61,837 nt of DNA from a virus, in the IMG/VR virus record IMGVR_UViG_3300028840_003061, positions 1 through 61,837 of that record; one strand, written 5' to 3'. How positions within the stretch are numbered: position 1 is the stretch's first letter; every line of letters starts with the position of its first letter. A program made the translations under genes and the position numbers. Positions 1 to 61,837 of this stretch are shown one piece after another. A model generated the notes under the pieces. That model saw only the letters and a program-made list of their open reading frames with translations, ran no database searches and had not been told where the DNA came from.

Positions 1-99
1 ATAGAGCGGATAAAGGTTTTGGAGTTAAGACTTCAAGCAAAAGGAATGCGCAGGAGAAGTGACACGACCACAGGAAAAGGTATTGGTGAAGAGCGATGA
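1..99 (+). CDS. C-terminal part of a small hypothetical protein (gene cut by the window ends)
   Basis: The frame is open from base 1 and stops with TGA at 97-99, giving 32 residues rich in Arg, Lys and Glu. The stop overlaps the next start as ATGA, the coupling used throughout this arm. The open frame that runs off the right end (61649 onward) ends exactly on a codon boundary. Joining the two ends gives one 95-residue helical, charged protein. I infer that both pieces are one gene and that the molecule is circular or circularly permuted. No function is recognised. Confidence 0.6.
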   Translation: MERIKVLELRLQAKGMRRRSDTTTGKGIGEER

Positions 100-450
100 T
101 AAAAAAGATTGAGATCCCGTATTATTTAGATAACCCAATGCAAAAAGCGCCAAGTAACCGCTCGTATAGTTACTAAAGAAGGCTCTGAGGTTGCATATGG
201 ACGTAACCTAATTCGTAATATGGATGTTATGGAGTGTCCTAGGCTTCCTGGAGAGGGATATGAAAAGTGCGATAGTATATGCGGAATTACTGCTCATGCG
301 GAGATAAATGCTATAAAAATGGCTAAATCTTTCGGTATGGACTTAAAAGAGGCTACTCTTTACTTGACAGGACACGAAAAACCATGTTATGATTGTAAAT
401 GTGCATGTGATGCAGAAGGGATGCATATAATCGTATTGGAGGAAAAATGA
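96..450 (+). pseudogene. deoxycytidylate (dCMP) deaminase, frame interrupted near 141-160
   Basis: dCMP deaminases make dUMP for thymidylate synthesis, which fits the ThyX gene two genes downstream. The C-terminal part shows the zinc motifs HAEINA and PCYDCKCAC. An ATG at 96, coupled by ATGA to the upstream stop, opens a family-like N-terminus (IPYYLDNPMQKA) but reaches a stop at about 174. The matching continuation (ARIVTKEG, then YGRNLIRN) is in the frame of the zinc motifs, shifted by +1. An in-frame reading would begin only at ATG 220 and would lose the first part of the fold. Causes could be a real frameshift, a single-base error near the A-run at 142-146, or recoding. The family call is firm; the status of the gene is not. 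Confidence 0.75.
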
Positions 451-767
451 TTTTAGGTATTGGTATTGTTATTATCGCTGCTCTCATTACTATGGCAGCC
501 ATCTATTTTTATGAGGACTATAGATTCCAAAAAGAATTTGAAAGTGCGTTTATTAAAGAGTTAGAAAAAGAAACCTTTATTGGAACAAAAATAGAGGTCC
601 CTAAAGTAAAGCAGAACCTTCCCCAAAAAGATACAGAGTTTTTTTGGTATGATTCAGAGTTTGATCTTGTTTTTATTCTTAAGGCTAATCAACACGACGA
701 TATACTGAACCAAAAAAATATTAACCAATCTGGCTGGAACGGGTTCGATTACATTGGTATAGTATAA
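447..767 (+). CDS. single-pass membrane protein, unknown function
   Basis: This 106-residue protein opens with a strongly hydrophobic segment (about residues 2-20, Ile/Ala/Leu-rich), followed by a charged linker and a soluble C-terminal part rich in aromatic residues. It overlaps the deaminase stop (ATGA) and its own stop overlaps the ThyX start (TAATG), so it is translated with the nucleotide genes. The topology suggests an inner-membrane anchor with a mostly soluble domain. I recognise no family. Confidence 0.7.
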   Translation: MILGIGIVIIAALITMAAIYFYEDYRFQKEFESAFIKELEKETFIGTKIEVPKVKQNLPQKDTEFFWYDSEFDLVFILKANQHDDILNQKNINQSGWNGFDYIGIV

Positions 768-1456
768 TGAATGGCATATTAGTAGAATTACAAGAGACAA
801 TGGGATCAGATACATCTATAGCAAATGCCGCTTGGTGTTCTACATACGACAAAGATAAAAGAGAAGGTAAATATGACGATCCGGACAAAGTTGCTGATCT
901 TGTTGAAAGATTGATTACTGATGGTCATGGAACTCCAGTAGAATCTGTGGTGTTTAGGTTCTGGATTAGAATGCCTATCTTTATTGACAGACAGCACGTT
1001 ACGCATAGATTAGCATCACACAACGGCCTTTCTGGTAGATATCGCACAATGCCCCACGATTGGTATAATGTACCAGAGGATGTAAAAGAAATACTAAATA
1101 AAGTAAACTGTCCAGGTTACATTGATGAATATGAAGTTAACTGTCATAAAGCATACGAAAGTTACAACTATCAGATTAAAAAACTTAAAGAAAAAGAAAA
1201 GGTCGGAGAATTAACAAACGCAGAGTTTAAGAGAGTTAGAGAAGTCATTAGAGGCCAATTACCTACCGCAGGATTTGTAGAAAGGACTACAGTAATGAAC
1301 TTAAGATCGTTTGCTAATTATATTAGACAAAGAACTGACTCTCATGCGCAAAAAGAAATTCAATTTGTCGCAAACGAGATGTTGAGAGCAGTTAAAGAAG
1401 CTAATGTGTGTCCAACAGCAATTGCTACCCTAGAAAAAACAGGGTGGGCTATCTAA
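767..1456 (+). CDS. thyX: flavin-dependent thymidylate synthase ThyX
   Basis: ThyX makes dTMP from dUMP using FAD, methylene-tetrahydrofolate and NADPH. At 229 residues it has the usual length. The signature region lies at about residues 77-95 and reads RQHVTHRLASHNGLSGRY. The canonical RHR-x7-S motif appears here as THR-x7-S, and the usual Asn-Glu before the Ser is Asn-Gly. Downstream Arg-rich helices (PTAGFVERTTVMN, then NYIRQRTDSHAQ) match the dUMP-binding end of the family. It is coupled by TAATG overlaps on both sides and sits beside a dCMP deaminase, forming a dTTP supply module. The motif changes may alter flavin binding but do not look like decay. Confidence 0.92.
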   Translation: MNGILVELQETMGSDTSIANAAWCSTYDKDKREGKYDDPDKVADLVERLITDGHGTPVESVVFRFWIRMPIFIDRQHVTHRLASHNGLSGRYRTMPHDWYNVPEDVKEILNKVNCPGYIDEYEVNCHKAYESYNYQIKKLKEKEKVGELTNAEFKRVREVIRGQLPTAGFVERTTVMNLRSFANYIRQRTDSHAQKEIQFVANEMLRAVKEANVCPTAIATLEKTGWAI

Positions 1457-2034
1457 TGAATAAATACTTACGTAAACTTCTCAATGGGGACAATCCAAAA
1501 TGGTATCATAAAATAACAGATCCAGTGCTAGATCTTTTATATGATATTAAAGTATATATAGTAACTTTTTTTACAAATATTAAAAGAGTAATTGACTATC
1601 TGCCCCTTATATGGAATGATAGGGATTGGGATCATTACTTTCTTATTAGTTTAATGCAATTTAAGCTTAAAAGAATGAAGTATTATTTCGATAACCACGG
1701 TATTGCAGATATGACAGAGAATAATGAACTAAAAGCTTTGGACTTTATTATAAAGATTGGAGATAGATATAGTTCTGCTGATGATGAAGAGAATTCACAT
1801 TTCTATAAGTTACATAATAAAAAATGGGGAGAGTTGGATATTAAGAGTAAAGATGCTGGAGAAGGTTTAAGTGAGTTAATTTTCTCCAGACCTAACGCAA
1901 ACACTGAAGAAGAAAAAGAACAAGAAAGAAAAGAGTTTCTAGAAAGTACGAAAGTTGACGAGAGAAGAAGGCAGAGATTAAAAAAGTACTATTTTTCTGC
2001 TTTAGATAAATACGTAGAATATTTTTGGGACTGA
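1456..2034 (+). CDS. conserved phage protein of unknown function
   Basis: A 192-residue protein read from the ATG that overlaps the ThyX stop (TAATG). A longer frame opens at 1408 but only inside thyX. The first third is rich in aromatic and hydrophobic residues (about residues 20-60, WYHKITDPVLDLLYD and then IWNDRDWDHYF) and could associate with a membrane. The last part is a charged Glu/Lys/Arg segment ending YVEYFWD. I do not recognise a function. Confidence 0.75.
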   Translation: MNKYLRKLLNGDNPKWYHKITDPVLDLLYDIKVYIVTFFTNIKRVIDYLPLIWNDRDWDHYFLISLMQFKLKRMKYYFDNHGIADMTENNELKALDFIIKIGDRYSSADDEENSHFYKLHNKKWGELDIKSKDAGEGLSELIFSRPNANTEEEKEQERKEFLESTKVDERRRQRLKKYYFSALDKYVEYFWD

Positions 2035-2038
2035 TTTT

Positions 2039-2185
2039 ATGTTAGAGTTTTTATGTACAATTGGATGGCATAACTGGACACCTTGGTACTACGTTGCTTT
2101 TGGCATGGCTAGAGCTAGAAAATGTAAAAGGTGTAAAAAGATAGAAAGAGAAACACTAAAAGAAGCAATGGTGAGGTGTAAATGA
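2039..2185 (+). CDS. small DUF1660-like CxxC protein
   Basis: A 48-residue ORF opening with LCTIGWHNW and carrying a CKRCKK knuckle plus a further Cys near the end. Small prophage proteins of the DUF1660 type share the pattern of an N-terminal Cys, a His-x-Trp and a CxxC pair, and probably bind one zinc. The start lies 4 bases after the previous stop, and the stop overlaps the next start (ATGA). The tight packing and zinc pattern support a real gene. The family call is tentative. Confidence 0.6.
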   Translation: MLEFLCTIGWHNWTPWYYVAFGMARARKCKRCKKIERETLKEAMVRCK

Positions 2186-3288
2186 GACTTTCACATAGCG
2201 CAATGGAAAAGTACAGAAGTTGTCCGGCTTCCTATAATCTACACTATAATGAAAAATTGAGAAGTCATAGAATACCGAGCCCATTTTTATTGGGTACAGC
2301 AACAGATGAGGCTTTTAATATTATCCTTTTAAGAAAAAAGGATAGCCTTACCGAGTCCGAAAAGAATAAGGTAGAGTTAGATCCGTATAAAATATTTGAT
2401 TATTATTTTACCAAAAGACAGGTAGGGGAGGAGTTATTAGACATAAGAACTTCTGAATTACCTGAATATTATAAGTCTGACTTCGATCCCTTTGTTTTAA
2501 AAGAAGAGGATTGGAAGACCTTGGAGATGTACATAAAAAATGCCGGGTATGACATAGAAGATCCTGAAGAGCTATATTATACTTTACAGGATACAGACAA
2601 AAAGGGCCTATCTTTTACTGATGCATGTTATATAAACTATTGTTGTTGGCTTTCTTTAAGAAGAAAGGGTCATTTAATGATAGATACTTATGTAAATGAA
2701 ATTATGCCTAAAATAAAGAAAGTACACAGCATCCAGAGGGAAGTTGATCTTCCGAATGATGATGGAGATCATATTTGCGGATTTATTGATTTTGAGGCAG
2801 AGTTAGAAGGCCATGAAGGAATTTATACTGTAGATAATAAAACATCTGGTCGTTCATATAAAAAAGACGCAGTTAATGAAAAAGAGCAGTTACTATTGTA
2901 TGACGAAGAGACTAATAACGGCAAAGCAGCGTATATTGTCCTGCTTAAGGACATAAAACATACAAAAGAATTAACGTGTGTAGAGTGCGGAAAAGTATAT
3001 AAAAGAGCAGTAAAGTCTTGTGGGAACACAATTGATGGTAAAAAATGTAATGGGGAACTAGAACTTAGTATAGTCGAATCTAAAGCCAAGCATCAAATAG
3101 TGGTAGATACTATAAATGAAGAAAAAAAAGATTTGCTATTTGAAGAAATAGATGATATACTCTTAAATATCAGAGAAGAGAAGTTTCCTCAAAATAGAGA
3201 TAACTGCTTTTCATACGGTAAAAAATGTATCTATTATGATGTTTGTAGAGACGGAAATCGAGAAGGTTTACACGTAAAAAGGAGATAG
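2182..3288 (+). CDS. PD-(D/E)XK nuclease, RecB/Cas4-like
   Basis: A 368-residue nuclease of the PDDEXK_1/Cas4-like group. It opens with SHSAMEKYRSCP, the usual Ser...Cys-Pro start of this family. The catalytic core lies at about residues 193-235: GFIDF supplies the Asp, DNKT is the D-x-K motif and QLLLYDEE is the trailing Gln-x3-Tyr. A CxxC-x(n)-C-x5-C zinc knuckle (about residues 265-290) and Cys residues near the C-terminus (SYGKKCIYYDVC) suggest metal binding, possibly iron-sulfur as in Cas4. It lies upstream of an ERF annealing protein, so the pair probably forms the exonuclease and annealase of a recombination system. Confidence 0.85.
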   Translation: MRLSHSAMEKYRSCPASYNLHYNEKLRSHRIPSPFLLGTATDEAFNIILLRKKDSLTESEKNKVELDPYKIFDYYFTKRQVGEELLDIRTSELPEYYKSDFDPFVLKEEDWKTLEMYIKNAGYDIEDPEELYYTLQDTDKKGLSFTDACYINYCCWLSLRRKGHLMIDTYVNEIMPKIKKVHSIQREVDLPNDDGDHICGFIDFEAELEGHEGIYTVDNKTSGRSYKKDAVNEKEQLLLYDEETNNGKAAYIVLLKDIKHTKELTCVECGKVYKRAVKSCGNTIDGKKCNGELELSIVESKAKHQIVVDTINEEKKDLLFEEIDDILLNIREEKFPQNRDNCFSYGKKCIYYDVCRDGNREGLHVKRR

Positions 3289-3289
3289 A

Positions 3290-3595
3290 ATGCCACCAAA
3301 AACTAAGGCTCAGTTAGAAAAAGAAATTAAAGAGCTTAAATGTATCATAAGAGAATTACGCTCTGAAGTAAAAACAGAGGATGCTGAACTATCGGATATG
3401 GATAGCAAAGCCATTGGTGTATTTCTCGATGATGATAAAATTTATAATTTAGCAGAAATTAGCTTTTCTTCTACGAAAAAGTCTGCTATGATTACAGATG
3501 TAAAGAAAGTATCTAGAAATAAGATGGATACTTCATCTGCACTTAGAAAAGCAATTATTGATGAATTAATTAAAGTTTCAAAAGGAGGAAGATAG
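3290..3595 (+). CDS. hypothetical protein with N-terminal coiled coil
   Basis: A 101-residue protein starting one base after the nuclease stop. Residues 1-35 form a Lys/Glu coiled coil and the rest looks like a small alpha/beta domain. The stop (TAG) shares its last base with the GTG start of the ERF gene, which is preceded by a strong AAAGGAGG. Its place between nuclease and annealase suggests an accessory role in recombination, but nothing in the sequence proves it. Confidence 0.65.
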   Translation: MPPKTKAQLEKEIKELKCIIRELRSEVKTEDAELSDMDSKAIGVFLDDDKIYNLAEISFSSTKKSAMITDVKKVSRNKMDTSSALRKAIIDELIKVSKGGR

Positions 3596-4329
3596 TGGCA
3601 GAACAAGCCGAAGAAATGATGGAGATTCCAGTAGCAACAGTTGCTAATATGGAGCAAAATCAATCAGACCTAATGAGCGAAAACAAGCGTCTTCACGAAA
3701 AAATGGCAGAGTTGCAAAGGGGTAAATTAATTTACTCTAAGATGCTGGCAGTTAAAAAAGACATCGGATCTGTAGGAAAAGATCAGGAAAATACATCACA
3801 AGGTTGGTCTTTTCGTGGTATTGATCAGTTCGTAAATGCTCTGCATCCAATTCTAAATAAACATGGAGTAGGTGTTAGTATGGACGTTAAGCAGAATGCA
3901 GAGACGTTCCAAACTGCGAAACTCGCTAACGGAAAAGAACGAGTTACAAAGAATACTAGAATTATTATGGAATACACGTTCTTTGCTGAAGATGGATCTA
4001 GTATTAAATGCTCTGTTCCTGCTGAAGGAGTTGATCCTGGAGACAAAGGTACCAACAAAGCCCTATCTGCGGCTCTTAAGTATTGCTTAATTCAGACTTT
4101 CTTTGTTCCTACTGAAGATATGGCTGAGGGGGATAAGGACATTGTAACTGTAGACGGAGAAGCAGAATCTAAAGAACCCAAGCAAGCTAAAAGGACATTT
4201 GCTAGAAAAGCATCGGCTTCGGCAAAAAAAGCTGAAGAACAGGCTCCGGAAGCAAAAAAGAAACGGTCTTTTAGAAAAAGTATGGTTAAACCAGCAAGTG
4301 AGGAGGTAGAAGGTGTCACAGAACTCTGA
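3595..4329 (+). CDS. erf: ERF-family single-strand DNA annealing protein
   Basis: ERF proteins anneal complementary single strands and drive phage homologous recombination or genome circularisation. This 244-residue protein has the ERF core at about residues 45-175: a start SKMLAVKKDI, the FRGIDQFVNALHPIL helix, a beta segment, then EGVDPGDKGTNKALSAALKY and IQTFFVPTED, which closely match the family signature. The N-terminal 40 residues are a predicted coil and the Ala/Lys-rich tail (190-244) looks disordered. The start is GTG with AAAGGAGG. It works with the nuclease at 2182 and possibly the RusA-like enzyme at 17489. Confidence 0.9.
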   Translation: MAEQAEEMMEIPVATVANMEQNQSDLMSENKRLHEKMAELQRGKLIYSKMLAVKKDIGSVGKDQENTSQGWSFRGIDQFVNALHPILNKHGVGVSMDVKQNAETFQTAKLANGKERVTKNTRIIMEYTFFAEDGSSIKCSVPAEGVDPGDKGTNKALSAALKYCLIQTFFVPTEDMAEGDKDIVTVDGEAESKEPKQAKRTFARKASASAKKAEEQAPEAKKKRSFRKSMVKPASEEVEGVTEL

Positions 4330-4642
4330 TACAGATAAAATTGTAGAAGCTGCTCCAGAAGTTGCGGCAATTACTTTGGATCAAGCAGCGGGAGCTTTTG
4401 AGAAAGATTTGGACGATGCTTTTTCTATAATCAATAATTTGTCTAAAAACGAACTGCAGCGAGTAATGAAGAAGTTACTAGCACATCCGTTTCATGACGA
4501 TAGAGTTGATTTGGGAAAAGGGGCTCTAGAGAGACAAATTTACGATAGAGGACTAACTATTGCTGCATTTAAAATGTATATGACGTTAGAGCATTTAAAA
4601 ATGGAAGCAGATAAGCAAGAACAAGGAGAAGAAAGTGAGTAA
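4313..4642 (+). CDS. hypothetical protein
   Basis: A 109-residue acidic, helical protein. It starts at GTG inside the last codons of the ERF gene behind GAGGAGG, and overlaps the next gene by 8 bases. The middle contains a well-formed amphipathic segment (INNLSKNELQRVMKKLL) and an HPFHDDRVDLG loop. Operon position suggests a recombination or replication accessory role. No family is recognised. Confidence 0.6.
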   Translation: MSQNSDTDKIVEAAPEVAAITLDQAAGAFEKDLDDAFSIINNLSKNELQRVMKKLLAHPFHDDRVDLGKGALERQIYDRGLTIAAFKMYMTLEHLKMEADKQEQGEESE

Positions 4643-4871
4643 ATTTAAGAATCACCATGAGCGAAGAAAGGCGGCTATTGGAGGCTCTGAGGCCTCTTCT
4701 GAGAAGACTTCAGAACAGCCTAAGCTAGAGGTAGCTGTAGAAGAAAGCAGCCAACCAGAGGCTTCTACGGAGCTTGTGGGAGATGTAAATGGAGATGGTG
4801 CTGTAGATCAGCAAGATTTGGAACAATTAGAAGAAATTATTGAAGAAACAGAAGATAAAGGAGAATTATAA
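4635..4871 (+). CDS. small protein with a dockerin-like calcium loop
   Basis: A 78-residue protein with a basic N-terminus (HHERRKAA), a Ser/Glu-rich low-complexity middle, and a C-terminal GDVNGDGAVDQQDLEQL element. That element has the D-x-N-x-D-G-x-x-D-x-x-D spacing of a dockerin or EF-hand calcium loop followed by its helix. Dockerins normally have two such repeats; only one is present here. The start is GTG overlapping the previous gene. Calcium binding is a reasonable inference. Its role is unknown, and I would not infer a cellulosome link. Confidence 0.6.
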   Translation: MSKFKNHHERRKAAIGGSEASSEKTSEQPKLEVAVEESSQPEASTELVGDVNGDGAVDQQDLEQLEEIIEETEDKGEL

Positions 4872-5195
4872 ATGGCATTTCTAGATGTAGGAGCAATTTT
4901 GCTTTCTAGCGGAAAAAACGGAAAACCAAAAAGATTGTTTATTAGTTTGGATAAACAGAGACAAAAAGACGGAACATATTCTACTAAAAATTTAGTAGTA
5001 TTAAGGGATGCTCTTACTGAGTATATAGAGAACCCCTCCGAGTATGGCGTATCCCTTATGATTGAGAAACCAGAAACAGAAATTCGTAGATTAGCAGATT
5101 TAGGTTATATAGAAGAAGAGGATGTAGAGAAACGAATAGAACAGCTACCAGAGTCCCTTAAATATAAAATCAAATATGTGCAAGATAGTAAATAA
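4872..5195 (+). CDS. hypothetical protein, last gene of the first early operon
   Basis: A 107-residue protein following the dockerin-like gene with no gap. The first half looks beta-rich (LDVGAILLSSG, RLFISLDKQ) and the second helical and acidic. It could be a small nucleic-acid-binding fold given its place after nuclease, annealase and accessory genes, but I see no diagnostic motif. Two hairpin terminators follow, so it closes this transcription unit. Confidence 0.6.
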   Translation: MAFLDVGAILLSSGKNGKPKRLFISLDKQRQKDGTYSTKNLVVLRDALTEYIENPSEYGVSLMIEKPETEIRRLADLGYIEEEDVEKRIEQLPESLKYKIKYVQDSK

Positions 5196-5197
5196 TT

Positions 5198-5218
5198 GTA
5201 GCCAAGGTTGCTACTTTT
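5198..5218 (+). terminator. weak hairpin terminator
   Basis: GTAGC (5198-5202) pairs with GCTAC (5210-5214) across a CAAGGTT loop and is followed by TTTT. It stands directly after the stop at 5195 and is backed up by the stronger terminator at 5241. Confidence 0.45.
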
Positions 5219-5240
5219 CATGATGACCTCCTTAGTTTGG

Positions 5241-5270
5241 CCCGGTAGAAATACCGGGTTTTTTGTTTTT
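5241..5270 (+). terminator. strong rho-independent terminator
   Basis: CCCGGTA, a GAAA tetraloop and TACCGGG (5241-5258) form a perfect 7-bp stem, followed by TTTTTTGTTTTT. It ends the operon coming from 61273 and separates it from the sigma-70 promoter that begins five bases later. Confidence 0.93.
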
Positions 5271-5274
5271 ATAG

Positions 5275-5304
5275 TTGACATACTGTGATGATAGTTGATA
5301 TATT
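5275..5304 (+). promoter_or_regulatory. sigma-70 promoter for structured RNA 1
   Basis: TTGACA (5275-5280), an 18-base spacer and TATATT (5299-5304). The expected start is about G5311, the first base of the closing stem of the RNA that follows. It sits directly behind the terminator, as expected for an independent unit. The promoter at 18433 has the same boxes and spacing and a similar TGTG-x-TG-x-TA spacer. Confidence 0.88.
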
Positions 5305-5310
5305 ATATTT

Positions 5311-5531
5311 GTAGGACGGTGCTGGAAGCTGTGGTTTGCGCCCTTTGATTAGGTTTAAAAGTAGGACAATTTAGCGCACTTACTTTGTTGAATAAATAGG
5401 CTGTTACAGTCCAACAAAAGGCCACTGGAGAAGCACAGAAAGATTGGGCACAGTCAACCGAAGCCTAGGTAGTAGGGAAGACCTTTCGATAGCCGCCGAC
5501 TATCATTGCCAGAGTAGCGACTGGCTCCTAC
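5311..5531 (+). ncRNA. structured RNA 1, paralogue of the RNA at 59987..60152
   Basis: This gene-free stretch starts at the expected transcription start and closes on itself: GUAGGA (5311-5316) pairs with UCCUAC (5526-5531). GUGCU (5319-5323) pairs with AGCAC (5432-5436). Further hairpins are UGCGC/GCGCA (5337-5341 with 5374-5378), a 7-bp stem from UUUGUUG to CAACAAA, GAUAG/CUAUC (5488-5504), and GCCAG/CUGGC (5508-5525) with an AGUAGCGA loop. The block TGCCAGAGTAGCGACTGG and the GGAAGCTGT motif near the 5' end recur in the second RNA. The closing stem is followed by ACTTTTT and then by the strong ribosome binding site of the gene at 5554. It could be an independent RNA or a cis-acting leader. 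I recognise no known family. Confidence 0.75.
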
Positions 5532-5553
5532 ACTTTTTATTAAGGGAGAGAGG

Positions 5554-5784
5554 GTGAAAAGAAGCGAGATGTTACATAAAATAAAAGAACATTATATGTT
5601 AGGAACGATTTACAAAACAGAGCCGGATAGATTCGCTGAAATTGTTTTAGATGCTATTGAGGAATCTGGTATGTTGCCCCCGTTAGCTAAAAACCCAAAT
5701 CCGACAGGAGGATGTTTATGTACTCTAAGGGAGTCTTGTTATAATTGCGGAGGCGGTAATGAATGGGAGCCTGAAGATGGTTAG
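5554..5784 (+). CDS. small Cys-rich protein of the MKRSEM...GMLPP type
   Basis: A 76-residue protein starting at GTG behind AAGGGAGAGAGG, 22 bases after the closing stem of structured RNA 1. It opens with KRSEM and has a central helix ending ESGMLPPL. A second copy of this pattern is encoded at 59373. The C-terminal part here is distinct: a Gly/Cys segment (CLCTLRESCYNCGGG) that could bind zinc. The RNA, this gene and the following membrane genes share one promoter. The function is unknown. Confidence 0.7.
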   Translation: MKRSEMLHKIKEHYMLGTIYKTEPDRFAEIVLDAIEESGMLPPLAKNPNPTGGCLCTLRESCYNCGGGNEWEPEDG

Positions 5785-5917
5785 TATGTTTTTTATGGTA
5801 TTAGGTACTTTCACTTCTTCAATAGTGATTACCGCTATTTTAGAGGAAGATCCGTGGTCTGCGTTTGCTTTTATTGTATTATCTGGTATACTGTTTTTTA
5901 TGGGATGTAACACATGA
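5777..5917 (+). CDS. small two-segment membrane protein
   Basis: A 46-residue protein with hydrophobic stretches at about residues 4-21 and 29-44, separated by EEDPW. It overlaps the preceding gene by 8 bases and the following one by ATGA. The packing and composition support a real small membrane protein. The role is unknown. Confidence 0.55.
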   Translation: MVSMFFMVLGTFTSSIVITAILEEDPWSAFAFIVLSGILFFMGCNT

Positions 5918-6060
5918 AGCTAAATTTATTTTTTCTTTTAATTAATAGTATTTTCTTTTCTATTTTTTTAAGTTATGGTAGTATATTAGTTATACCTTAT
6001 GCGGTTATTATTTTTGTAATAATTAATGATATTGTTAATAAGTTGGAGGACAAGAGTTGA
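5914..6060 (+). CDS. small hydrophobic membrane protein
   Basis: A 48-residue protein that is almost entirely hydrophobic, with two likely membrane segments and a short charged tail (VNKLEDKS). The start overlaps the previous stop as ATGA, and its stop overlaps the primase-helicase start as TGATG. Small membrane genes in early operons are often host-takeover factors, but that is inference only. Confidence 0.55.
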   Translation: MKLNLFFLLINSIFFSIFLSYGSILVIPYAVIIFVIINDIVNKLEDKS

Positions 6061-8072
6061 TGTATAGAAGGCTGGTCAAAGGGTTAAATCAAAAAGGGGA
6101 ACTAATTCCGTATACTGATAATATATATGATCATGTTACTAATCTTAAAAAGGATCATTATTTAAGTGTGTGTCTGTATAATGAAAAGCAAAGAGAGCGC
6201 TTCTACACCCCTATTGAAAAAACTAATATAGATACCGGAGAGGTATATAAAACCATTAATGGTGCTGCCGGTATTGATGATGTTGTTACGGATAAGTTGG
6301 TATTTGATTTTGATGTGAAGGATGGTAACTTAGAAGCAGCTAGAAAAGATACCTTAGAGGTTATTGCTAGATTAAACTCATATGGCGTAGAGTCTGATGA
6401 CATTGAGATTACTTTTTCGGGAAATAAAGGCTTTGGTCTTGTTGTAAATCTAGATGAAAGTATTACTCCAGATGAGCATAAAGATATGGCACTTGGAATT
6501 GCTGGAGATTTAGATACAACGGATTTCGTAATATACAACCCCTCTAGGGTACTAAGAGTTCCTTGTACAAAACATCAAGATAGTAAACTATTCAAAACTT
6601 ACCTTAGTTCCGATGAACTGAAAACGGCATCTATAGATGACATTAAACAATGGTCAAAAGAAGAGTTTATTCCAGACGATGCAATAAGCTTTCCGAAAAT
6701 TAAATTGCCGAAAGAGATTAAGGCGTTTAAGAATAAAAAAGAAGTACCAAAAGAAACTGTGGAGTTTGGTACTGAAAATCTTTACGATAAGATATGTACA
6801 CTTGATTTTAGTAAAAAGCCTAAGTGGTTGTCGCATTGGAAATATGCGTTGAGTAATGGGTATTTCCCATCCGGCATGCGCAACTACTCTCTTTTAATTC
6901 TTGGGGCAACCTATGCTGGACAGGGGTTCAATAAAGCCACGACATATCGAATGCTAAAAGGAGCTGCAGAATTACAAAGCGAAAGGTTTGGCCAAGATAG
7001 ATTTCCCGATGAAGAGATCTGGAAAAATATTATCGGACAGATATATGGAGGTAGTTGGACTGGGGGAACATATTCCGAGGATAATTTTCCAGAAGAGCTT
7101 CAACAGTATCTAGACGATTTGGGAATCGAAAGAACCCCTTCTGATGACGATGATAATAGATTAGTTGAGGTATTGGGAGAAGGGTTTGATGTTTTTGCAG
7201 AATATGCAAGAACTATAAATGAACATACTATAAAAACTGGGATACATCCTCTAGACGAAAAACTAAAAATACGTGCAGGTCATTTAGTGTTTATCTTAGC
7301 ACCCCCTTCTGTGGGAAAGACAAGCGCGTTGGTATCTATATTAAACCATACTAGCAAAATGGGAATACAGTCATATTTCTCAAGTTTAGACATGTACAGA
7401 CTAGAAGTATATAAGAAATTAATACAAAAACATACCAGAATGTCCGAGGACCAAATATTTGATGCATTTGTTAAAGGGGATGTAGAATTAATCACTAGAT
7501 TTAGAAATATATTAAAAGAAGAGTATGAAAATGTTAACTTGTCTTATAAATCTGGAGAATCGGTTAGTGATATGAGGAGATCTATTGAAAGCATTGAAGC
7601 GAAGACTGGTAAAAAAATTGATTTGGTTGCGGTAGATTATTTAGAGTTGGTACTAACAGAAGCGGGAGATCCAACTGCAGCAACCGCAGAGGCGGCTCAG
7701 AAGCTAAGAGAGTTAGCAAATGAAGGTAGAGTTGTGATATGTCTACTTCAGCCCAATAAACATAACTCTCATCCAAATGAACCCATTACTAGCTTTAATG
7801 GAGCAAAAGGATCTTCAAGTATTGCACAAGCATGTTCCGCCTTCCTGACGTTGCATAGGCCAGGTATGGATTCAACTAACGATAACGTAGATGATAATTT
7901 TATGGGAATAAATTGTGTAAAAAATAGAAACGGTCCTTTGTTCAGTTTGGATTTAGCGTGGGATGGGAAAACACAAACTATTTCAGAGTTAGATGATTCT
8001 GGAAGAGCTGAATTAAAAAGACTAAGGCAGAGACAAAAGGAAGAAAAAGAACAAGATGATGGGTGGTTGTAA
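6060..8072 (+). CDS. primase-helicase: AEP-like primase fused to a DnaB-type helicase
   Basis: The start chosen is ATG 6060 (TGATG overlap, GGAGG upstream); a TTG one codon earlier is possible. The N-terminal half looks like an archaeo-eukaryotic primase: the metal motif LVFDFDVKD (about residues 80-88), then FSGNKGFGLVV, the S-G-x-K-G-F motif, then LRVPCTKHQ, which resembles the nucleotide-binding segment of that fold. The C-terminal half is a RecA-type SF4 helicase: Walker A APPSVGKTS (about residue 418), Walker B IDLVAVDYLEL, and the arginine-rich C-terminal motifs expected in DnaB-like proteins. Classical T7 gp4 uses a TOPRIM primase instead. The protein should unwind DNA and prime the lagging strand for the polymerase at 9690. 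Confidence 0.85.
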   Translation: MYRRLVKGLNQKGELIPYTDNIYDHVTNLKKDHYLSVCLYNEKQRERFYTPIEKTNIDTGEVYKTINGAAGIDDVVTDKLVFDFDVKDGNLEAARKDTLEVIARLNSYGVESDDIEITFSGNKGFGLVVNLDESITPDEHKDMALGIAGDLDTTDFVIYNPSRVLRVPCTKHQDSKLFKTYLSSDELKTASIDDIKQWSKEEFIPDDAISFPKIKLPKEIKAFKNKKEVPKETVEFGTENLYDKICTLDFSKKPKWLSHWKYALSNGYFPSGMRNYSLLILGATYAGQGFNKATTYRMLKGAAELQSERFGQDRFPDEEIWKNIIGQIYGGSWTGGTYSEDNFPEELQQYLDDLGIERTPSDDDDNRLVEVLGEGFDVFAEYARTINEHTIKTGIHPLDEKLKIRAGHLVFILAPPSVGKTSALVSILNHTSKMGIQSYFSSLDMYRLEVYKKLIQKHTRMSEDQIFDAFVKGDVELITRFRNILKEEYENVNLSYKSGESVSDMRRSIESIEAKTGKKIDLVAVDYLELVLTEAGDPTAATAEAAQKLRELANEGRVVICLLQPNKHNSHPNEPITSFNGAKGSSSIAQACSAFLTLHRPGMDSTNDNVDDNFMGINCVKNRNGPLFSLDLAWDGKTQTISELDDSGRAELKRLRQRQKEEKEQDDGWL

Positions 8073-8521
8073 TGAAAAAAGTAGAATATACTAATTTCGG
8101 GAAAACAAAGTTAGTGCCGCATGTTACTTATACTGGAGGGGAAGTCGATAACCCACCTAAAGATAAGTGGGATGATGAATTATGGATAGGAAGAGGAGAA
8201 GATTGGTATGCTCTTTCGCATTATAGTCGAAATAATAAAACTGTTCTTATTGTAAAAAGGAACGATTTTATTGCAGCCGAAGAAACTAAAGATAGTAAAA
8301 TGGCTGGACTAGAAAAACGCCTGGAGGCCATTAATCGGAAAATAAAAAATGATAAATTTGATGTGGAGTTAGCTAGAAGAGAATGGCAAAAAGAACATGA
8401 ATATCTATTGGATAATAAATATGAAATAGAAAAAGAACTAAGAAAATTAAATGGCGATTTTGATAGAGTACTTGGTGACTTTGTTAACGAACTCACTAAA
8501 GAAGATGATTGGGACTTATAA
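8072..8521 (+). CDS. hypothetical protein with C-terminal coiled coil
   Basis: A 149-residue protein read from the ATG that overlaps the helicase stop (TAATG). Residues 1-70 look like a small beta-rich domain (WIGRGEDWYALSHY). Residues 75-140 form a long Lys/Glu/Arg coiled coil ending KEDDWDL. The position after primase-helicase suggests a replisome accessory, unproven. Confidence 0.6.
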   Translation: MKKVEYTNFGKTKLVPHVTYTGGEVDNPPKDKWDDELWIGRGEDWYALSHYSRNNKTVLIVKRNDFIAAEETKDSKMAGLEKRLEAINRKIKNDKFDVELARREWQKEHEYLLDNKYEIEKELRKLNGDFDRVLGDFVNELTKEDDWDL

Positions 8522-8760
8522 TGATTAATGAAAAAGCAACCAAGATGCTAAATGAATTACGTAAATCTCATGAATGGTGCTGTATTAAGTTAGTATCGGA
8601 TTATTGTTATGTATGGAATGTTGTGTTAACAAGAGGACATCCACATAATGATGATCATAAGCCCACAATATGGGGCATGTCTTGTGAAGATATTAATGAA
8701 GCAATAGAAAGTGCATATAATCAAGCTATAGAATATTTGGAGAAAGAAGATGAAAACTGA
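8521..8760 (+). CDS. hypothetical protein
   Basis: A 79-residue protein starting at ATG in a TAATG overlap with the previous stop. It contains paired aromatic and cysteine residues (EWCCIKLVSDYCYVW) and ends in an acidic helix. It overlaps the next gene. The pattern W-x-W near SYNQAIEYLE is seen in small phage proteins, but I can assign no function. Confidence 0.55.
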   Translation: MINEKATKMLNELRKSHEWCCIKLVSDYCYVWNVVLTRGHPHNDDHKPTIWGMSCEDINEAIESAYNQAIEYLEKEDEN

Positions 8761-8962
8761 AGAACAAGAAATCAAAGAAACAATCGAATTACTAAGAAAA
8801 AAGCCAAATAACCCAATCTTAATGGAGCTAGAAGATGGGGAATACATCTTATCTCCACGCAAAATATTTGATGATCTGGTAAGTGAAGTGAATGCCTCTC
8901 GTATTAAAAACATGGGAGAAACTGGTGAAGCTACGCTAATTACTATTGGAGAAGAAAGTTGA
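8750..8962 (+). CDS. hypothetical acidic small protein
   Basis: A 70-residue, Glu-rich, helical protein starting at ATG behind GGAGAAAGAAG and overlapping both neighbours. It contains LMELEDGEYILSPRKIFDDLV. No family is recognised. Confidence 0.55.
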   Translation: MKTEEQEIKETIELLRKKPNNPILMELEDGEYILSPRKIFDDLVSEVNASRIKNMGETGEATLITIGEES

Positions 8963-9249
8963 AAACATTGGAAGAATGTGTTAAGATATACCAAGAAACT
9001 GGTGTTTATATTCTGGATGCGTATATGCATGAAAATAAATATATACTAGAGAATATACAAGATATATTTGACGAATATGTAGAAGAAGCAGAAAATCACA
9101 GCACCCCCTTTTATCTACACGTTCTCCAGAGAATTAGCGATTGGCAAATAGATGTTGGGTTTGGAAAAGAAATAGAAGTAACAGAAGATATGTCTTTTGA
9201 AGATGTAATTGAGGTAATATTAGACGATGAAACTGAAGAATATCATTAA
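8959..9249 (+). CDS. hypothetical acidic protein
   Basis: A 96-residue protein with a TTG start in a TTGA overlap, ribosome binding site GGAGAAGAAAG. It is rich in Glu, Asp and Tyr, mostly helical, and overlaps the lipoprotein gene by 23 bases. The function is unknown. Confidence 0.55.
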   Translation: MKTLEECVKIYQETGVYILDAYMHENKYILENIQDIFDEYVEEAENHSTPFYLHVLQRISDWQIDVGFGKEIEVTEDMSFEDVIEVILDDETEEYH

Positions 9250-9703
9250 ACTACTAGGCTATTTTGCTCAGGGATATTTACTGGCATTGGGCGTTTTTTA
9301 TGGAACAGGATGCAGTTCTGTACCAATTAAAACTGAGAGAACCTTCTATCCTTATATGATACAATTTGCTAATATAACTGGAGTAAATAAAACCAACCTA
9401 AAAGAAACAAAGATCCAGTTTAGACCAAGAGAAGGGGCGACTGTTGGTACTTGTAATTGGTTTCATAACTATATACTGGTTGACCCATTATACTGGTTTG
9501 ATCAAGCAACAGAGCCGGAAAGAGTGGCGCTTATGTGGCACGAGTTAGCCCATTGTGTGTGTTATGCTGGCCATAAAGAAGGACATTTTAGCGATGGGTG
9601 CCCTAGACACATAATGAATCCCATTTTACCTGGGGATAGTTGTATGAGAAAACACGAAGAAACGTACCGAGAAGAACTAAGGAACGCTTGTGCTGGGTAT
9701 TAA
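9227..9703 (+). CDS. putative zinc metalloprotease lipoprotein
   Basis: A 158-residue protein. The N-terminus has two Lys, a hydrophobic stretch and GTGCSS, a plausible lipobox with Cys near residue 29, so the mature protein should be membrane-anchored outside the cytoplasm. A zinc-binding WHELAHC motif (HExxH, about residues 105-110) follows, then a further His and SDGCPRHIMNP, which resembles metzincin-like loops. A second HELAH protein is encoded at 56809. An envelope-located peptidase inside the replication operon is unexpected. It may modify the host surface, but the catalytic role is inferred from the motif alone. Confidence 0.7.
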   Translation: MKLKNIIKLLGYFAQGYLLALGVFYGTGCSSVPIKTERTFYPYMIQFANITGVNKTNLKETKIQFRPREGATVGTCNWFHNYILVDPLYWFDQATEPERVALMWHELAHCVCYAGHKEGHFSDGCPRHIMNPILPGDSCMRKHEETYREELRNACAGY

Positions 9704-12581
9704 TCCTGATAAAGATGGTGTTGACCATATTAATGTTTACTCTAAAGGTAAAACAGAATTGGGCAGGTTACTGACCAATTTCGCTAAAACTCCATTTGTT
9801 CACCCCAAGTATGGAGAGTTTTCTTCAATAGAGGCATTGTGGTATTGGTTGTCATGTAAAGAAGATAAACTGAGACCACTACATGGATTCCAAGCAAAAA
9901 AAGTTGGTAGAGAATGTGGGGGCGAGGATTGGGTAGATGATGAGGAATTCAAAAAAACAATCATAGAAGGAATTGCTTGTAAATTAGAACAAAATCCCGA
10001 TATATTAAAACTATTAAAAAATAATACCTTACCATTAAAACATTATTATAATTACAACGGAAAAGTAGTTGAACCAAAAAACGGAAAATGGGTACTTGAT
10101 TACTTAGAAACCTATTGTGGAGATCCTGAAGAGTATATTATAGATTCTAAAGAATCAGCTGAGGAGTTTTTAGATTTTGCTAGTAGTATTCCAGTTAGCG
10201 AACAAGTAAGTCTAAAAGATAATGTTATTACTATCGGTAGTTATGGTAAGTTTGAGGTAGAGAAAGAGTATGGCTATGTGTTGGATAGGTGGAGGGACAC
10301 TTCTCCTATAAAAAAGAATTATAAAATAGTAACTAATATAGAGCTATTTAATGAATTTAATTCTTATATTGATAAGCATGGTCTATTAGCCTTTGATACA
10401 GAAACAACCGGGTTAAATGTTAGAAAAGACCGCGTAATAGGATTTTCTATATCTGGGAAATCTGGGGATGGGTATTACTATCCCATGTATACCTGGAACA
10501 AAGAAGAGCGGGCCCTAAATCCCGTAGAACCAAATCTAAGCAAAGCAAAATCAGTACTAAGTAAACTGTGTAACAAAAAATTAATTACTTGGAACGGATC
10601 ATTTGACACTAGAGTAGTTAAAAATAACTTAGGTATAAACTTAATAAATTCTATATATATTGACGGCATGTTATTAAAACACCTCCTACAAGAAGAGGGG
10701 CCTTTTGGACTAAAGCCCACAGGAATAGAACTTCAATCAGAAATAGGATTGGATGTAGAAGAAGAGGCTAATAAAGAGCAAATAGAACTTAAAGAAAACA
10801 TAGAAACCAATGGTGGATCTGCAACAAAAAGTAATTATGAAATGCATAAAGCAGATCTTGATGTTCTAGGAAAATACGCCGCAGCAGATGCAGACCTAAC
10901 TTATAGAATAGTAGAGTATTACACTAAAGAACTGGAGAGACAGGACTTAACAGAATTCTTTTTTGAAGAAGAAGTAATGCCGTTATATAAAGAAGTAACT
11001 ATACCAATGGAAGATAATGGAGTGTCTTTAGATATGCCGTTATTAGAGTCTACAAAAGAAGAAATAGAAAACGACATCAAAAAACTAGAGGGGTCTATAG
11101 TAGAGGAGCTTTTTAAACTAGATGATGTCTATGACTGGTATACTAATTCAGTAGAAGCTTCTATAGACGAGACGCCTAGAGGAAAATATGCCCAAGGAGT
11201 TGTAGAGTTTTTTAAATTGGATTTACCTAAAACAGCTTCTGGTAAATATAGTACGTCTAAAAAGAATATAGAACAGTTACAAGACAGTGAGGCCAAAGAG
11301 TTCTTCTTAGGGAACATAAATGGATTTAATCAGGAAGTCCAGTTTTCTATAAAAGAAAAGATATATCTAAAAGAGAACGAAGGAAAGAAGATAAATATAT
11401 CATCAAAAAAACAAATGTCAGAAGTAGTATTTGATTATATGGGAATCAAACCTTTATCTAAAACAGACAAAGGATCTCCTCAATTTAATGACAAAATGAT
11501 AGAGTGGTTAGAGGATAATGATCACAAGTGGGCCAAGTTACTTCATGATTATAATAAGCTAATAAAAATAAGAGGGGCATATGTAGATAGGTTTTTGGAT
11601 AATAACGAAGACGGTAAGTATTACTTTTCTTATAAACAGCATGGGACTATTAGCGGAAGATATGGTTCAGATGCCCAACAATTGCCACGCCCGTTAGAAG
11701 AAGGTCAGGAGTCGGAACTAGTAACTAAATATACTAATAGAATAAGAAGGTTTTTTATATCTGAAGAAGGTAGGATTTTTATAGACTCAGACTATGAGAG
11801 CTTAGAGCCTCATGTATTTGCGCATGTTTCAGGAGACCCTGGTTTAATATCCATTTTTAATAAAGGACATGATTTTTACTCAACTATCGCTATTGCTACT
11901 GAGAAGTTAGAGGGAGTTAGTGCTGATAAAAAAGCGGATAATTATCTAGGTAAGGTAGATAAGCAGAAAAGACAACTAGCAAAAGCATATGCCCTTGGCG
12001 TTCCATATGGGATGGGACCTTATGCGCTTGGAAAAACCTTGGGAATAGAGACAGAGGACGCAGAAGATTTGATAGATGGATATTTATCAGCTTATCCTAA
12101 GCTAAAAGAGTGGATGGATAGTTCCAAAGAAATGGCACAAAAAGAGGGTCATGTTAGATCTGAGGCCGGAAGAATAAGGCATTTGCCAAAAGTAAAAGAA
12201 ATTTACAAAAGGCATAAGGATAACTTGATGGATTTCAAATATCGTGCTAGGCTAAATAAGAAGTTCGGAAAAGAAGTAGTACTTGAAAAGTACAGGGATT
12301 ATAAAAACGGAATAAACAACAGCAGGAATTACCAAATACAATCAATGTCGTCAAGTATAGTAAATAGAGCAGCTATAGCAGTTAATAGAGAGTTTAAAAA
12401 AAGGGACATAGGTGGATGGTGTTGTGCCCAAATCCACGACCAGCTAATAGCAGATGTGCCCTTAGATAGATCTAAAGAGGCTAAGGAGATAATGAAGTAT
12501 TGCATGGAGAATACTACAAAATTATCATTAGACCTAAAAGCGCCACCAGAACTGGCTATTAATTGGAATGAGGGGCATTGA
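9690..12581 (+). CDS. family A DNA polymerase with N-terminal NADAR-like domain
   Basis: A 963-residue replicative polymerase starting at GTG behind AAGGA. Residues 12-150 resemble NADAR (YbiA/DUF1768) proteins: INVYSKG, LLTNFAKTPF, a conserved Glu in SSIEALWYW, then KKVGRE, ACKLEQNPDILKLL and KWVLDYL. NADAR enzymes hydrolyse ADP-ribose N-glycosides. The 3'-5' exonuclease follows, with the DTET motif at about residue 236 and later Asp motifs (WNGSFDTRV; YAAADADLTYRI). The polymerase domain has motif A DSDYESLEP (about 699), motif B (RQLAKAYALGVPYG) and motif C HDQL (about 916). The fusion is continuous, with no stop or start between the domains. The polymerase call is firm; the NADAR call is by eye. 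Confidence 0.93.
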   Translation: MLGINPDKDGVDHINVYSKGKTELGRLLTNFAKTPFVHPKYGEFSSIEALWYWLSCKEDKLRPLHGFQAKKVGRECGGEDWVDDEEFKKTIIEGIACKLEQNPDILKLLKNNTLPLKHYYNYNGKVVEPKNGKWVLDYLETYCGDPEEYIIDSKESAEEFLDFASSIPVSEQVSLKDNVITIGSYGKFEVEKEYGYVLDRWRDTSPIKKNYKIVTNIELFNEFNSYIDKHGLLAFDTETTGLNVRKDRVIGFSISGKSGDGYYYPMYTWNKEERALNPVEPNLSKAKSVLSKLCNKKLITWNGSFDTRVVKNNLGINLINSIYIDGMLLKHLLQEEGPFGLKPTGIELQSEIGLDVEEEANKEQIELKENIETNGGSATKSNYEMHKADLDVLGKYAAADADLTYRIVEYYTKELERQDLTEFFFEEEVMPLYKEVTIPMEDNGVSLDMPLLESTKEEIENDIKKLEGSIVEELFKLDDVYDWYTNSVEASIDETPRGKYAQGVVEFFKLDLPKTASGKYSTSKKNIEQLQDSEAKEFFLGNINGFNQEVQFSIKEKIYLKENEGKKINISSKKQMSEVVFDYMGIKPLSKTDKGSPQFNDKMIEWLEDNDHKWAKLLHDYNKLIKIRGAYVDRFLDNNEDGKYYFSYKQHGTISGRYGSDAQQLPRPLEEGQESELVTKYTNRIRRFFISEEGRIFIDSDYESLEPHVFAHVSGDPGLISIFNKGHDFYSTIAIATEKLEGVSADKKADNYLGKVDKQKRQLAKAYALGVPYGMGPYALGKTLGIETEDAEDLIDGYLSAYPKLKEWMDSSKEMAQKEGHVRSEAGRIRHLPKVKEIYKRHKDNLMDFKYRARLNKKFGKEVVLEKYRDYKNGINNSRNYQIQSMSSSIVNRAAIAVNREFKKRDIGGWCCAQIHDQLIADVPLDRSKEAKEIMKYCMENTTKLSLDLKAPPELAINWNEGH

Positions 12582-12606
12582 CATTAAACTAAAAATATGA
12601 TAGTAT
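12578..12606 (+). promoter_or_regulatory. sigma-70 promoter within the end of the polymerase gene
   Basis: TTGACA (12578-12583), a 17-base spacer and TAGTAT (12601-12606) overlap the polymerase stop. It would restart transcription for the genes from 12625 onward. Confidence 0.6.
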
Positions 12607-12624
12607 AAATAATTGGAGGAACAA

Positions 12625-12807
12625 GTGAGTAAATACAAAGATTTAACGGAAGTCCTGGAAGTAGGGAAGTCCAAATATTACGATGATGATGATGTTTTTG
12701 ATCTTAAAGAGCGCATAATCGAACTTGAAAATATTATCGAACAAGCAAAAGATGAGCTTCTTAAGTATGTAGATGAAGATGTTGTTGAGGAGATATTTGG
12801 TGAGTAA
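12625..12807 (+). CDS. hypothetical coiled-coil protein
   Basis: A 60-residue acidic protein. The start is taken at GTG 12625 behind TTGGAGGA; the in-frame TTG at 12613 lies inside the ribosome binding site itself. An Asp run (YYDDDDVFD) precedes a Leu/Ile/Glu coiled coil. It is the first gene after the internal promoter. The function is unknown. Confidence 0.55.
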   Translation: MSKYKDLTEVLEVGKSKYYDDDDVFDLKERIIELENIIEQAKDELLKYVDEDVVEEIFGE

Positions 12808-12970
12808 TGTTGAAAATTATCGTTCTATAATGCAAGAAAGGGACAGAGTTAGACTAGAAGAAGTCGCTCTACGAATCTATTGCGCAAAAGATTTGTCTAT
12901 TGAAGAAAGTATCATTGTGGCTAAAAAATTCATTCGTGCTATGGACGCAGAAAAGCGGGAGATAAAATGA
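12800..12970 (+). CDS. hypothetical small helical protein
   Basis: A 56-residue protein. GTG 12800 behind GAGGAG is preferred over an upstream ATG at 12773 that would overlap the previous gene by 35 bases. It is Arg/Glu-rich and mostly helical, with IEESIIVAKKFIRAMD. It overlaps the next start by ATGA. No family is recognised. Confidence 0.5.
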   Translation: MSNVENYRSIMQERDRVRLEEVALRIYCAKDLSIEESIIVAKKFIRAMDAEKREIK

Positions 12971-14160
12971 GTTATACTGACGAACAGGTAAAATATATTA
13001 AAGAACTTCGTAATAGCGGATTAGAGTGGCAAGAAGTTGCGGATGCGTACAATGAACGGTATCCTACTATTGGAGATCCCAAGACACCTACCGCTATCCG
13101 AAAGACTTACTCTCGGTATAGAGATGATGATATTTCCGATGAGACTTTGGTTAAGAACATTACGACTACTTATAGCGCTAGAAAAGCGGCTAGTAAATTA
13201 CGTAAAGAAAATAAAGCTTTGATAGAAAGCGGCCTTATGGTTGAGCATTATATAACTGCAGTAAAAGAAGCAGTTAAAGATATTAAACCAATAAAGGTTA
13301 AAAAAAGAAAAAAAACAAAAGGTAAAAATATGACTATTGAACTTTTGTTTAGTGACATCCAGATAGGTAAAATCACACCTTCGTATAATTCCGAAGTAGC
13401 TCGTTTAAGGATAATCGAGTATGCTAGAGCCGTTATTTTTAAAATTGAACAACACATTGCTAGCGGTTATAACGTAGAAAAGATAGTACTTGCTATTTTA
13501 GGCGATATTATAGAAATGTCAGAAAAGCACTACGATTCTATGCGAGCAACAGATCACGGAACACCAGAACAAATCAGAATGGCTATTCAGTATATTCATA
13601 ACTATGTAATCATTCCTCTTGCTGAACTAGGAATTGATATGGATGTAGTTTGTATTACTGGTAATCATAGTAACGCCCAGGGCGGTATTAAATCTCATGA
13701 TCCTGGAAAAGAGCATTTATCATGGCCAATCTACCACGCTCTAGATATGTTAAGTAAATCTAGTGGCTTTAAGCATGTAAAATTTGATATCCCAATCGGA
13801 GCGTTTACTACTTATAAAATATATGGATCAACCATTTTATACGAACATGGGTGTGGTATTACTGTAACTGATTCAGGTATGAAAGCCCACGCATCAAAAC
13901 GATCGTTGCAGAGGGGCGAGTTTATTGATTTTATAAGAATCGGAGACAGGCATCAGATACAACAATTTTCTGGAGGAAGGTATATTGTTAACGGAGCTAT
14001 GTTTAGCGCTGACGGAGAAGGGCGGGAATATAGTAGTATAAAGGGATATTCTAGCTATGCAGAACAATTAATGCTTTGTTATGTAGAGAGAGAAGAGGGA
14101 GATCCTCGTTCCCCATTATATGATTCGTTTACGGTGCAACTAGAACACATCGGAGAATAG
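12967..14160 (+). CDS. metallophosphoesterase with N-terminal DNA-binding domain
   Basis: A 397-residue protein. The first 60 residues resemble a homeodomain-like or resolvase-type helix-turn-helix (TDEQVKYIKELRNSGLEWQ, then IRKTYSRYR). After a Lys-rich linker, the calcineurin-like fold shows LFSDIQIGK (D-x-Q where D-x-H is usual), LGDIIEMSE, ITGNHSN, YEHGCG and a late GDRHQ. These are the metal ligands of Mre11/SbcD-like phosphoesterases. Phage members are thought to act as nucleases or phosphatases on DNA. The fused HTH suggests DNA targeting. It ends two bases before the ClpP-like gene. Confidence 0.8.
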   Translation: MSYTDEQVKYIKELRNSGLEWQEVADAYNERYPTIGDPKTPTAIRKTYSRYRDDDISDETLVKNITTTYSARKAASKLRKENKALIESGLMVEHYITAVKEAVKDIKPIKVKKRKKTKGKNMTIELLFSDIQIGKITPSYNSEVARLRIIEYARAVIFKIEQHIASGYNVEKIVLAILGDIIEMSEKHYDSMRATDHGTPEQIRMAIQYIHNYVIIPLAELGIDMDVVCITGNHSNAQGGIKSHDPGKEHLSWPIYHALDMLSKSSGFKHVKFDIPIGAFTTYKIYGSTILYEHGCGITVTDSGMKAHASKRSLQRGEFIDFIRIGDRHQIQQFSGGRYIVNGAMFSADGEGREYSSIKGYSSYAEQLMLCYVEREEGDPRSPLYDSFTVQLEHIGE

Positions 14161-14161
14161 T

Positions 14162-14785
14162 GTGGCAAACGAACTTAAGGTTGATGATATATCGCACTTT
14201 CATGCGCACGATCTACATATACCAACTAGAACTCTCTGGATGGGAAGCCTAAGTGTAGACGAGGAAGGAAACCAAAGCGGTACGGATATTCATATGGCAG
14301 AGAGATTAGTAAAGAACTTGCACGTTCTTGAGATTGCCTCTGATAAGGCAGAGGACCCGATTGTAATCCTTATGGAGAACCCAGGAGGAAATTGGGATGC
14401 CGGAATGACAATTTATGATGCTATACATGCATGTAAGAATCATGTTACTATTGTTTGTTTTGGAGAGGTAATGAGCATGGGATCTATTATACTTCAGGCT
14501 GCAGACGAAAGGATTATGGCACCTAACTCTGAGATGATGATACATTATGGAGAGGACGGGTTCTTTGGAGATCCGAAATCCTTTATGAATTGGGCAAAAA
14601 GATCTGAAAGACTTCGTACTAAAATGGAAGATATCTACCTAGAAAAGATGAAAGAAAAGGATGGATCAAAGAATCGCAGACACATAAAAGCTCTGCTTGA
14701 TGAAGATACTATATTAACCCCAGAATTAGCAATTGAATTGGGGCTCGCGGATAAAATATTAGTAAATATAAAGGACATATACTAA
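14162..14785 (+). CDS. ClpP-like serine protease (cytoplasmic)
   Basis: A 207-residue member of the ClpP/SDH superfamily. NPGGNWDAGMTIYD matches the ClpP NSPGG strand. The nucleophile Ser lies in EVMSMGS (about residue 105), the His in MMIHYG (about 128), and an Asp in the GLADKI segment could complete the triad. There is no signal peptide, so it should act in the cytoplasm. In phages such enzymes can be prohead proteases, but this one sits in the early arm, far from the capsid genes, so host protein turnover or regulation is equally possible. The start is GTG. Confidence 0.85.
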   Translation: MANELKVDDISHFHAHDLHIPTRTLWMGSLSVDEEGNQSGTDIHMAERLVKNLHVLEIASDKAEDPIVILMENPGGNWDAGMTIYDAIHACKNHVTIVCFGEVMSMGSIILQAADERIMAPNSEMMIHYGEDGFFGDPKSFMNWAKRSERLRTKMEDIYLEKMKEKDGSKNRRHIKALLDEDTILTPELAIELGLADKILVNIKDIY

Positions 14786-15027
14786 TGAATAATTTTATTC
14801 TTTGGGCTGGAGCATTATTGCTTTCATATTGCGGATTACCTCTACTTATCGAAACAATACACGATGGACATGCTGATGGGGTTTCCTTAAGCTTTTTGTT
14901 GATGTGGTATATTGGTGAAATTTTAATGCTAATAGGGACTTTCAAATTAAAAAATAAACCCTTGACTTTTAATTACGGATTGAATACTATAATGATAAGT
15001 ATTATTTTATGGTATAAGGTGTTTTAG
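14785..15027 (+). CDS. PQ-loop (SemiSWEET-like) membrane protein
   Basis: An 80-residue protein with three membrane segments. The first and second flank GLPLLIETIHDGHADGVSLS, which matches the PQ-loop pattern (Pro followed by an acidic loop, then Gly-Val-Ser-Leu-Ser) of SemiSWEET transporters. Those proteins work as dimers and pass small sugars. It overlaps both neighbours. The fold is recognisable; the substrate is not. Confidence 0.65.
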   Translation: MNNFILWAGALLLSYCGLPLLIETIHDGHADGVSLSFLLMWYIGEILMLIGTFKLKNKPLTFNYGLNTIMISIILWYKVF

Positions 15028-15254
15028 TGAGTAGTTTACAAGAGTTTCATAAAATGTTAAAAAAAGAAAGGTCAAAGGTTCTAGATAAAGAGTATCCCGG
15101 TAGTATAGGAGATCTTCAAGATCAATTATCGGAGCTTAAAGAGCAGGTAGAGTCTATAGAAAAAAAGATAAGCGGTTTACGCCAAGTAGAAAAAGATCTA
15201 GATGCAGCAATAAAAGGAGCGGAGAGAATTCTTCATGAAAGGGGATTAAGTTAA
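15027..15254 (+). CDS. hypothetical coiled-coil protein
   Basis: A 75-residue protein starting at GTG in a TAGTG overlap. From about residue 25 onward it is a regular Leu/Ile/Glu/Lys coiled coil. It resembles in design the small coiled-coil proteins at 15815 and 17247. The function is unknown. Confidence 0.55.
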   Translation: MSSLQEFHKMLKKERSKVLDKEYPGSIGDLQDQLSELKEQVESIEKKISGLRQVEKDLDAAIKGAERILHERGLS

Positions 15255-15814
15255 TGTTTAAAATAGATGATATTGTATATGACTCTAAGGATCGAGTTGG
15301 AGTTATCGTAAACAAAAATAATGATAATACTGTCTTTAGAGTTCAATATGACCCAGATACAATTGAACCGATGGGTATAGGGGATATTTGGGGCCATCAA
15401 ACATTAAATGATATTACCAAAGAAAGTAAACAAAAAGTTATCGACTCTATTTGTGGACCACTCAGAGTTGACCTAAGAACACCTTCTGAGAAGCCACCAG
15501 AGGCCCTTGGCACGAAGTTTAACCAAGGTAAGGCAATGCTCCATTTAGTACCAGAAGAGGCTATTATAGGGGCTGCTGAGGGCTTTATGTACGGTGCTGG
15601 TAAGTATGGGGCTTTTAACTATAAAAAAGGGCTAACGTATACGGATCTAACTGACTCATTAAGAAGACACACTTTGGCATTACTCATGGGAGAGGATATT
15701 GACGAAGAATCTGGACTACATCATACTAAGTTAATTTTAGCAAACGCTTCTATGCTTGAGTGGATGAGATGTAATAGACCAGATATGGATAACAGATGGA
15801 AGAAGGAGGAATAA
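15254..15814 (+). CDS. dATP/dGTP diphosphohydrolase-like protein (DUF5664)
   Basis: A 186-residue protein. Residues 1-60 form a small domain of unknown type (SH3- or Tudor-like by look). Residues 75-180 match the DUF5664 domain: GTKFNQGKAMLHLVPEEAI, EGFMYGAGKYGAFNYKKGL, LRRHTLALLMGEDIDEESG and LILANASMLEW. This domain, in the MazG-like all-alpha group, includes the dATP diphosphohydrolase (MazZ) of phages with modified adenine. No PurZ-like gene is visible here, so a pool-adjusting role is more likely than base replacement. Confidence 0.8.
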   Translation: MFKIDDIVYDSKDRVGVIVNKNNDNTVFRVQYDPDTIEPMGIGDIWGHQTLNDITKESKQKVIDSICGPLRVDLRTPSEKPPEALGTKFNQGKAMLHLVPEEAIIGAAEGFMYGAGKYGAFNYKKGLTYTDLTDSLRRHTLALLMGEDIDEESGLHHTKLILANASMLEWMRCNRPDMDNRWKKEE

Positions 15815-16051
15815 TTGCCAGAATCAGTAATTAGACAACTTAAGAATGAGCTTGACAAGCTAGACCACGATGTGCTAGAATCTCCATTAGGTAAAGCTAG
15901 AGCAGATGTAGAAAAGTATGAAAAGTTTTTAAAAATAGCAAAAGAATCTGTTAGGAAATTAGAAGAAAGAAAAGAGTCATTGATTATGGCAATAAAAATT
16001 TTGGAGGAAACAAGTGAGTCAGAAGAAAGTAAAGATAAAGAAACTACATGA
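15815..16051 (+). CDS. hypothetical coiled-coil protein
   Basis: A 78-residue protein with a TTG start behind AAGGAGGA, directly after the previous stop. It is an almost continuous heptad-like helix, and its end overlaps the dUTPase gene by 38 bases. No family is recognised. Confidence 0.55.
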   Translation: MPESVIRQLKNELDKLDHDVLESPLGKARADVEKYEKFLKIAKESVRKLEERKESLIMAIKILEETSESEESKDKETT

Positions 16052-16448
16052 AAACGCAGTAATTCCAGCTCAAGCTTATGAGGGGGATGCTGGGATTGAT
16101 TTAACTGCGGTTAGTTTTGAGAGAGACAGAACTGGGTCTTTAATGTATGGGACCGGGCTAGCTATCCAAGTTCCAGAAGGACACGTTGGTTTACTGTTTC
16201 CTAGAAGTAGTATTTATAAAAAAAGAGTATCTCTGTCCAATTCTGTAGGGGTTTTGGACTCTGGATACCAAGGAGAAGTTAAGTTTATTTTTAAACCAGG
16301 AACAGCTGGTTTAGGTAGGTATGAAATCGGAGATAGAATCGGACAACTTGTAATTGTAGAACTGCCTAAATATGAACTAGAAGAAGTTGAGGATTTTGGA
16401 GTAGGTACAGAAAGAGGCCAGGGTGGATTCGGTTCAAGCAACGGTTAG
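16014..16448 (+). CDS. dut: dUTPase
   Basis: A 144-residue trimeric-type dUTP diphosphatase with all five motifs in order: DAGIDL (about residue 25), PRSSI, GVLDSGYQGEVKF with the catalytic Asp, GDRIGQLVI, and RGQGGFGSSNG at the C-terminal end. It converts dUTP to dUMP, supplying ThyX and keeping uracil out of DNA. The start is GTG behind TTGGAGG inside the preceding gene. Confidence 0.95.
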   Translation: MSQKKVKIKKLHENAVIPAQAYEGDAGIDLTAVSFERDRTGSLMYGTGLAIQVPEGHVGLLFPRSSIYKKRVSLSNSVGVLDSGYQGEVKFIFKPGTAGLGRYEIGDRIGQLVIVELPKYELEEVEDFGVGTERGQGGFGSSNG

Positions 16449-16449
16449 T

Positions 16450-16650
16450 ATGAATAAAACTCTACAAGCATTCGATTTTACTATACCAGATAAAGAGCTT
16501 AGGCTTAAAGATCTTCATAATGAAATTCGTATAGCTGCAGAGTTTTTAAGAGACCCAAGTATTAGGGAAAACGAAACAGTAGTTAAAGAGTTAGTAGATT
16601 ATATTAACAGATGCATGGATTTACTCAAAGAAAACGGTCTTGGGCAATAG
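16450..16650 (+). CDS. hypothetical protein
   Basis: A 66-residue helical protein starting at ATG one base after the dUTPase stop; an earlier in-frame start at 16423 would lie inside dut. It contains LHNEIRIAAEFLRDPS and CMDLLKENGLGQ. The function is unknown. Confidence 0.5.
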   Translation: MNKTLQAFDFTIPDKELRLKDLHNEIRIAAEFLRDPSIRENETVVKELVDYINRCMDLLKENGLGQ

Positions 16651-16658
16651 GAGATAGT

Positions 16659-16967
16659 ATGTGTTTAATATATAACGGAGTAAACACCGACAACATACCA
16701 AGCAGAGTATTAGATTTAATCATACATTTTCATCCTAGCGAAAATTGCGGATGGGATTTAAAAATATCGGAAAGTGATATAGATTTAATCATAAGGGAAT
16801 TTCCATATCTAGACACATACAAGAAAGATGAGCAACATATGGCTGAGATGAAAACTGAAATGTCACTAGAACACAGCCACATCTACTATAAGTATATGTA
16901 TGAAAACATAAAAGAAGAGAATGGCATTATGTATGATAAAATCCAAGAACTGGCGAGAAGTGTATGA
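16659..16967 (+). CDS. hypothetical protein
   Basis: A 102-residue protein starting at ATG 16659 behind ATAGGAGA; an earlier start at 16611 would overlap the previous gene by 40 bases. It has a possible metal-binding spread of His and Cys (IHFHPSENCGW) and a helical C-terminal half. It overlaps the next gene by ATGA. No family is recognised. Confidence 0.5.
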   Translation: MCLIYNGVNTDNIPSRVLDLIIHFHPSENCGWDLKISESDIDLIIREFPYLDTYKKDEQHMAEMKTEMSLEHSHIYYKYMYENIKEENGIMYDKIQELARSV

Positions 16968-17272
16968 GTGACGATAACATTATAGATTTTTCTAAAATAA
17001 AAGAAGAGAATACTGATTTTGGAGACGATATTGAAGCTCGTATTATGTCATGCATCTATAAAGGAGAGTCTTGTCAATGTAAGTACTGTTCTTACAAAAA
17101 AGGAGCTGCAGAGATGGTGCTGGAGTTTCTAGCTAAAGATATGGCTATGTATACTAAACGCTTGGGAGGAGAGTTCGTTACATACGATGCCAAAGATATC
17201 CTATTTCGCAGTATAAGATTGGTTAAGGAAATGGAGAAAGAGAAGTTTGGCGACCCAGAAAAGAAGGACTAG
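16964..17272 (+). CDS. hypothetical protein with Cys cluster
   Basis: A 102-residue protein. A compact cluster CQCKYCSYKKG (about residues 36-46), with another Cys shortly before, suggests a small zinc site. The rest is helical and charged. It overlaps both neighbours. The function is unknown. Confidence 0.55.
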   Translation: MSDDNIIDFSKIKEENTDFGDDIEARIMSCIYKGESCQCKYCSYKKGAAEMVLEFLAKDMAMYTKRLGGEFVTYDAKDILFRSIRLVKEMEKEKFGDPEKKD

Positions 17273-17492
17273 AAGAAGCTCTCTTGATGTCCAAAAAGAA
17301 AAAGTAAAAGAGCTTAGGGGTAAAAACAGCGAGCTAGAAAAACGAGTTAGGAATTTAGAGAAACGGATACTGACCTTAGAAAAGCGCATAGATAAGCTGG
17401 TTCCAAAAAAGACATATAAAACTAAAAAGGCAGAAGAGAGGGCCAAGATGCTTGAAAAGTTTCACCCTGATAATTATAAGGACGAGGTATGA
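17247..17492 (+). CDS. basic coiled-coil protein
   Basis: An 81-residue protein with a TTG start overlapping the previous gene. An Arg-rich N-terminus (KRRTRRSS) precedes a Leu-zipper-like segment (LEKRVRNLEKRILTLEKR). It could bind nucleic acid, but this is inferred from charge alone. Confidence 0.5.
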   Translation: MATQKRRTRRSSLDVQKEKVKELRGKNSELEKRVRNLEKRILTLEKRIDKLVPKKTYKTKKAEERAKMLEKFHPDNYKDEV

Positions 17493-17884
17493 TCCATACA
17501 ATTTCAGTTCCTTTATATATAGAGCTTCCAAGAAAGACAATGGCCCCTAAACGATATCACTTAAACTTAAACGTATACCGAAATCTTCACTACCAAGTCA
17601 ACAATAACCTAAAGAAAGCTTATAAAAAAATAGTAGAGCCTATGTTAAAAGGTACTTGCTTTTCTACTCCTCTTAAGCTAACATTAGTATTATATCCACC
17701 AGATAAGCGTAGAAGAGATAGGTCTAATGTGCTTGTTGTTCAGGAAAAGTTCTTTATGGATGCGCTAGTAGAGCTTGGGCACATTCCAGATGATAACGAT
17801 AATTACGTAGTATCTACTACATATTTATCTGGTGAAGTAGACAAAGAGAATCCCAGAGTAGATATTATAATTGAGGAGATATAA
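17489..17884 (+). CDS. RusA-like Holliday junction resolvase
   Basis: A 131-residue protein matching the RusA family: an N-terminal basic segment (LNLNVYRNLHYQVNN), the acidic catalytic site around KRRRDRSNVLVVQEKFFMDAL, and the trailing LGHIPDDNDNYV. RusA cleaves four-way junctions as a dimer, which fits the nuclease and annealase earlier in the operon. Length is typical. It overlaps neighbours at both ends. Confidence 0.82.
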   Translation: MIHTISVPLYIELPRKTMAPKRYHLNLNVYRNLHYQVNNNLKKAYKKIVEPMLKGTCFSTPLKLTLVLYPPDKRRRDRSNVLVVQEKFFMDALVELGHIPDDNDNYVVSTTYLSGEVDKENPRVDIIIEEI

Positions 17885-18408
17885 TGCATTTAATGATTGA
17901 TTTAGAAACATTAGGAACTGCTCCAAATAGCCCAATACTTTCTCTAGGTGCTGTTTTATTTGACAAAACTGGGGTAAAAAGTACATACTATTTAGTATTT
18001 AATCTAGATGAACAATTAAATAATGGCAGAATTCCAAGCGCATCTACTATAAAATGGTGGATGTCACAATCCGCTTCTTCCCAGGAAGTCTTTGAAAATG
18101 ACGGAGATCCTTGTTCTGAAAAGATTTTGGACTTTGTTAATTGGCTGGAAGAAGAAGTTAGTGATCTAGGAACCATGAGAGTCTGGGGCAATGGCTCTAG
18201 CTTTGATGTCACAATATTAGAGCATATGATGGATCAGTACAATCTAACCCCTCCCTGGAAATTCTGGAATATTAGAGACTTCCGTACATTTAGAGAGTTT
18301 GTATACGATAATCCAGGTATTGAGCGCGTTGGAACATATCACAATGCGTTAGATGATGCTACTACTCAGGCCAATTTAATAATTGAATATTTACAAAAAA
18401 CTAAATAA
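17884..18408 (+). CDS. DEDD-family 3'-5' exonuclease
   Basis: A 174-residue protein of the exonuclease VIII/Rv2179c-like group. Motif I is IDLETLG, motif II is in SFDVTILEHM, and motif III is HNALDDATTQA with the H-x4-D of DEDDh enzymes. Metal-dependent 3'-5' cleavage of DNA or RNA is expected. It closes the operon that runs from 12625, and a strong promoter follows. Confidence 0.85.
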   Translation: MHLMIDLETLGTAPNSPILSLGAVLFDKTGVKSTYYLVFNLDEQLNNGRIPSASTIKWWMSQSASSQEVFENDGDPCSEKILDFVNWLEEEVSDLGTMRVWGNGSSFDVTILEHMMDQYNLTPPWKFWNIRDFRTFREFVYDNPGIERVGTYHNALDDATTQANLIIEYLQKTK

Positions 18409-18432
18409 TTGTCTATTTTTTATACAATTTAC

Positions 18433-18462
18433 TTGACATATATTGTGCTGGTATGTTATATT
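18433..18462 (+). promoter_or_regulatory. sigma-70 promoter for the exported ClpP-like gene
   Basis: TTGACA (18433-18438), an 18-base spacer and TATATT (18457-18462) lie in the gap 18409-18496. Boxes and spacing equal the promoter at 5275. The upstream TTTTTTATAC is not part of a clear hairpin. Confidence 0.85.
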
Positions 18463-18496
18463 GTTATTTATTAGCAATATTAACACAAGGGAAAAT

Positions 18497-19312
18497 ATGA
18501 AATACATCTTAAGTTTACTTCTTTTTATGGGCACCTTTGCTATGACAGCCAAGGAAAAAGCTGATATTGTTCTAACAAAAGACAATACCGTAGTTTTAAA
18601 CGATACAGTTAACTGGGATAGTATCTCAAAAGTGTCTATGGACTTACTCTTATTGTCTACTAGAGTTCCAGAGGATCAACCAATTTATTTATTCCTATCG
18701 ACTCCAGGAGGCTCAGTATTAGCTGGCTCTGCTTTTATTGAGGTATTAAAGCATATCCCCCAAGAAGTACATACAATCACCTCTTTTGCTGCTAGTATGG
18801 GTTTTTCTATTGTACAAGCATCTGATAAACGCATTATCCTAGAAACAGGAACTCTTATGTCCCACAGAGCATCTCTTGGTGGTCTAGAGGGCCAATTAGA
18901 TGGGGAAATCGAAACCAGAATTAGGTACTATAAAGATATTACTAATATCTTAAATAAAGAGGCGGCAAATAGAATGGGACTATCTCTCGGAAAGTACAAG
19001 AGATTGATAAACCGAGAATATTGGGCTGTAGGTAATAAAGCCGTATCTCAGGGTGCTGCGGATAAGGTTGCGTCTGTTACCTGCTCTTTGGACCTACTGA
19101 CTTCACATAATATTCAGAAAGTAAGAACTTTGTTTGGGGCTATAGAGCTTAAGTTCTCAAACTGCCCATTAATAGTCTCTCCTATTGAAGTAATCGAACC
19201 TACAGAGAAGAAAAAAACCAATAAACTTGCTAGAGACTATGTAAACCTACTATTTAACAACAAGACTACTTTCATTAATAGATACATCAAGACTGGCATT
19301 TTCAACAGATGA
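18497..19312 (+). CDS. exported ClpP-like serine protease
   Basis: A 271-residue protein read from ATG 18497 behind AAGGGAAA; an earlier in-frame ATG at 18443 lies inside the promoter. Residues 1-18 (KYILSLLLFMGTFAMTA) look like a Sec signal peptide. The SDH/ClpP fold shows LSTPGGSVLAGS, then AASMG with the nucleophile Ser near residue 100 and LMSHRA with the His near 123. The fold recalls ClpP or NfeD/SppA-type proteases. Its own promoter and export signal set it apart from the cytoplasmic copy at 14162. Substrates may be envelope proteins. Confidence 0.82.
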   Translation: MKYILSLLLFMGTFAMTAKEKADIVLTKDNTVVLNDTVNWDSISKVSMDLLLLSTRVPEDQPIYLFLSTPGGSVLAGSAFIEVLKHIPQEVHTITSFAASMGFSIVQASDKRIILETGTLMSHRASLGGLEGQLDGEIETRIRYYKDITNILNKEAANRMGLSLGKYKRLINREYWAVGNKAVSQGAADKVASVTCSLDLLTSHNIQKVRTLFGAIELKFSNCPLIVSPIEVIEPTEKKKTNKLARDYVNLLFNNKTTFINRYIKTGIFNR

Positions 19313-19734
19313 AAAACACCAAGAATATGACAACAGAGGAGCTTTTGGAGTTAGTTGGTGATTGTGGCGTCACCGCTACTCCAGAGATCCCAGATATTAA
19401 ACCAAACAGAGTAGAGAGGTTCATTAAAGACTGGGGAATTACCGCTGGAAACGATCCAGTTCCTAATTACATCATATTCTACACATACTATAAAGTATAC
19501 GAACCAACATCAAGAAAAAAGCTTTCTAAAATTGACTTCTTTCGTAAATTCAATAAATACTTTACATCCGCAAGAACCGGAAAAGAAAGGAAATACTTAC
19601 TAGACAGCAAGGTATTCAGCAAGGATAAAAGCTTCTATGAAAAAGCAAAAGCGTACAACAAAAAATACAACAACAGAAAAAAAAGAGAAGCAGACCAGGA
19701 GAGACAAAGAAAAGCATCCAGCACTATCGAATAG
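19309..19734 (+). CDS. hypothetical basic protein
   Basis: A 141-residue protein overlapping the protease stop by ATGA. The N-terminal half has an IKDWGITAGNDPVPNYIIFYTYYK segment; the C-terminal half is very Lys/Arg-rich. The middle resembles short DNA-binding regions of phage replication or regulatory proteins, but I cannot name a family. Confidence 0.6.
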   Translation: MKNTKNMTTEELLELVGDCGVTATPEIPDIKPNRVERFIKDWGITAGNDPVPNYIIFYTYYKVYEPTSRKKLSKIDFFRKFNKYFTSARTGKERKYLLDSKVFSKDKSFYEKAKAYNKKYNNRKKREADQERQRKASSTIE

Positions 19735-19747
19735 ATTTAATCTTAAA

Positions 19748-20287
19748 ATGAGATCAGATTATATTGATACTGATCATGTAGACGGTGTAAAGAATGAGGA
19801 TGGGGACTTAGTAATACGTGCTTTTACCAAAGAAGAAAAAGACTTCTATAATAAATTTTATGAAGAAGTAGTAAATGCCAATTTTCACCATGATAAAGAA
19901 GTAAAAAGACTTTATCGTAAGCTAAAAAGATTAGAGAAGAACACTAATCCTAGCGATGCGGATATCGAAGAATGGTCAGAAGTATATGCAGATTATCTAC
20001 AAAAGAAAGACGAATCCCTTTTATATAAGAATCCTAAAGAACAAAAAAAGTTGTATGGGGAAAATAACGCTAGAAACAGGTGCATTTACAATAGAAAGAA
20101 GGCATCTGGAGCGTTATTTCATATAGAAGATAACAGATACAATACTGAAGAAGATCAAACTACTACTTGTGAAGAAAGCGGCACTGTGTTACTGAAAGAC
20201 GACTTTGAGCATGGAAGAGAGGAAATAGTCTCTAATAGAAAGAAAAGAAGATCTGAATTACTTTTCGGAAAGAAGAAAAAAGATTAA
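19748..20287 (+). CDS. conserved phage protein of unknown function
   Basis: A 179-residue protein read from ATG 19748. The frame is open back to 19637, but that would overlap the previous gene by 98 bases with a Lys-rich tract. It contains QKKLYGENNARNRCIYNRKKA, a segment I have seen in conserved phage proteins without a function. It is the last plus-strand gene of the early arm. Its stop overlaps the opposing stop at 20284 and no terminator hairpin is visible between them. Confidence 0.6.
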   Translation: MRSDYIDTDHVDGVKNEDGDLVIRAFTKEEKDFYNKFYEEVVNANFHHDKEVKRLYRKLKRLEKNTNPSDADIEEWSEVYADYLQKKDESLLYKNPKEQKKLYGENNARNRCIYNRKKASGALFHIEDNRYNTEEDQTTTCEESGTVLLKDDFEHGREEIVSNRKKRRSELLFGKKKKD

Positions 20288-20583
20288 GAAAAGAATAATT
20301 CCCATAACTTGTAGACACCATAACTAGAGCCACTGAGACCCCCGCTACCGAGCAATACTTTAAATATATAGTTTCGCACCATATGAGGCTTTTCAAGCAA
20401 TTCTAGGCGCTTCTGTGCGTTCTTAACGCCTAATATATGTTCTTCTAGGTCTTCAGTATTTTTACTCACATCTGACCCCAATTTAGTCAAGATAATACTA
20501 TGTTCATTTAGCTTCTCATTAGTTGCTTTCTGGTCCGATCTGACTTCTTTTAGCATATCAAGTATTATCTCTGTATCTTTCAT
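20284..20583 (-). CDS. XhlA-like coiled-coil membrane protein
   Basis: A 99-residue protein. Residues 1-65 form a coiled coil (VRSDQKATNEKLNEH, then NTEDLEEHI) and the C-terminal 25 residues a Gly-rich membrane segment. This layout matches haemolysin XhlA-type phage proteins, which assist holins or anchor at the membrane. It is the most distal gene of the virion operon and overlaps the internal virion gene by ATGA. Confidence 0.6.
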   Translation of the reverse strand: MKDTEIILDMLKEVRSDQKATNEKLNEHSIILTKLGSDVSKNTEDLEEHILGVKNAQKRLELLEKPHMVRNYIFKVLLGSGGLSGSSYGVYKLWELFFS

Positions 20584-22835
20584 TTCTCTTCTTCCTCTGA
20601 CATAGTTTCTAACATCTCTCTAAAAGCTGGCTGTTGCATAAGACCGTACATGATGGCGTTTTTGGTTCTTTGGGGACTTTTTAGCGCTTTTTGTAAAGGT
20701 GCGATGAAGGTTTGATTGACGCCCTCTCCACCTTCTTTTAGCCTAGTAATAACACGTTGTATTTGTTCGGGGCTAGATTCGACTATATCTAGAGTTTTTC
20801 CCGCAAGGCTTTTTTGACCAGGTAATCTAGTGGTTACCGCTTGTTTAGGAGAAACGGCAGCTCTACCAACGGCATTAGTTAGTTTATTGATTATACCTCC
20901 GGCTGTACCCATTAGTGACCTAAAGCTGGCTGATTCTGGTACATGGTCTGCGGGTTTGTGTAATTGATGCGCCTTTCTGAGTTCAGCAATCTCTAGATCC
21001 ATTTGTTTAGCGAATTTAGGATCAACTCTTCTTAGGTAAGTCATAACCTGACCTTTATCTGATACCGGATTCTTATCTGATACGCCAGATATATACTTAG
21101 CCATATTTTTTATATTAGCTAATTTGTCTTTTTCTAACATAGCTTTAGTATTCATCCCCATAATATCAGTAGCGTCTAAAGCATTTGTTATTTTTTTGTT
21201 GACTTCATCTAATGGCTGTTTAATTTGTTTAGCTGCTCCAGATAGTTTATCTTTAATTGCCATAGATGCTCTAGTTGCCGCATCAGTAACTTCTTTTGGA
21301 AGGCTTTCTTTTTTAGCCAAAGCAGAATATGTCTTCATCATATCGGCCAGTCTTTTGGTTTGTCCTGTAGTCAATTTTTCTGCGTCTAAAGAAGACGGTA
21401 CTTCTGTGACAATTGTTTTAACTTGTCCAGTAGTTAAATCTTTCGCTGACACAATCTCTCTACCAGTAGCTTCATCTATACTTCTTTGTATTTTACTTGG
21501 ATTTGGACGACTGTACGGTTGAGCTTTTATTATAGTATCTATAACTTCTTCTCCTGTCTCAGGATCTATTTTAGCTACTGTATCTTGTCTAACCGCTGCC
21601 TCTATAGCATCGTCTCCTTCTGGAAGTACCTGTTTTCCTCTCACAGCAAGAGTTTGAGATTCTATAATATCATCAGAACTTTCTATAGACCTCTTTAGTG
21701 CATCTTTTTCTAATTTAGTTTTAGCTGCTGTATAAGGATCTTTTGTTTTACCTTTAATTATTTCTTTTTCTAATCTAGCAATAGCATTTTTAGTTGCTTT
21801 TCCATCCCCTAGATAGTCTTCCAAAACGTCTAGAAATTGTTGAGCCCTTTTTCTCTCTGTTTGACTATCAATACTCTTAACTAACTTTCTGGCTTCATCT
21901 AAGTCGGATTTAACATTTATGGTAATGCCTTGTTCGTCAATTAGATCCATTATCTTATGTTTCTCTTTTCCAAGCTTATTAAGCCTAGCATGCAAAGAGC
22001 TGACATATTTTTTAGCAGCATCTGATATTTTCTTATTTACAACATCTTCCTCAAGAGAGACTCCCTTTAAGCCTAAAGAAAAGCTATCTATTGCGTCTTG
22101 AACTCCGGGAACAGAACGTATAATAGAACCAGTTACGTGTGTACCACCAACTAATCCAGCAGCAGCGGCAGCCCCAAGAGTTCCCCCTTTTACTGCATCC
22201 TTGATGGTTCCTTTAACATCCCCCTCTAGTAGACTAGACTCCCCTGTAGTTAGGCCGGTTATCGCACCAGCTTTAGCCCCCTCTTTTGCTGCCATAGATA
22301 AAGATTTAGCTAATTGTGCTTTTTTTAGTTTATTATATAAATCTATCTTGCCAAGAACTTTTGCTTCTTTAGCTAACTTACCGGCCTTCACTATCTTCTC
22401 AGCACCTTTTGCGCTTGGTAATACTTTAGCTGCGGTAGCTCCCAGTTTTCCTGTTTTAGCTAAAATTGCTCCAGGAACAGGAGTTGCCAAACCCCCAGCA
22501 AGCATACCAGCTACTGACGCAGCGGGCTGATCTTCCATTGCTTTTTCTCTAGACTCTACTTCTCGCTGTTTACCTTCTTTATATGCAGCTAAAGCAGACT
22601 CTAAAGTTGGTTCTTTTCCGTGAATAAAAGGATCAGCAAGTATCTGACCTGCAGCAGCACCTATACCACCAACAATATCTGAGGCTCCCAGTGTTGCAGC
22701 AGAAATTGCCTGTCTTCCTGCGGCTTCTAGTTTGCTCATCTTCTCTGAATCCTCAGAAAGCGACTCGTCTATTGGAAGAGTTTCTTCAAAGTCAACTGGA
22801 GCGGTATCTTCAAATTTTGGAGTATCTTCAGCCAT
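20580..22835 (-). CDS. large internal virion / DNA ejection protein
   Basis: A 751-residue protein with an acidic N-terminus, a long Ala/Gly/Lys-rich hydrophobic-helix region (about residues 45-240, with ASDIVGGIGAAAGQ and similar stretches) and a coiled-coil middle and C-terminal half. Size, composition and position beside the transglycosylase match podovirus internal core proteins that form the ejection channel. I see no enzymatic motif. It ends 3 bases after the next upstream gene. Confidence 0.7.
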   Translation of the reverse strand: MAEDTPKFEDTAPVDFEETLPIDESLSEDSEKMSKLEAAGRQAISAATLGASDIVGGIGAAAGQILADPFIHGKEPTLESALAAYKEGKQREVESREKAMEDQPAASVAGMLAGGLATPVPGAILAKTGKLGATAAKVLPSAKGAEKIVKAGKLAKEAKVLGKIDLYNKLKKAQLAKSLSMAAKEGAKAGAITGLTTGESSLLEGDVKGTIKDAVKGGTLGAAAAAGLVGGTHVTGSIIRSVPGVQDAIDSFSLGLKGVSLEEDVVNKKISDAAKKYVSSLHARLNKLGKEKHKIMDLIDEQGITINVKSDLDEARKLVKSIDSQTERKRAQQFLDVLEDYLGDGKATKNAIARLEKEIIKGKTKDPYTAAKTKLEKDALKRSIESSDDIIESQTLAVRGKQVLPEGDDAIEAAVRQDTVAKIDPETGEEVIDTIIKAQPYSRPNPSKIQRSIDEATGREIVSAKDLTTGQVKTIVTEVPSSLDAEKLTTGQTKRLADMMKTYSALAKKESLPKEVTDAATRASMAIKDKLSGAAKQIKQPLDEVNKKITNALDATDIMGMNTKAMLEKDKLANIKNMAKYISGVSDKNPVSDKGQVMTYLRRVDPKFAKQMDLEIAELRKAHQLHKPADHVPESASFRSLMGTAGGIINKLTNAVGRAAVSPKQAVTTRLPGQKSLAGKTLDIVESSPEQIQRVITRLKEGGEGVNQTFIAPLQKALKSPQRTKNAIMYGLMQQPAFREMLETMSEEEEK

Positions 22836-22837
22836 TA

Positions 22838-24724
22838 TTAGTCCTCGTATCTAAGAAATTTCTTATTTTTATCGAAGATAGCAATTCTTCCGTCTTTAGT
22901 TTTTCTTCTAATCTCGCCATTTTCTACTTTTTTTGGTTCTCTTTTTGGAGTTCCTAATGCTGCATTTATGTAAGAATTATCTAACTCCGGATATATCGCT
23001 TTTATTCTAGATTGAGACAAGTCATATACTTTATCAATATCAGCTCCAAGCTTACCTTTTAGTGTCTTAAGGTTATCTTTTATGTCTTTTAATGTTTCTG
23101 GGGACAACTCTCCCTCGGCACCTTTTTTATACCAATCTTTTAACTTTCTACCCCAAGATGTACCTGTCATATATCTAACAACATCAGTATCAGTAAGAAC
23201 TCCAACTTCTCCCATTGCTCTAGCCATTTTAGTACCTAATGCAGCAATAGCTTGTTCATTACCACCTTCTGCACTTGCGATTAACTCACTAACTGCATCA
23301 AATTCCATATTCTGTTCCATAGCTTTTTTGAAACGCGGATCATCTTTAAGTATACCACGTATAGTAGATACTTGTCTATCTTTGGATATCCTCTTTTCTC
23401 TTTTTTCATCCATTTTAAGCTTGGCTAATCTATATTGCATCAAAGCATCTTTACTATCAGATTCTCTTGCTTTTCCTAAGTCAGCAACCTCTTCCCCAGT
23501 TTGACGATCAAATAACTTAACTCTTCCATCAACATCTTTTGCAAAAGTATCTCTTTTATCTTTTGCAGTCGCTGCTTGATATTGTCTTAACAAAGCCATG
23601 CGATCTTTTAGTATGTTGCGAGGTGTTCCTTTATATAACTCTCCCATTGTTGGTACATGTATACCAGCTTTTGGAGCTTTAACTTCAAATCCCCCAGCTT
23701 CGGCAACCCTACCAGCTTGATATTGCGCCCCAAACTTAGTCAATGCATCCAATATTTGTAGCTTGGCCCTATCTGATCTAGCGTCATCCATTTTAGATTT
23801 AGCATCTTTGTACTCATCCATAAGCCTGACGTACTCTGATTGTATGTCTATGGAAGGGGCTTTTCTGGCAGATTGGAGTAAGGTCTTTTCTTGTTTACCT
23901 AACTTTGCATCTTGAGATAATACTTTCTCTGTTTCAGTCTCTCCCGCATCGTCTTCTGGCTCTTCAATTGAGCTAACCATCTTAGGAGGTTCTGGTGATT
24001 GTTGTATTGATTGTGGATCTACTCCGTATGTTATTGGGGGGTTTATTTCGTCACTTTGCTCTTGGCGATATGGAATATCTGGAATTGGGTAAATACTGTC
24101 TACTACTCCACCATCCTGAAAACCCATAGTGCTAGCTACTTCCGGTTGCGTTTGTTTATCTAATTCATCTGGCATCATTGGTTTATTGTAATCTGGAACA
24201 ATAGAACTGTCTTCTCTTGGAGCAATCTCTTCTTTTAGTTGCTCAATTTCTGATTCTCGCTCTTCAATTGCAGAAAGATTTCCTTTTACTTTTCTTAGGT
24301 AATCGTCTACATCTCTTTGGGGTTGTTTTTTTCCTAGGATATCTCGGTCTCTTGTTCCGCCATGCCCTTGGTTATACGATCTTATAGTTAGTTCATCTAA
24401 ATGTTCTTCAGGAAAAGCTCCTTGACCTTTTAGATCTTTTCTTAACCTAGTTTTATCATCAACATATAACCTAACCATTGCTTTTTTATTAAATTCTGGG
24501 TCTAGTAGATGCTCTGTTACATTTTCTTTAGTTACGGGTTTGCCGTTCCACTCTACAGGTAACATCCCGCGCTCTACCATACGTTCGGCAGTTGCTCTTT
24601 TTATTTGCCCCAACCCGTAAGAAGGCCCACTTTCTATGTTCCTATCGCCAATAGCTTTAGGATTTCCGCTAGATTCCGTTTGGATAATAGCATCTAATAT
24701 TTTTTCGTCCATTTTTTCAGACAT
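22838..24724 (-). CDS. internal virion protein with N-terminal lytic transglycosylase
   Basis: A 628-residue protein. Residues 8-110 form an SLT-type transglycosylase: IIQTESSGNPKAIG with catalytic Glu near residue 17, then GPSYGLGQIKRATAERM and a late IRSYNQGHGG. The rest is low-complexity and coiled coil. T7 gp16 has the same plan, opening a local hole in peptidoglycan during DNA ejection. The 5'-most position of the catalytic domain and the neighbours support that role. Confidence 0.82.
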   Translation of the reverse strand: MSEKMDEKILDAIIQTESSGNPKAIGDRNIESGPSYGLGQIKRATAERMVERGMLPVEWNGKPVTKENVTEHLLDPEFNKKAMVRLYVDDKTRLRKDLKGQGAFPEEHLDELTIRSYNQGHGGTRDRDILGKKQPQRDVDDYLRKVKGNLSAIEERESEIEQLKEEIAPREDSSIVPDYNKPMMPDELDKQTQPEVASTMGFQDGGVVDSIYPIPDIPYRQEQSDEINPPITYGVDPQSIQQSPEPPKMVSSIEEPEDDAGETETEKVLSQDAKLGKQEKTLLQSARKAPSIDIQSEYVRLMDEYKDAKSKMDDARSDRAKLQILDALTKFGAQYQAGRVAEAGGFEVKAPKAGIHVPTMGELYKGTPRNILKDRMALLRQYQAATAKDKRDTFAKDVDGRVKLFDRQTGEEVADLGKARESDSKDALMQYRLAKLKMDEKREKRISKDRQVSTIRGILKDDPRFKKAMEQNMEFDAVSELIASAEGGNEQAIAALGTKMARAMGEVGVLTDTDVVRYMTGTSWGRKLKDWYKKGAEGELSPETLKDIKDNLKTLKGKLGADIDKVYDLSQSRIKAIYPELDNSYINAALGTPKREPKKVENGEIRRKTKDGRIAIFDKNKKFLRYED

Positions 24725-24726
24725 TA

Positions 24727-26406
24727 TTAACCCTTCATTAAAGTTTCTAAGGCTTTCATTCTTGCTTTAGTTCTTTTTTGAGCCTCTTTCATTTCCTTTT
24801 CTTGAGCTTCCATCTTAGAATACTCTTGGTGTAGTCCTTGAGCTAGCTGACCTTCTTCGGAACTAACTACCCCACCATCCTCATAGCCCTTTTTTACAAC
24901 TCCGCCACAAGCCATTTCTTCCTGGACTTCATCTGATTCCATCAGTATATCTTCATCACCTAATTCGGATAAATCTCGGTATCCTTTTAATAGTTCCATT
25001 AGTCTTTGTTGTTGAGGAAGGTTAATCCACATCTCTCCGGAGTTTACCTTAGCATCAACTCTATCACCAGCATATTCGTCCATAGGGACAATACCAGCTT
25101 CTTCATCCTGCATCCCTTCTACTTCTGGAACAGGAATACCACCACCAGCATACCCACCATTGCTATTCGGAGCTTCTATTTGTGGTCCTTGGGGAATTTC
25201 TTGAGGCTCTTCTTCAACTACACCACCGTTTGCATATCCACGTTCTTTCCGGACTTGTGCAAAAGTTTTACCTTCTGTAAAATCAGATACTGTTCTAGGA
25301 TTTGGGTCTTTTCTTATAACTCCCCCATCTGCAGCATATGTTCCGAATTTAGGATCTACTGTACCAGTAAAAGCTGTCGCGTCTTCACTAGGTTGGACTT
25401 GAGTTCGTACTGATGGGGACGATTTACTGCCATACTGTATCATGGCTCCGCCAATCCCTCCGGCAAGGTTACTAAAAGCGGCTCCTTGTTGTAAAGCTCC
25501 CTTTGCGGCGGCTTGTCCAGCAGATAAAGTATTACTGGCTTGTTGTTGTACGGTTTGTTGTTGTCCAGCTCTTGCGTTAGCAATTGCTTGTTGTCTAGCC
25601 AATCTGTTTTGGTAATCTTGTTGTATAAGAGCTTTGTTTGTCATTTCTTGTTGGTTAGCTAAGTCTGCCTCGGTATTATATTGTTGTTGTTGACGAGCCA
25701 GGTTAGACGCTTCTACGTTCATTCTATTGGCTAGATTAAATTGAGCAATACGATCTGCCGCACTAGCAACTTGAGCCTGGCGACCAAACTGCTCTTGTCC
25801 AATCTGACTAGCTAAACCAGCACCTTGACTCATTGCTTGTAATGCTCTTTGTTGTGCTTGACCGGATAACTGAGCTTGAGCTAATGCATCTCTTTCTGCT
25901 GCAGCTTGACTAGAGCTAAGTCTTGCGGCTAGTTCTGCTCCGCCTCCCCCGGCTCCCCGTTCTTCTGCACTTTGTAGTATAGATTTTTGGCGGGCTTGCT
26001 CTGCTCCAGCAGCTTGTCTCTGCATTAGAAGTTGTTGCGCTTTTTCTTCTTCGGTTAAGCCTGTTCTAGATAGATCTCCTAACTTCTGTAATGCGTCCAT
26101 TTGAGCTTTTTCTAGTCTAGGATCTACTTGTATATCTTCTAAAGCAGAAGGTCCTTGTTCTAAATATTGCTGTAATCCGGCAAACTCCGGTTTTTGTAAT
26201 ACGATTTTTTGGGCTTCAATAGTAGGAATTCCTAAAGCCTTCAATTCGTCCACAGACTCCTGGGCAAGGGCCATAGCTTGTCTCATCTGAGCATCTGCCT
26301 GTCCTTTAGCATCAGCAGCAATACCAGCAGCTTTGTCTCCGCTAATTATATTACCAACTGCACCGACTCCTCCGGCAACAAGTCCCATAGTTAATGGATC
26401 ACCCAT
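24727..26406 (-). CDS. internal virion protein, Gln/Ala-rich
   Basis: A 559-residue protein. The N-terminus is a hydrophobic Gly-rich segment (GLVAGGVGAVGNIISG), followed by about 300 residues of Gln/Ala-rich helix and a C-terminal region with repeated GG-V/I units (DGGVIRKDP, ANGGVVEEE, CGGVVKKGY). Such Gly-Gly-Val repeats are common in podovirus core proteins. It is probably part of the internal core with the two genes downstream. Confidence 0.65.
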   Translation of the reverse strand: MGDPLTMGLVAGGVGAVGNIISGDKAAGIAADAKGQADAQMRQAMALAQESVDELKALGIPTIEAQKIVLQKPEFAGLQQYLEQGPSALEDIQVDPRLEKAQMDALQKLGDLSRTGLTEEEKAQQLLMQRQAAGAEQARQKSILQSAEERGAGGGGAELAARLSSSQAAAERDALAQAQLSGQAQQRALQAMSQGAGLASQIGQEQFGRQAQVASAADRIAQFNLANRMNVEASNLARQQQQYNTEADLANQQEMTNKALIQQDYQNRLARQQAIANARAGQQQTVQQQASNTLSAGQAAAKGALQQGAAFSNLAGGIGGAMIQYGSKSSPSVRTQVQPSEDATAFTGTVDPKFGTYAADGGVIRKDPNPRTVSDFTEGKTFAQVRKERGYANGGVVEEEPQEIPQGPQIEAPNSNGGYAGGGIPVPEVEGMQDEEAGIVPMDEYAGDRVDAKVNSGEMWINLPQQQRLMELLKGYRDLSELGDEDILMESDEVQEEMACGGVVKKGYEDGGVVSSEEGQLAQGLHQEYSKMEAQEKEMKEAQKRTKARMKALETLMKG

Positions 26407-26407
26407 A

Positions 26408-26743
26408 TTATTCTCCTACCTTTTTTCTTAAATAAATAACACTATTTGTATTATAATAAAGTTCATATCCATGAGAAAGCATAATAGAGATTGAATACGT
26501 TGAATTAGACATACCAGGAACGACAGACCCAACGACATACTGATACCCCAATTCTTCGGCAATAGCACAAGCTAGTTTATCGTATTCTTTTGCAATGCCC
26601 TTTCCTCTAAACTCTTCTCTAACAAATATATCTGCAATATACAAACCACCAGGATTAGATTCATATGTGAAAAAACCATACTCGTCCTCATAAATATTTC
26701 GAGTAGACTTTTCTTCTAAATATAAGGCATAGTTTGATTTCAT
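26408..26743 (-). CDS. GNAT-family acetyltransferase
   Basis: A 111-residue compact GNAT protein. The acetyl-CoA site is VREEFRGKGIAKEYDK (R-x2-G-x-G/A, about residues 41-56), preceded by the beta strand YIADIFV. The fold is short but keeps the core strands up to GYELYY. It lies between internal virion genes with 1-base gaps, so it is expressed with them. The substrate is unknown; it may modify a virion or host protein. Confidence 0.75.
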   Translation of the reverse strand: MKSNYALYLEEKSTRNIYEDEYGFFTYESNPGGLYIADIFVREEFRGKGIAKEYDKLACAIAEELGYQYVVGSVVPGMSNSTYSISIMLSHGYELYYNTNSVIYLRKKVGE

Positions 26744-26744
26744 A

Positions 26745-28403
26745 TTAACCTTTTGTTGGGATATACTTTAAACCGCCACCACCTGGAGGAGGGAGATATT
26801 TGCCTCCTTGGGTCGGATCTACTTCTTTAGATACAGGAGGTACTACACCATGTCTAGCATCTATTGTAGACAGGCCTTGTTCTATGTCAGCTATTCCTTT
26901 GCTTGCAGCATGTGCTGCCTCTATTTGTTGCATCTTTGCATCAAGTTGTCTCATTGCTTCAGCATATTGATCTTGTAGAGATGTTTGACTATTCATAGTA
27001 TTCATTTGAGATAGGTAATAAGCCCTCCATTGCTCTCTTTGAGATTCAGCAACTTGTTTAGACTCGTTTCTTATCTGTTCTGCTTGTCCCTCTAATTGAC
27101 TTTTCTCTAAATCATACGCGGCCTTTTTGTCGCCGATTGTTTTTATATAATCCTGGGCACCTGTAGCAATTTGACCGGAACCAGCTTGCAAATCTCCAGC
27201 AGGTTGACCAGCTAATTGTCTAAGAGCGTTTAATTGCGCAGCTTGTTCTGCTGCCCTAACATCCCCTTCTGCGATATTTCCAAAGTGTACATAATCAGAA
27301 AGCTTTTGACCAAAAGTCTGATCCAATAAACCTTTTTGTATCGACTCTGGGTCTGCTCCTAGTTTTGCCATTTCTTCTGGAGATAAATGCTGCCCGCTTT
27401 CCACTTTTGCTCTAAGTGCTGCTTGTTCTGCTTGAGCTTGTTCTAATTGAGATGCAACATCAGATTGTATACCTTGTTGTTTTGCGGCAAGTTGTTCAGT
27501 GGCGGTTCTAGCAATATCCCCTCTTTGTCTTTGTTGTTCCGCTAGTTTACTTCTAATATCTCCTTCTAAGGAAGAGGTTTGTTTATCCAAACCACTAACA
27601 TCTCTTTGAAGTCCTCTAGAGTCTACAGCTTGCGCTCCCCGTTTACCAGAAATAAGAAGAGCATCTAATGCTCTCTGTCCACCAGTATATGTTGGAGATT
27701 GTTTACCGACCGCTCTAGAAAGCTCTGCAACTCTTCCTCTAGAAGATAATAGCTCTGCGGCTCTTCTTTTTAGATCTGCAGCTTTACCTGCTTCTTTATA
27801 TAAGTTAGGACCAGTTCCAGTATCAATAGAGGTAGTACCTTCTCTGATCGCTTTAAAACGCTTTAAATCTTCTTCAGATGGGCCTGTTGCTCCGGCTTGG
27901 TCTATAAGTCCAGAAGCAAATTGACCAGCAGAGTCAAGTCTTTGTTGTTCTTGAGATATCTTAGATCCAGCACCTAGGGACTTTTCTCTCTTTTTAGCTA
28001 TATCTTGTTCTAAACTAGACTTTTCTCCTCTAATACCGGAAGAAATACGAGATCCTATTTGTTGAGCTTTAGGTTGGTTGGCGTCAATGTATTTTTTAAG
28101 GTTAGTATATGTACCAGATCCACTCCGGCTTTCTGGTCTTTTGGCTGTGAAATCTTTACCAGTTTTCTCGGCTGTCATACCCATAAGACGTTCACCGGCT
28201 TTTTCACGCTCTACAAGGCCTCCAGCAACGAATTTCTGAGGCTCTTTAGTCTGACCAGCCATACGAGCTAGAGCAGCTCTCTTGGGGCTCATAGAGGCTG
28301 AGAGAGGGGCTGAACTATTGACACCAGGTTTAGATGCGTTATCCTCTTCTAATACACCCATACCTGGCTTAGATCCCTCTTCTTTTCCTATAATATATGC
28401 CAA
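26745..28403 (-). CDS. internal virion protein
   Basis: A 552-residue protein starting at TTG behind AGGAGA. It is dominated by Gln/Ala/Arg/Glu helix (for example EQAQAEQAALRAKVES) and ends Pro/Gly-rich (KYLPPPGGGG). It belongs by composition and position to the internal core proteins. A late-type TTAACAACTA element precedes it at 28436. Confidence 0.62.
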   Translation of the reverse strand: MAYIIGKEEGSKPGMGVLEEDNASKPGVNSSAPLSASMSPKRAALARMAGQTKEPQKFVAGGLVEREKAGERLMGMTAEKTGKDFTAKRPESRSGSGTYTNLKKYIDANQPKAQQIGSRISSGIRGEKSSLEQDIAKKREKSLGAGSKISQEQQRLDSAGQFASGLIDQAGATGPSEEDLKRFKAIREGTTSIDTGTGPNLYKEAGKAADLKRRAAELLSSRGRVAELSRAVGKQSPTYTGGQRALDALLISGKRGAQAVDSRGLQRDVSGLDKQTSSLEGDIRSKLAEQQRQRGDIARTATEQLAAKQQGIQSDVASQLEQAQAEQAALRAKVESGQHLSPEEMAKLGADPESIQKGLLDQTFGQKLSDYVHFGNIAEGDVRAAEQAAQLNALRQLAGQPAGDLQAGSGQIATGAQDYIKTIGDKKAAYDLEKSQLEGQAEQIRNESKQVAESQREQWRAYYLSQMNTMNSQTSLQDQYAEAMRQLDAKMQQIEAAHAASKGIADIEQGLSTIDARHGVVPPVSKEVDPTQGGKYLPPPGGGGLKYIPTKG

Positions 28404-28435
28404 TTTACTAGTCTCCTACTATAGTTTGCTTCTTT

Positions 28436-28449
28436 ATTAGTTGTTAATT
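28436..28449 (-). promoter_or_regulatory. late-gene element AATTAACAACTAAT
   Basis: On the minus strand the motif AATTAACAACTAAT overlaps the stop of the gene at 28444 and stands about 35 bases before the TTG start at 28403. It matches the TTTAACAACTA consensus found ahead of other late genes. Confidence 0.45.
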
Positions 28450-28863
28450 GCCTATAACTTGTATAGTTAGTTCGTACTCGTTATTTTCCTGTAACCCAGT
28501 TATGTTTAGTATTTTTATGATTTGTCCAGTATTACCACTGTAAGTAAATGAGATAAAAGGCTGTCCTTCTGGATAAGTATTTGAATTTGTTAGATTTCTA
28601 GCAGAAAGTACTATAAATCCTCTGGCTCGATTTGTACCAATCCTGAACAATCCATTAGTAATGGGAACCCCCGTGCTGTCCACTTCTATAGAAAATGTCA
28701 GTATTTCTTGGTTTAAGTTATCAAAATCTAAATTTCCGTTAACCGTATCTACTACATCATCCATAAACTTATTAATAACATCCCCAAGCCTACCGACTAG
28801 CTCCCTATATTCCGGATCGTAATCATCACTTAAAATACGTCTTACATTATCTAGCTGTGCGAT
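28444..28863 (-). CDS. tail-associated virion protein with apparent AUC start
   Basis: The frame encodes 139 residues if read from ATC at 28863-28861. That codon overlaps the tail gene's stop as TAATC, exactly like the TAATG overlaps used elsewhere, and follows AGGGGG by five bases. The N-terminal sequence so gained (AQLDNVRRILSDDYDPEY) looks native. The first ATG is at 28764, 33 codons inside, and no GTG or TTG lies between. The segment VNGNLDFDNLNQEI is typical of small podovirus tail proteins. Function: probably a tail or tail-fibre-associated protein. Confidence 0.7.
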   Translation of the reverse strand: MAQLDNVRRILSDDYDPEYRELVGRLGDVINKFMDDVVDTVNGNLDFDNLNQEILTFSIEVDSTGVPITNGLFRIGTNRARGFIVLSARNLTNSNTYPEGQPFISFTYSGNTGQIIKILNITGLQENNEYELTIQVIGN

Positions 28864-31800
28864 TATATCCCCCTATACGCCCTGGTAGACAGTGGCCTAA
28901 CATTGAGAGAAAATCCTAATAAACTAAATGATTCTCTTGCATTGCGGTGCGTAAATTTAACAGTAATATACCTACATCTTTGCTTGTTTCGTGGTATAAG
29001 TGTCCTGTAAGGAACATCAGTACCTTCTCCTCCCCAAGCATTTTCGCTCCATACCCAACCGCCCCAGAAGCCAACACCTCGCCCGGTAAACTTTTTACTT
29101 TCAAAATCCATACTGGCGTCAGTAGCAAAGGCAAGCTCTGCAGTTACAAAGTTATTTCCATCAAAGATTGCGGTTCCTTCTGGTATTTGTTTTAATATTG
29201 AAGGATCTCCAAAATGCTGTGGAGCCCACTCTATCTCAGACACAATCCCTTTGTAGTACGTTACTGGTCCAGCAATAAAGGGCATCTGGTACTCAAAAGA
29301 AACAAGACTCTTAGAAGTATTTTTATCTAGGATAATTGCCTCAAACTCAGTTGTTTCATCTACAGTTTTATAATTAGAGTATCCGGTTCCCACAGATGAG
29401 TTTAGTTCTCCAATAAGAACATTGTACTCGTCCTTAAGCTGTTCAAATGTTACTCCAGTAGGAACTGTGTATGTCTGTAGTGGATCGTCTGCAGCTACCT
29501 TAGCAACTAAAGCAATTAGTTGGTCTTGTAACTCTGCTCCCACAGTTAGAGATAAAGAGCTTTCATAATCTGTGTCATCCAATATTACATCAGCATCTAG
29601 CTTTCTGAGAAGCCGATTAAACTTTGCTATAGTTACCCACTGTGTTTGAAGTATGACATCCCCTTGATCCACTTCCAAAACGCTACTTAATTCCACTTGT
29701 AATTCTGTAGCATCTGCTGGCTGTTCAGCAATAGAAAGATCTCCTTCGGAATCAGCAAAGTCTTTTCTTCCATCCCCTTTACGTTCTTTTCTGATAAACC
29801 CGGTATCTCCAGAAGAAAGGTATAACTTATCATCAGACTCATTTACAACTGCACTAGTTGCATTTAACCCTGTCCATCTAACCCATGAAGTATTAAAAGT
29901 ATTGTATCTATATACCTGAGTCCCGGTTGTATCGGTAGTTTCGGTAGGCATCCAAATTAAATAAGACCTATCTGTCTCGTACCCTACTCCAAAAGCTGAA
30001 GTTCTAATATTAAAATCAGAACCGCTTACATCAAATATGCGATCTTCTATTTTTCTAGAAATTACACCAACTCCGCCATCCGAAATAGTCGCAATTCCTT
30101 GAGTAGATAACATATATATCTGGTTATTTAATATTGCCGCACTATCTGGTGCAATTATGGACACAGAGTTATCTAACAGTTTTACGCCAAATGTAGAAGG
30201 AGAGCTACCCGTTATAATGTAAACTCCGTCTGTTTTCATAACAAACAAATTGTCTCTTAAGGCAACGATTCTTTCTATTGGGTCGTCCTTTCCACCAACA
30301 TCCAAGTAATTAACTAAAGGAACCGCTTCTGGTTGAGATGTTTTAGAAAAATAAACTCTATTAGGATTATCTTCATTATCTGATACTTGAGAACCAAGAA
30401 TAACTCTACCAGTGGTGTCTGACACAAAGGTTGCCTGTATTACAAAACTATTTGTTGTAGTACTTTGTATTTCATAAGATCCAACTAGATCGTTATTGTA
30501 TATATAAACGGTATCTCCTGTAGAATATCCGTGAGACGCAACCGTTACCTCAACAGTATCTGGATCTGTTGCTAGATCTACAATATTTGTAATTGATTGA
30601 GCGTTTGGCATAACTGGACTAAATTGACCAGTGATGTCCACTCCATCATCCTGTACCCCTATATAAAATTCGGAATCAGATAGATTCTTTGAACGGAGAA
30701 GGATTACGCCAGGAAGATCATCTTCTCCAGATAAATAAAAAGCACTTACTGGAGACTCGTATGTCCCATGCTGCGTTATATTAAACGTATAGCTTGTATC
30801 AACATCTGCTGCGTCTGTGGCTGGTCCAATATCTACGTTTTCAACAAATACTGTAGAAGTCGATATTACAGTGTTAAAGGAGCCTCCGCTATTGTAACCA
30901 CCAATTTCGTTCCCTGTAGTTAGAGCAACATCATCTGCTGTAGTATCTCCAGATATATCTATTCTGTGTAGAGTATATCCAGACTCCGCAGTAGGCACCG
31001 TTGCATTTGCTCCAGTTGTGTCATAATAAAATTGAACTTTATTGGCATCTAGCGCATCACTAAACAAAAACGACTCGCCGTCTGTTAGAGACGCTTTAGC
31101 TAAACAGTCAAAGTTTGTTGCCTCTCTAGTATCAATATCGCTATTTATTATACGAACCAATGATCTAGCCGTCTCATCTATTGATTGACCAGCAGATATT
31201 AAGTTAGAAAGAGTTACATCTCCGCCATCTTCGGTATTTGCCTGTTCCCCGTCCCCTTGCGTGTTGAAACTAAAAGAAAAAGATGTTCCAGTAATACCAT
31301 CTGTAGCATCATCAGAGTCTCCGTTTTTTGCATTAATTACTGTAACTACATTAGATGCTTCTGAAGCACTAAAGTCAGTTTGGTCATCTATAGAAGTTGC
31401 AAGAGCTGTTGCTACGTCTGCTGCGGTATCTCCTGGATCAAGAACCACTTTTATAGCTATTCTACCTTCGGTATCTGTGTCTGAGGGTTCAACGGTAGAT
31501 CCGGTTGTATCAAACCAGAAAAAATAACCCCTTTCATTGGATGCTGAATTTAGTAAAAAGTATGTTCCATCTAAAGATGCTGCAGCAGTTGTGGTTATTT
31601 CAGTTTCTTCTGTTGCACCGATAAAAGTATACTCTTTGCTAATACTGGAATTCCCAAGTACAAACTTAGATGTCCCAGAAACAAAGTTAGCTGCACTTAA
31701 CATACTAAACTGAAGAAAGTGTCTCGTACTAGTATTTGCGTAGAATGTTGAGTTCCTGAATATTGTTATGTCAGCAGCTTTGGGCGGTTTTTCATTAGAC

Positions 31801-33077
31801 TGGAGAATTCCTTCTCCGCTAACTGGGTTAGTGTACAACAAAGTACCTGATACTCTAAAGCTTTCTGGTATTTCATCTTTTACTGTTATTTCACCAGAAG
31901 CAATATCCGCTGCAGTAAGGTTGGCTTCGTAAACCAAGTTCATTTCATCGCCTGGCTCTAAATCGGCTAAATTATCTTCAATTGTTGTTGTGGTAACTCC
32001 AGTTCTGTATAGTTGAAATAGATAGTCTGTAGTATCCGCGTCTGATGGGATGTTAAAAGTCAAGTTAACGCTAGCAGATTTACCAGTAGAGTTAGATCCT
32101 TGAACTACAGTTGTAAAAACAAACCCAGTTAAGGCTCCAGCGCCATCGGCAACATCAGTTACGTCAGAGCCGCTATTATTAGTAATAGTTATTACATCTC
32201 CGGAAACTTCCACCGATACGTTTGCTATAGAATTTAATATAGCACTAGCAGTTCTAGCGGCCACGGTTCCAGAGGTATCTCCGGTTACAACAGCAACTTC
32301 TATCTCAATTCTATTAACGGTCTCACTAGTTGATGGTTTTGTTGAAGAACCATCTAAATTATACCATACGTAGAAATTAGACCCGTCTCCATCGGACATT
32401 AGAAAGTAATCTGCATCTAGTGCAGTTGCAAGTACTCCATTTGTATCTACAGTCGATACCTCATTTGTTTCTTTGTTACTATCAGTATTTGTTGCTATTG
32501 TTCTAGAACTGACTGCTCCAGTAATTAAATTATTGTTGGAGTCTCTATATCCCCATAATGCTCTGTATGCTGTTTTGCTTAGTGGAGGAAGAAAACCCCC
32601 ATCTTCATATACTAAAGTAGCTTTGATATCTAAGGCTGCAGGACCACCAGCATCTTTAATAAATTTGTCCTGAGTTGTAAAATTTGTCACATTATTTGAT
32701 ATTGTTCCGGAGATCTTCTTTACGCCGTCAGAAGTAGTAAAATATAAGTTACCACTAGCCTCAACGTACTTCATTCTTATACCCGACTCTACTTCGTCAT
32801 ATGTACCACTAAAAGTAGAGAATGTACCATCTTCAGCATCGCTATCGTATTGCAGACTGGAGCCTACATGTCTAATTATTCTATCTTTGTAATTTATTAA
32901 GGTTTTTATTACTTGGCTAGAAGGAGACTCATCTCCATAGTCCGAAAACCCTCTTCTAGGTCTGGCCGTATCGTTTCTATCTATTACAATATTGTTAGCA
33001 GATAGCAAAGACCCCTCGGGAAGCCCCAAAGGATTGTGGTACGTTGATAAGGTTTTTATACTTAGAAGGGATGGGAT
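28863..33077 (-). CDS. tail tubular protein B-like protein, apparent AUC start
   Basis: A very large tail protein (1404 residues), similar by position and by PEGSLLSANNIVIDRN to T7 gp12-like proteins but almost twice as long. The extra length comes from at least three related inserted modules of about 110 residues (LDADYFLMSD, LDGTYFLLNS and DGESFLFSDA mark each start). The C-terminal part has a propeller-like region (DNLFVMKTDGVYIITG). The first canonical start is TTG 33029, but the frame extends upstream to ATC 33077, five bases after AAGGAGG and 13 after the previous stop. The added residues (PSLLSIKTLSTYHN) fit the family N-terminus. Confidence 0.8.
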   Translation of the reverse strand: MPSLLSIKTLSTYHNPLGLPEGSLLSANNIVIDRNDTARPRRGFSDYGDESPSSQVIKTLINYKDRIIRHVGSSLQYDSDAEDGTFSTFSGTYDEVESGIRMKYVEASGNLYFTTSDGVKKISGTISNNVTNFTTQDKFIKDAGGPAALDIKATLVYEDGGFLPPLSKTAYRALWGYRDSNNNLITGAVSSRTIATNTDSNKETNEVSTVDTNGVLATALDADYFLMSDGDGSNFYVWYNLDGSSTKPSTSETVNRIEIEVAVVTGDTSGTVAARTASAILNSIANVSVEVSGDVITITNNSGSDVTDVADGAGALTGFVFTTVVQGSNSTGKSASVNLTFNIPSDADTTDYLFQLYRTGVTTTTIEDNLADLEPGDEMNLVYEANLTAADIASGEITVKDEIPESFRVSGTLLYTNPVSGEGILQSNEKPPKAADITIFRNSTFYANTSTRHFLQFSMLSAANFVSGTSKFVLGNSSISKEYTFIGATEETEITTTAAASLDGTYFLLNSASNERGYFFWFDTTGSTVEPSDTDTEGRIAIKVVLDPGDTAADVATALATSIDDQTDFSASEASNVVTVINAKNGDSDDATDGITGTSFSFSFNTQGDGEQANTEDGGDVTLSNLISAGQSIDETARSLVRIINSDIDTREATNFDCLAKASLTDGESFLFSDALDANKVQFYYDTTGANATVPTAESGYTLHRIDISGDTTADDVALTTGNEIGGYNSGGSFNTVISTSTVFVENVDIGPATDAADVDTSYTFNITQHGTYESPVSAFYLSGEDDLPGVILLRSKNLSDSEFYIGVQDDGVDITGQFSPVMPNAQSITNIVDLATDPDTVEVTVASHGYSTGDTVYIYNNDLVGSYEIQSTTTNSFVIQATFVSDTTGRVILGSQVSDNEDNPNRVYFSKTSQPEAVPLVNYLDVGGKDDPIERIVALRDNLFVMKTDGVYIITGSSPSTFGVKLLDNSVSIIAPDSAAILNNQIYMLSTQGIATISDGGVGVISRKIEDRIFDVSGSDFNIRTSAFGVGYETDRSYLIWMPTETTDTTGTQVYRYNTFNTSWVRWTGLNATSAVVNESDDKLYLSSGDTGFIRKERKGDGRKDFADSEGDLSIAEQPADATELQVELSSVLEVDQGDVILQTQWVTIAKFNRLLRKLDADVILDDTDYESSLSLTVGAELQDQLIALVAKVAADDPLQTYTVPTGVTFEQLKDEYNVLIGELNSSVGTGYSNYKTVDETTEFEAIILDKNTSKSLVSFEYQMPFIAGPVTYYKGIVSEIEWAPQHFGDPSILKQIPEGTAIFDGNNFVTAELAFATDASMDFESKKFTGRGVGFWGGWVWSENAWGGEGTDVPYRTLIPRNKQRCRYITVKFTHRNARESFSLLGFSLNVRPLSTRAYRGI

Positions 33078-33089
33078 GGTATCCTCCTT

Positions 33090-34052
33090 TTAGTAGCCGC
33101 GTCTGCGTCTTCTAGATCGAACACTTTGAGATAGAGTGCTGTGTGTGTTTTTTACCTTTAGTGTAGACCCTTCTGCACGATTATCAATTAGAGTCATAGA
33201 ATTATATTCCATTCTCTCTAATTCTCTTTGAGCATTGTTCATACCTTCGGTATCACCAAGCGCCTCTAGCATCTTGACCGCAGCTCTTTGTGCTAATATT
33301 GGATGAAGCTCTGTAGGAAGTTGCGGTACGATTGATTCTTCTGCTTGAGTTATGATATCTCCAGCCACCAAACTAGAGTCGATGTCCTCTATAGTAGTAA
33401 AAGTTACGGTTTGTGCATTTGCATCAACAGATAAAATAGTACGATCAAATGTTATTATATTATTCGGAGACTTTCCTTGAACTATATCAAAAAGAGTTAT
33501 TGTTGAAAAATGCTCCGGAAAGGTAGACATGGTAATGGTAGTTTCGCCTGGGACAGTAGCAGTATCTATATCCGTTATAACACCACCACGATCATTTTCA
33601 ACTAGTTCGCTCGGTCTCAAGTAATAACTAAACCTCAATGATCCGCTCTGTGCTGTTTCATTTATTAAAACAACACTATCTCCTTTGAGATAAAATGCAT
33701 ATACTCGGTTAGTACTGTAATGGCCTTTGTATTGAGGTACATCTTCTATTGTTACTCTAGTCATCTCATATACTGCTCCATTTGAGTCAACATATGAAAT
33801 CTCCCGTATCTTATTGCCAATAGCTCTGTATGGTATTTTATAGCTAGTCTTGTTGGATACTAAAGCAACGTCCTCACTAACAACATAAAACTCTTCGTGT
33901 GCCTTTAGGACATTTGGTACAACGTGTATTCCGAATTCTTCGTTTAATATGTCCTGAACATCGTCTGATGTAAATGTTGATTGGTTCTCAGGAATCATAG
34001 CCCGACGAAGAGCCGTATTAACTAATCTGTCTGTTGTTAATACTTTGGCCAT
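33090..34052 (-). CDS. tail tubular protein A-like (gp11-like) protein
   Basis: A 320-residue protein. The N-terminus TTDRLVNTALRRAMIP and the middle segment VSNKTSYKIPYRAIGNKIREISYV, followed by a long run ending LRFSYYLRP, match podovirus tail tube A or head-tail connector proteins. The C-terminal part has an Arg-rich tail (SRRRRRGY). It lies directly upstream of the tail B gene with a 12-base gap holding the strong ribosome binding site. Start ATG behind AAGGAGAG. Confidence 0.75.
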   Translation of the reverse strand: MAKVLTTDRLVNTALRRAMIPENQSTFTSDDVQDILNEEFGIHVVPNVLKAHEEFYVVSEDVALVSNKTSYKIPYRAIGNKIREISYVDSNGAVYEMTRVTIEDVPQYKGHYSTNRVYAFYLKGDSVVLINETAQSGSLRFSYYLRPSELVENDRGGVITDIDTATVPGETTITMSTFPEHFSTITLFDIVQGKSPNNIITFDRTILSVDANAQTVTFTTIEDIDSSLVAGDIITQAEESIVPQLPTELHPILAQRAAVKMLEALGDTEGMNNAQRELERMEYNSMTLIDNRAEGSTLKVKNTHSTLSQSVRSRRRRRGY

Positions 34053-34062
34053 ATAGCTCTCC

Positions 34063-34323
34063 TTAGCTCATTTTTTTCTTAAGCATCTCAATTAATTCTT
34101 CTCTAGATAATCCTTCTAAATCAGGCATCATATCTTCTTTGGCTTCAAGAATCTCTTTAGCTTTCTCTAACCCTTCTTCTAGACCCTCTTCATCTTTAGC
34201 AATAACCGTTGCTTTGATTGCTTTGGGATCACCTAAACGACCGGCCATACCTTCAGATAAAGCGCGTTTCATTTTCATTAATGCTTTTCTTTTAGCACCT
34301 GTTTTCATCTCTTCTTTGCCCAT
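34063..34323 (-). CDS. small charged protein of the virion operon
   Basis: An 86-residue, Lys/Glu-rich helical protein starting at ATG behind TGGAG. The KALMKMKRALSEGMAG segment recurs in other small podovirus proteins. It lies between the hydrolase-like and tail genes. The function is unknown; it may be a chaperone or minor component. Confidence 0.55.
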   Translation of the reverse strand: MGKEEMKTGAKRKALMKMKRALSEGMAGRLGDPKAIKATVIAKDEEGLEEGLEKAKEILEAKEDMMPDLEGLSREELIEMLKKKMS

Positions 34324-34335
34324 AAAATCTCCATA

Positions 34336-34350
34336 TAATAGTTGTTAAAT
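34336..34350 (-). promoter_or_regulatory. late-gene element ATTTAACAACTATTA
   Basis: Minus-strand ATTTAACAACTATTA in the AT-rich gap 34324-34375, about 13 bases before the start at 34323. It matches the recurrent late element. Confidence 0.5.
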
Positions 34351-34375
34351 TAAAAATATTAAAAAAATCAAATAT

Positions 34376-34861
34376 TTAGCTATTTCTAAACTCACTTAAA
34401 AGCTCTACTGGGGCTTTCATGCTATACTTACCCTGCCCCGTCAGTTTTCCAACCGCTTCCGAACAAAAATATTTATCATTAGATTCCCATCTATTCATCG
34501 GAGAGATCTCTTTATCAAAATACTTATTTAGGGCAATTTGACCACCGAAATAAAGGATTCCTGGCCAATCGTATTTCTTATCTCTGATGTCTTTGTAAAT
34601 CGCTTTTATCTCAGAATACTCTCTTACTCTATTATCACAAGGAACTTTGGCTACTTCTTGATTAATCTTCAACCATTCTTTATAACTAATGACTCTAATT
34701 CCTGTACTTAGTGTAGATTCAAATACATATCTATTATTAATTAGTACTGCAATGTGACTAGGAGTAGTGGGTTCATCAGACATATGTTCAGTGCCCCAAG
34801 ATATAAACCTTGAGCCAATTTTATTATTTTTACTAAATAAATAATCTACAGTTACCTGCAT
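34376..34861 (-). CDS. YiiX-like permuted papain-fold cysteine hydrolase
   Basis: A 161-residue protein with TPSHIAVLINNRYVFEST near residues 33-50 (His of the active site) and KYFCSEAVGKL near 132-142 (Cys), the permuted order seen in YiiX/YebB-like NlpC/P60 relatives. ISWGTEHM and DWPGILYFGG also fit that group. Such enzymes cut amide bonds in peptides or lipids. In a virion operon it could be a tail-tip cell-wall or membrane hydrolase. It is coupled by TAATG to its neighbour. Confidence 0.65.
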   Translation of the reverse strand: MQVTVDYLFSKNNKIGSRFISWGTEHMSDEPTTPSHIAVLINNRYVFESTLSTGIRVISYKEWLKINQEVAKVPCDNRVREYSEIKAIYKDIRDKKYDWPGILYFGGQIALNKYFDKEISPMNRWESNDKYFCSEAVGKLTGQGKYSMKAPVELLSEFRNS

Positions 34862-35283
34862 TACCAGTCTTCCCCTTGCTGACCCATTAACGGGTTAACA
34901 CTTTCAAGATCAGCGAACTTAATAAAGTTAACTATAAATTTAACGTCAGTATTGCCTTTATTTTCATATTTCATTCTAGCTCTTAATCCTGCTCTAGGTT
35001 TGGCTGGAAACAAAACAATACTTTGAAGTGTATTTGGTAGGACATTCCAATTCTTACCGAACTTTTTATATCTATACCAAACTCCAGGGATAGCTTCATA
35101 TTCAATAGAGAAGTCTATGTTATCCCCAGGGTTTGAATCCCACGCATATATTTCAAGGCCATTAAAAAGACAATTGTGACTAAAAGTAAAATAGTGGTCC
35201 GTTGTAGAATTAGCAGTTGCCGTAAATAGATCAGAACCCTCAAGTCTAGCATCTAAATTTGGATTATCGAAACTTATACTCAT
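34861..35283 (-). CDS. virion protein, beta-rich
   Basis: A 140-residue protein, beta-rich, with WYRYKKFGKNWNVLP and LRARMKYENKG segments typical of small phage tail accessory proteins. It overlaps neighbours on both sides (ATG in TAATG). I infer a tail or baseplate location from position only. Confidence 0.55.
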   Translation of the reverse strand: MSISFDNPNLDARLEGSDLFTATANSTTDHYFTFSHNCLFNGLEIYAWDSNPGDNIDFSIEYEAIPGVWYRYKKFGKNWNVLPNTLQSIVLFPAKPRAGLRARMKYENKGNTDVKFIVNFIKFADLESVNPLMGQQGEDW

Positions 35284-36761
35284 TATCTATACTCCCTATA
35301 ACTACCGCTAAATAACACGTTACCCGTTCCTGATACTGTCTCAACGACCAGGATTAAGCTTATCTCATTGCCGTCGCAGTCTCTCCCTAAATAAACATCG
35401 CTATCCACTTCAGCATTGAGGTTTGTAACTGTCTTGTTTTTATTTCTGAGCTGTATAAACCCACTCTCTAAAACGCTACCACCACTATAGCTAGGGTTAT
35501 TAGTAAGAACATCTGCAATCCCTTCGCTATTAGCCGTCCATGTAGGGCTTGTTAAAGATGCCCCAACTATTACCTGATAGTAGGCAAAGTTATTACCCGA
35601 TGTTGGGATGAGTGAAAAATGAATCGGCTTTATGGAGCCATTAACGTAGTCAGTGTAATTTAACCTGATGCCTGCAACTACTTTAGGGTTTGTGTTTATG
35701 CTTACAGCAGAAGTGCCAGTATCTACTACTCTAACAACCCCTATGTTGACATCACTTCCTTCTGACTTAACCGATGAGCAGATGAACTTTAATGAGCTGC
35801 TAGAGGCTACCGTTCCAGTGTTTAAGATCTCTGCGCGTATCGGTGCCATGCCTGAGTCCATGTAGACATCATCTAAAAGATTTGAAAACTCCATCTTATG
35901 AACTAGGACTAGATCTTCTCCGATACCTACGTAAAACCTCACCGACTTAACACCGAGCCAAAGAAAATCTATTCCATAGACAGTAGCCTTTGTGGGATCA
36001 AACTCTATCCCGCTCGGGTTATTCGCATCACCGCTGCCGTCTAAAGTGTCTACGTTCCAGCTATCTTGATCCACTTCATTATCAATAGCACTACCAGTAG
36101 AAACAGATTCACGCCTTACTACTTGAAAAGTAGTCCCCTTGGCTTGAAAGAAAAGACCGTGAAGGTTGCAGTAGTAACCAACCCTTTGAGTCAGGTTTGC
36201 CTTCGGCGTATCAAAAGCAGCAGTCATCAGGATTAGCTGAGAGTGACCTTTGTTGTATTCCACTCTTCTATAGGTTTGAATATTACATCTATCTCCACTC
36301 GCTGTGGTTGTCGATAGCACTCTAGCAGGTTCATCGTTAGCAGCAGCAGCTTGAGAACCAGAGCCAGCAGTAGTAACAGCCCAATATCTTGTAGTATCAA
36401 ATGGAGTACCGCCAGTTATCTCAAATATAGTCTTATGGTCACTGACTCTTAAACGCCCTTGCTGATCGAAGTTTGTTTCAGGTAAGCTCACAATTGCAGG
36501 ACTATTATTGCTGCTATTAATAGCAACTGTTGTTGGAAATATGCCTTTTATTAAATCAATTCCATCAGATATACTTAAATCATTTGAACCATCATTAACG
36601 GTTAAAGTTGAATTTCCAACTAAAGTTACAACATCATCTGATGCTGCATATAATAAATAATCTTGAGAAGCAATAGTTATTTGACTACTTGCTGGAACCG
36701 TTTGACCAACATCACTAATTGAAACTGGGTTAGCTGTATTATTTTTTAATATCTTACTCAT
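35283..36761 (-). CDS. tail protein, possible host-recognition component
   Basis: A 492-residue protein. The N-terminal 90 residues are a small repeat-like beta domain (VSISDVGQTVPASSQITI). The central part carries GTPFDTTRYWAV, followed by a long jelly-roll-like region with FLWLGVKSVRFYVGIGEDLVL and a short C-terminal beta domain. This is typical of phage proteins near tail fibres. A receptor-binding role is inferred from its position between fibre genes. Confidence 0.55.
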   Translation of the reverse strand: MSKILKNNTANPVSISDVGQTVPASSQITIASQDYLLYAASDDVVTLVGNSTLTVNDGSNDLSISDGIDLIKGIFPTTVAINSSNNSPAIVSLPETNFDQQGRLRVSDHKTIFEITGGTPFDTTRYWAVTTAGSGSQAAAANDEPARVLSTTTASGDRCNIQTYRRVEYNKGHSQLILMTAAFDTPKANLTQRVGYYCNLHGLFFQAKGTTFQVVRRESVSTGSAIDNEVDQDSWNVDTLDGSGDANNPSGIEFDPTKATVYGIDFLWLGVKSVRFYVGIGEDLVLVHKMEFSNLLDDVYMDSGMAPIRAEILNTGTVASSSSLKFICSSVKSEGSDVNIGVVRVVDTGTSAVSINTNPKVVAGIRLNYTDYVNGSIKPIHFSLIPTSGNNFAYYQVIVGASLTSPTWTANSEGIADVLTNNPSYSGGSVLESGFIQLRNKNKTVTNLNAEVDSDVYLGRDCDGNEISLILVVETVSGTGNVLFSGSYREYR

Positions 36762-37213
36762 TAATTACTTCCAGATAATTCAAGTCCACATACTATATTT
36801 CTGGCAGAACCAGAACTTAATTTTAAAGCTAATTGTTTATTAGTAGGCACAGATTGTCCAACTGTAAAAGATCCGCCTCTAGCAGAGGTAATACTTACAG
36901 TATCTATCAGTGTTAAATTAACCCCATCCCCCTCATGATGGTAAATCTCTACGTCGAAAGTTGCTATGTTTTCGTTGGATATAAATATAGTCTCAACTAC
37001 AGCATTATTTATGTAAACAAATCTTCCCGCTTTATTACTAGGTACTGTTTCACATTGTAGCCATGTGCCGCTATTTACATTAGATGCTTTACCAAAACTA
37101 AAACCTGGCGATGCCGATGTCGCGACCTGATTGAGTTCGTATTGAACTGACTCTCCGCTCTCTGTGGGGATACTTGATGCTACTTGAGTAGGAGATCCTC
37201 TACGGCTGCTCAT
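36761..37213 (-). CDS. hypothetical virion protein, beta-rich
   Basis: A 150-residue protein with alternating polar and hydrophobic residues and an Ile/Val-rich middle (FDVEIYHHEGDGVNLTLIDTVS), consistent with a beta sandwich. It is coupled by overlapping start and stop codons to its neighbours in the fibre region. No family is recognised. Confidence 0.55.
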   Translation of the reverse strand: MSSRRGSPTQVASSIPTESGESVQYELNQVATSASPGFSFGKASNVNSGTWLQCETVPSNKAGRFVYINNAVVETIFISNENIATFDVEIYHHEGDGVNLTLIDTVSITSARGGSFTVGQSVPTNKQLALKLSSGSARNIVCGLELSGSN

Positions 37214-37500
37214 TATCCAACCTCCGTTATTCTAACGTCTACTGTACCAGAGGCCGCTACTACATACACAGCTAGAGAATCGGCAGCTTCTAACGGAAAA
37301 TATTGTCCTTGAAAAATCTTGGTTCCAGTAGAAGAGGTTAAAGTTCCACTGTTATATCCAAAATAAATATCCCCATCCAGAGGTTGTATAGTTATAACAG
37401 TCCTTTGATCTAACCTACTAGCACCAACCTTAACCTCTTGCGGAGAGGTTGATACAGATAAATTTGTTTGATCTCCTGGACCGTTAATTGGTATAAACAT
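37213..37500 (-). CDS. hypothetical virion protein, small beta domain
   Basis: A 95-residue protein with a pattern common in small fibre-associated domains (LSVSTSPQEVKVGASRLDQR, then DIYFGYNSGTLT). The C-terminal SLAVYVVAASGTVDVRI strand pair resembles the C-terminal domain of many phage fibre accessory proteins. It overlaps both neighbours. Confidence 0.55.
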   Translation of the reverse strand: MFIPINGPGDQTNLSVSTSPQEVKVGASRLDQRTVITIQPLDGDIYFGYNSGTLTSSTGTKIFQGQYFPLEAADSLAVYVVAASGTVDVRITEVG

Positions 37501-37727
37501 TATAATTCCTCAGTAGATTGTTCTTGAGGCTTTTCTATAACCCGTTTCACCTCAAATATGTGTTTTTCTATCTTAGGAAGTATTTCTTTTTGTACTTTTC
37601 CTAAAAGTTTAACAAGTAATATACTATCTTGTATAGACATATCACTAAACTTTGCTTTTTTTGATATAAAATTAAAAAAATCAACAAGGTTCTCTTGATC
37701 TTTTTCTGTAAACGAGTATTCAGTCAT
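37500..37727 (-). CDS. hypothetical small helical protein
   Basis: A 75-residue helical, charged protein (FFNFISKKAKFSDMSIQDSILLVKLL). It looks like a small chaperone or cofactor rather than a fibre, being the only mostly helical product among beta-rich neighbours. The function is unknown. Confidence 0.55.
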   Translation of the reverse strand: MTEYSFTEKDQENLVDFFNFISKKAKFSDMSIQDSILLVKLLGKVQKEILPKIEKHIFEVKRVIEKPQEQSTEEL

Positions 37728-37755
37728 GTTGTATTCCTATGATGGTTAAATAAGG

Positions 37756-37776
37756 AAGGGGTTTATCCCCTCCCCA
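37756..37776 (-). terminator. possible terminator hairpin after the fibre gene at 37790
   Basis: On the minus strand a G-rich strand (GGAGGGG) can pair with CCCCTTCC across an ATAAA loop, followed by TTATTTAA. The T-run is short, so it is probably weak. Confidence 0.4.
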
Positions 37777-37789
37777 TAACATAAAGCGA

Positions 37790-38659
37790 TTAACTAAGTT
37801 CCATAGTTCTGATTTCTGGAGTTTGTCCAGTAGAGCCAACAAACTCGATGTCTATAGATGCTCCGGCTCTTAACTCAACTGTTGCTCCTGGAGATACAGG
37901 AAAACCGTTTGCTACAGTAACTCCAGTTGGACCAATGTAAGCATTCTTGTTGTCCATATTTCTAACCCACAAATACTTTCTACTAGCAAGTGGAGAAGTG
38001 ATGATGTCCTCAGCAGTATTAGCTGCAGCAAGAGTTTTAGCCGCAGTAGCAATAGCGGTGTCAGCTAAAGCCGCGTCTTGGATAGATGCTATGTTTACGT
38101 TAATAGAACCATCCGCCTCAACAGCTAAAAGATCAGTACCATCTCCAATTTGAATTGAATCTGTGGTATGAGAAAGATCTCTGATATCTAGATCAGTAGC
38201 ATCTACAGTAATAGAATTTCCGCCATCTTGGATATTTACGGCAGAAGCTCCACCGGCATTGTTGATAGTTACATCACCGATGTCTACTCCGTCATTAGCC
38301 CCAAGAGTACTTCCAGATACATCCACAGAATCTGTAGCGAATGCCAAGTCTCTGATATCTAAATCGGTAGCAGTAACAGCGATTGATGCGTTAATAAGAT
38401 TAACGTCTAGACCGTGATCAGCTCCAACAGTTGTTCCGGTGTACAATGTAGTACCGTCACCCAAGCTTACTGAATCATCTACATGAGATAAATCTACCTC
38501 TACATTAACACCCTCTGCTAGCCTTACATCTAGGGCCTTCTTACCACCAACATCGGTGTGTGTAAGAAGAGTTCCATCGCTAGCTATTAGATACGCACCT
38601 ACATTATCACTATGAGCAATTGACGTAGCGTCCGTGGTATCGAAAACTAATTGTTTCAT
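37790..38659 (-). CDS. fibre-like protein with repeated TDLDIRDL units
   Basis: A 289-residue beta-rich protein. The phrase TDLDIRDL followed by a DSV or DSI unit occurs twice (about residues 97 and 154), and related VDLSHVDDSV units occur nearby, giving a repetitive fibre-like body. The C-terminal 80 residues (LASRKYLWVRNMDNKNAYIG) form a small terminal domain. Start ATG behind AAGGAGGA. Probably a short fibre or fibre-decoration protein. Confidence 0.55.
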   Translation of the reverse strand: MKQLVFDTTDATSIAHSDNVGAYLIASDGTLLTHTDVGGKKALDVRLAEGVNVEVDLSHVDDSVSLGDGTTLYTGTTVGADHGLDVNLINASIAVTATDLDIRDLAFATDSVDVSGSTLGANDGVDIGDVTINNAGGASAVNIQDGGNSITVDATDLDIRDLSHTTDSIQIGDGTDLLAVEADGSINVNIASIQDAALADTAIATAAKTLAAANTAEDIITSPLASRKYLWVRNMDNKNAYIGPTGVTVANGFPVSPGATVELRAGASIDIEFVGSTGQTPEIRTMELS

Positions 38660-38697
38660 TATTCCTCCTTGTTATTAAAAAACCTCTACTATATTTG

Positions 38698-39735
38698 TTA
38701 AATTACATATAAAATTTCTAAAGTATCTGAATCTTTTGTTGACTGTAAATACACTGTTAATGTTGATGTTGTATTTAATTCAGTTAATTCGTACCTTTCT
38801 CCGGGTAATATAGTCATATAATTTATTCCACTTTGTCCACTAGTGTACGAAAATTTAATAACTCCCTTTTCTCTGGACTTTAACTGTATCTTTTTTGTAT
38901 TGGCTGGAAATGTATAATCATATTCGGTTCCTGATACCGCCATAGCCAAGTTGTCTACTTCATGAGTAGTTGTTGTGGCTTGGCTGGTTCCTATTGATCC
39001 GTCTGGTTGTATATCTAATTCATGGCCATCTGAATCTTTTATACTAATGTTATCTCTAAGGTAGTTAATATTTCTTATATTTTTTGATGGCTCTAATATA
39101 ATGTTTTCGCCACTATCTGATGTAATTTCTGTTACATTACCGTTTGCATCGTATGTAAAGTTTACGATATCTACAGTTTCAGTCAATCCTTGGGTTTCTG
39201 TAGAAATAGTAAACCCGGTGTCAATATCAGAAGAATCTGTAGTTTCTCCCTTTAACTGAGCAGTAATTTGTAATGTAGAACTAAGCGTACTGGCTTCTAA
39301 ATCTACACTACCTGTAATATGAGAACTTATGGCATTTTTTGTTGCAAGAGCTACTACTGGCGCAAGGTCGTTTGGTAGTAGATTTACTTGTATATATTTT
39401 ACGGTAGGAGTGTCTGCTGGAGGGGGAGTACCTATACCAACCGTATACCAAATTCTATATTCTAACGCATCTTTACCAGAAAAAACACTAAAACTTTTAC
39501 CGTCTAATGAACTTGCTACATCTGCTGAGGTTAGTATCGTGGTTACTTCGCATTCACTATCATATAAGTATTCTATTGATGCTAAAGAACCGTTTCCATT
39601 ATACGTATAGTTGACTTGATTATAGTCAACATTAACTGGAAACATTCTGTGGGCATTATAGTTTGGATCATATGCACTTCTATGCTGCTGCGACCAATCT
39701 TGCCATCTATAGTTCTTGTCGTCATTAGTTGCCAT
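38698..39735 (-). CDS. tail protein carrying one tail-B-type inserted module
   Basis: A 345-residue protein. Residues 55-165 contain a module like those in the tail B protein: a start SLDGKSFSVFSG, a YRIWYTVG strand, then IQVNLLPND and a final TGFTISTETQG. The rest has repeated VDIVNFTYDANGNVTEI-type units and a small C-terminal domain (YMTILPGERYELTEL). Start ATG. The shared module suggests it packs with the tail tube or adhesin. Confidence 0.55.
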   Translation of the reverse strand: MATNDDKNYRWQDWSQQHRSAYDPNYNAHRMFPVNVDYNQVNYTYNGNGSLASIEYLYDSECEVTTILTSADVASSLDGKSFSVFSGKDALEYRIWYTVGIGTPPPADTPTVKYIQVNLLPNDLAPVVALATKNAISSHITGSVDLEASTLSSTLQITAQLKGETTDSSDIDTGFTISTETQGLTETVDIVNFTYDANGNVTEITSDSGENIILEPSKNIRNINYLRDNISIKDSDGHELDIQPDGSIGTSQATTTTHEVDNLAMAVSGTEYDYTFPANTKKIQLKSREKGVIKFSYTSGQSGINYMTILPGERYELTELNTTSTLTVYLQSTKDSDTLEILYVI

Positions 39736-39743
39736 TAATTACC

Positions 39744-40145
39744 TTATTCTGGCTTTGGGTATTTTGCTTTCACTTCTGCGATTTTAGCGGCAATTGCGTC
39801 ATATTCGGTAGAATCTCCCAAATGTTCTTTTTTATATAAAGCATCTAGTTGATCTCCAACAGGAGGATACTCTAATTGTCTTTTTCTTATATACTCAGTA
39901 GCAAGCTCTATGTTTTGTTGTATTAGTTTTTGCTTCTCTATATATGATAAAACCTCTTCTGGTAGCTCGAAAGAATCGCTCCACGTTATATCAGCATCCA
40001 CATGAGTAATTTCAAACTTTCTGGAGATATCCCAGTAAGGCCTGGTTTTTTCTTCAGTTAACCACTTTTCTAAGTCTTTTATGTCGTTGGAATACTCTGT
40101 CCAATATAAAGAAGAATCTTGGTTTAGTATATCAAGTTTATACAT
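39744..40145 (-). CDS. XkdW-like tail fibre accessory protein
   Basis: A 133-residue protein directly following the long fibre gene. The C-terminal EYPPVGDQLDALYK matches the XkdW (DUF) domain seen beside phage fibres and in fibre assembly chaperones. The N-terminal half is a mixed domain with two Trp pairs. The ATG overlaps the fibre stop as TAATG. Probably needed for fibre folding or attachment. Confidence 0.75.
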   Translation of the reverse strand: MYKLDILNQDSSLYWTEYSNDIKDLEKWLTEEKTRPYWDISRKFEITHVDADITWSDSFELPEEVLSYIEKQKLIQQNIELATEYIRKRQLEYPPVGDQLDALYKKEHLGDSTEYDAIAAKIAEVKAKYPKPE

Positions 40146-43100
40146 TAGTAATGCTCCTCAACAATAATTAATCCGCTTCCACCAGGTCCCCCTCCTTGAC
40201 CACCTGTGCCAGCGCTCCCTGCTGCTCCACCAGAACCAACTGCATAGCTATAGGTGGAGTCTGGGGATACTATAATAGCTTCAAAGTGACCGGCTCCTCC
40301 GCCTCCGCCGCCAGGACGCACAGAGGTATTTCCACCAGCCCCTCCTCCACCAGACCCAGTAGTAGATGGTGCCGTTGTGCCAGCGTTTCCTATAAGCCCT
40401 TCAGCAGTACCGCCGAATCTACTAGCACCTCCAGTTCCTCCGTAAAATCTATCATTTGCTCCAGTAGAAGGTCCTCCCCTAAAACCAGACCAGGCATGAC
40501 CAATTGCTCCAGATGGAAGGATAGCAGATCCAGGATTTCCACCAAACCCTCCTCCCCCTCCTCCGGAAGGTCCACCGGCACCGGCACCAGCAGTACCTGT
40601 TCCAAAAGTCGTGCTGCCTCCAGATCCTCCAGATGTTCCGCTGGTATCTGTAGAGGAACTTCCTCCACCTCCGCCTCCTCCGATTGCAATGACCCTGATC
40701 CATTTAACTCCAGTTGGGGTAGTATAGGTTCCAGATCCGGAGGTAAACTTTTGAATAGTTATTGTGTCTTCACTAAAGGCCGAGAAAACGGAAAAGTCTG
40801 GCTGTCTTTGAAATTCTACGTAGTTTCCTGAAGCACTACCATCCAACGCTGTAGATACGTCATTATATGCCCGGATATCAATTGTATCTCCGTAGTTTAG
40901 GCCGGTTAGGATTGCCTCTCCGTTTATAGATACGGTTTGGGTTGATGCCGAATCAACAGTGTTTCTTGCTATTATTTTAGCCTGAACTCCATTTACGAAT
41001 ATATACAGCTCTTGGACATCTCCCGCAGAGTATGTTTGCGAATTAAATCGCAAAGCTGCTCTTACTTTATAATCGCCGCCTAGGGGTACTGTATATACCC
41101 CGGTCCCGGTATTATACGAACCAGTTGTATCTTTGTCTTCTGTGCCGTTTATTACAATTGGAGTTGATGTTGTTATTGTGGTTGCTGCAGTACTAGCTAA
41201 TGCAATAGCTGTTGTTATTGATGCTTCTGTTGTAGAAAGCATTGCTCCGGAAGACCAACCAACGATAGGAACGGTAAACATCATTCCTAAAGAGTCATTT
41301 ACTGCCCATGTAAATGGATTGCTTGACTTCCATCCATCTGTTGCACTATCTGATGTTACTTGAACATAGCTTGCGCTCTTATATAGAACATGTCCATCTT
41401 TAAACGCAGTTCCAGAATCTAAACTATTTGCTGTTCCTAGAGATGTGTGATTATTGCTTGCTGTTCCTGGTATTTTTGTAGAATCAATTTGATGACCATC
41501 GGGCAGACCAAACCACCATTGACCTGTCCCAAATGTTGTAGACCCGCCCATTGTTAGTTGAATCTGTACTTGCATTGAATCACCAATGCGTCTCCACTTA
41601 CCAGCAATAGTCCCATCATTAAGATTTGGTGATGAAGTACTAGCGGTCCACTCTGGAGTATAGTCTTTCCATTCGGTAATTATAGCACCTGGAGCTAGTT
41701 GTTCTGGGGCCAGTTTAGCATCATCCACATAAACACTTACCGCACTACCAGTTTCGCTATCCGAAGCTAAATGAAGGGAAACATTGATTGTGGAATCAGT
41801 ATCTGAGTTTGTCTGAAAGTATCCATAAACCTTAGTTTTGTGCGCAGGAAGAGTTCCATCATCATTAAACCCAGAGATAGGAACAAATGTAAGTTCAGTG
41901 GCGTCAGTACCGCTTGAATACCCATGAATCTTATAGTCGCCATCGGTATAGTTAGCGTCTGTTCCGTCCCACTCAAAAGATAAATAAAGGTTGCGACCTC
42001 TATCTGCTCTATCAATAGTATCCGTAAGAAGCGTTACCCCTTCTCCAGATCCATCACTTGCAGATTTTGTAATCTTTAAATCATTGCTTCCGGCTAATGG
42101 CGTAGAGGCGTTTTGGGATATTGTAATAACCGAAGGAGAACCGCCAGTGCCATCAACATACGCCCCACCATCGTCATAAGTAGACGCAAGGGATATACCG
42201 GACTCGAAATCTCCGCCGTCAAAGTAGTTCTTCCCTCCCCCAGAACCCCCTGTTCCAGAGACTTGATCCCATCCAGATCCATCATTTACCACAATTGAAG
42301 CCAGGTCTGTATCATATGCAATTAAAGCTTCTTTATCAGTAAGTGCGTCTAATCCAGCGGTAGTTCCTTTTGGTAGGGCGATTCTATTTGTATTAGTCGC
42401 TGTTCCGCCATCAATGTCTTTATTAGTGATTACTTGCGCATCTGAAGTACCAACTATGTCCCCAGTAGTGCCGTGTGTTGTGGTGTCTGCAATATGAGTT
42501 GTAAGCGCAGATTCTTCTGTATCTAGTCTACCTTCAACTTCATCAATAGCGGCTTGAACATTACCGGCGGTTAACCCAGAGGTAGAATTATCATATGTAA
42601 TAGAAGAACCCGCATGAGGACTTTCTGTATCATTAATGTGAGCAGTTAAATCTGCATCCGTTGCTCTAGTATCAATATCAGTTTGAAGTTCTGCAAGAGC
42701 AGCATTTAGTTCTGTAGAAGTTAAATTTCCAGAAGCAGCAGTAGTAATTGTGTTGCTGGCTACAACTACTGTTTTATTAGTCAGAGACTGAGCCGTACTT
42801 TCATCCACTACTGGTGCCGATGCTCCAGTGTCCCCGACTTTCCATTTGGTAGCAGAAGTGCTATCATATCCAATAAGAGCATCTGTTGCATCAGACATCT
42901 CCACAGTAAGTCCAGCATCTGCTAAATCTGCAGAAGCCTGATCCCCACCTCTATTTACTGTAATATTGGCATCTTCAACTTCTAGATTATCAGTATTAAC
43001 AGAAGTAGTTGTTCCTTGTACAGTAAGGTCTCCAGAAACGGTCATATTGCCGGAATCATCAATAGTTACTCCGGAATCTTGAACCAACTTTCCAGTAGTA

Positions 43101-43969
43101 CCATCGTATCTTGCGATAGCATTGTCTGTTGCGCTTGCCGGTCCCTGGACTGCTCCGGATAGAGTTGTTTCTGCAGTATCAAGCCTTCCCTCAACCTCGT
43201 CGATAGCGGCTTGAGTATCGGTAGCTGTTAGTCCGGAAGTTGCGTTATTATATGTAATATCATCTGCATCTGCAGAGATCGTATTTGTGCCAGTAGCGGT
43301 TGTCCCATCTATAGTTTTGTTAGTAAGTACTTGTGCATCGGAGTCTCCTACAATATTCCCTGTGGTACCATGCGTAGTAGTATCTGCTATATGTGTAGAT
43401 AAACCAGACTCTACCGTATCTACTCTTCCTTCTACTTCATCAATAGCAGTTTGTACGTTTGATGCGGTTAGTCCAGATGTTGTATTGTCATAGGTATTAT
43501 CAACAGCATCCATTGTAATAGTATTCGATCCTGTTGCTGCAGTAGCGTCTATAGTTTTATTAGTTAAAGCGTCAGTTGTTGCTTTACCTACTAGAGTATC
43601 TGTTGCGTCTGGTAAAGTAAGAGTCTTATCTGTGGTTGTTTGGCTAGATTGTAGAATGGTCTTTGTGCCAGCATCCCCTGCCGCATCAAAAGTTATTTGT
43701 TTTGTTGGGTCGGTAGCATCTTGGATTGCGAAAGCATCATCTTGAGCATTTATAGTGTTTGTATCACCGATTGTTTTATTAGTTAGAGTTTGAGTTTGAT
43801 CTTCTGTTACTAATACTCTTTTTGCTGCCTCAATAAACGCTTTTATTTTATCTTGATAAGCATAGATATGACCTTCTGTCGCTACTGCAGTATCGTCTCC
43901 GGCATTAGGGCCGCTATCTAGTGGTTTGGTTACAATTCCCTGATCGAATCTTTTTGGATCATTGGCCAT
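40145..43969 (-). CDS. long tail fibre with C1q-like domain and polyglycine tip
   Basis: A 1274-residue fibre. After a short N-terminal anchor, residues 55-500 hold at least five copies of a repeat built on LTNKTI, AIDEVEGR and THIADTTTHGTTG. A carbohydrate-binding-like region lies near 590-720. A C1q/TNF-like jelly roll follows at about 930-1075 (GGDYKVRAALRFNS). The last 170 residues are a Gly-rich adhesin with runs such as AIGGGGGGGS and PGGGGGGAGHF ending in SGLIIVEEHY. This resembles the polyglycine-II tips of T-even gp38 adhesins. It should determine host range. The DNA repeats are diverged, so they are not recent duplications. Confidence 0.85.
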   Translation of the reverse strand: MANDPKRFDQGIVTKPLDSGPNAGDDTAVATEGHIYAYQDKIKAFIEAAKRVLVTEDQTQTLTNKTIGDTNTINAQDDAFAIQDATDPTKQITFDAAGDAGTKTILQSSQTTTDKTLTLPDATDTLVGKATTDALTNKTIDATAATGSNTITMDAVDNTYDNTTSGLTASNVQTAIDEVEGRVDTVESGLSTHIADTTTHGTTGNIVGDSDAQVLTNKTIDGTTATGTNTISADADDITYNNATSGLTATDTQAAIDEVEGRLDTAETTLSGAVQGPASATDNAIARYDGTTGKLVQDSGVTIDDSGNMTVSGDLTVQGTTTSVNTDNLEVEDANITVNRGGDQASADLADAGLTVEMSDATDALIGYDSTSATKWKVGDTGASAPVVDESTAQSLTNKTVVVASNTITTAASGNLTSTELNAALAELQTDIDTRATDADLTAHINDTESPHAGSSITYDNSTSGLTAGNVQAAIDEVEGRLDTEESALTTHIADTTTHGTTGDIVGTSDAQVITNKDIDGGTATNTNRIALPKGTTAGLDALTDKEALIAYDTDLASIVVNDGSGWDQVSGTGGSGGGKNYFDGGDFESGISLASTYDDGGAYVDGTGGSPSVITISQNASTPLAGSNDLKITKSASDGSGEGVTLLTDTIDRADRGRNLYLSFEWDGTDANYTDGDYKIHGYSSGTDATELTFVPISGFNDDGTLPAHKTKVYGYFQTNSDTDSTINVSLHLASDSETGSAVSVYVDDAKLAPEQLAPGAIITEWKDYTPEWTASTSSPNLNDGTIAGKWRRIGDSMQVQIQLTMGGSTTFGTGQWWFGLPDGHQIDSTKIPGTASNNHTSLGTANSLDSGTAFKDGHVLYKSASYVQVTSDSATDGWKSSNPFTWAVNDSLGMMFTVPIVGWSSGAMLSTTEASITTAIALASTAATTITTSTPIVINGTEDKDTTGSYNTGTGVYTVPLGGDYKVRAALRFNSQTYSAGDVQELYIFVNGVQAKIIARNTVDSASTQTVSINGEAILTGLNYGDTIDIRAYNDVSTALDGSASGNYVEFQRQPDFSVFSAFSEDTITIQKFTSGSGTYTTPTGVKWIRVIAIGGGGGGGSSSTDTSGTSGGSGGSTTFGTGTAGAGAGGPSGGGGGGFGGNPGSAILPSGAIGHAWSGFRGGPSTGANDRFYGGTGGASRFGGTAEGLIGNAGTTAPSTTGSGGGGAGGNTSVRPGGGGGGAGHFEAIIVSPDSTYSYAVGSGGAAGSAGTGGQGGGPGGSGLIIVEEHY

Positions 43970-43982
43970 TATATATTACCCT

Positions 43983-44447
43983 CTATTGTTGTTTGGCTTT
44001 AGCCGAATATGTTATAGTTCCATCACCTTTTCCACTATCAGAGAAATACTGAATAACACCAAGGGAGCTTATTTGAAATGCCATACCTGCATCTCCAACG
44101 CTTTCTACTTGCAATGTCCAGTTTGTTCCATCATAATGTCCAGACATGGTGCCTCTTTCTACGTATGTAGAAACATTTACTCTAGTAACAACATAATCTA
44201 CTTCAAAGGATCGTACAGTAGCACTTGAAAACTTCAAGGCACTTGAGCCAGATCCAACAGTTTGAGCTGTAGATTGATTATCTAGAATTACTCCGTTTGT
44301 ATTTGCTATATCATCTGGACCAAAAAGGGTACCTACTACGTCATTAATCGCTTCTGCCCAATCTGTGGCCTCTTCGCCCCAACCTGCGTTGGTTCCTTGA
44401 ACTGGATATAGATACGTCTCTGATCCCACCGTTAATGACTTAGAAAT
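43983..44447 (-). CDS. virion protein with apparent AUU start
   Basis: Read from ATT at 44447-44445, this frame encodes 154 residues beginning SKSLTVGSETYLYPVQG, a typical phage structural N-terminus followed by GWGEEATDWAEAIND. The codon lies five bases after AAGGAGAGAT-AC. The first canonical codon is a GTG at 44429, six codons inside and without a ribosome binding site. The body is beta-rich (FEVDYVVTRVNVSTYVERG). It is the first gene after the capsid gene, behind its own terminator and late element, and may be a head decoration or fibre-attachment protein. Confidence 0.72.
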   Translation of the reverse strand: MSKSLTVGSETYLYPVQGTNAGWGEEATDWAEAINDVVGTLFGPDDIANTNGVILDNQSTAQTVGSGSSALKFSSATVRSFEVDYVVTRVNVSTYVERGTMSGHYDGTNWTLQVESVGDAGMAFQISSLGVIQYFSDSGKGDGTITYSAKAKQQ

Positions 44448-44480
44448 GGTATCTCTCCTTGTATAGGTTTTTTGAATACA

Positions 44481-44495
44481 ATATAGTTGTTAAAC
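44481..44495 (-). promoter_or_regulatory. late-gene element GTTTAACAACTATAT
   Basis: Minus-strand GTTTAACAACTATAT lies between the capsid terminator (44551..44522) and the ribosome binding site of the AUU-start gene. A terminator followed by this element and a new gene is the best contextual support for it being a late promoter. Confidence 0.55.
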
Positions 44496-44521
44496 TTGGG
44501 ATTTAATACACTTTAGGCATT

Positions 44522-44551
44522 AAAAAAGGGGATAACAAAAGCTATCCCCTT
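44522..44551 (-). terminator. strong terminator after the major capsid gene
   Basis: On the minus strand AAGGGGATAGC, a TTTT loop and GTTATCCCCTT make an 11-bp stem (one G-U), followed by TTTTTT. It begins 24 bases after the capsid stop. Confidence 0.95.
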
Positions 44552-44574
44552 CATATTATTGATGAATATTAACC

Positions 44575-45633
44575 TTATGGAGTTGGAACTTCAAGGTTAG
44601 TAAGAACTCCGTTGCGTCCTGGAGCAGAACAGAAAAGAGCTTGATCAGTGTAAGCACGTAGCTCGTATCCGTTAGCATCGTTAAGAAGTCGGAAAAATTC
44701 GCCTTCAAAACCAGGTTGCTCGAAAGTAACATCGGCAGAACCGACTCTCATGAACTCTTCTGCACAGATGATGTGAGCATCACCGATTTTGCAGTAGATA
44801 GAAGGAACAATCTTGATCATTCCGTTTTGAGAATGGAACTCGATTTCTTTAGAACCAGACTTAGACTTATCTGCGCTGTAAGAAGAATCGTACATGCGTT
44901 TAGCGTCTTGCTCGGCAATAAGAACGTCAAATTGAGCAGGGTTAACCAAGCAAACTAGGTCTTGGTCAGTAAGGCCTTTCTCAACTAGTCGAGTAACGGT
45001 TTTAGCGATAAGGGTGAAACTGATAGCAGCATCGGCAGCATCAATTACATTACCTTTCCAGAGGTTGTAAGAAGCAGCAGAAATACCGAAAAGAGTTCCA
45101 GTATTACGAACGATCTGGTCAATACCAGGGAATTCGTTACCGTTAGCGCCTTTGTAGAAAAGAACGTCAGTATCTAAAACAACACCGTCTGCACCAGAAG
45201 TCATTGTGATAGAACGTGCTTCAAAATCAACAGAAGCGATCTCAAGGTTAGCTACGCGAAGAGTAGTAAGGTCAGCTTGATATACATCAATAAGCATAGT
45301 CTCACCACCAGCCCAGATACCAGGAGCCCATGATTTATCGGTGATTTCAATTACTTCGTCACCAACAACAGCGCCATCAACAATACCTAGTCCACGTTGA
45401 CCGTGAAGAAGTTGAACTTCCAAACGACGAGTGAAAGAGCGAAGCATGTTAGCTACTAGATGTTTAGTGGACTTTTCAAAAGCCGCACCAGAAGCAAGTG
45501 AACGAGAAGCAGCACCAACAGAAAGAACAGAGCGGAGAACCATCTCATATCCTTGAACTGTAGCGTCTTTCATTACACCAGCTACTGCTGATTCTAGAGC
45601 GAAAGCATCACCATTAGGGCCACCGTAAGTTAC
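44575..45633 (-). CDS. major capsid protein, exon 2
   Basis: Exon 2 begins with GTA at 45633 and encodes 352 residues to the stop at 44575. Joined to exon 1, the junction reads QLEHG-VTYGGPNGDAFAL, continuous in frame, and gives a 412-residue capsid protein of the group with N-termini like ATANTVSTLNGMFKE. The body has the expected features: KDATVQGYEMVLRSVLS, VANMLRSFTRRLEVQLLHGQRG and C-terminal AEEFMRVGSADVTFEQPGFEGEF. An in-frame ATG at 45642 lies inside the intron and is not a real start. Codon bias (ATT/GAA/AAC) looks optimised for high expression compared with neighbours. Confidence 0.9.
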   Translation of the reverse strand, partial: VTYGGPNGDAFALESAVAGVMKDATVQGYEMVLRSVLSVGAASRSLASGAAFEKSTKHLVANMLRSFTRRLEVQLLHGQRGLGIVDGAVVGDEVIEITDKSWAPGIWAGGETMLIDVYQADLTTLRVANLEIASVDFEARSITMTSGADGVVLDTDVLFYKGANGNEFPGIDQIVRNTGTLFGISAASYNLWKGNVIDAADAAISFTLIAKTVTRLVEKGLTDQDLVCLVNPAQFDVLIAEQDAKRMYDSSYSADKSKSGSKEIEFHSQNGMIKIVPSIYCKIGDAHIICAEEFMRVGSADVTFEQPGFEGEFFRLLNDANGYELRAYTDQALFCSAPGRNGVLTNLEVPTP

Positions 45634-45808
45634 CGAAATCACTAGGTTTTTTAATTTACCTTAGTGATCTTTTGTTACCGTAAAGGCTTTTTATCCTCTA
45701 CTTCTTATAGTTTCCTATAAGTCCAGCATACATTTTCACCCTCTATTTGAGGGGTTCCACACTCTTGGAGAAATTATATTCTACTTTTGTAGGTTCATTC
45801 TCTATGCG

Positions 45809-46438
45809 TTACGGAGTTACAGAGTTTTTACTCTCTGTAGTTTCCTCGGTATTAGCATCGTCGATGTATTTAAAGATATGATTTTTGTGTCGGGGTCTTT
45901 TACCTTTTATAACTGCACAAATTAAAGAGGGGTTAAACCCAAGCTCTTTTCCTTGAGTTGGATAATCTAAATAAAAGACATTTCCGGTCTTTTCGTTAGT
46001 ACACTCAACTTTTTTTGCTCCTAGTGTTCGAGATATTTTAATACGTTGTTCTTTAGAAATATGCCTTCCGTGTAGTTTTGGAATAACAGCACCCGTCTTG
46101 GTTTTACTGATTTTTTGACGTATTTCCTCTGACATATTAACGATACCTCCGCCGCCTTCCGTAAGATTGTAACCAAGTCCGAGATACGTATTGTATTTTT
46201 TTATGTACATACGTTCTTTGTTGAATAAATCTTCTTCTGATACAGCAGTATCTATCTCAATAATAGTAAAATTATCCTTACCGTACTTATGGATTGCTTT
46301 TTGTATAGCAGAGCGTTCTTTGTTAGCTCTATTTATATGACCATTAAAACGCTCTTCCAACGTCTTAGTTGTAACCCCAATATATTTTTTATTATTGATG
46401 TTATTTGTTATCATATATATTAAACCATACTTTTCCAT
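45809..46438 (-). CDS. GIY-YIG homing endonuclease (intron-encoded)
   Basis: A 209-residue enzyme read from ATG 46438. The GLIYMI...KKYIGVT pair (residues 5-23) is the GIY-YIG motif, with the catalytic Arg in LEERFNGHI and Glu in the KERMYIKKYN segment. Two NUMOD3-like units (MSEEIRQKISKTKTG and ISKEQRIKISRTLGA) and a C-terminal DNA-binding region follow. An in-frame GTG at 46486 falls inside the conserved intron core and is unlikely to be the start. It should cut intron-less capsid alleles and spread the intron. Confidence 0.9.
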   Translation of the reverse strand: MEKYGLIYMITNNINNKKYIGVTTKTLEERFNGHINRANKERSAIQKAIHKYGKDNFTIIEIDTAVSEEDLFNKERMYIKKYNTYLGLGYNLTEGGGGIVNMSEEIRQKISKTKTGAVIPKLHGRHISKEQRIKISRTLGAKKVECTNEKTGNVFYLDYPTQGKELGFNPSLICAVIKGKRPRHKNHIFKYIDDANTEETTESKNSVTP

Positions 46439-46444
46439 ATTATC

Positions 46445-46473
46445 ATTATACCTTAAAATATTTACAAAATCAA
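46445..46473 (-). promoter_or_regulatory. possible internal promoter for the homing endonuclease
   Basis: On the minus strand TTGATT (46473-46468), a 17-base spacer and TATAAT (46450-46445) stand just ahead of ATG 46438. Transcription would begin at or next to the ATG, implying a nearly leaderless message. Confidence 0.5.
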
Positions 46474-46548
46474 CATTAGCCTTCACCGATTTTGCGGAAT
46501 TTTCTTATACCCTGTTACCAGGATATCATGGCATAACTTTTAGTGTCT

Positions 46549-46728
46549 ACCATGCTCTAATTGAAGAACAACAGGTTGGTGGTATTGGTTGCCCAATCGT
46601 TTATCTTCTCCCCCAAAAGGAATCATGTTATAAAGCTTGACTCCATCAGGGATAATGTTTTGAATTTTACCGGCGTATTTTTCTTTAAACATGCCGTTTA
46701 AAGTTGACACCGTATTAGCAGTTGCCAT
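46549..46728 (-). CDS. major capsid protein, exon 1
   Basis: Exon 1 encodes the first 60 residues (ATANTVSTLNGMFKE, then YHQPVVLQLEHG) from ATG 46728, behind AAAAGGAT. Unspliced reading would add only Arg-His and stop at 46540. It joins exon 2 after splicing of the group I intron. It sits downstream of a possible terminator hairpin and late element in the 181-base gap to the scaffold gene, so the capsid gene probably has its own transcript. Confidence 0.9.
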
Positions 46729-46867
46729 TATTTATCCTTTTGTTAGAATTGTTATTAAAGTAATTATTTGCAAATGATCACATTTATAACTTTCCTACCG
46801 CATTGATACTTGCTGATCCGAGGGTACAGCGAGGTCTTTGGAGTGTACTAATTATGCGTAATCTGTA

Positions 46868-46881
46868 TGTAGTTGTTAAAA
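46868..46881 (-). promoter_or_regulatory. late-gene element TTTTAACAACTACA ahead of the capsid gene
   Basis: Minus-strand TTTTAACAACTACA stands in the capsid upstream gap. It directly follows a hairpin CGGTCC-AGAAAT-GGGCCG (46900-46883) that may terminate scaffold transcripts. The rest of the gap (46729-46867) is AT-rich with a second weaker TTTAATAACAATTC element close to the start. Confidence 0.5.
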
Positions 46882-46909
46882 TCGGCCCATTTCTGGACCG
46901 AATAGTGTA

Positions 46910-47893
46910 TTATCTAATTCCGTTCTTAAGAAAATCTTTAATAGATTGCTTCTTTGTTGGTTCGTCGGCCTTTGCAGTAACCTTACCAGTTTCTTTGGTT
47001 GCAGCAGTCTTAGGCATCTTCTTAAGTCTTTGTTTTCTCAAACGATCTACCGTTTTCTTGCCCAAAAATTGAATAAGATCATCATCAGACAATGAGTCTA
47101 AAAGCAATTGCTGCTCTTCCCGAATCTCTTTTTCTACGATAGGGACAACATCTTCCGCAGTAATATCCTCATACCCATTATCCATGAAACTAAGCATAGT
47201 GTTAGCGACTCTAGTTTGAACATACTCAGATTTAGGCAATTTAGTAGTTGCAGATAGTGCTTTATTGATAGAATCTTTAAGCTCAGACTCTGCCTCACGC
47301 TCTAAACGCTCCATCTCTAAGCGTTCCTGCTCTTCTTCCCGCTTTTTAAGCTCATCTCTTAGTTTTTGAAGTTCAGTATCCTTTTTCTCTTGCTCAATCT
47401 GTTCTGGAGACTTCTGCATTTCCTCGATTGCTCTTTGGATACGTTGTTCAGCAAGTTCATCGGGATTTAACCCCAACTCTTCTAAAACTTCCCAAGGATT
47501 ATCAGTTAAACGACTGATTTCTCTATCAAACACTTTTTCAAGTTCTGCAGACTTTTTCATAGCCTCTTGGCTAGCTTCCGCTAACTGCAACCTACGAATA
47601 ATATCATCTTTATTATTCCAATCCAAAGTAACTTCTTTTTCTTTTCCGTTAACTTTTAGCTTGAAAGTTTCAATAAGCTCTCTGACTTCTTCTTCTGAAG
47701 CCCCATCTTCGATAGCATCGCCAACAGCATCAGCAAGTTCTTCTTCTTGCTCTGCGCTCAATTCAGCGCCTTCTGCTGACTCTTCATCAGACAGCTCTTC
47801 GGACTCTGCTACTTCTTCTTGGATTTCCTGAGACTCTTCAGGTGATACGACTTTTTCTACTGCTTCTTCAGCAGCAACTTCTTCTGCACTCAT
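46910..47893 (-). CDS. capsid scaffolding protein
   Basis: A 327-residue, highly acidic N-terminus (Glu/Ser/Ala runs) followed by a long charged coiled coil and a basic C-terminal tail (RLRKQRLKKMPK). Position between portal and capsid, size and charge layout match T7-type scaffolds, which guide capsid assembly and leave the head. The start is ATG behind TAGGAGAAAA. Confidence 0.82.
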   Translation of the reverse strand: MSAEEVAAEEAVEKVVSPEESQEIQEEVAESEELSDEESAEGAELSAEQEEELADAVGDAIEDGASEEEVRELIETFKLKVNGKEKEVTLDWNNKDDIIRRLQLAEASQEAMKKSAELEKVFDREISRLTDNPWEVLEELGLNPDELAEQRIQRAIEEMQKSPEQIEQEKKDTELQKLRDELKKREEEQERLEMERLEREAESELKDSINKALSATTKLPKSEYVQTRVANTMLSFMDNGYEDITAEDVVPIVEKEIREEQQLLLDSLSDDDLIQFLGKKTVDRLRKQRLKKMPKTAATKETGKVTAKADEPTKKQSIKDFLKNGIR

Positions 47894-47942
47894 TTTTTCT
47901 CCTATGCATCGCCTTTTGGTAGATGCTATTAGTTGTCATCCC

Positions 47943-48254
47943 TTACGGGGTAGACTGTTTATATGAACAATTTACTCCAACTTTACGAGAGCTGTTGTCT
48001 CGTATTTCTTTTATAAACTCAACTCCTAGCGACTCAAGCCGACCTTTTATGTTTCTCTTAAGAACGTGAAGGTTATTTACCCCTTCTCCGCCAGTATAAA
48101 CTCGTTCGCTAGTTATGTTTTTAATCTTATACGTACAATCTTCGGTATTTATAAAAACCTTATACTTGGCTCCGTGTACAGAGCTTGTTAGATCTTTGAC
48201 AGATACTAAGATATTTGCGTCTTCTGTTTTCTTATATCTTATTCTAGTATTCAT
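47943..48254 (-). CDS. hypothetical protein between portal and scaffold
   Basis: A 103-residue protein with a mixed, basic sequence (VHGAKYKVFINTEDCTYKI). It starts in a TAATG overlap with the portal stop. Small genes occur at this point in many podoviruses, but I recognise no function. The gap to the scaffold gene carries a weak GACAACTAAT element. Confidence 0.55.
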   Translation of the reverse strand: MNTRIRYKKTEDANILVSVKDLTSSVHGAKYKVFINTEDCTYKIKNITSERVYTGGEGVNNLHVLKRNIKGRLESLGVEFIKEIRDNSSRKVGVNCSYKQSTP

Positions 48255-50335
48255 TACTGCCCGAACCTTTCTGTGGCAGTTAGGGGCATTCCATCTGGGC
48301 TTTCTGGAAGTCCTGCTGGTTGAGGTAGACTAGACTTTGGTGTTGCTTGAAGAGCGCCAGATTCTTCTGGCATAGGCATGGGAGCCCCTTCTCCTGGAGG
48401 TGGTGCCTGTCCTGCCCCTTGTGAAATAGTTTCCTGACTAGGAGGAGATCCTGCAGGAGGTCCCAAAGGTTGTTGCTGCATCATAGCAAGAGTACCAGGA
48501 TCAGTTGTTCTAAGTAAGTCGATGTGTTCTTGAATATGAGATAACACTCGGTCCACTAATTCAGGATCTTGTCTTAATTCTGGATCAGCTAAAACATTTC
48601 TATGCTCATTAATGTGATACTGATGATCATCGGTCATTATAGCGATAACACTAGTGGCTCCTGATGCCAGGGCTTCGTTTTCTGACCGGATTAACATCCC
48701 TTGATCGGCCATACCTTCAGTCATATTCTCAAGTCTACCCGTCTCCATCACGTTAACATATTGCTGAGGAGATAGCTTGTCTCCATACATCTGTAACATT
48801 TGTTCAGCCATTTGTACTCTACCCGCAGTAGAATTGGAGAGTGGGTTGCCAACATCGACTAATACTCTGTTTACTGTACTTAAGTCGTCTCCAGTAAACT
48901 CTTGTAGCTCAGTTCGGTTTGTTTTACCAACAATCGCCGCAACTCTGGGTACTGCAGCAAAATCTCTTAGCATATTAATAAGGCCCGTACCAACGTCTTC
49001 TATTAACTGTATGTATTGTTGTTGAAAACCAGATACAAATTGTAGTGCTTGTGCTTGAATAAGGGCTAATGCGTTACCAGAAGAAAGACTAGCTTCAGGG
49101 TTTCCTCTAGCAACAGAGTTAACGCCAGTTAAAGTCTCACCGATTTGTTCCAGCATCTGCATGAAATCAAAAATCTCTTTAGGAGTACTAGTAAGATTTA
49201 AAGATTCTGGTTTACCTGCTTGAGAGTTATAGTCAATTATATTCATTCCACCACTTAATTGATTTACATTAATATCGCAACCACGGGGATTTAGAATACT
49301 CTGTACTCCATGTGCGTTTTGGTTAGTCAATACAGTAGAGTATAAACTATTAATCGCATCTTGTACGGGAAGGAAGTCAAACATATTAGTATACCCATAT
49401 GGAGTTCCTAGTATGTCTCCAGGAGAGATTCTATATACTGGTAAATCTCTGTATGGCATGGGAGAGTCTGAAAGAGGGATATCATCATCTAAATAGATAA
49501 GATGTCTACCTTCTGGCATAGACTCGGTTCTTTTGTGAAAAAATTCGTACACAGGAATATCAACAGTTTCGTCGAAATTTGTACCGATTAGTTTGAACTT
49601 AGATAAATCGCTTTTTGTTTTAAGGTTAACAATTTCTTCTTCTAGCTCAGGGTATTTTGCTGCCAAATCAAACTTATTTTTCCAAGTTCTGGTAATAATC
49701 CAGTCAATATCTTTAATATCTTCTTTAGAGCTATCAAATACTACATCAAATACACTAAGATTATAAAACTTAACATCTCCTTCATATATAGGAGTTCCGG
49801 TTTCTTCATTGAAGTCGTACAACTCTCCTGAAGTTGCATTCCACTCCATCTTAATGTAACCAGAGCCCATAACAATTGCATACTCTGCAGCTCTATGGAG
49901 ATATTTCTCTAACCTATTTTCTCGCATATAATACTCTAAGAGTCCATTTGCAAGCTTGGTTTGTACTAAAGATTTATAGTCTGTGTTTGTTGACCTAGCC
50001 CGAAAGCTAGGTCGATTTGATGTGACCATCACCAAAATATGTTGTGCTAAGTTTCTAAAGTGATTAATTGGCAACTCTACGAGTTCACCCTGCTCACCTC
50101 CAAACGTAATCGAATGACCGCCACCAACATCATCATAATACGCACCATGATGTGCAAGCCAGCATCTTTTAACCTTTTCGAGGTAATTATTATTAGTAAG
50201 AGTATCGAACCATGCATCAGATTTTTGTTTTAAAATCTTAGCCGCTTCTTTAGCCTCTTTTTGTGCAAAATATTCTGTAGTATCTTGGTCTGTTAGTGGG
50301 TTAGTTCCAACAGACATCCCTAAATTATCAGCCAT
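48254..50335 (-). CDS. portal (head-to-tail connector) protein
   Basis: A 693-residue portal. The N-terminal half shows AHHGAYYDDVGGG and LPINHFRNLAQHILVMVTSNRPSF, with DWIITRTWKNKFDLAAKYPE further on, matching large podovirus portals. The C-terminal 100 residues are Pro/Gln/Gly-rich. Length is larger than T7 gp8 (536) but usual for the SIO1-like group as I recall it. It forms the dodecameric DNA channel. It follows terminase with a late element in between. Confidence 0.88.
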   Translation of the reverse strand: MADNLGMSVGTNPLTDQDTTEYFAQKEAKEAAKILKQKSDAWFDTLTNNNYLEKVKRCWLAHHGAYYDDVGGGHSITFGGEQGELVELPINHFRNLAQHILVMVTSNRPSFRARSTNTDYKSLVQTKLANGLLEYYMRENRLEKYLHRAAEYAIVMGSGYIKMEWNATSGELYDFNEETGTPIYEGDVKFYNLSVFDVVFDSSKEDIKDIDWIITRTWKNKFDLAAKYPELEEEIVNLKTKSDLSKFKLIGTNFDETVDIPVYEFFHKRTESMPEGRHLIYLDDDIPLSDSPMPYRDLPVYRISPGDILGTPYGYTNMFDFLPVQDAINSLYSTVLTNQNAHGVQSILNPRGCDINVNQLSGGMNIIDYNSQAGKPESLNLTSTPKEIFDFMQMLEQIGETLTGVNSVARGNPEASLSSGNALALIQAQALQFVSGFQQQYIQLIEDVGTGLINMLRDFAAVPRVAAIVGKTNRTELQEFTGDDLSTVNRVLVDVGNPLSNSTAGRVQMAEQMLQMYGDKLSPQQYVNVMETGRLENMTEGMADQGMLIRSENEALASGATSVIAIMTDDHQYHINEHRNVLADPELRQDPELVDRVLSHIQEHIDLLRTTDPGTLAMMQQQPLGPPAGSPPSQETISQGAGQAPPPGEGAPMPMPEESGALQATPKSSLPQPAGLPESPDGMPLTATERFGQ

Positions 50336-50348
50336 TATTACCTCTTGA

Positions 50349-50360
50349 TATAGTTGTTAA
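50349..50360 (-). promoter_or_regulatory. late-gene element TTAACAACTATA ahead of the portal gene
   Basis: Minus-strand TTAACAACTATA overlaps the terminase stop and lies 14 bases before the portal start, next to the AAGAGG ribosome binding site. Confidence 0.5.
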
Positions 50361-51814
50361 TTCTTAATATTCATTATTTTTCTAAACATAGACTCAATTC
50401 CGCCTTCAGCTTTTTTGCTTATTTTAGACGCAAATACGTTCCCTCCGGATTTTGCTCCCCAATTCTCCGGATAAGGGTTGTGAGAACGGACCAAATTACG
50501 CACTAAATAAATAAGCGCATCAAGGGCATCTGCGTGTCCTCCTCTAACTGTCATATCTGCAGAATCAGCCATTCTAGCAAACTCTTTGTGGTTTTTATCC
50601 CAAGACCCATTAGCTACGTGGTATATTAAATGTTTACACCGAGGATTAATTATAATTTGATTATTACTAATCATCATACGTACTTGGTTTATCTGAGCTT
50701 CTTTATTATCTTTAGCCGTTGCCAGGAAGTTAAGTCCATGAAGCCTCTGTAAATCATTTACCATAATTAAGTTATTATCCATAACCCGCATATACACAGG
50801 TAAAGGGTATCCACTGTCATCTGAAAAATGTTCGGATTCTTTTTTATATATGTTATTAGCTAGAGCCTCAGTTGTCATACTAGGGCCATTCATAACTAGT
50901 TCATCTTCTATAACCAACTTGGCGTTTAAAAAATCCCAGTAAGCAAATAAATAAATAGTTAGATCTTTAAACCCTACATCCCCTGCTGTATATATATCGT
51001 AAAATGCCGGTCTATCCCATTCACGGATTAATTCCTGTTGCCTCTCTTCCGTAAATTCTGGTATCACTACTGATTCGTCATCTTGTATTATTTCGCAAAG
51101 GTATTCTCTTTTAAACTGAGGATCTTCTTTTCCTGTTGGAAATCTTGCTGCAATCCCTTCTATCTTTCTCTCGCTTAACATTGGGTTGTCATATATGTTT
51201 AAAACCAGAAGAGAGTCTGCAGCTTTCGCTGGTCTTATAAACTTAGTGATAAAATCGTGGTTAGCACTTTTAGATGGGGTTGATATTAATACGATCTTAC
51301 CATCAGTAGTATCTGTAGTTGGAGCAAGAATAGAATTTACAACATACTCTAAGTGGTCACAGAAACCGGCCTCATCTACTATGCATAGATGTGATGCGCC
51401 CCCTCTAAGATTCTCATGGGAACCATTATCTGTTCCCGCAAATTGTATTTGAGAACCGTTCGGAAAAACGTACATCTTGTCATTTTCTTTCCATTCCGGT
51501 CTTAGATCCCTAGGACAATCTTCTAGTATGACTCTCATGTTTGGTTGAACAATTGTCTTTACCATCTTTAAACGAGGACAAACATATTTTACAATTGCGT
51601 TGGGAGTAGTCATACAAAGCTCGACAGCTTCTACAGTCATCTCAAAACTTTTTCCCAACCGTCTAGATGCTAGTATAGGGATTATATCCCGTTTATCTTT
51701 TAATATATAGTCTCGCATTTTGAGCTGGCCATCATGTCTCTTATAACTAAGATCTCCCCTTGACCATATCTCTCTTAATGCTTCTCTTTTTGAGACTTTT
51801 CTGCGTCTAGCCAC
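50357..51814 (-). CDS. terL: terminase large subunit
   Basis: A 485-residue packaging ATPase-nuclease. Walker A is ASRRLGKS (about residue 52), Walker B is LCIVDEAGF, and the coupling motif is VLISTPS. The RNase H-like nuclease has its Asp in YTAGDVGFKDLTIYLFAYWD and its last Asp in GGHADALDALIYL. The start is GTG overlapping the small subunit's context, 2 bases after its stop. It packages DNA through the portal. The phage ends cannot be judged from sequence; the circular closure fits headful packaging. Confidence 0.93.
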   Translation of the reverse strand: MARRRKVSKREALREIWSRGDLSYKRHDGQLKMRDYILKDKRDIIPILASRRLGKSFEMTVEAVELCMTTPNAIVKYVCPRLKMVKTIVQPNMRVILEDCPRDLRPEWKENDKMYVFPNGSQIQFAGTDNGSHENLRGGASHLCIVDEAGFCDHLEYVVNSILAPTTDTTDGKIVLISTPSKSANHDFITKFIRPAKAADSLLVLNIYDNPMLSERKIEGIAARFPTGKEDPQFKREYLCEIIQDDESVVIPEFTEERQQELIREWDRPAFYDIYTAGDVGFKDLTIYLFAYWDFLNAKLVIEDELVMNGPSMTTEALANNIYKKESEHFSDDSGYPLPVYMRVMDNNLIMVNDLQRLHGLNFLATAKDNKEAQINQVRMMISNNQIIINPRCKHLIYHVANGSWDKNHKEFARMADSADMTVRGGHADALDALIYLVRNLVRSHNPYPENWGAKSGGNVFASKISKKAEGGIESMFRKIMNIKN

Positions 51815-51816
51815 AT

Positions 51817-52167
51817 CTATCCTTTGAGTATGTCTTCTAGTTCTTTAGTTGACATTTTTTTAGCCTTACCTTTTGGCTTGACCCGGATATCTTCGCCCCT
51901 TGCTATTTTTAGATTTTTATGTAATATATCTAAAGTCTTAACCTCATCCTGAGTTAACTCTCGTTTTGAAGAGTGTTCTTTTAGTATCTCTAGTTGTTTT
52001 ACGCAAATAATTTCAGCATCAGTTACGCTATCAGAAGATGCCGACTCGTCTATCTCCTTTAATAGGAGCTTTAGCTTACTTACTTCCAATTCAAGCTCTT
52101 TTATTCTTTTACGTAAAGCAGACTTTTCTGCTTGTTCCTCTAAAGATATTAGTGTTTTATCATCCAT
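51817..52167 (-). CDS. terS: terminase small subunit-like protein
   Basis: A 116-residue, mainly helical protein upstream of terL. A coiled coil (ALRKRIKELELEVSKLKLLL) is followed by RELTQDEVKTLDILHKNLKIARGE, similar to a conserved stretch in small terminases, and a basic tail. It should recognise packaging start sites. The call rests on position and that stretch. Confidence 0.7.
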   Translation of the reverse strand: MDDKTLISLEEQAEKSALRKRIKELELEVSKLKLLLKEIDESASSDSVTDAEIICVKQLEILKEHSSKRELTQDEVKTLDILHKNLKIARGEDIRVKPKGKAKKMSTKELEDILKG

Positions 52168-52170
52168 GTA

Positions 52171-52470
52171 TTACCACCCAAACTTTTGTCCATCTACCCT
52201 AGGTTTAGATTGACTTAATAGAACGCTAGATACTTTTGCGTCTAGTTTATTATAAACTTCCCGGTTATTCTTCTCATAAGTCTCTAACTTTCTTACGAAT
52301 TCGTCAGACGGATCGTCAATTTCATTGTGATCAAGATATACCAAAAACCCAAATAGGACGCTAGATGACACAAATGCGGCAACTTCAAACGACCCTCCAC
52401 CAAAAATAAGACTCTTTGTTGATATAATTAAAATAAGAAAAAACAAGATGTTAGATTTATTAATTGACAT
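52171..52470 (-). CDS. small membrane protein, first gene of the virion operon
   Basis: A 99-residue protein with two hydrophobic segments (about residues 8-20 and 25-45) and a soluble helical C-terminal half. It is the first minus-strand gene, behind a late element and GGGAGA. Holin-like or virion membrane roles are possible; nothing is diagnostic. Confidence 0.6.
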   Translation of the reverse strand: MSINKSNILFFLILIISTKSLIFGGGSFEVAAFVSSSVLFGFLVYLDHNEIDDPSDEFVRKLETYEKNNREVYNKLDAKVSSVLLSQSKPRVDGQKFGW

Positions 52471-52500
52471 TATTTAGTCTCCCAAGGTGTATTAAAGTAT

Positions 52501-52515
52501 AAATTAGTTGTTAAA
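52501..52515 (-). promoter_or_regulatory. late-gene element TTTAACAACTAATTT
   Basis: Minus-strand TTTAACAACTAATTT lies 31 bases ahead of the first virion gene. The divergent gap also holds a GTGTATTAA site (52487-52495) and the plus-strand promoter at 52527. Confidence 0.55.
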
Positions 52516-52526
52516 TTAATTTATTA

Positions 52527-52555
52527 TTGTACTTTGATGCCTTTTGTGTTATATT
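52527..52555 (+). promoter_or_regulatory. sigma-70 promoter for the gene at 52583
   Basis: TTGTAC (52527-52532), a 17-base spacer and TATATT (52550-52555). It diverges from the virion operon. Confidence 0.7.
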
Positions 52556-52582
52556 AATAAGAATTAACCGAAAAGAGGGTAT

Positions 52583-53029
52583 ATGTCAGAAAATGGTATG
52601 GGGTCTAAGGAGATTGTCGTAAAGTTATATTATGATATAACTATGTGTAATAATGAACTAGATCTACTTAAAGTCAATTCTAAGATAAGACAGCATATAG
52701 AAGGAGATGATTCAATTGGGGAGATTGAGACCATGATACTTCTAAGTGCAATCAAAATGAAGAGCAACGAGATAGCTCTTTATAATATAATGGATACTAT
52801 GGATACGCTGCTTCTTGCCAACGATATATCAGTTGTTATGTCCGATGAGAATTTTGACATAGAAGAAGAGGCAATTAAACAAAGTATGACGGATGAACTA
52901 AGTGTAGTCAAAGAAGGCAACATAATGTCTATAAGTGACGTATACTCTCGTAAGAATGGTGGCGATGATCTAGAAGAATCGTCGGGCGAAGATGATGAAA
53001 ATGCACCAGTTGACAGTGGTGACGAATAG
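52583..53029 (+). CDS. acidic hypothetical protein
   Basis: A 148-residue acidic protein starting at ATG behind AAAGAGGG. The first 75 residues are helical (LYYDITMCNNELDLLK), the C-terminal 30 almost all Glu, Asp, Ser and Gly. It is alone between the virion operon and the lysis cassette with its own promoter, and a promoter for the lysis genes lies inside its last codons. The acidic tail recalls DNA mimics or regulators, but that is only a possibility. Confidence 0.65.
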   Translation: MSENGMGSKEIVVKLYYDITMCNNELDLLKVNSKIRQHIEGDDSIGEIETMILLSAIKMKSNEIALYNIMDTMDTLLLANDISVVMSDENFDIEEEAIKQSMTDELSVVKEGNIMSISDVYSRKNGGDDLEESSGEDDENAPVDSGDE

Positions 53030-53037
53030 TGCTATGA
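53009..53037 (+). promoter_or_regulatory. sigma-70 promoter for the lysis cassette
   Basis: TTGACA (53009-53014), a 17-base spacer and TATGAT (53032-53037). The gap to 53165 also holds TGTGG/CCACA (53080-53100) and an ATGTGA/TCACAT inverted repeat with a 10-base spacer (about 53110-53131), which may be an operator or hairpin. Confidence 0.85.
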
Positions 53038-53165
53038 TAGTTATGGATTTATTGCCCCTTTTGTCACTATAGTTGAGGTGTGGGTAGTAAAAAGCCACAA
53101 ATATAGAAAATGTGATAATTAAGCGTCACATAGGAACTAATATAATAATAGTAGAGGAGTAAAAG

Positions 53166-53561
53166 TTGGGACTTTTTGATTTTATTGGAAATATTTTTAA
53201 GCCAGCCTCAGATTTAGTAGATTCATTACATACTAGCGATGAGGAAAGGTTAAAATTGGAAAATGAGTTAGCTAAGATAAAAGAAGCGGCTCTAGAAAAA
53301 ATGACAGAATTAGAAAAGGCTCGACTAGATGCCCTAAGTAAGGTGCAGGTGGCAGAGGCTAATTCTAAACATACAATTGTTGCTATCTGGAGGCCAGTAT
53401 CGTCTCTGTCGATGGTTGCGATTATAGTTGCAGCTAGTTTTAATTTAATCCCTACCCCAAGCCAAGAGTTTTATGAATTAGCTCAAATATTCTTAGGGGC
53501 TTACGTTTCTTCGAGGGGAATTGAGAAAGTTGCCGCAAGCATTGGGGGGTTGAGGAAATGA
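53166..53561 (+). CDS. holin of the 3TM/GTA type
   Basis: A 131-residue protein starting at TTG behind GAGGAGTAA. A Lys/Glu coiled coil (20-60) leads to an S-x-WRP motif (IVAIWRPVSSLS) and a hydrophobic C-terminal half with two or three membrane segments. This is the layout of the holin-3TM family found in gene transfer agents and phages. It should make the inner-membrane hole that starts lysis. It is the first gene of the cassette with the M15 peptidase. Confidence 0.8.
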   Translation: MGLFDFIGNIFKPASDLVDSLHTSDEERLKLENELAKIKEAALEKMTELEKARLDALSKVQVAEANSKHTIVAIWRPVSSLSMVAIIVAASFNLIPTPSQEFYELAQIFLGAYVSSRGIEKVAASIGGLRK

Positions 53562-53812
53562 AATACATAACAGAGGTACTACTGGTTGCTAATTTATTGA
53601 TATGCGGATACGCTTATTATAAAGTATATAGTGTATTAAATGTTGTGGATATGGTTACTAAGCAAATAATTGCTGTTGATAACTCGACTAAAGATATTAA
53701 GGATAAGCTAAAAGCTGCGGAAAAATCATCTCAGGAAGCAAAGGACGGAATAAAGAGGGTAGAAACTACTATAGATGAAATTAAGCGTAAACTGGATAAA
53801 TTGCCGTTATGA
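53558..53812 (+). CDS. membrane-anchored coiled-coil protein, i-spanin candidate
   Basis: An 84-residue protein with an N-terminal membrane segment (TEVLLVANLLICGYAYY) and a Lys/Asp/Glu coiled coil for the rest, the plan of Rz-type inner-membrane spanins. It lies between holin and endolysin, overlapping both (ATGA, TTATGA). No paired o-spanin is embedded; the small lipoproteins at 55876 and 56094 are possible partners. Confidence 0.6.
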   Translation: MKYITEVLLVANLLICGYAYYKVYSVLNVVDMVTKQIIAVDNSTKDIKDKLKAAEKSSQEAKDGIKRVETTIDEIKRKLDKLPL

Positions 53813-54156
53813 TTAGGATATTATTTACTGCATTACTATTATATGGGTACTTGTCTTATGCTACTCCTGTAGATATTGATAATACTGTAAAGGAACTAGA
53901 ATCCCTTTCAGGATGCGAATTGGTCATTACATCCGGATTTAGGACTCCTGAACATAATAAACGAGTGGGAGGGGCTCCTAACAGCTATCATCTATATAAT
54001 AGAGCTAGAGATGTGGTACCAAAAGACAAAAAATGTATAAGTATTAAAGAGTTAGGGAAGATTGCATGTAAAATAACCTCCTCTATCATATACAAAAAAC
54101 ACATCCATCTCGATAACCGTAAGAATCCTATATGTATTAAAGGTAGATATAAATGA
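53809..54156 (+). CDS. M15 peptidase endolysin with signal peptide
   Basis: A 115-residue protein. Residues 1-18 (IRILFTALLLYGYLSYA) look like a signal sequence or signal-anchor. The M15_3 core follows: TSGFRTPEHNKRVGGAPNS-YH-LYNRARD, with zinc His and Asp in the usual S-x-H-x6-D spacing, and a late HIHLD His. Such enzymes cut the peptide stems of peptidoglycan (D-Ala-D-Ala or L-Ala-D-Glu). The Gly usual in the zinc motif is Asn here. It is shorter than many but complete. Confidence 0.82.
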   Translation: MIRILFTALLLYGYLSYATPVDIDNTVKELESLSGCELVITSGFRTPEHNKRVGGAPNSYHLYNRARDVVPKDKKCISIKELGKIACKITSSIIYKKHIHLDNRKNPICIKGRYK

Positions 54157-54656
54157 CTAAATACGTAATAACGGCAAATAGCCGAAGATTTGATAATTTC
54201 AAAAGTAAAAACAAGGGATATGAGCATATTATATGTATACGAGATGTAGTATTACTCAGAGGCTTGCAGTTTAATCCTGAAACGGAAAAAATTATATTTC
54301 TTAGTGATTTTGATAAAATATACGGCTCAGAGAATCTTGAGGCCACTCTCCGTAGCATAGGGTATGACGGGAGAATACCTCCGCTAAGTTTGCCGGATTA
54401 CTCTGTAACCAGTGTTAATATTGAGCCGAGCCCTTTTACTTTAGATATACATAACCTTTCGACAAATACAGCATATATAGGGAGTGATTCATATTACAAT
54501 ACAACCGTAGAAATCCCCCTATACTATGAAATATTGCGAAGTGAGGTCAATAACTTACGTCAACAGATTATAGAAATGCAGCAATCACAAGCAATTTCGC
54601 CCTTAGTTATAGAGAGCCCCTTTATGCCAACATCCGGCGAGTCTGATGAGGAATAA
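54153..54656 (+). CDS. hypothetical protein
   Basis: A 167-residue protein overlapping the endolysin stop by ATGA. The first 80 residues look like a small alpha/beta domain (EHIICIRDVVLLRGL, then KIIFLSDFDKIYG). The middle is Ser/Pro/Tyr-rich and the end acidic. It belongs to the lysis transcript by position. No function is recognised. Confidence 0.6.
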   Translation: MTKYVITANSRRFDNFKSKNKGYEHIICIRDVVLLRGLQFNPETEKIIFLSDFDKIYGSENLEATLRSIGYDGRIPPLSLPDYSVTSVNIEPSPFTLDIHNLSTNTAYIGSDSYYNTTVEIPLYYEILRSEVNNLRQQIIEMQQSQAISPLVIESPFMPTSGESDEE

Positions 54657-54680
54657 AAAAAAATGGGAGCTTGCGCTCCC
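54656..54680 (-). terminator. terminator for the minus-strand cassette 55634..54731
   Basis: GGGAGC-loop-GCTCCC (54665-54680) with a run of eight T on the minus strand. On the plus strand the hairpin is followed by TTAAAAG, so it works mainly for leftward transcripts, though it may also slow rightward ones. Confidence 0.88.
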
Positions 54681-54730
54681 TTAAAAGTATGTGGTCGGAC
54701 GACCATGCGAATGCTAACATACTAGAACTA

Positions 54731-55099
54731 TTAATATTTTTTATAACCAGACATATCTTCGTCTTTGGCTATTCCTTTTCCAATTTTAATTTTCTTTAAA
54801 GCGCGTTTTCTAGCTTCAGCGCGTTTACGCTTCTCCTCTTTTTCCTTTTCTTCGCGTTCTTTTCTTTTAGCTTCTGCTTTTTCTACATAGGCTTTCCTGA
54901 CAGAATCTTCTCTCGCGAGACGGCTCTCGCTAGTTTTGTAGCTAGTCTTTACCCCTGGGCGCATCTCTTTTTCTACCGCTTCATCGCCAGATTTAGGATT
55001 AACTAAACGCCTCTCTCTACTAGCTTTAACCTCTTCTAGAGCCCTATCATATTGATAATCTTCGCCTTTTTTTGGTCTTTTTCGTCCGTATCTACCCAC
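54731..55099 (-). CDS. highly charged basic protein
   Basis: A 122-residue protein, mostly Lys, Arg and Glu, with an uninterrupted charged helix (about residues 68-105) and a short GKGIAKDEDM tail. Such proteins are often nucleic-acid-binding or disordered. It lies 11 bases after the exported protein gene. The function is unknown. Confidence 0.6.
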   Translation of the reverse strand: MGRYGRKRPKKGEDYQYDRALEEVKASRERRLVNPKSGDEAVEKEMRPGVKTSYKTSESRLAREDSVRKAYVEKAEAKRKEREEKEKEEKRKRAEARKRALKKIKIGKGIAKDEDMSGYKKY

Positions 55100-55110
55100 T
55101 TATTACCCTC

Positions 55111-55410
55111 TTAAAAGTTTATTTTTATAACCACTAATACTTCATTTCCTGATACGTTTACAGTACTCACTGAGCCATACATGGAGAAATCGTACTGTAA
55201 CCTTCCGCTAGATATAATATCGACTAAACTATAAGTATAAGCAGCATATTCTTTGTTAATACCAGTAATTCTTAGTATTTTCTCTGCTTTTTTTTCTGCC
55301 TTATCCGCAATCTTAGTCTTAGATAGGCCCTCATATAGTTTATCAAGTGCTTCATCAGCAAAAGCTATATTAGTTGTTAATAGAAGGGCAATGGGGAGTA
55401 AATACCTCAT
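55111..55410 (-). CDS. exported small protein
   Basis: A 99-residue protein read from ATG 55410, overlapping the upstream stop by ATGA; an earlier in-frame start at 55452 lies inside the neighbouring gene. Residues 1-18 (RYLLPIALLLTTNIAFA) form a clear signal peptide with cleavage before DEALDK. The mature part is helical, then beta (STVNVSGNEVLVVIKI). A periplasmic role is likely; no family is recognised. Confidence 0.68.
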   Translation of the reverse strand: MRYLLPIALLLTTNIAFADEALDKLYEGLSKTKIADKAEKKAEKILRITGINKEYAAYTYSLVDIISSGRLQYDFSMYGSVSTVNVSGNEVLVVIKINF

Positions 55411-55634
55411 TTTTCTTCGTCCTTCAGAATATAGTCCCCATGTTTTGGGCAATCGTGATCGTGTAAGTTATTAGGAATACCGAACACAGAGTCCGATCCG
55501 CATATACATTTCTTCTCCCAAGGCTGAATTTGACGCATCTTAACCTTCTCCCCTAGATACCCAGGAGGAAGTTCTACGTTATCGTCATCATCGTACCATA
55601 CTCTCTGATTTACATTTCCAAATATACTAGGCAT
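55407..55634 (-). CDS. small protein with possible zinc site
   Basis: A 75-residue protein with an Asp run (WYDDDDNVELPPGYLGE) and a Cys/His cluster (CICGSDSVFG, HDHDCPKHGDY) that could bind zinc. It heads the minus-strand cassette, behind an AAAAACAACTAGT element (55689 to 55677) similar to the late motif. The function is unknown. Confidence 0.6.
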   Translation of the reverse strand: MPSIFGNVNQRVWYDDDDNVELPPGYLGEKVKMRQIQPWEKKCICGSDSVFGIPNNLHDHDCPKHGDYILKDEEK

Positions 55635-55720
55635 AATTACTACCTTACCATAAAAAAAGTTAAAATACTACCTTGTACTAGTTGTTTTTCTGTGGTAGTG
55701 TATTATTTATTGGAGGAAAA

Positions 55721-55879
55721 ATGAATAGATTAACTGTAAACGCATTATTGACAATAGCTGCTATTTTCTCAGCAGACCTACTTTTCTTTTTTATGGGGCT
55801 ATCAGTTCCCGGACCGCTTTTTCAATTACTAATGTTTGTTGGGCTGGTCAGTGTATTACAATTTATGGAGCTGTCATGA
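55721..55879 (+). CDS. small membrane protein
   Basis: A 52-residue protein read from ATG 55721 behind TTGGAGGAA; the frame is open further upstream without a ribosome binding site. Two hydrophobic segments are separated by a short GLSVPGP turn. An AGTGTATTAT site (55697-55706) lies in its leader. It overlaps the lipoprotein gene by ATGA. Unknown role. Confidence 0.6.
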   Translation: MNRLTVNALLTIAAIFSADLLFFFMGLSVPGPLFQLLMFVGLVSVLQFMELS

Positions 55880-56097
55880 AATTTTTAGTATTTTCTCTTT
55901 CTTTACTTCTGGTTGGCTGTGGCCCGAAATTTAGCGTGGGCGACAGGGTTTATTTCTTCAGTAGCTGCACCGGCATAGTAAAAGAAGTTATCCAGTGGTC
56001 CGAGGCAGTCTCATATAGGCTGGACCCCGCAATATGCGACCTAGAGCCGATTAAACCCGTAGTTATGCCCCAAAAAGCCCTGAGGGGCTCACAGTGA
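55876..56097 (+). CDS. small lipoprotein, copy 1
   Basis: A 73-residue protein with a lipobox (LLLVGCG, Cys at residue 15) after a short signal. The mature part reads KFSVGDRVYF, then SCTGIVKEV, a small beta domain. A related arrangement (KFTTGDVITN, FCTGTVVDI) is in the next gene, so the two look like diverged copies. The DNA here is clearly more GC-rich than the surroundings. Phage lipoproteins can block superinfection at the envelope, a role to consider but not shown. Confidence 0.7.
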   Translation: MKFLVFSLSLLLVGCGPKFSVGDRVYFFSSCTGIVKEVIQWSEAVSYRLDPAICDLEPIKPVVMPQKALRGSQ

Positions 56098-56360
56098 GGT
56101 TTTTACAGTTAGGTGCTGTCTTTCTATGGCCAATCATCTTGGGCTGCTCTACGGCTCCCACAGGACCTTATACTAACCATAAGTTCACGACTGGTGATGT
56201 TATAACTAACGGATTCTGCACAGGAACCGTTGTAGATATCTTTAATTTCAGTGTCTTAGACGAAAATAGATACAAGGTAAAAGACGTTAAGTGTACTAAC
56301 GGAAAGGAGTATTATTATGCAATTTTCGGAGAAAACGGATTTAGAAGAGTTAGCCGATAA
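56094..56360 (+). CDS. small lipoprotein, copy 2
   Basis: An 88-residue protein starting at GTG in a TGTGA-type overlap. The signal ends in IILGCST, a lipobox with Cys near residue 18. The mature part shares the layout G-D-V/R-x...C-T-G-x-V with copy 1 but is longer and ends basic. It is more AT-rich than copy 1, so the two have different recent histories despite being adjacent. Confidence 0.7.
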   Translation: MRFLQLGAVFLWPIILGCSTAPTGPYTNHKFTTGDVITNGFCTGTVVDIFNFSVLDENRYKVKDVKCTNGKEYYYAIFGENGFRRVSR

Positions 56361-56541
56361 TATACGCAACTATCTAGAATCTTTAGAACATTCTGAAATA
56401 GAACATCTCCTTGCTGCTTTAATTTCTGGTCATGGAGTGCCATATAAAGCCAGAGGCTTAGGTATTATGGCGGCAGATGTTGATTTTTATTTAAGAACTG
56501 GATATATAAACCCTAACCAAATGGAGATTATTAAGAAATGA
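56317..56541 (+). CDS. hypothetical helical protein
   Basis: A 74-residue protein starting at ATG within the end of the lipoprotein gene, behind GGAGTATT. It is helical (LADNIRNYLESLEHSEIEHLLAALI) with a GHGVPYKARGLG turn. It overlaps the next gene by ATGA. No family is recognised. Confidence 0.55.
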   Translation: MQFSEKTDLEELADNIRNYLESLEHSEIEHLLAALISGHGVPYKARGLGIMAADVDFYLRTGYINPNQMEIIKK

Positions 56542-56831
56542 ATGCGGAAGAGGCCAGAAATAACGTGGCGACTTATATGAGAGCCCAAGAAAAGGAATTA
56601 GATACCAGAAAGAAACAAATGTTGGTTGCTATTTTGGATATTATTTCTAATAAATCTTGCAATGGGTATAGTATTATCACCTATGTTATAGACGATAAAA
56701 TGAAAACATTTTCTAAAAAACATAAGAAACTCGCTATTGATTTTTTAGAACATAACCTAAACGGCTTAGGTTTTACTGTAAAATGTCAACTTTCTATTAA
56801 CAAAGATAATGTCTTGGTCATTGAGTGGTAA
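56538..56831 (+). CDS. hypothetical protein
   Basis: A 97-residue protein with a helical N-terminal half and a beta C-terminal end (TVKCQLSINKDNVLVIEW). It overlaps the metalloprotease-like gene. Unknown function. Confidence 0.55.
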   Translation: MNAEEARNNVATYMRAQEKELDTRKKQMLVAILDIISNKSCNGYSIITYVIDDKMKTFSKKHKKLAIDFLEHNLNGLGFTVKCQLSINKDNVLVIEW

Positions 56832-57207
56832 ATATGGAATGGTACTACGAAAAGGTAACACTCAAGTATGCATAGATACTAGAATTATAACAATGTCTCC
56901 ATGCTCAAAAAGAAACTATCGACTATTCCTATCATATTTGTTCCACGAATTAGCTCACATTACCTGCGCAGACTCTGGACTTTATCATAACTACCACAAT
57001 GTAGAACCAACCAATTCTAAAGAATTACAGACATTTAGACGAGTAGCTTTTAAAGCGGAAAGGTTTGTAGACAAGAAAGCAGAGGAATTAATGTCCGTAT
57101 ATTTCCCGGATATCCCGTTTAGAGAGAATTATACCGAAGACGATAAGTCTTGGTTTTATATGATGTTTTTAGATAAATATTACAAAAAGGATAAATTCAA
57201 TGCATAA
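56809..57207 (+). CDS. putative zinc metalloprotease (HELAH)
   Basis: A 132-residue protein with FLSYLFHELAHITCADSG, an HExxH zinc motif about residues 46-50, followed by HNYHNVEP, a possible third ligand region. This recalls SprT- or WLM-like small metallopeptidases. There is no signal peptide, unlike the lipoprotein at 9227. The start is uncertain: ATG 56809 overlaps the previous gene, and an in-frame ATG at 56839 is also possible. Neither has a strong ribosome binding site. Confidence 0.65.
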   Translation: MSWSLSGKYGMVLRKGNTQVCIDTRIITMSPCSKRNYRLFLSYLFHELAHITCADSGLYHNYHNVEPTNSKELQTFRRVAFKAERFVDKKAEELMSVYFPDIPFRENYTEDDKSWFYMMFLDKYYKKDKFNA

Positions 57208-57715
57208 AGATAGAAACATCAAGTTAACCCCTATACCAGGTTTTGAGAAGGAGTATGCTATTACTAAATGTGGTCAGATATGGTCATATTTTAAAAATGA
57301 CTGGAAAATGTTAGAGAATCTGAATGGTTATCGTAGAGTCGGTTTGCACAAGAATGGTAAATTACATCGTATTTTAGTACATCGCTTAGTTATGTTGACT
57401 TTTGTTGGAGCGTCTAATTTACAGGTTAATCATATAAACGGCATTAAAAATGATAATAGACTAGAAAATTTAGAATACGTTACTATATCCGAAAACTTAA
57501 AACATGCGCACCGCATAGGGTTGCGGATTAATAGAAAAGGAGAACTTAATGGTGGGCACGTATTAAAGGAGCAGCAAGTATATAAAATAAGGTTCGAAGA
57601 AACATCTTCATTAAATTCTATTGCAAAAAAGTACGGTGTCAGTAAAAAACTTATATTTAATATAAAACATGGTAAGGCATGGACTCATATAACAGAGGAT
57701 TTCTATGATAACTAA
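57200..57715 (+). CDS. HNH homing endonuclease with NUMOD4 and HTH domains
   Basis: A 171-residue protein: NUMOD4-like start (LTPIPGFEKEYAITKCGQIW), HNH core (LHRILVHRLVMLTFVG, then VNHINGIKNDNRLENLEYV) and a C-terminal HTH (LNSIAKKYGVSKKLIFNIK). It is inserted in the operon with overlaps on both sides and closely resembles the enzyme at 60204. It is probably a free-standing homing endonuclease. Confidence 0.88.
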   Translation: MHKDRNIKLTPIPGFEKEYAITKCGQIWSYFKNDWKMLENLNGYRRVGLHKNGKLHRILVHRLVMLTFVGASNLQVNHINGIKNDNRLENLEYVTISENLKHAHRIGLRINRKGELNGGHVLKEQQVYKIRFEETSSLNSIAKKYGVSKKLIFNIKHGKAWTHITEDFYDN

Positions 57716-58436
57716 AGATAAATATGGGGCGTTGTCCCAAATTCAGCCAGACGGGACCTTGGAAGGGGGGGATTCTGCTGTGTGGACAGGGCACTACCTA
57801 TACCTCACTGGTGAGAAGTACCCCTTCGTAGAGACTTTTGAAGTAAAACCAGGGGCTTATGTGCGCCACCCCGATCCTAAAATGACCAATAACGGCTTTG
57901 GTGCATATTACAAGCATCCTTGGGCTGGGTGTATCTCCCGCGACCAGCTAACAGGCATCATCGCCGGTTTAATAAGCCAAAAGAAGCGCCTATCCCTGTT
58001 AAGGCTGATTATACATCACGGGTTTAGGTTATTTTTATTTTCATATAACACTATAGATAACGGAAAAGACCCAGACACCGCTGCCTGGAAATTTCCAGAT
58101 TTAACTCTTTTTGATATATGGTCAATGTATTTACGAGGTTTTGGTATTCTTTCTTTTTTATTTTGGCCAATTTTATGCGTCCTAGACCTTCATCTACTGT
58201 TAAACACGATACATGTAAATAGAGACGGTGATGATGACCAAATTAACTATGCGATAAAACTCTTTATTGCTGTAGAACACGTTCCGACTCCAACAAGTAA
58301 ACTATCTTTTAGTTTACTAAATAAGTCCTCTCTTTTAAAAAAAATACATAATTACTGGTGTGGGTGGAGGAATAACTGCGACATGTACTATTTATACTTT
58401 AATAAATTCAAGGAGTTGCGTAATGTCAGCAAGTAA
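57705..58436 (+). CDS. mosaic protein: conserved N-terminal domain and membrane-associated C-terminus
   Basis: A 243-residue protein. The first 95 residues (GALSQIQPDGTLEGGDSAVW, then CISRDQLTGIIAGL) are encoded by DNA much richer in G+C than the rest, with codons unlike neighbouring genes. The remainder is AT-rich, with two hydrophobic stretches (LIIHHGFRLFLFSYN and ILSFLFWPILCVLDLHLLL). The composition break suggests that this gene was acquired from, or recombined with, a different genome. I recognise the N-terminal type as conserved in phages but know no function. Confidence 0.6.
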   Translation: MITKDKYGALSQIQPDGTLEGGDSAVWTGHYLYLTGEKYPFVETFEVKPGAYVRHPDPKMTNNGFGAYYKHPWAGCISRDQLTGIIAGLISQKKRLSLLRLIIHHGFRLFLFSYNTIDNGKDPDTAAWKFPDLTLFDIWSMYLRGFGILSFLFWPILCVLDLHLLLNTIHVNRDGDDDQINYAIKLFIAVEHVPTPTSKLSFSLLNKSSLLKKIHNYWCGWRNNCDMYYLYFNKFKELRNVSK

Positions 58437-58875
58437 AAAAGAGGAGAAACGAGATTCTAAAGGTAGGATTCTTAAAAAAAAGAAGTGTATTAAATGCGGA
58501 AATATATTTGAAGCTCCTGCTGGAGGCAGGAATAGTTGTTGTTTGAGAACTAAAGAAAGCAAGACCCGTCCTAAAATAAAAGAGGCTCACAGTAGACATT
58601 TAATATACAAAAGAGACGGGTATTTGTGCTATTATTGCGGCATTCACCTCTTTAATGTGAACTCATCTCAAATAACCCTAGATCATGTTTATCCGCAATA
58701 TTTAGGCGGAAGACATACTGCCAGCAATTTAGTAACATCGTGTCTTGCTTGTAATAATAAGAAGCAGGCTACAATTGATGTCGATCGTATAAACGAAACG
58801 CTAGAGGACGTAAACCGAAGAAATGAGACTTTTGGGATTCCTTCTAATAAGAAGATAAATACTACAAGCTCCTGA
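58423..58875 (+). CDS. HNH endonuclease
   Basis: A 150-residue protein read from ATG 58423 behind AAGGAG. A Cys4-type zinc knuckle (CIKCGNIFEAP, CCLR) precedes the classical HNH: IYKRDGYLCYYCG, TLDHVYPQYLGGRHTASNLV and CLACNNKK. This is the McrA-like HNH with two CxxC pairs, a different class from the neighbours at 57200 and 60204. It may be a homing or anti-competitor nuclease. Confidence 0.85.
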   Translation: MSASKKEEKRDSKGRILKKKKCIKCGNIFEAPAGGRNSCCLRTKESKTRPKIKEAHSRHLIYKRDGYLCYYCGIHLFNVNSSQITLDHVYPQYLGGRHTASNLVTSCLACNNKKQATIDVDRINETLEDVNRRNETFGIPSNKKINTTSS

Positions 58876-59139
58876 GAGGCCGCAGAATGAGCTTTTATAT
58901 AAACTGCATGTCTTGGTATACATTTAGTAAAAAAAACCATTGTGCGCCTGCTCAGGGCGCGAGAAACAGTAGTGTATGTAGTGTCTTGTGTGTTTTTTAT
59001 ATAAAAAAACTCCCCTGAGTGTATTATCTTGTAGACTTTTAAATAAAAATAAACTAAAGTGTGATATAAGAGAGTACTGGAGCGGTTGGAGGCAGCAGCC
59101 TGGTATGGTTAAGTTTTATCATGAAAGGATAGATAAGTT
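58876..59139 (+). other. intergenic region
   Basis: 264 bases without a convincing gene. It contains a short open frame (58887..59018, 43 residues, Cys-rich) that I do not accept, an AT palindrome TTTTTTATATAAAAAA near 58992, an AGTGTATTAT site (59018-59027) and a small AGGC-AGCA-GCCT hairpin near 59091. A weak promoter could lie at 59030-59070. Confidence 0.4.
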
Positions 59140-59376
59140 ATGAATAATACTAAAATTACTGGAAAAGTAACAATAGATGTGGAAGATTTTGATAGACTAA
59201 GAGATGCCTCAAAGAAACTAGATCGTATATACGAGGTGGCTGAATGCATAAAAATAAAGCATACTGAAACTTATAGAGAACCAACGACTGCCGGATTTGC
59301 CGGAGGCGAGCCGTATGTTGCAAACGAGGACCACGAAAAAAATAATATTATTTTGAATATTAAGAGGATTCTATGA
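59140..59376 (+). CDS. hypothetical protein
   Basis: A 78-residue protein starting at ATG behind AAAGGATAGA. It opens with a short beta-helix (GKVTIDVEDFDRLRDASKKLD) of the type seen in many phage small proteins. It overlaps the next gene by ATGA. The function is unknown. Confidence 0.6.
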   Translation: MNNTKITGKVTIDVEDFDRLRDASKKLDRIYEVAECIKIKHTETYREPTTAGFAGGEPYVANEDHEKNNIILNIKRIL

Positions 59377-59657
59377 AAAGAAGTGAGATGGTAGGACATA
59401 TTGCCGCAGAATTAGAGGAGATGCTTTCTACCTTAGAAGCTAGGCCTAAAACTAGGCCGTATATTACCGACAGGTTTGCTAATAATCTTTTAGATATGCT
59501 GGAGGGGTTTGGTATGTTGCCTCCAGTAGAAGATCCGGCACATAGACACGATTTATCTCGATATATATGGGATTATGAAGATGGTAGTTTTAATCAACTT
59601 GTGAACGAGTTTTTAGAAGAAAACGAAGAACTTATGGAGATGTTGGGAGACGAATAG
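59373..59657 (+). CDS. MKRSEM...GMLPP-type small protein, copy 2
   Basis: A 94-residue protein that shares with the product of 5554 the start KRSEM and the helix end GFGMLPPV. The C-terminal half here is acidic, without the Cys segment. Such proteins are common in phages without known function. This copy faces the region of structured RNA 2, as the other lies behind structured RNA 1. Confidence 0.65.
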   Translation: MKRSEMVGHIAAELEEMLSTLEARPKTRPYITDRFANNLLDMLEGFGMLPPVEDPAHRHDLSRYIWDYEDGSFNQLVNEFLEENEELMEMLGDE

Positions 59658-59671
59658 GAGTGTATTAACTC

Positions 59672-59872
59672 TTAGATTGGTTTTTTAAATATATGCAGCG
59701 GGGTTTTATCTAACCTGTAATACTGTATCATCCTTTTTAAAGCCCTACGCGGGTTTCTAAGCGTATTTGATAGCAAAAAGGTATACTGACCCTCCTCCAA
59801 ATAGATCATGCCGTACAGGCCCTCTGGGAGGCTTTCAGAGATTACTCTAACTGTTCCGATTGTTTTATTCAT
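59672..59872 (-). CDS. hypothetical protein downstream of structured RNA 2
   Basis: A 66-residue basic protein read from ATG 59872 behind ATAGGAAA; an earlier in-frame ATG at 59896 lacks a ribosome binding site. Segments LPEGLYGMIYLEEGQYTFLL and RRALKRMIQYY suggest a compact alpha/beta domain. It lies 115 bases downstream of RNA 2 in the same direction, so the RNA could be its leader. A T-run (59908-59903) stands between them. Confidence 0.55.
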   Translation of the reverse strand: MNKTIGTVRVISESLPEGLYGMIYLEEGQYTFLLSNTLRNPRRALKRMIQYYRLDKTPLHIFKKPI

Positions 59873-59902
59873 TGATTTCCTATCTGAGATATACATTTAA
59901 GT

Positions 59903-59940
59903 AAAAAATAGCTATCACCAGGCCCCCAACGATCTGGGAT
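59903..59940 (-). terminator. possible terminator downstream of structured RNA 2
   Basis: On the minus strand CCCAG pairs with CTGG across a G-rich loop, and TTTTTT follows after GATAGCTA (59908-59903). The stem is short, so efficiency is doubtful. Confidence 0.35.
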
Positions 59941-59986
59941 TTGAGGTAACATGCCTTATCCTGCATACCTACCTGGTAATAACTAA

Positions 59987-60152
59987 GTCTACGAAACCAG
60001 TCGCTACTCTGGCACATGCGAGGTATTCTTGCCCTTATTCGCTCTGCTGACACGTTTGACTCTATGTCTGTGCGTTCTAGTATCCCCTATCAAGGTCTTA
60101 GCTATTATAACTAAGCTTGGCTTTGGCTACAGCTTCCGCACCTTTCGTAGAC
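59987..60152 (-). ncRNA. structured RNA 2, paralogue of the RNA at 5311..5531
   Basis: The transcript expected from the promoter at 60185 closes on itself: GUCUACGAAA (60152-60143) pairs perfectly with UUUCGUAGAC (59996-59987). GUGCG near the 5' end pairs with CGCAC in AACGCACAGA, where RNA 1 has GUGCU/AGCAC. A CUUAG/CUAAG hairpin lies in the first half. The 3' hairpin CCAG-AGUAGCGA-CUGG is identical in loop and flanks to RNA 1. Shared blocks are GGTGC, GGAAGCTGT, GCACAGA, GTCAA and TGCCAGAGTAGCGACTGG. The total is about 166 bases. No convincing ORF lies in it. Confidence 0.75.
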
Positions 60153-60156
60153 ATAT

Positions 60157-60185
60157 AGTATACTAAATGTAGTGTATTAAGTCAA
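60157..60185 (-). promoter_or_regulatory. sigma-70 promoter for structured RNA 2
   Basis: On the minus strand TTGACT (60185-60180), a 17-base spacer and TATACT (60162-60157). The start would be near G60152, the first base of the closing stem. Two AGTGTATTA sites overlap it. Confidence 0.85.
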
Positions 60186-60194
60186 GTGTATTAT
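60171..60194 (+). promoter_or_regulatory. paired AGTGTATTA sites over the RNA 2 promoter
   Basis: AGTGTATTAA (60171-60180) and AAGTGTATTAT (60184-60194) lie 14-15 bases apart. One fills the spacer next to the -35 box and the other abuts it. A repressor or activator site is the simplest reading. Confidence 0.45.
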
Positions 60195-60203
60195 TTTTTA
60201 AAA

Positions 60204-60746
60204 TTACTCGTCTTTCCAGGAGCGGTTATTTACAATGTCTGCTATGGTAGCTTTTGATACTCCGTACTTTTCTGCTAACTCCCCATAAGTAGAGCCACCT
60301 TTTTTCTCTTCTCGGATACTTCTAGCCTTGTTTATGTTGAGTTTTGAGCGTCGAACTTTTTTTACTGTCCCCAAAACCTCCACCGAATGTCGGTAGTTTT
60401 CTTTCTGCGTCACTAACTCTAGGTTAGATATATGGTTGTTTAAGGTGTCCCCGTCTATGTGGTTTATAACCAAGTCTTTCTTTAAGTCTCCTTTGAATTT
60501 CTGATAAACAACCCTATGTAACGTTAATTTCTTATATTTATACTGCACATGAACACGAGTTCTCGGGTCTTTCTTAGTCTTTTTTAAATGGTGAGTTAGC
60601 TTTCTCCAAAACCCTTTGGTGCTTCTCTTACCTGTACGCTGGATAATTGTGTATATAGTTCCGTCTTCTTGTATATGGTAGTCTGGGTCCTGGCATAACT
60701 GCCGCACTAAGTCGTCGTTTGTTGCAATCAATTTACCTGATCTCAT
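60204..60746 (-). CDS. HNH homing endonuclease with HTH domain
   Basis: A 180-residue protein starting at ATG behind AAAGGAGG. The HNH core is KKLTLHRVVYQKFKG, then VINHIDGDTLNNHISNLELV, followed by a C-terminal HTH (TYGELAEKYGVSKATIADIV). It shares this plan with the enzyme at 57200. The upstream 60780..60803 carries a second pair of AGTGTATTA sites. Confidence 0.88.
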   Translation of the reverse strand: MRSGKLIATNDDLVRQLCQDPDYHIQEDGTIYTIIQRTGKRSTKGFWRKLTHHLKKTKKDPRTRVHVQYKYKKLTLHRVVYQKFKGDLKKDLVINHIDGDTLNNHISNLELVTQKENYRHSVEVLGTVKKVRRSKLNINKARSIREEKKGGSTYGELAEKYGVSKATIADIVNNRSWKDE

Positions 60747-60779
60747 AATAACCTCCTTTTTAGGTAGTTTATCACATTG

Positions 60780-60803
60780 GTGTATTAAATGCTAGTGTAT
60801 TAT
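60780..60803 (+). promoter_or_regulatory. paired AGTGTATTA sites ahead of the HNH gene
   Basis: GTGTATTAA and AGTGTATTAT, 15 bases apart, repeat the arrangement at 60171-60194. They lie 35-55 bases ahead of the minus-strand HNH start. Confidence 0.45.
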
Positions 60804-60872
60804 CTTATTATATTCTTTTTTAAAAATTTGTATATTATAGAGTGTATAATGTTAATGATTTCAAGCACATAC

Positions 60873-60908
60873 GCTCTGGGTGTCCGGAGCCGAGTTCTTC
60901 TTTTTTTT
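60873..60908 (+). terminator. terminator shielding the sigma-54 promoter array
   Basis: GCTCTGG, a GTGT loop and CCGGAGC form a 7-bp stem (one G-U; 60873-60890), followed after CGAG by TTCTTCTTTTTTTT. A GGGGTACCCC palindrome (60910-60919) follows directly. Confidence 0.65.
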
Positions 60909-60922
60909 AGGGGTACCCCCCC

Positions 60923-60938
60923 TGGCACGCTTCTTGCA
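60923..60938 (+). promoter_or_regulatory. sigma-54 promoter 1
   Basis: TGGCACGCTTCTTGCA matches the sigma-54 (RpoN) consensus TGGCACG-N4-TTGCA at every fixed position, with GG and GC at the required -24/-12 spacing. Transcription would begin about 11 bases downstream, near 60949. Confidence 0.85.
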
Positions 60939-60963
60939 ATAGCAAAATCCATACCAAAACCGT

Positions 60964-60979
60964 TGGCACAAAAAATGCA
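60964..60979 (+). promoter_or_regulatory. sigma-54 promoter 2
   Basis: TGGCACAAAAAATGCA keeps the full TGGCAC and the invariant GC with exact spacing; the first T of TTGCA is A. It is 41 bases downstream of promoter 1 in a direct repeat. Confidence 0.75.
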
Positions 60980-61005
60980 ATAGCAAAATCCATACCAAAA
61001 ATCTC

Positions 61006-61021
61006 TGGCACAGAAATTGCA
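61006..61021 (+). promoter_or_regulatory. sigma-54 promoter 3
   Basis: TGGCACAGAAATTGCA keeps TGGCAC-N5-TTGCA exactly. It is 42 bases downstream of promoter 2, the third unit of the tandem repeat. Confidence 0.8.
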
Positions 61022-61197
61022 ATCCTATTTAATACTCCACAGATCTCCACCACCGTCTAGGCTCTAAACACTGACCAAAAGTTCAACACCTACTTAACTT
61101 CCCGGAACCACTAAACAATTCTCACATTCTCATTTTGCTATACAGAAGTTCGACAGTCTTCAGTACTCTTCAGTAAGTGATTCCAGTTACTTACGTT
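61022..61197 (+). other. G-poor leader between sigma-54 promoters 3 and 4
   Basis: 176 bases without a gene. The plus strand is notably poor in G up to about 61140. Near the end CTTCAGTA occurs twice (61157-61177) and GTAAGT/ACTTAC forms an inverted repeat (about 61173-61194) just before promoter 4. These are candidate binding sites; no enhancer-protein site is recognised. Confidence 0.4.
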
Positions 61198-61213
61198 TGG
61201 CACATCGAATGCA
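61198..61213 (+). promoter_or_regulatory. sigma-54 promoter 4
   Basis: TGGCACATCGAATGCA keeps TGGCAC and GC at exact spacing. It is the promoter nearest to the first early gene, with a predicted start about 50 bases before ATG 61273. Its flanks are unrelated to the tandem repeat. Confidence 0.75.
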
Positions 61214-61272
61214 ACAAGTTAAGGCAACACTTAACAGAGGGGCTCTCAGAGCTTCTCAAGGGAGATTGAACC

Positions 61273-61647
61273 ATGTATACAATTAAAGAACTAAAACAAG
61301 AGATCAAGTCAAGCCGTCAGGATGCCTTAGAGGCTCGTCAAGCGATTAAAGCAATCGAATCAATGCAAGAGTCAAGAACTAAGAAAAGTCTCCTTAGAGA
61401 CGCTACTAGACGCTTAGAGAGAGCGTTAAGAGACTTAAAGAGCTTTAAGGAAGAGTTAGCAGCTCTAAAACAGGAAAATGTATACAAGCCAGACTTCGAC
61501 CTTTGCTATAACTCCAGGAAGTCTTTAAAAGTTCACTTGTCCAACTTAGTTGCCACATTCGGAGAAGAGTTAGTCCGAGACATGATAAAGGAAGTCAAAC
61601 TCCATCGTAAACCTAGAACTAATAAACCCCAAACAAAGGCGGCCTAA
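61273..61647 (+). CDS. coiled-coil protein, first gene of the sigma-54-driven operon
   Basis: A 124-residue protein starting at ATG behind AAGGGAGA. Residues 1-75 form a strongly charged coiled coil (SRQDALEARQAIKAIES), then a short globular stretch (VHLSNLVATFGEELVRDMI) and a basic tail. It is the first product expected after infection if the sigma-54 array drives the early arm. No family is recognised; a host-takeover role is only a guess. Confidence 0.7.
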   Translation: MYTIKELKQEIKSSRQDALEARQAIKAIESMQESRTKKSLLRDATRRLERALRDLKSFKEELAALKQENVYKPDFDLCYNSRKSLKVHLSNLVATFGEELVRDMIKEVKLHRKPRTNKPQTKAA

Positions 61648-61648
61648 T

Positions 61649-61837
61649 ATGCCAGTAGAGCAAATAGAATATTATAAACTACGCATTATCGCATTGATGG
61701 ACCGAATCGAGGATGAAACCGGAAATCTCTTAAGTGAGATTCCGGGACTTGACTCCATTGAGGATAGATTCTGGACTTCACTAGATAGAGGCTACGAACA
61801 AGCCTTAATGTGCATCCACAATGAATTATGTAAAATA
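61649..61837 (+). CDS. N-terminal part of a small hypothetical protein (gene cut by the window ends)
   Basis: ATG 61649 follows the previous stop by one base and the frame stays open for 63 codons to the end of the window, finishing on a codon boundary. It continues in frame at positions 1-99. The product is mostly helical (YYKLRIIALMDRIEDETG). No function is recognised. Confidence 0.65.
   Translation, partial: MPVEQIEYYKLRIIALMDRIEDETGNLLSEIPGLDSIEDRFWTSLDRGYEQALMCIHNELCKI

Follow-up and report, generated by a model that had tools for sequence, protein, structure and literature searches.

A paralogous, structured RNA family widespread in phages and new as far as the searches reach, with two members in one virus record

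The DNA analyzed here over its whole length (the window) comprises 61837 bases and is a virus record of IMG/VR; its genes include those for DNA polymerase, helicase, Erf, portal and terminase. Two RNA elements, named W1 and W2, are located in it, each preceded by a promoter (Table 1). Just ahead of the W1 promoter, a strong intrinsic terminator (CCCGGUA-GAAA-UACCGGG followed by U6, 5229-5266, + strand) separates this promoter from the upstream operon, and a co-directional gene block (5554-20287) runs downstream of W1; its first small ORF (5554-5784, 76 aa) found no match in PHROGs. The only ORF led by W2 codes for 74 aa. The strand of W2 also bears an HNH endonuclease gene (60204-60746, - strand; PHROGs E 1e-30), which stops some 50 nt ahead of W2, and a homing endonuclease gene (45809-46486, - strand; PHROGs, one match GIY-YIG) lies within the structural gene block.

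Table 1. Coordinates of W1, W2 and their parts in the window.
Feature	Position	Strand	Remarks
W1, family member, long type (P2 arm extended)	5310-5532	+	match of covariance model R2
W1 sigma-70-type promoter	5275-5304	+	TTGACA 5275-5280, 18 nt, TATATT 5299-5304; promoter score 11.2
W1 P1 5' strand UGUAGGA	5310-5316	+	pairs with 5526-5532; P1 covaries across the family
W1 P2a 5' strand GUGCU	5319-5323	+	pairs with 5432-5436
W1 conserved P2 loop stretch GGAAGC	5324-5329	+	directly after P2a 5' strand
W1 P2b 5' strand GUGG	5331-5334	+	pairs with CCAC 5422-5425
W1 variable inner arm	5335-5421	+	opened by P2b
W1 P2b/P2a 3' strands CCAC-UGGAGA-AGCAC	5422-5436	+
W1 variable middle region	5437-5507	+	unconserved among members
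W1 P3 hairpin GCCAG-AGUAGCGA-CUGGC	5508-5525	+	holds the shared block; covarying 5-bp stem
W1 P1 3' strand and terminator-like U-run	5526-5538	+	strand 5526-5532, then UUUUU 5534-5538
76-aa ORF	5554-5784	+	directly 3' of W1, with ribosome-binding site
W2, second family member, divergent long type	59987-60152	-	match of covariance model R2
W2 sigma-70-type promoter	60157-60185	-	TTGACT 60185-60180, 17 nt, TATACT 60162-60157; promoter score 10.5
W2 P1 5' strand GUCUACGAAA	60143-60152	-	3' strand 59987-59996; 10 Watson-Crick pairs
W2 P2 arm	60070-60141	-	GUGCG 60141-60137 to CGCAC 60074-60070
W2 P2 loop stretch GAAGCU		-	after P2 5' strand GUGCG
W2 P3 hairpin	59997-60013	-	loop AGUAGCGA

A sequence-only reading had taken both elements for members of a new paralogous structured RNA family, on account of shared sequence and compensated helices, and these observations were reproduced. 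The common block TGCCAGAGTAGCGACTGG has two exact matches, at 5507-5524 (+) and 59997-60014 (-), while 0.02 matches with up to three mismatches would be expected, and GGAAGCTGT and GCACAGA are present in both elements. Likewise, the closing stems are compensated, namely GUAGGA/UCCUAC in W1, where an outer U-A makes it a stem of 7 bp (5310-5316/5526-5532), and GUCUACGAAA/UUUCGUAGAC in W2 (60152-60143/59996-59987), and so are the second stems, GUGCU/AGCAC in W1 (5319-5323/5432-5436) and GUGCG/CGCAC in W2 (60141-60137/60074-60070). The promoters were placed correctly as well: they end 5 nt (W1) and 4 nt (W2) ahead of the first paired base. The 3' hairpin P3 formed by the shared block had not been singled out before. 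Minimum-free-energy folding found W1 no stabler than shuffled sequences (z +0.53) and W2 stabler (z -2.47); thus, the case for a family rests on homologues, as folding alone would have missed it.

The 16-base core of the shared block was found in 22 viral stretches, and the flanks of the core matches revealed a common frame from which two further search patterns were drawn. The 19-base form of the P2 hairpin, GCGUGGAAAGCAGACACGC, occurs exactly in at least 120 viral stretches and CCACUGGAGACACGC in 68; in all, 167 family members from phages were listed. Four of the stretches with the 16-base core (L007, L014, L018 and L020) look like chance matches in coding sequence. Among cultured phages, PotUPM1, Persinger, POI1126, D14H and the Orimi/Orisa group carry a copy that is not annotated as RNA, and phages of Pseudomonas and Ochrobactrum are represented. 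The core consists, in this order, of the closing stem P1, a 2-nt spacer, the P2 arm, a freely variable stretch and the P3 hairpin. P1 is free in sequence and varies in length from 6 to over 20 bp, and the two spacer bases are mostly CG. The commonest form of P2 is GCGUG/CACGC with the conserved loop GGAAAGC: in the short type P2 is mostly GCGUG/CACGC with the loop GAAAGCAGA, and in the long type it is extended by an inner helix GUGG/CCAC, invariant in 26 long-type rows, and by a variable tip. The stretch between P2 and P3 varies from about 30 to 200 nt and is barely stabler than its shuffles (mean z -0.47, 60 members). P3 has five pairs and the loop RGU[A/C]GCGN, in the tally of which positions T3, G5 and C6 were fixed by the search pattern, and it abuts the 3' strand of P1 without any spacer. 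G-U pairs occur in both P1 and P3.

The pairing of P1 was examined in a set unselected for pairing, i.e., 116 distinct occurrences of the 19-mer with enough flanking sequence. A fitting P3 was present within 320 nt in 96 of them, and in 93 of these 96 P1 pairs in exact register at 6 or 7 of 7 positions. Swapping the P1 strands between loci in 200 trials left 10.9 such cases on average and 19 at most. Most of the remaining 20 occurrences have, as judged by eye, a P3 that deviates by about one base in loop or stem. Covariation was scored in 45 short-type and 26 long-type rows, which were picked by pairing, so that the share of paired positions is by construction: 13 of 18 pairs were changed on both sides in the short type (score 0.583, as compared to 0.125 after shuffling and no more than 0.09 after sliding) and 13 of 22 in the long type (0.530, as compared to 0.127 and no more than 0.10, respectively). 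The covariation in further homologues on which the sequence-only reading had made its proposal depend is present, with P1 and P3 doubly compensated across both sets. Several member coordinates stem from a search that required pairing; the bias-free evidence is the register test together with the tests of held-out models.

For the latter, two covariance models were built, R1 from short-type and R2 from long-type rows, both without the window: loci L023 and L024, which duplicate the window, identical sequences and members cut by locus ends were dropped. R1 recognizes the two window members by their P3 hairpin alone (17.7 and 13.8 bits), and R2 was added for this reason. R2 found W1 at 5309-5533 (63.4 bits, E 3.1e-14) and W2 at 59988-60151 (38.2 bits, E 5.6e-8), with no other match in the window at E up to 10, and both possess the P1, the GGAAAGC-type P2 and the P3 with GU[A/C]GCG loop, in register, that define membership. 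Among 72 loci given to it, R2 produced 66 matches in 57, of which 26 are its own training rows and some are second copies that no pattern had sought. Moreover, it recovered all five cultured-phage members and all six bacterial-genome members given to it, as found by R1, with 34-62 bits. Under strict filters, R1 matched three genomes each among 289 from the class of G002 and among 249 from the genus of G001 (Pseudomonas, as judged from locus L026), and none among 249 from the phylum of G004. Matches of the 16-mer in genome contigs are mostly due to chance, R1 confirming 3 of 36. Only 2 of 10 proteins near the six bacterial-genome members have PHROGs matches, and a prophage placement of all six is not supportable.

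No family in the RNA library searched accounts for these RNAs, which is in accordance with the earlier impression. The Rfam 15 library (4227 models) gave no match at gathering threshold in the whole window and, in 37 related loci scanned whole (12, 13 and 12), nothing at the RNA but only tRNA genes outside it. A relaxed Rfam scan yielded nothing on W2. The relaxed scan of W1 gave sub-threshold hits that were dismissed as chance, namely lincRNA-p21 on W1 itself, and RybB and anti-hemB, both on the terminator that precedes it. ARAGORN called no tRNA in the window, and none of the Rfam scans of the window and the related loci produced a GOLLD or ROOL covariance-model match. The whole HK022 record was without R1 match, and in its region 26000-40751 R2 gave only a partial fragment of 11.1 bits, i.e., no relation to put RNA was found. 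The same holds for phage T4: R1 found nothing in the whole record, R2 nothing in 69500-73500, and RNA C and RNA D reached a full-length score of 6.7 bits at best. A blastn comparison of W1 and W2 with phages was without match. Matches listed in complete genomes of E. coli proved to be the chromosomal caiA gene, and the best 30 of 38 plasmid records were at chance level (E >= 0.4). The literature searched, including searches for the motifs, held no description of such a family, which is weak evidence of absence as most subscription journals were outside that search. We conclude that this is a paralogous, structured RNA family, new so far as the searches reach and widespread in phages.

The surroundings of many members resemble those of RNA genes. 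In long-type members a strong sigma-70-like promoter (score of at least 10) ends just before P1 in 7 of 33 cases (0.24% at random) and 11 of 33 have a U-run of at least five no more than 12 nt after P1 (2.4% at random); in an earlier, mainly short-type set of 121 members, a promoter score of at least 8.5 was seen in 13 (2.0% at random) and a U-run of at least five in 7 (0.9% at random). Promoter and U-run are thus features of a minority, mostly of the W1 type. Six members lie 1-21 nt from a tRNA gene, always on the same strand and four of them within 4 nt, whereas 0.83 would be expected within 30 nt; it is only this immediate adjacency that is enriched, since within 1.5 kb 11 of 122 members have a tRNA as compared to 8.6 expected. 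The copy in POI1126 is followed by tRNA-Gln. In that phage, 170 bases between a tRNA and the member (L247 4823-4995) look structured by eye and match neither R1, R2 nor Rfam. In five loci (L079, L006, L087, L091 and L081) same-strand copies stand in tandem, 0-83 nt apart, and some other loci hold, like the window, copies further apart. Two diverged copies at a distance of 0.4-3.6 kb were noted in phage contigs L158, L062, L106, L171 and L175, and in L015 (IMGVR_UViG_2882869191_000002, 5310-5744) the P1 stems of tandem copies, scoring 69.8 and 26.6 bits with R1, share a CTTGATGATG repeat. In 145 of 154 members the RNA is richer in G+C than its locus, and from member to member its G+C content varies half as widely as that of the loci. 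Neighboring genes, taken as the nearest ORFs of at least 110 aa so that small genes were passed over, are diverse: the 61 downstream and 61 upstream neighbors match 99 and 129 PHROGs families, respectively, none of which is met by more than four proteins. A ribosome-binding site with start codon within 40 nt follows 15 of 33 long-type members, W1 included (7.7% at random), so that in those members the RNA and the gene after it probably share one transcript. As judged from sequence, the favored reading is an autonomous RNA gene, with transcription in the W1 type probably continuing into the gene that follows.

The variable parts contain pieces of tRNA. A canonical T-arm (GTTCRANYC, all five pairs) was present in those of 8 of 167 members (L172, L217, L208, L199, L200, L083, L093 and L089). 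By the frequency of such arms elsewhere in these loci, after masking of tRNA genes, 0.22 would be expected, and no T-arm was present on the antisense strand of any member. The middle of L217 scored 31.7 bits against the Rfam tRNA model over positions 5-66 of 71, i.e., without the acceptor ends, and in a relaxed scan of its 171 bases this cargo alone topped the tRNA gathering score. In L083 a D-arm was recognized by eye, the Rfam match being limited to a 10-bit T-arm fragment of tmRNA. ARAGORN called 1 of 122 members, L223, as tRNA-Val with a 34-nt intron. Beside members, canonical T-arms outside the tRNA calls of ARAGORN were seen in L178 (about 9375), L143 (about 2129) and L015 (about 5799). 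In tRNA the acceptor is followed by a 2-nt spacer, the D-arm and, later, a 5-bp T-arm stacked on the acceptor without spacer. The family has the same order, with P1 resembling the acceptor, a 2-nt spacer, P2 resembling the D-arm and P3 the T-arm. It differs from tRNA and tmRNA in its P3 loop, RGU[A/C]GCGN and not UUCRANY, in a P1 that is not of 7 bp and in lacking CCA end and anticodon. An identity as tRNA was rejected, given the varying length of P1 (6 to over 20 bp) and the missing CCA end.

Family, core fold, covariation, gene-like context and tRNA-derived pieces are the computed parts of the best explanation, to which we add, by inference, maturation, loop docking, action in trans and a host target. 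With moderate confidence, W1 and W2 are interpreted as two noncoding RNA genes for a stable, trans-acting RNA, most likely a tRNA-like decoy or scaffold. Each copy would be transcribed from its own promoter, its ends would be locked together by P1, and P3 would stack on P1 with the P2 arm beside it. Function would be carried by the conserved P2 loop GGAAAGC and the P3 loop GU[A/C]GCG. The unpaired bases that are best conserved lie in these loops, and for this reason we infer that they meet and form the working face, docking on each other like D- and T-loops; a GC-GC pairing between them, though possible, finds no covariation support, as the loops hardly vary. The docked loops may form a binding face for a component common to many hosts, and the stretch between P2 and P3, plus the P2 tip in the W1 type, would be an exchangeable arm, replaceable by folded pieces including tRNA elbows. 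The tRNA-like order of elements and the captured tRNA pieces, though the latter are seen in only 8 of 167 members, suggest a tRNA-mimicking stable RNA as the most likely role: the mature RNA would act in trans, being taken for a tRNA or showing tRNA-like surfaces to a host factor, and as decoy or scaffold it might engage tRNA processing or translation. Only tentatively do we extend this to a new class of phage RNA, a small scaffold in the shape of a tRNA. Phages would exchange its arms like cassettes, tRNA D/T elbows being taken up repeatedly, and the RNA might be directed in trans, as decoy or adaptor, against a host factor that binds or cuts tRNAs, including defense nucleases that cleave tRNAs. 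If true, this would explain why phages keep several diverged copies per genome.

Alternatively, the RNA might be a cis-acting leader that heads phage transcription units, folds on the nascent transcript and governs read-through past the P1/U-run or later terminators, as the HK022 put RNA does. Consistent with such a leader, W1, W2 and other members have a promoter directly ahead of P1, U-runs come after P1, 15 of 33 long-type members lead straight into a ribosome-binding site, and W1 stands before the long co-directional block (5554-20287). A pair of copies in one genome, each with its promoter, is also reminiscent of putL and putR (PMC9378689). We nevertheless regard it as doubtful: HK022 itself has no R1 match and just the 11-bit R2 fragment in 26000-40751, W2 heads nothing but its short ORF, the copy in Persinger sits between integrase and a convergent gene which it faces, and other copies stand in tRNA or tandem arrays. 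Furthermore, in 101 loci the gene on the same strand as the RNA was no more often the downstream (60) than the upstream one (66), although the ORF calls are noisy. A further possibility, hinted at by the sequence-only reading, is a riboswitch-like sensor, in which a small ligand would bind to the RNA and thereby regulate the gene that follows. Compact conserved loops in a covarying frame would suit it, and the ribosome-binding site that had given rise to the hint, together with a U-run, is indeed found behind many W1-type copies, but ligand control was not established: neighbors are of all kinds, the downstream gene is often on the other strand, and among the 61 downstream neighbors two at most share any one PHROGs family. 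With copies in tRNA and tandem arrays, and arms between the conserved loops that are freely exchangeable, a sensor appears highly unlikely.

That the RNA forms, as GOLLD and ROOL do, a nanocage or homo-oligomeric scaffold with the variable arms as cargo seems unlikely, even though the setting in phages near tRNAs is the same and the GCG of the P3 loop and the GC of the P2 loop are partly self-complementary, as the RNA is several times smaller and has no relation to GOLLD or ROOL by sequence or model. Hardly any weight is given to the possibility that the elements work as DNA, for instance as recombination sites or small mobile elements with inverted repeats. P1 does form an inverted repeat, some copies stand in tandem and one adjoins an integrase gene, but the G-U pairs in P1 and P3, the conserved loops and the single orientation to promoters and U-runs are signatures of RNA, T-arms are confined to the sense strand, and the P1 sequences of W1 and W2 differ.

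The family adds a common and compact member to the few phage RNAs that are conserved in structure but as yet unassigned in function, and it is open to experiment, having members in cultured phages of Pseudomonas and Ochrobactrum. Its captured tRNA pieces tie it to the question of what GOLLD, ROOL and the T4 RNAs C and D do beside tRNA genes. RNAs C and D of T4 are stable RNAs, also known as species 1 and 2. Similar to the family, they are small and encoded beside tRNAs; T4 rnaC (L250 1409-1672, with rnaD) has two occurrences of AGUAGCG, the sequence of the family P3 loop, as well as a perfect T-arm (CCGGGUUCGAAUCCCGG), and CGCUAC, complementary to that loop, stands in a hairpin loop of rnaD, whereas neither RNA fits P1/P2/P3. 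GOLLD is also phage-borne and structured, is often found near tRNAs and sometimes holds tRNAs in a variable linker, but it is larger, with many members over 800 nt (PMC12286853), and of other sequence, and the Rfam library, expected to include it, gave no match. ROOL, phage-borne and often near tRNA islands, differs by its size of 659 nt in one example and its many pseudoknots (PMC12286853), and likewise the family has no Rfam match. HK022 putL and putR are phage RNAs behind early promoters, two per genome, as here, but they comprise about 70 nt and two stem-loops (PMC9378689), and HK022 is without R1 match. Taken all together, the kind is already known, namely a structured phage RNA near tRNAs, and the fold and sequence are, as far as the searches reach, new.

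Follow-up and report, generated by a model that had tools for sequence, protein, structure and literature searches.

Results

The late gene block and genes A, B, and C

The window, that is, the whole stretch of DNA analyzed here, comprises the 61,837 bases of an IMG/VR virus record, a metagenome contig from an uncultured bacterial virus. The closest cultured phage is a Silvanigrella phage, at 28–31% identity. As for the host, six MAG contigs pointed to mixed phyla. A late block on the minus strand contains terminase, P22/SU10-like portal, capsid, and tail genes. Among the 85 window genes in a list compiled by hand, the start codons are ATG (64 genes), GTG (13), TTG (5), ATC (2), and ATT (1). 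The initial annotation had claimed that three virion genes start with AUU or AUC; it named the gene after the capsid gene, referred to here as gene A, and left the other two unnamed, which we take to be genes B and C.

Gene A (43983–44447, minus strand) encodes a protein of 154 aa. Upon re-reading, the minus strand at 44460–44445 is AAGGAGAGATACC ATT, followed by the N terminus SKSLTVGSETY as previously described, and the position of the ATT (44445–44447) is fixed by the aligned starts of relatives, which are ATG or GTG in 16 of 18 cases and ATC in two. The Shine–Dalgarno sequence (SD), AAGGAG (44455–44460, minus strand), is separated from the ATT by seven bases, corresponding to an aligned spacing of 6. 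No ATG, GTG, or TTG occurs among the 14 codons that separate the ATT from the preceding stop, and the single such codon among the next 59 is a GTG at +6 (44429). This GTG, which had been said to lack a ribosome-binding site, indeed has an anti-SD duplex energy of just −0.8 kcal/mol, compared with −8.5 kcal/mol at the ATT.

Gene B (28863–33077, minus strand; 1404 aa) belongs to PHROG 511, an internal virion protein family, and starts 13 nt past the stop of the upstream gene, with AAAAGGAGGATACC ATC at 33077 (start codon 33075–33077; SD AAAGGAGG at 33083–33090, aligned spacing 5; all minus strand). Gene C (28444–28863, minus strand; 139 aa) lies in the late block and matched no known family. It starts with TAGGGGGATATA ATC (start codon 28861–28863; SD TAGGGGG at 28869–28875, aligned spacing 4; all minus strand), the A of which is shared with the TAA stop of gene B, so that the overlap reads TAATC in the window and TAATG in relatives. 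Alternative in-frame starts are TTG at +16 (SD energy 0.5) and TTG at +23 (−6.4) for gene B, and ATG at +33 (−4.4) for gene C. Use of an internal start in A, B, or C would in each case remove N-terminal residues that are conserved in relatives.

Gene A starts 127 nt past the capsid stop. Between the two genes lies a stem-loop (44526–44551, minus strand), followed by a T-run on the minus strand as judged by eye (the scan itself listed the stem-loop on the plus strand), and the motif TTTAACAACT (44485–44494, minus strand) stands upstream of gene A. Given this stem-loop and motif, a possible late promoter element, transcription of gene A may be independent of the capsid gene. The motif, WTTAACAACT, occurs seven times in the window, always on the minus strand (starts at 55381, 52515, 50361, 46880, 44494, 34349, and 28448), compared with 0.63 expected copies; six of the seven sit shortly before late genes. 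Most relatives carry a similar site upstream of gene A, and the related phage G002 has such sites too. The motif is a possible late promoter or processing element.

The capsid gene is itself split after ...LEHG by an insert of 915 nt (45634–46548, minus strand) that carries a GIY-YIG homing endonuclease gene, whereas the capsid gene of the related phage G001 is uninterrupted. The exon ends in T and the insert in G, boundaries consistent with a group I intron, but the insert gave no match in Rfam. About 70 nt of it (approximately 45661–45784, minus strand) are 81–97% identical to Staphylococcus, Arcanobacterium, Alicyclobacillus, and Clostridioides phages, to which the remainder of the 24 kb queried showed no match.

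The structure of the gene A product, predicted using 14 sequences, is a β-sandwich with a mean pLDDT of 86.3, lower over the first 40 residues, and resembles anchor domains of fibers and tailspikes. In the PDB, it is matched best by a podovirus tailspike (6e1r, 8.1e-5), a tail fiber (7xy1, 2.4e-4), and T4 gp9 (1qex, 5.5e-4), all with TM-scores below 0.5, and the viral models matched include tail-fiber proteins. Gene A adjoins a gene of 1274 aa with a weak tail-fiber-assembly match. Together, the predicted fold and this neighbor suggest that the gene A product is a fiber anchor or connector, a low-copy part. The description of all three as virion genes thus fits A, by its fold, and B, by its PHROG family, while C is placed by its position in the late block only.

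Start codons in related phages

A capsid scan gave 11 loci, in 10 of which gene A comes next; the eleventh is a fragment that stops short of that point. Scanning by family yielded 18 loci for gene A, 23 for gene B, and four for gene C. A first scan using gene B as the sole query had found nothing. The start codons of gene A are ATG in 15 loci, GTG in one (L155), and ATC in two (L139 and L141). Six of the 15 ATG loci (L148–L153) have an identical start context, the ATG of L145 is one codon past the aligned site, and in L156 the match begins at query residue 5, with an ATG four codons ahead of the match. In L139 and L141, there is no in-frame ATG, GTG, or TTG from the upstream stop to codon +59. 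For gene B, inspection by eye showed ATG, GTG, or TTG in all 23 loci, either where the alignment places the start or no more than a few codons away; the exactly aligned codon is GTG in G002 and ATG in G006, and GTG is also found in L116 and L120. Gene C starts with ATG in all four loci, which represent two distinct start contexts. The survey of related phages that the initial annotation had proposed as a check is thereby in hand, and it returns ATC for gene A in two of 18 loci and standard starts for gene B (23/23) and gene C (4/4).

An automatic survey covered 505 ORFs with homology-inferred starts and retained cases that had a strong SD, the agreement of at least six homologues, and no standard start closer than +6. 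Four AUU/AUC starts passed this filter, all in the group of phages to which the window belongs: gene A of the window (25 of 29 votes), gene C of the window (6 of 11), and gene A of L031 (23 of 28) and L167 (25 of 31), the contigs on which L139 and L141, respectively, lie. Gene B was missed by this survey, and its start was placed from alignments. Other candidates were rejected: L035:5881 had three votes and a weak SD (−3.0), L090:519 had a single homologue, L059:6520 showed no coding support, and the candidate at window position 55729 is an ORF opening beside the gene at 55721. A simple start scorer run on eight records yielded many further AUH and CUG candidates, which by eye were mostly antisense or weak.

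Two observations concern starts elsewhere in these phages. The near-identical contigs L116 and L120 differ at position 229, where a protein that is 99.4% identical between them starts with ATA in one and ATG in the other, either because the start codon changed recently or because one sequence is in error. In G002, a 370-aa DUF2201 (metallopeptidase/VWA-like) gene (L184:17428, plus strand) has AAAAAGGAGTTAGTC ATC as a candidate start. The alternative is a TTG seven codons further in, and homologues did not decide between the two.

Shine–Dalgarno strength and spacing

It had been argued that three such starts behind strong ribosome-binding sites could not easily be chance. A strong SD followed by a non-standard codon does not by itself beat chance: in a scan of 118 loci (995 kb) for strong SDs lacking a standard start, TTT followed 13 times and ATT eight times, and the ATT cases were mostly antisense by eye. 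The argument holds on other grounds, since homology aligns all three window positions with the ATG or GTG starts of relatives, and this comparison confirms the AUU and AUC codons of A, B, and C as genuine start positions. Likewise, the distance from the ribosome-binding site, which had been given as the same in all three genes, is similar rather than identical (6, 5, and 4 nt when aligned), and an aligned spacing of 4–6 is seen at all five AUU/AUC sites, namely A, B, and C of the window and gene A of L139 and L141.

Duplex energies at the starts of genes B and C are −11.6 and −9.3, respectively. With energies that rest on an assumed anti-SD, which may not be that of the host, SDs are stronger at the five AUU/AUC sites (−8.2 to −12.0) than at 16 homologous standard sites (−3.1 to −8.8; p = 0.0017, one-sided Mann–Whitney) and stronger at window A, B, and C than in the 24 other late genes in the hand list, all of which start with ATG (mean −6.6; p = 0.011), these p values overstating the evidence because the sites are related by descent. 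The comparison across homologous sites left out L149–L153 (same context as L148) and L156 for gene A, 19 of the 23 gene B rows (duplicates, or starts not aligned to the codon), and L159 and L160 (same context as L158) for gene C. Stronger SDs have been described as compensation for GUG and UUG starts in prokaryotes (PMC5622118). Since those 24 other late genes start with ATG, late genes as a class are not set apart by AUU/AUC.

Translation factors, tRNAs, and RNA structure

Searches for an IF3 gene (PF00707 and PF05198) were negative in all six phage records, with hits in 10 of 14 genomes used as a positive control; the factor on which infC-style autoregulation depends is thus encoded neither by these genes nor elsewhere in the records. 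ARAGORN found no tRNA genes in the window or in any of 12 pieces taken from related contigs, and hence no phage tRNA that could read AUU or AUC as a start. Rfam gave no family match, either for the window or for the surroundings of the capsid insert, and RNA structure was unremarkable at all six start sites inspected. Given the absence of IF3 and tRNA genes from these records and the ordinary local RNA structure, host factors would suffice, and the host's own machinery is the simplest agent.

Phylogeny and persistence of the gene A start codon

Trees built for the capsid and for gene A unite the window with G001 (L031/L139), G002, and G012 (L167/L141) in one supported group, in which the window and G001 are sisters (99/98) and the placement of G002 and G012 is not resolved. 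Gene A starts with ATG in G002 and with AUU or AUC in the other three, so the trees allow both one origin, with ATG kept or regained in G002, and two origins. Because G002 uses ATG, the weak start is not required. Differences at fourfold sites among the four phages amount to 0.54–0.76 in gene A, which is near saturation, and 0.41–0.50 in the capsid gene; the weak start has therefore lasted, switching between AUU and AUC. A return to AUG needs a single base, and three of the four phages keep a third base other than G. In a group this small, with sites that are not independent, such persistence is weak evidence in favor of a benefit or at least no cost, and does not separate the two. For genes B and C, AUU/AUC starts were seen only in the window, and neither L139 nor L141 lies on a contig that extends to these genes.

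Discussion

Genes A, B, and C combine a homologous start position, a strong SD, and no usable standard start nearby, and their AUU and AUC codons appear to reflect genuine weak initiation that has been retained for a long time, not an error of sequencing. Such starts belong to a known phenomenon, of which the present case, judged by sequence comparison, is unusually well supported. AUU and AUC starts are known from infC (AUU in Escherichia coli, AUC in Streptomyces), where they are discriminated against by IF3 (PMC5472188), and E. coli pcnB likewise has AUU. Unlike the phage genes, infC and pcnB are host regulatory genes, one per pathway, and infC is autoregulated by its own product. Closer in some respects are Staphylococcus aureus cvfC1 (AUU) and ccpN (AUA), in which the weak start is conserved among relatives and accompanied by an extended SD, with about 10% of the AUG yield in poor medium (PMC13009471); these are host genes measured by ribosome profiling and reporters, whereas the phage starts come from sequence alone. 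Streptomyces sigR has a non-canonical start that is repressed by IF3 and keeps the protein below the level of its partner (PMC5472188), but the codon is GTC, the product is a regulatory protein, and the effect was shown experimentally.

Among phages, terS of Streptococcus thermophilus phage TP-J34 (AAGGAGGTggatgtATT) is likewise a morphogenesis gene with AUU behind a strong SD, confirmed by resequencing (PMC3952083). It is one predicted gene, and the sections of that report available to us contain no conservation or compensation analysis. In Campylobacter phage vB_CcoM-IBB_35, ATT and ATC account for 4.2% and 3.1% of predicted starts (PMC3322345); these are annotation counts, for which the available sections give no homology support. 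In a mainly open-access literature, we came across no phage described as having several late genes with homology-supported AUU/AUC starts.

We propose, with a probability of about 0.5, that strong SDs offset weak AUU/AUC starts in such a way that low-copy virion parts are made at a low, fixed yield. Genes A, B, and C would be translated from AUU, AUC, and AUC by the ordinary initiator tRNA of the host, with the third base mispaired. IF3 normally rejects such mispairing, which would make initiation inefficient, and a stronger-than-usual SD at an aligned spacing of 4–6 nt would recruit the 30S subunit and partly restore the rate. The net result would be a fixed low yield of proteins of which each virion probably needs few copies, made alongside the plentiful capsid protein. 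A low-copy role is plausible for both A, with its resemblance to fiber and tailspike anchors, and B, as a member of an internal virion protein family. From the start positions and codons, the SD strengths, and the persistence of the weak start in gene A, we infer the low yield, the role of IF3, and selection that keeps the yield low.

The main rival is near-neutral drift, in which the third base matters little in this host behind a strong SD, and any low yield brings no benefit. Both alternatives offered by the initial annotation, deliberate throttling and tolerance of such starts, thus stand, tolerance being a real possibility that we consider the less probable of the two. Weak starts do come and go in this family, as illustrated by GTG in gene B of G002, L116, and L120; the ATG in gene A of G002, the candidate ATC start in an unrelated gene of the same phage, and the ATA/ATG difference between L116 and L120 point the same way. 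Drift fits less well with the restriction of well-supported AUU/AUC starts to the window group among 505 ORFs, or with a non-G third base at the gene A start in three of four phages despite near-saturated silent sites.

It is unlikely that these codons serve conditional control, in which IF3 or ribosome levels shift during infection and switch AUU/AUC genes relative to AUG genes, in timing as well as in level. IF3 represses AUU-type starts and sets infC expression by feedback (PMC5472188), excess IF3 blocks M13 propagation in E. coli, there through reinitiation (PMC2268962), and AUU/AUC starts are common to three genes here; but the phage records carry no IF3 gene, and the remaining late genes use ATG. 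Reinitiation, in which ribosomes finishing the upstream gene restart on a weak codon whose identity matters little, may contribute at B and C, which directly follow or overlap upstream genes, the B/C overlap being kept as TAATG in relatives. Gene A, 127 nt beyond the capsid stop and past a stem-loop, is not explained in this way, which makes reinitiation an improbable general account. An artefact, whether a sequence error in a metagenome contig whose near-identical partner (L032) does not cover A, B, and C or true starts at the standard codons inside these genes, is hardly credible, given that, at the start of gene A, two contigs from other metagenomes likewise have ATC and offer no standard start within reach, and that internal starts would delete conserved N-terminal residues.

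Returning to throttling by weak starts behind strong SDs, a doubtful extension is that start-codon identity forms a shared control layer over several virion genes, tied to the ratio of IF3 to ribosomes. If so, the output of low-copy parts would follow the state of the host translation machinery during assembly. More immediately, gene callers limited to ATG, GTG, and TTG would truncate or miss genes such as A in L139 and L141. Homology indicates that AUU/AUC starts can endure in phages for long periods, with apparent SD compensation, and the natural matched pairs of AUU/AUC and AUG/GUG at one site make it possible to test directly what a weak start contributes to virion assembly.

Follow-up and report, generated by a model that had tools for sequence, protein, structure and literature searches.

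Does the structured RNA at the far end of a 61,837-nucleotide viral sequence stand on its own as an RNA gene, or is it the leader of the small gene that follows it? The first-pass annotation of this sequence (the window, meaning the whole stretch of DNA analyzed) had described the RNA as the second of a pair under apparent operator control. We refer to the two RNAs as copy 1 (m1) and copy 2 (m2); the coordinates of their features are collected in Table 1.

Copy 2 belongs to a large family of structured RNAs

Copies 1 and 2 have in common GGAAGCTGTNG and, near the 3' end, the exact 18-mer TGCCAGAGTAGCGACTGG. With the 18-mer alone as the query, a search of 2.9 million viral contigs returned four contigs, all of which also carried the 5' core sequences (G/A)GAAGCTGTGG and CCACTGGAGA, neither being part of the query. 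The set was enlarged by further core-pattern scans and by one scan using only the pattern of helix P4. A covariance model, R1, was built from 22 aligned sequences with the window left out, and the family, assembled from 69 distinct sequences, was enlarged afterwards. Applied to the whole 61.8-kb window, R1 located copies 1 and 2 and no third place, matching copy 2 at 59988-60151 on the minus strand with 39.3 bits and an E value of 2.2e-8. The model also detected one or more copies in nearly all other contigs, L068/G150 being the sole weak case (E value of 0.0045), and it revealed extra copies beyond the pattern selection, some of them in tandem, in L053, L061, L071, L079, L052, and L049. Tandem or second copies were found in a good share of the contigs. 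These data strongly support the earlier proposal of a structured RNA that is the second of a pair, and they extend it to a large phage RNA family.

The sources covered were Rfam, IMG/VR, INPHARED, and the literature. At the Rfam gathering score, the window had no match to any family, GOLLD, ROOL, and OLE included, and permissive searches returned nothing meaningful for m2, m1, L005, and L031 (E value of ≤10) or for seven other loci (E value of ≤5). ARAGORN called no tRNA or tmRNA in the window. Literature searches by core sequence strings and by topic, their scope being work other than that on bioRxiv only, yielded no matching family. Judged against Rfam and the literature searched, the RNA class is new, a preprint description being possible, and its function may be of a known kind. 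The exact long-form pattern occurred in one contig, phage-like and from a Dependentiae bin, among 85,000 prokaryote genomes and was absent from 100 other genomes of that phylum; a plasmid search with one member gave no convincing match. The DnaB-like protein of the window phage, used as a query, had no relatives among the viral contigs.

Table 1. Coordinates of copy 2, copy 1, and associated features in the window
Feature	Positions	Strand	Evidence or remark
Structured RNA copy 2 (m2), closed by the 10-bp P1	59987..60152	-	Covariance model R1; fold z of -2.5
P1 5' strand, GTCTACGAAA	60143..60152	-	Perfect complement of 59987-59996
P1 3' strand, TTTCGTAGAC	59987..59996	-	Perfect complement of 60143-60152
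P2 5' strand, GTGCG	60137..60141	-	Partner CGCAC at 60070-60074; P2 covaries in the family
P2 3' strand, CGCAC	60070..60074	-	R1 match
Conserved internal loop, 5' strand, GAAGCT	60131..60136	-	Near invariant among 69 distinct members, an invariance imposed in part by the search patterns
Internal loop, 3' strand, TAGAA	60075..60079	-	Divergent; family consensus TGGAGA
P4 5' strand, CCAG	60009..60012	-	Exact 18-mer common to copy 1 and four viral loci; P4 covaries
P4 loop, AGTAGCGA (family A-GU[A/C]GCG-N)	60001..60008	-	Conservation tally
P4 3' strand, CTGG, abutting P1 directly	59997..60000	-	18-mer and R1 match
Promoter-like site, TTGACT-17-TATACT	60157..60185	-	-10 hexamer ends 5 nt ahead of P1; p of about 0.0025 against positions within the same sequence
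AGTGTATTA repeat in the promoter spacer	60171..60179	+	Putatively operator-like
AGTGTATTA repeat touching the first base of the -35 hexamer	60185..60193	+	Putatively operator-like
Y-shaped stem with long closing helix, then TTTTTT	59903..59984	-	Terminator-like; fold of -31.3 kcal/mol, z of -3.9
Small downstream gene	59672..59872	-	ATG at 59872 after AGGAAATCA; frame open from 59896 too
Structured RNA copy 1 (m1), canonical core, U5 after P1	5309..5533	+	R1, 82.4 bits, E value of 2.9e-19
Copy 1 promoter-like site, TTGACA-18-TATATT, without AGTGTATTA	5274..5304	+	p of about 0.0012

Covariation defines the family fold, from which copy 2 departs in one loop strand

The members share a fold in which P1 (6 to 12 bp) closes the RNA and is followed by a CG linker and P2 (GCGUG/CACGC). 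Between P2 and P3 is an internal loop in which GGAAGCU faces UGGAGA; about 40 to 160 nt of variable sequence separate P3 from P4; and P4, a 5-bp stem with the loop A-GU(A/C)GCG-N, leads through its 3' strand straight into P1. On a MAFFT alignment, 94.6% of the cells were paired, with two-sided changes in 16 of the 22 pairs. The corresponding values for the 69 distinct sequences, whose alignment was fitted to the structure and is biased towards it, were 95.9% and 20 of 22. Slid controls were 30 to 47% paired (31 to 44% on the MAFFT alignment), and none of 500 shuffles did as well. All eight modeled P1 pairs of the family covary. The conservation of the core loops was imposed partly by the search patterns; unbiased subsets, namely, the 18-mer scan, the second copies found with the covariance model, and the full matches of the P4 scan, mostly keep these loops. 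P3 is wholly missing in the P4-scan members L090, L100, L104, and L094. We considered a further helix, P5, immediately 5' of P4, and a pseudoknot within the variable region, but claim neither, as the support was weak (combined p of 0.007; 4 of 31 individually).

In copy 2, the 10-bp closing stem noted previously does pair perfectly on the minus strand, and P4 is present as CCAG/CTGG with the loop AGUAGCGA. P3 is GUA/UAC. The internal loop is intact in copy 1, as GGAAGCU/UGGAGA; copy 2 retains GGAAGCU and has UAGAA opposite it, versus UGGAGA in 67 of the 69 distinct members. The same type of divergence was seen in the L049 copy at 226-415. Folding of a 181-nt stretch containing copy 2 gave -51 kcal/mol (z of -2.5), better than 198 of 200 shuffles. 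Copy 1 alone, unlike copy 2, did not beat its shuffles to that degree, and folding energy is therefore not the deciding evidence. Judged from its sequence, copy 2 is a diverged paralogue, either a specialized version or one losing function. The break in the near-invariant UGGAGA strand means that copy 2 may be decaying; a specialized version is favored because P1, P2, P4, and the promoter are intact.

Two further arrangements were observed among the family contigs. A second stem element, with the flanks CTTGAAT...CTTGAGG and an interior that is not conserved, lies beside or between the RNA copies of L053, L013, L019, L032, L005, L012, and L022. L034 has partial copies at 2464-2602 and 5499-5614, one with the 5' core and the other with the 3' core, and an ERF gene between them.

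Promoter-like sites and U-runs coincide with the two strands of P1

The family, its fold, and the positions of its signals are established by the sequence comparisons. A promoter-like site (p < 0.02) lies ahead of P1 in 14 of 69 members, compared with 1.4 expected; these sites are sigma-70-like, and in most of them the -10 hexamer ends 4 to 6 nt ahead of P1. Directly past P1, 25 of 68 members have a U-run of at least 4, compared with 3.6 expected. Both predicted transcript ends therefore fall on the two P1 strands. A strong promoter is found directly upstream in about 20% of members. Many others are located between operon genes, the second of which starts about 20 nt beyond the RNA; some copies may thus be parts of mRNAs, and the intra-operon members may be processed from them.

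A self-cleaving ribozyme, or another catalytic RNA that processes phage transcripts, would share the compact junction, the conserved internal loops, and the often intercistronic location. However, no conserved nucleotide outside P1 marks a cleavage site, the ribozyme families of Rfam gave no match, and nothing would be left to process in the many members whose P1 has a promoter of its own or ends in a U-run. We consider catalysis improbable.

The copy 2 promoter is flanked by repeats that copy 1 lacks

The promoter reported for copy 2 was located at 60185-60157, as a sigma-70-like site with TTGACT at 60185-60180, a 17-nt spacer, and TATACT at 60162-60157. The claim that two AGTGTATTA sites lie at this promoter and none at that of copy 1 was likewise borne out; the sites flank the -35 hexamer, one in the spacer and one at its first base. 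AGTGTATTA is the most frequent 9-mer of the window, with 10 occurrences on the plus strand versus 0.38 expected, and 9 of these fall in the last 9.4 kb (52470-61837), versus 0.08 expected. We infer that AGTGTATTA is a site for a repressor or another protein. Separate control of the two copies is plausible, because these repeats, whose number is far from chance, occur only at the copy 2 promoter.

Many of the AGTGTATTA repeats at 52470-61837 sit in short gaps past stop codons or ahead of ribosome-binding sites, an arrangement that is stoperator-like. The stoperators of mycobacteriophage L5 are asymmetric repeats in one orientation that are found throughout the early region, many of them between genes in short gaps. 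The AGTGTATTA repeats resemble them in asymmetry, single orientation, early-region location, and short intergenic gaps; the two differ in sequence, and the likeness concerns the repeats only.

Upstream of copy 2 and on the same strand is a gene for an HNH endonuclease with an HTH-like C-terminal part (60204-60746, minus strand); AGTGTATTA-like repeats lie ahead of this gene, at 60779 and 60794. TGCAATAGCAAAATCCATACCAAAA forms a perfect 25-bp direct repeat with 41-bp spacing in a noncoding stretch at 60935-61000.

A terminator-like stem separates copy 2 from the downstream gene

Copy 1 follows the family plan at its 3' end, with U5 after P1. Copy 2 instead has a Y-shaped stem followed by U6 at 59984-59903, ahead of the small gene. 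The T-run previously placed at 59903 is present (TTTTTT, 59908-59903), and it lies 3' of a long terminator-like stem at 59984-59910 that was absent from the earlier annotation; 1 of 200 shuffles folded as well as this stem. The distance of 115 nt from the end of the RNA to the start of the small gene (ATG at 59872) was also correct. A PHROG search with that gene found no match. Related small genes (MKRSEM...) are present at 5554-5784, starting 20 nt past copy 1, and at 59373-59657, near copy 2 and on the opposite strand.

The first-pass annotation had held a leader to be as possible as an independent RNA. As a cis-acting leader, riboswitch-like or an attenuator, the RNA would serve the following gene, and many members do have a gene with a ribosome-binding site starting 13 to 45 nt past P1, 54 of 67 next genes being co-oriented with the RNA and some members having a U-run between P1 and that gene. 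The other 13 of the 67 next genes, however, lie on the opposite strand, and the neighbor tallies contain no recurrent downstream gene family such as a riboswitch or leader would have. Members often start a few nucleotides past an upstream stop codon in mid-operon, and tandem copies occur. For copy 2 itself, its own promoter, the two flanking AGTGTATTA sites, and the terminator-like stem with U6 before the gene make a leader role less likely than an independent RNA. Together with the coincidence of the family promoters and U-runs with the ends of P1, these observations do not sustain the equal standing of the two readings, and we regard a leader as unlikely.

The family is linked to recombination genes rather than to terminase

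No gene is adjacent in all loci. An ERF-type recombinase gene was found within 1.5 kb of the RNA in 9 of the 17 contigs tested, compared with 1.9 expected (p ≤ 5e-5), a comparison in which the choice of ERF followed a first neighbor tally and relatedness among some contigs is possible; in later-added contigs, ERF was near the RNA in 3 of 7. Copy 1 has an ERF gene (3595-4329) on one side and a DnaB-like helicase gene on the other.

The phi29 pRNA is a short RNA of a double-stranded DNA phage with paired ends and a multi-way junction. The new family resembles it in size, in the mutual pairing of the 5' and 3' ends, in the junction, and in its restriction to double-stranded DNA phages, and terminase genes lie near some copies, as they might for a packaging RNA working on the portal/terminase motor. 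Nevertheless, 4 of 31 contigs had a large terminase gene within 1.5 kb, compared with 3.9 expected, which is no enrichment; the linkage is to early recombination genes; and Rfam gave no match. We think a packaging role very unlikely indeed.

An RNA partner of a phage protein system, such as a retron or other reverse transcriptase, a Ro60/Y RNA pair, or an AbiF-type toxin with an RNA antitoxin, would be alike in outline, with a closed P1 and a structured core. Against such a partnership, RVT_1, TROVE, and Abi_2 were each detected in 0 of 69 contigs, many of which are partial, in searches whose positive controls were detected, that for Abi_2 under its cutoff, and a universally adjacent gene is lacking. 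This reading is likewise very unlikely.

A proposed role for copy 2

We favor, as the probable explanation, that copy 2 is a discrete phage RNA gene, a paralogue of 5309-5533 in an uncatalogued family, and most likely an early RNA acting in trans. Transcription would begin at the first base of P1 from the sigma-70-like promoter and end near 59903, in the Y-shaped terminator, so that the RNA made would measure roughly 250 nt; these ends, like the operator function, are predictions from sequence. The RNA would fold as a P1-closed junction that has P2/P3 as arms, a variable arm region, and P4 stacking on P1; two conserved patches, the internal loop (GGAAGCU/UGGAGA) and the P4 loop (GU(A/C)GCG), would face the junction. 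As to partner and effect, our guess is that an abundant early RNA, acting in trans, serves as a scaffold or decoy by binding a host factor of wide conservation. Candidates for this factor are the ribosome, RNA polymerase, an RNase, and the tRNA pathway. Copy 2, altered in its internal loop, would serve as a second version that a repressor controls.

Put, EAR, and 6S-type RNAs, which act on RNA polymerase, are early phage or stable host RNAs with their own promoters, and the family is like them in these respects. It differs from them in its topology and in having no Rfam match, and copy 2 has no downstream operon to antiterminate.

Short forms and further subclasses occur in cultured phages

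In blastn searches of cultured phages, m2 and the long-form members found no family match, and only the short form did. The P3-less form GGCGTGGAAAGCAGACACGC, used as the query, led to cultured phages. R1 scored five of them, whose blastn matches had covered the P2 hairpin region only, namely, Pseudomonas phages Persinger, PotUPM1, Orisa01, and vB_PaeS-D14H and Ochrobactrum phage POI1126, with E values of 1e-6 to 1e-10 and with P1, P2, and P4 in place. The RNA of Persinger, at about 23.3 kb, is about 100 nt long; a promoter-like site precedes it by 5 nt, and P1 is followed at once by a perfect terminator. Matches in Aeromonas phage APT65 and Caulobacter phage BL47 were not accepted.

A probable third subclass has the P2 loop GAUGGA/GAAGGA and the P4 loop UAUCAAG. 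It comprises the loci L117, L118, L119, and L120, found in Caulobacter phage DMCA, Komagataeibacter phage phiKX1, Acidovorax phage AP1, and Pseudanabaena phage Pan3, and the second copy of L104. R1 gives the UAUCAAG subclass no score, and its link to the family therefore lies in P1, P2, and P4 as judged by eye. A tRNA-like element with a T arm and an acceptor stem lies inside the variable region of the RNA in L094 (7066-7296, minus strand), where ARAGORN made no call, and in L119 (Pan3; 1497-1659).

GOLLD and ROOL RNAs are often near tRNA genes, and tRNAs can sit in GOLLD linkers (PMC12286853). The new family is like them in being a highly structured and apparently trans-acting phage RNA, and similar ties to tRNA are seen in the POI1126 copy, which adjoins tRNA-Gln, and in the inserts of L094 and Pan3. 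In contrast to GOLLD and ROOL, which are 600 to 900 nt long, the members are 100 to 290 nt, the fold and conserved core differ, Rfam has no match, and most carriers lack a tRNA gene in the vicinity.

A broader reading, which we put forward tentatively and hold to be doubtful, is that of a phage RNA superfamily, present in Pseudomonas and Ochrobactrum phages and, by sequence signature, in those of Caulobacter, Komagataeibacter, Acidovorax, and a cyanobacterium; its subclasses would be long, short, and tRNA-carrying. Its RNAs, encoded early in recombination/replication modules, might act on the host translation or tRNA machinery as RNA-only or RNA-protein particles, and the window phage might carry two functionally distinct, differently controlled paralogues. 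A widespread structured phage RNA outside the RNA catalogue would compare with the discovery of GOLLD or ROOL. Its role is directly testable, as the RNA is small, usually 100 to 200 nt, and is carried by cultured phages whose hosts are amenable to genetics. The RNA sites of the cultured phages are unannotated or, in Orisa01, lie beneath a "hypothetical protein," and annotators, who now leave such a region blank or give it that name, gain a model for it.

Follow-up and report, generated by a model that had tools for sequence, protein, structure and literature searches.

A row of RpoN-type sites ahead of the inferred early operon of a phage, and similar rows in many unrelated phages, point to a possible role of sigma-54 in starting infection

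The window, that is the whole stretch of DNA analysed here, is an IMG/VR virus record of 61,837 bases (IMGVR_UViG_3300028840_003061, positions 1 to 61,837), which is classed as linear and encodes a podovirus-like phage with a P22/SU10-type portal, a large terminase, a family A DNA polymerase, a DnaB-like helicase, an ERF annealing protein, Thy1, and a dUTPase. Close to its right end, between an HNH endonuclease gene and a rightward operon, lies a group of sites resembling the binding sites of the alternative sigma factor RpoN (sigma-54). The features of this region are the following:

60204 to 60746, minus strand: divergent neighbour of the array, HNH endonuclease (phrog_59, E 1e-30)
60807 to 60834, minus strand: sigma-70-like promoter pointing away from the array (TATACA-N16-TATAAT; 10 of 12)
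60873 to 60908, plus strand: weak terminator-like hairpin (60873-60890) followed by U8 (60901-60908)
60909 to 60920: GGGGTACCCC palindrome with a C run, directly before site 1, function unknown
60923 to 60938, plus strand: RpoN-type site 1, TGGCAC-GCTTC-TTGCA
60935 to 60959, plus strand: first copy of a 25-nt direct repeat (spacing 41)
60941 to 60956, minus strand: weaker opposite-strand site TGGTAT-GGATT-TTGCT, convergent with site 1 (2 bp between)
60964 to 60979, plus strand: RpoN-type site 2, TGGCAC-AAAAA-ATGCA
60976 to 61000, plus strand: second copy of the 25-nt direct repeat
60982 to 60997, minus strand: weaker opposite-strand site TGGTAT-GGATT-TTGCT, convergent with site 2
61006 to 61021, plus strand: RpoN-type site 3, TGGCAC-AGAAA-TTGCA
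61198 to 61213, plus strand: RpoN-type site 4, TGGCAC-ATCGA-ATGCA, with a predicted start near 61224, 49 nt before the ATG
61273 to 61647, plus strand: first gene of the operon to which the array points (124 aa, no PHROG family)
61649 to 61837, plus strand: second gene of the operon, cut by the contig end 190 bases into the gene

Sites 1 to 3 form a tandem with starts 41 and 42 bp apart, while site 4 stands alone 192 bp after the start of site 3 and 75 bp before the ATG at 61273. Sites 1 and 2 sit in a 41-bp direct repeat of which 25 nt are identical, and because the opposite strand of the same repeat carries the weaker site, these two units are convergent pairs with two bases between them. 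The first-pass annotation had described four TGGCAC-N5-(T/A)TGCA sites on the plus strand with exact GG-to-GC spacing and no further site of this kind in the window, and this observation is confirmed and even stronger than was claimed. When spacers of 0 to 11 bases were searched on both strands, the only TGGCAC/WTGCA combinations in the window were these four with N5 on the plus strand, against 0.033 expected on both strands from base composition, and the related TTGCW pattern averaged 0.02 in shuffled sequences. Chance can therefore be rejected. GG and GC lie at the fixed spacing of the RpoN pattern TGGCAC-N5-TTGCW, although sites 2 and 4 have an A for the first T of TTGC. Bases that were not used in the original claim also fit the RpoN consensus, given that position -27 is C, T, C, T and position -20 is G, A, A, A in the four sites, which corresponds to 8 of 8 at these two positions.

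The array had also been placed behind a terminator, but the candidate is only moderate. It consists of a 7-bp hairpin with U8 ten bases later (z -1.2), and was not listed by the scan that gave the leftward sigma-70-like promoter, which leaves it undecided whether it is a terminator. The best sigma-70-like candidate in the region of the leftward promoter has p = 0.027 in a second analysis. To the right, between the array and the gene at 61273, no sigma-70-like promoter was found (p = 0.90). No known RNA element was found in Rfam, and there are no tRNAs. Three HNH endonuclease genes (57200-57715, 58360-58875, and 60204-60746) crowd the region before the array, where the nearest relative has only about 1 kb compared to about 4 kb in the window.

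This nearest relative, here called G001, has 87,126 bases, is syntenic with the window (PolA 59%, portal 71%, and TerL 68% identical), and begins about 0.56 kb before its own array. An alignment of related phages had been suggested beforehand as a check on whether the boxes are kept while the N5 is not, and for three of the four sites this is what we found, in this one relative only. The three tandem sites of G001 at 559, 599, and 639 (CGGCACACTTCTTGCA, TGGCACACTTCTTGCA, and TGGCACACCAATTGCA, corresponding to sites 1, 2, and 3, the first T of the site at 559 being changed to C) follow the same GGTACCCCCCC, with the boxes kept and the five spacer bases changed. An element equivalent to the opposite-strand site at 60941-60956 is also present. 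Site 4 is not conserved. The same comparison shows that the window is a fragment lacking about 29 kb between its end and its start, so that the operon ahead of the array is a block of about 30 kb, which ends in recombination and replication genes in G001. That this operon is early is inferred from this layout and was not measured. The array is not shared by the wider group, because PolA relatives at 46-48% identity have no strict sites, and the Silvanigrella phage with the nearest cultured terminase has no array. A second contig of the same phage (99.98% identical) covers only 44972-56860 of the window and does not reach the array, and a relative with 40% portal identity (12.5 kb) has no site.

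The first-pass annotation regarded the arrangement as a rare way to gate infection, which is not supported, because it is a recurrent phage architecture. A double site (N5, 15-45 bp apart) hits more than 120 IMG/VR contigs, whereas the same search with an N6 spacer gave 3 hits and the reversed pattern gave 0. The three N6 hits were inspected and look like coding or low-complexity repeats, though no frame was translated. A stricter triple array occurs in 59 viral contigs but only once in 84,980 bacterial and archaeal genomes. This one contig is binned in a Sphingobacteriales MAG, without it being established that this is its host, and carries genes beside the array that we read from their translations as terminase-like and portal-like, so it is a phage. 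A search of 395 genomes of one phylum returned only the same phage contig. An ordinary bacterial architecture is therefore rejected. After removal of near-duplicates about 95-105 arrays remain, with GC contents of 29-64% and 2 to 16 sites each. The densest array seen is in contig IMGVR_UViG_3300005253_000655 at 18550-19736, with sixteen RpoN-type sites on one strand, fourteen of them within 514 bp, and it is present in a further copy. The literature searched, in which most subscription journals were not represented, gave no description of such arrays.

In 246 distinct array sites, positions that were not imposed by the search follow the preferences of RpoN. Position -20 is a purine in 99% (G 70%, A 29%) and hardly ever a pyrimidine, position -27 is T or C in 80%, position -17 is T in 68%, and position -15 is T in 96% where the search had allowed A or T. 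That unrelated phages share these bases argues for a common host factor and against a phage protein. The alternative, that the repeats are recognised by a phage protein such as the small terminase subunit at a packaging site, a replication initiator, or a repressor, and resemble RpoN sites by chance or mimicry, is the least likely of the explanations considered. It could draw on the 51 of about 119 loci in which the array adjoins a small-terminase-like gene, and on the palindromic units, which are common. However, the same bases and spacing appear in unrelated phages, no RpoN-like DNA-binding domain was found encoded in 49 virus records, and in the window the array does not adjoin the small-terminase gene, the terminase being at 50-52 kb and far from the array.

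Neither RpoN nor its activator seems to be supplied by the phages. A PF00158 activator was found neither in the window nor in 49 array phages, RpoN was not found in 49 virus records, and there was no RpoN family among the 25 window families shown. Many of the records are fragments, so that absence is no proof. The proposal that the phage itself activates the sigma-54 system has therefore no support.

Arrays lie mostly between divergent operons. In the 51 loci mentioned above the array lies in the divergent gap beside genes that we read as small terminase, M15-type peptidase, large terminase, and portal. Direct arrays, with sites on one strand only, point away from the terminase operon in 17 of 19 cases, but these loci are partly related and the count overstates independence. 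The next gene downstream is co-directional in 82 loci against 26, based on rough gene calling, and the orientation counts are not phylogenetically independent. Sigma-70-like promoters pointing outward from the array are enriched on both flanks (29 of 99 and 30 of 92 at p<0.05) compared to wrong-strand controls (7 of 99 and 4 of 92). Adjacent sites on the same strand pile up at 25-29 bp, and 42 of 95 distinct arrays have sites on both strands, with convergent pairs mostly 17-24 bp apart, which cannot all be open complexes at once.

Smaller clusters are present in cultured phages. BLAST with an array consensus found Pakpunavirus phages of Pseudomonas aeruginosa and about 300 Vibrio phages, as well as single sites in others. 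In Pakpunavirus PS3, seven of nine sites fall into two clusters (64303-64473 and 77215-78084). In the T5-like Vibrio phage VCPH all five sites of the 120.5-kb genome lie within 2.9 kb (116851-119751) beside genes annotated A1 and A2-A3, and a further near-matching convergent pair is visible in the same gap. A1 and A2 are pre-early genes in T5. In Pseudomonas phage SYP a convergent pair lies just upstream of a TTGACA-N16-TATGAT sequence resembling a sigma-70 promoter. These are clusters and pairs and not the long tandem arrays.

The interpretation given in the first-pass annotation, that the phage ties its early genes to a host sigma-54 regulon (motility, nitrogen, stress, or cell-cycle phase) through four promoters that are fully silent without a signal, is only partly supported. 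The sites are RpoN-type elements, three of the four are conserved, they are oriented toward the operon, and no other promoter for this operon was seen. However, it has not been shown that all four are working promoters, given the missing conservation of site 4 and the dense packing and convergent pairs of related arrays, or that the operon is fully silent without a signal, because in many array phages sigma-70-like promoters face the same way, or which host activator would act. The most likely function is activator-dependent early transcription, a view that we hold with no more than even confidence. In this view the array is a cluster of binding sites for the host's sigma-54 RNA polymerase at the promoter region of the early operon. 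The sequence analysis itself demonstrates that the sites exist, that they match RpoN preference beyond the positions searched for, that three of the four are conserved in synteny, that they recur in many phages, and that they point toward the operon opposite the terminase genes, whereas the binding, the transcription, the activator, and the host are inferences. Recognition by host RpoN is very likely, although binding was not assayed, no transcript data or mapped 5' ends were at hand, and no host could be assigned to the window phage, so that RpoN in the host is assumed. The RpoN holoenzyme would bind as closed complexes, and a host enhancer-binding ATPase already active in the cell would open one of them, so that transcription of the early operon is added to, or in this phage possibly replaces, sigma-70 transcription. 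We identified no activator among the phage genes and no upstream activating sequence, and with an unknown host these observations do not decide whether an activator is available. Several sites would raise the chance that a scarce holoenzyme is captured by the incoming genome, and dense or convergent sites need not all fire. The site nearest to the gene at 61273 would give a 49-nt leader. The polarity, the place, and, in the window, the lack of another promoter favour this view, and the clustering of all sites of phage VCPH beside the A1 and A2-A3 genes and the -24/-12 promoters annotated as high activity in phage YuA also speak for it.

The main rival is a sigma-54 sink, which we regard as possible but less likely. 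The array would then hold host sigma-54 holoenzyme in stable closed complexes and starve the host's sigma-54 regulon (motility, envelope, stress) as genome copies multiply, while transcription from it would be unimportant. Sigma-54 closed complexes are stable and cannot open without an AAA+ activator (PMC7057263). The dense packing, the convergent pairs, the up to 16 sites in one region, the near-absence from bacterial genomes, the lack of an encoded activator in the phages searched, and the separate sigma-70-like promoters serving the operons in many phages are all in agreement with a sink. Bacterial genomes hardly use such arrays, so the arrays may do something that ordinary promoters do not. 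However, a sink requires neither the constrained orientation nor the location of many arrays at one kind of place, the border of two operons, and in the window no other promoter for the operon was seen. It is also conceivable, but unlikely, that sigma-54 holoenzyme bound in the array acts locally as a repressor, roadblock, or insulator between two divergent sigma-70 promoters and so sets their timing. The outward-facing sigma-70-like promoters on both flanks and the arrangement in phage SYP would fit, but the right-hand side of the window, where no such promoter was found, does not, and where present the sigma-70-like promoter often lies 150-250 bp from the array. The evidence does not rule out a more far-reaching view, to be taken as tentative only, in which tandem and convergent RpoN-site arrays are a virus-specific device of many unrelated tailed phages, a multi-copy trap at the early-gene border that captures the host's sigma-54 polymerase for the phage and withdraws it from the host regulon. 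Sigma-54 transcription is treated as a host stress, nitrogen, motility, and envelope system that phages largely ignore. A virus-specific array of its binding sites at early promoter regions, recurring across genomes of 29-64% GC and present in smaller form in cultured Pseudomonas and Vibrio phages, would mean that many phages read or rob this system at the start of infection, and it offers a sequence mark for predicting hosts that have RpoN.

The individual -24/-12 promoter is known from bacteria, with the same TGGCAC-N5-TTGCA geometry, -20 purine, and -27 pyrimidine, and what differs here are the tandem and convergent arrays of 2 to 16 sites. The record of Pseudomonas phage YuA (NC_010116) annotates three -24/-12 promoters as high activity, but these are single sites that match the consensus poorly and are located in the structural region, and are neither arrays nor early. 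PAK_P1-like phages (Pakpunavirus) have repeated promoter-like elements in the early region (PMC4309531), but the published repeats are of the sigma-70 type, and we found no mention there of the RpoN-type sites seen here in phage PS3. The link between phage and sigma-54 system proposed for gp2 of Pectobacterium phage Q19, a putative sigma-54-like protein (PMC7693777), rests on a weak protein similarity (HHpred E 0.67) and not on a DNA array. Apart from the array, the early block of G001 contains repeated paralogous small genes with a FLNGxxHRxDGPAxEYADG repeat (4097-6812). In the window, two ClpP-like proteases (14162-14785 and 18443-19312) lie in the replication-side block, away from the head genes where such phage proteases usually sit.
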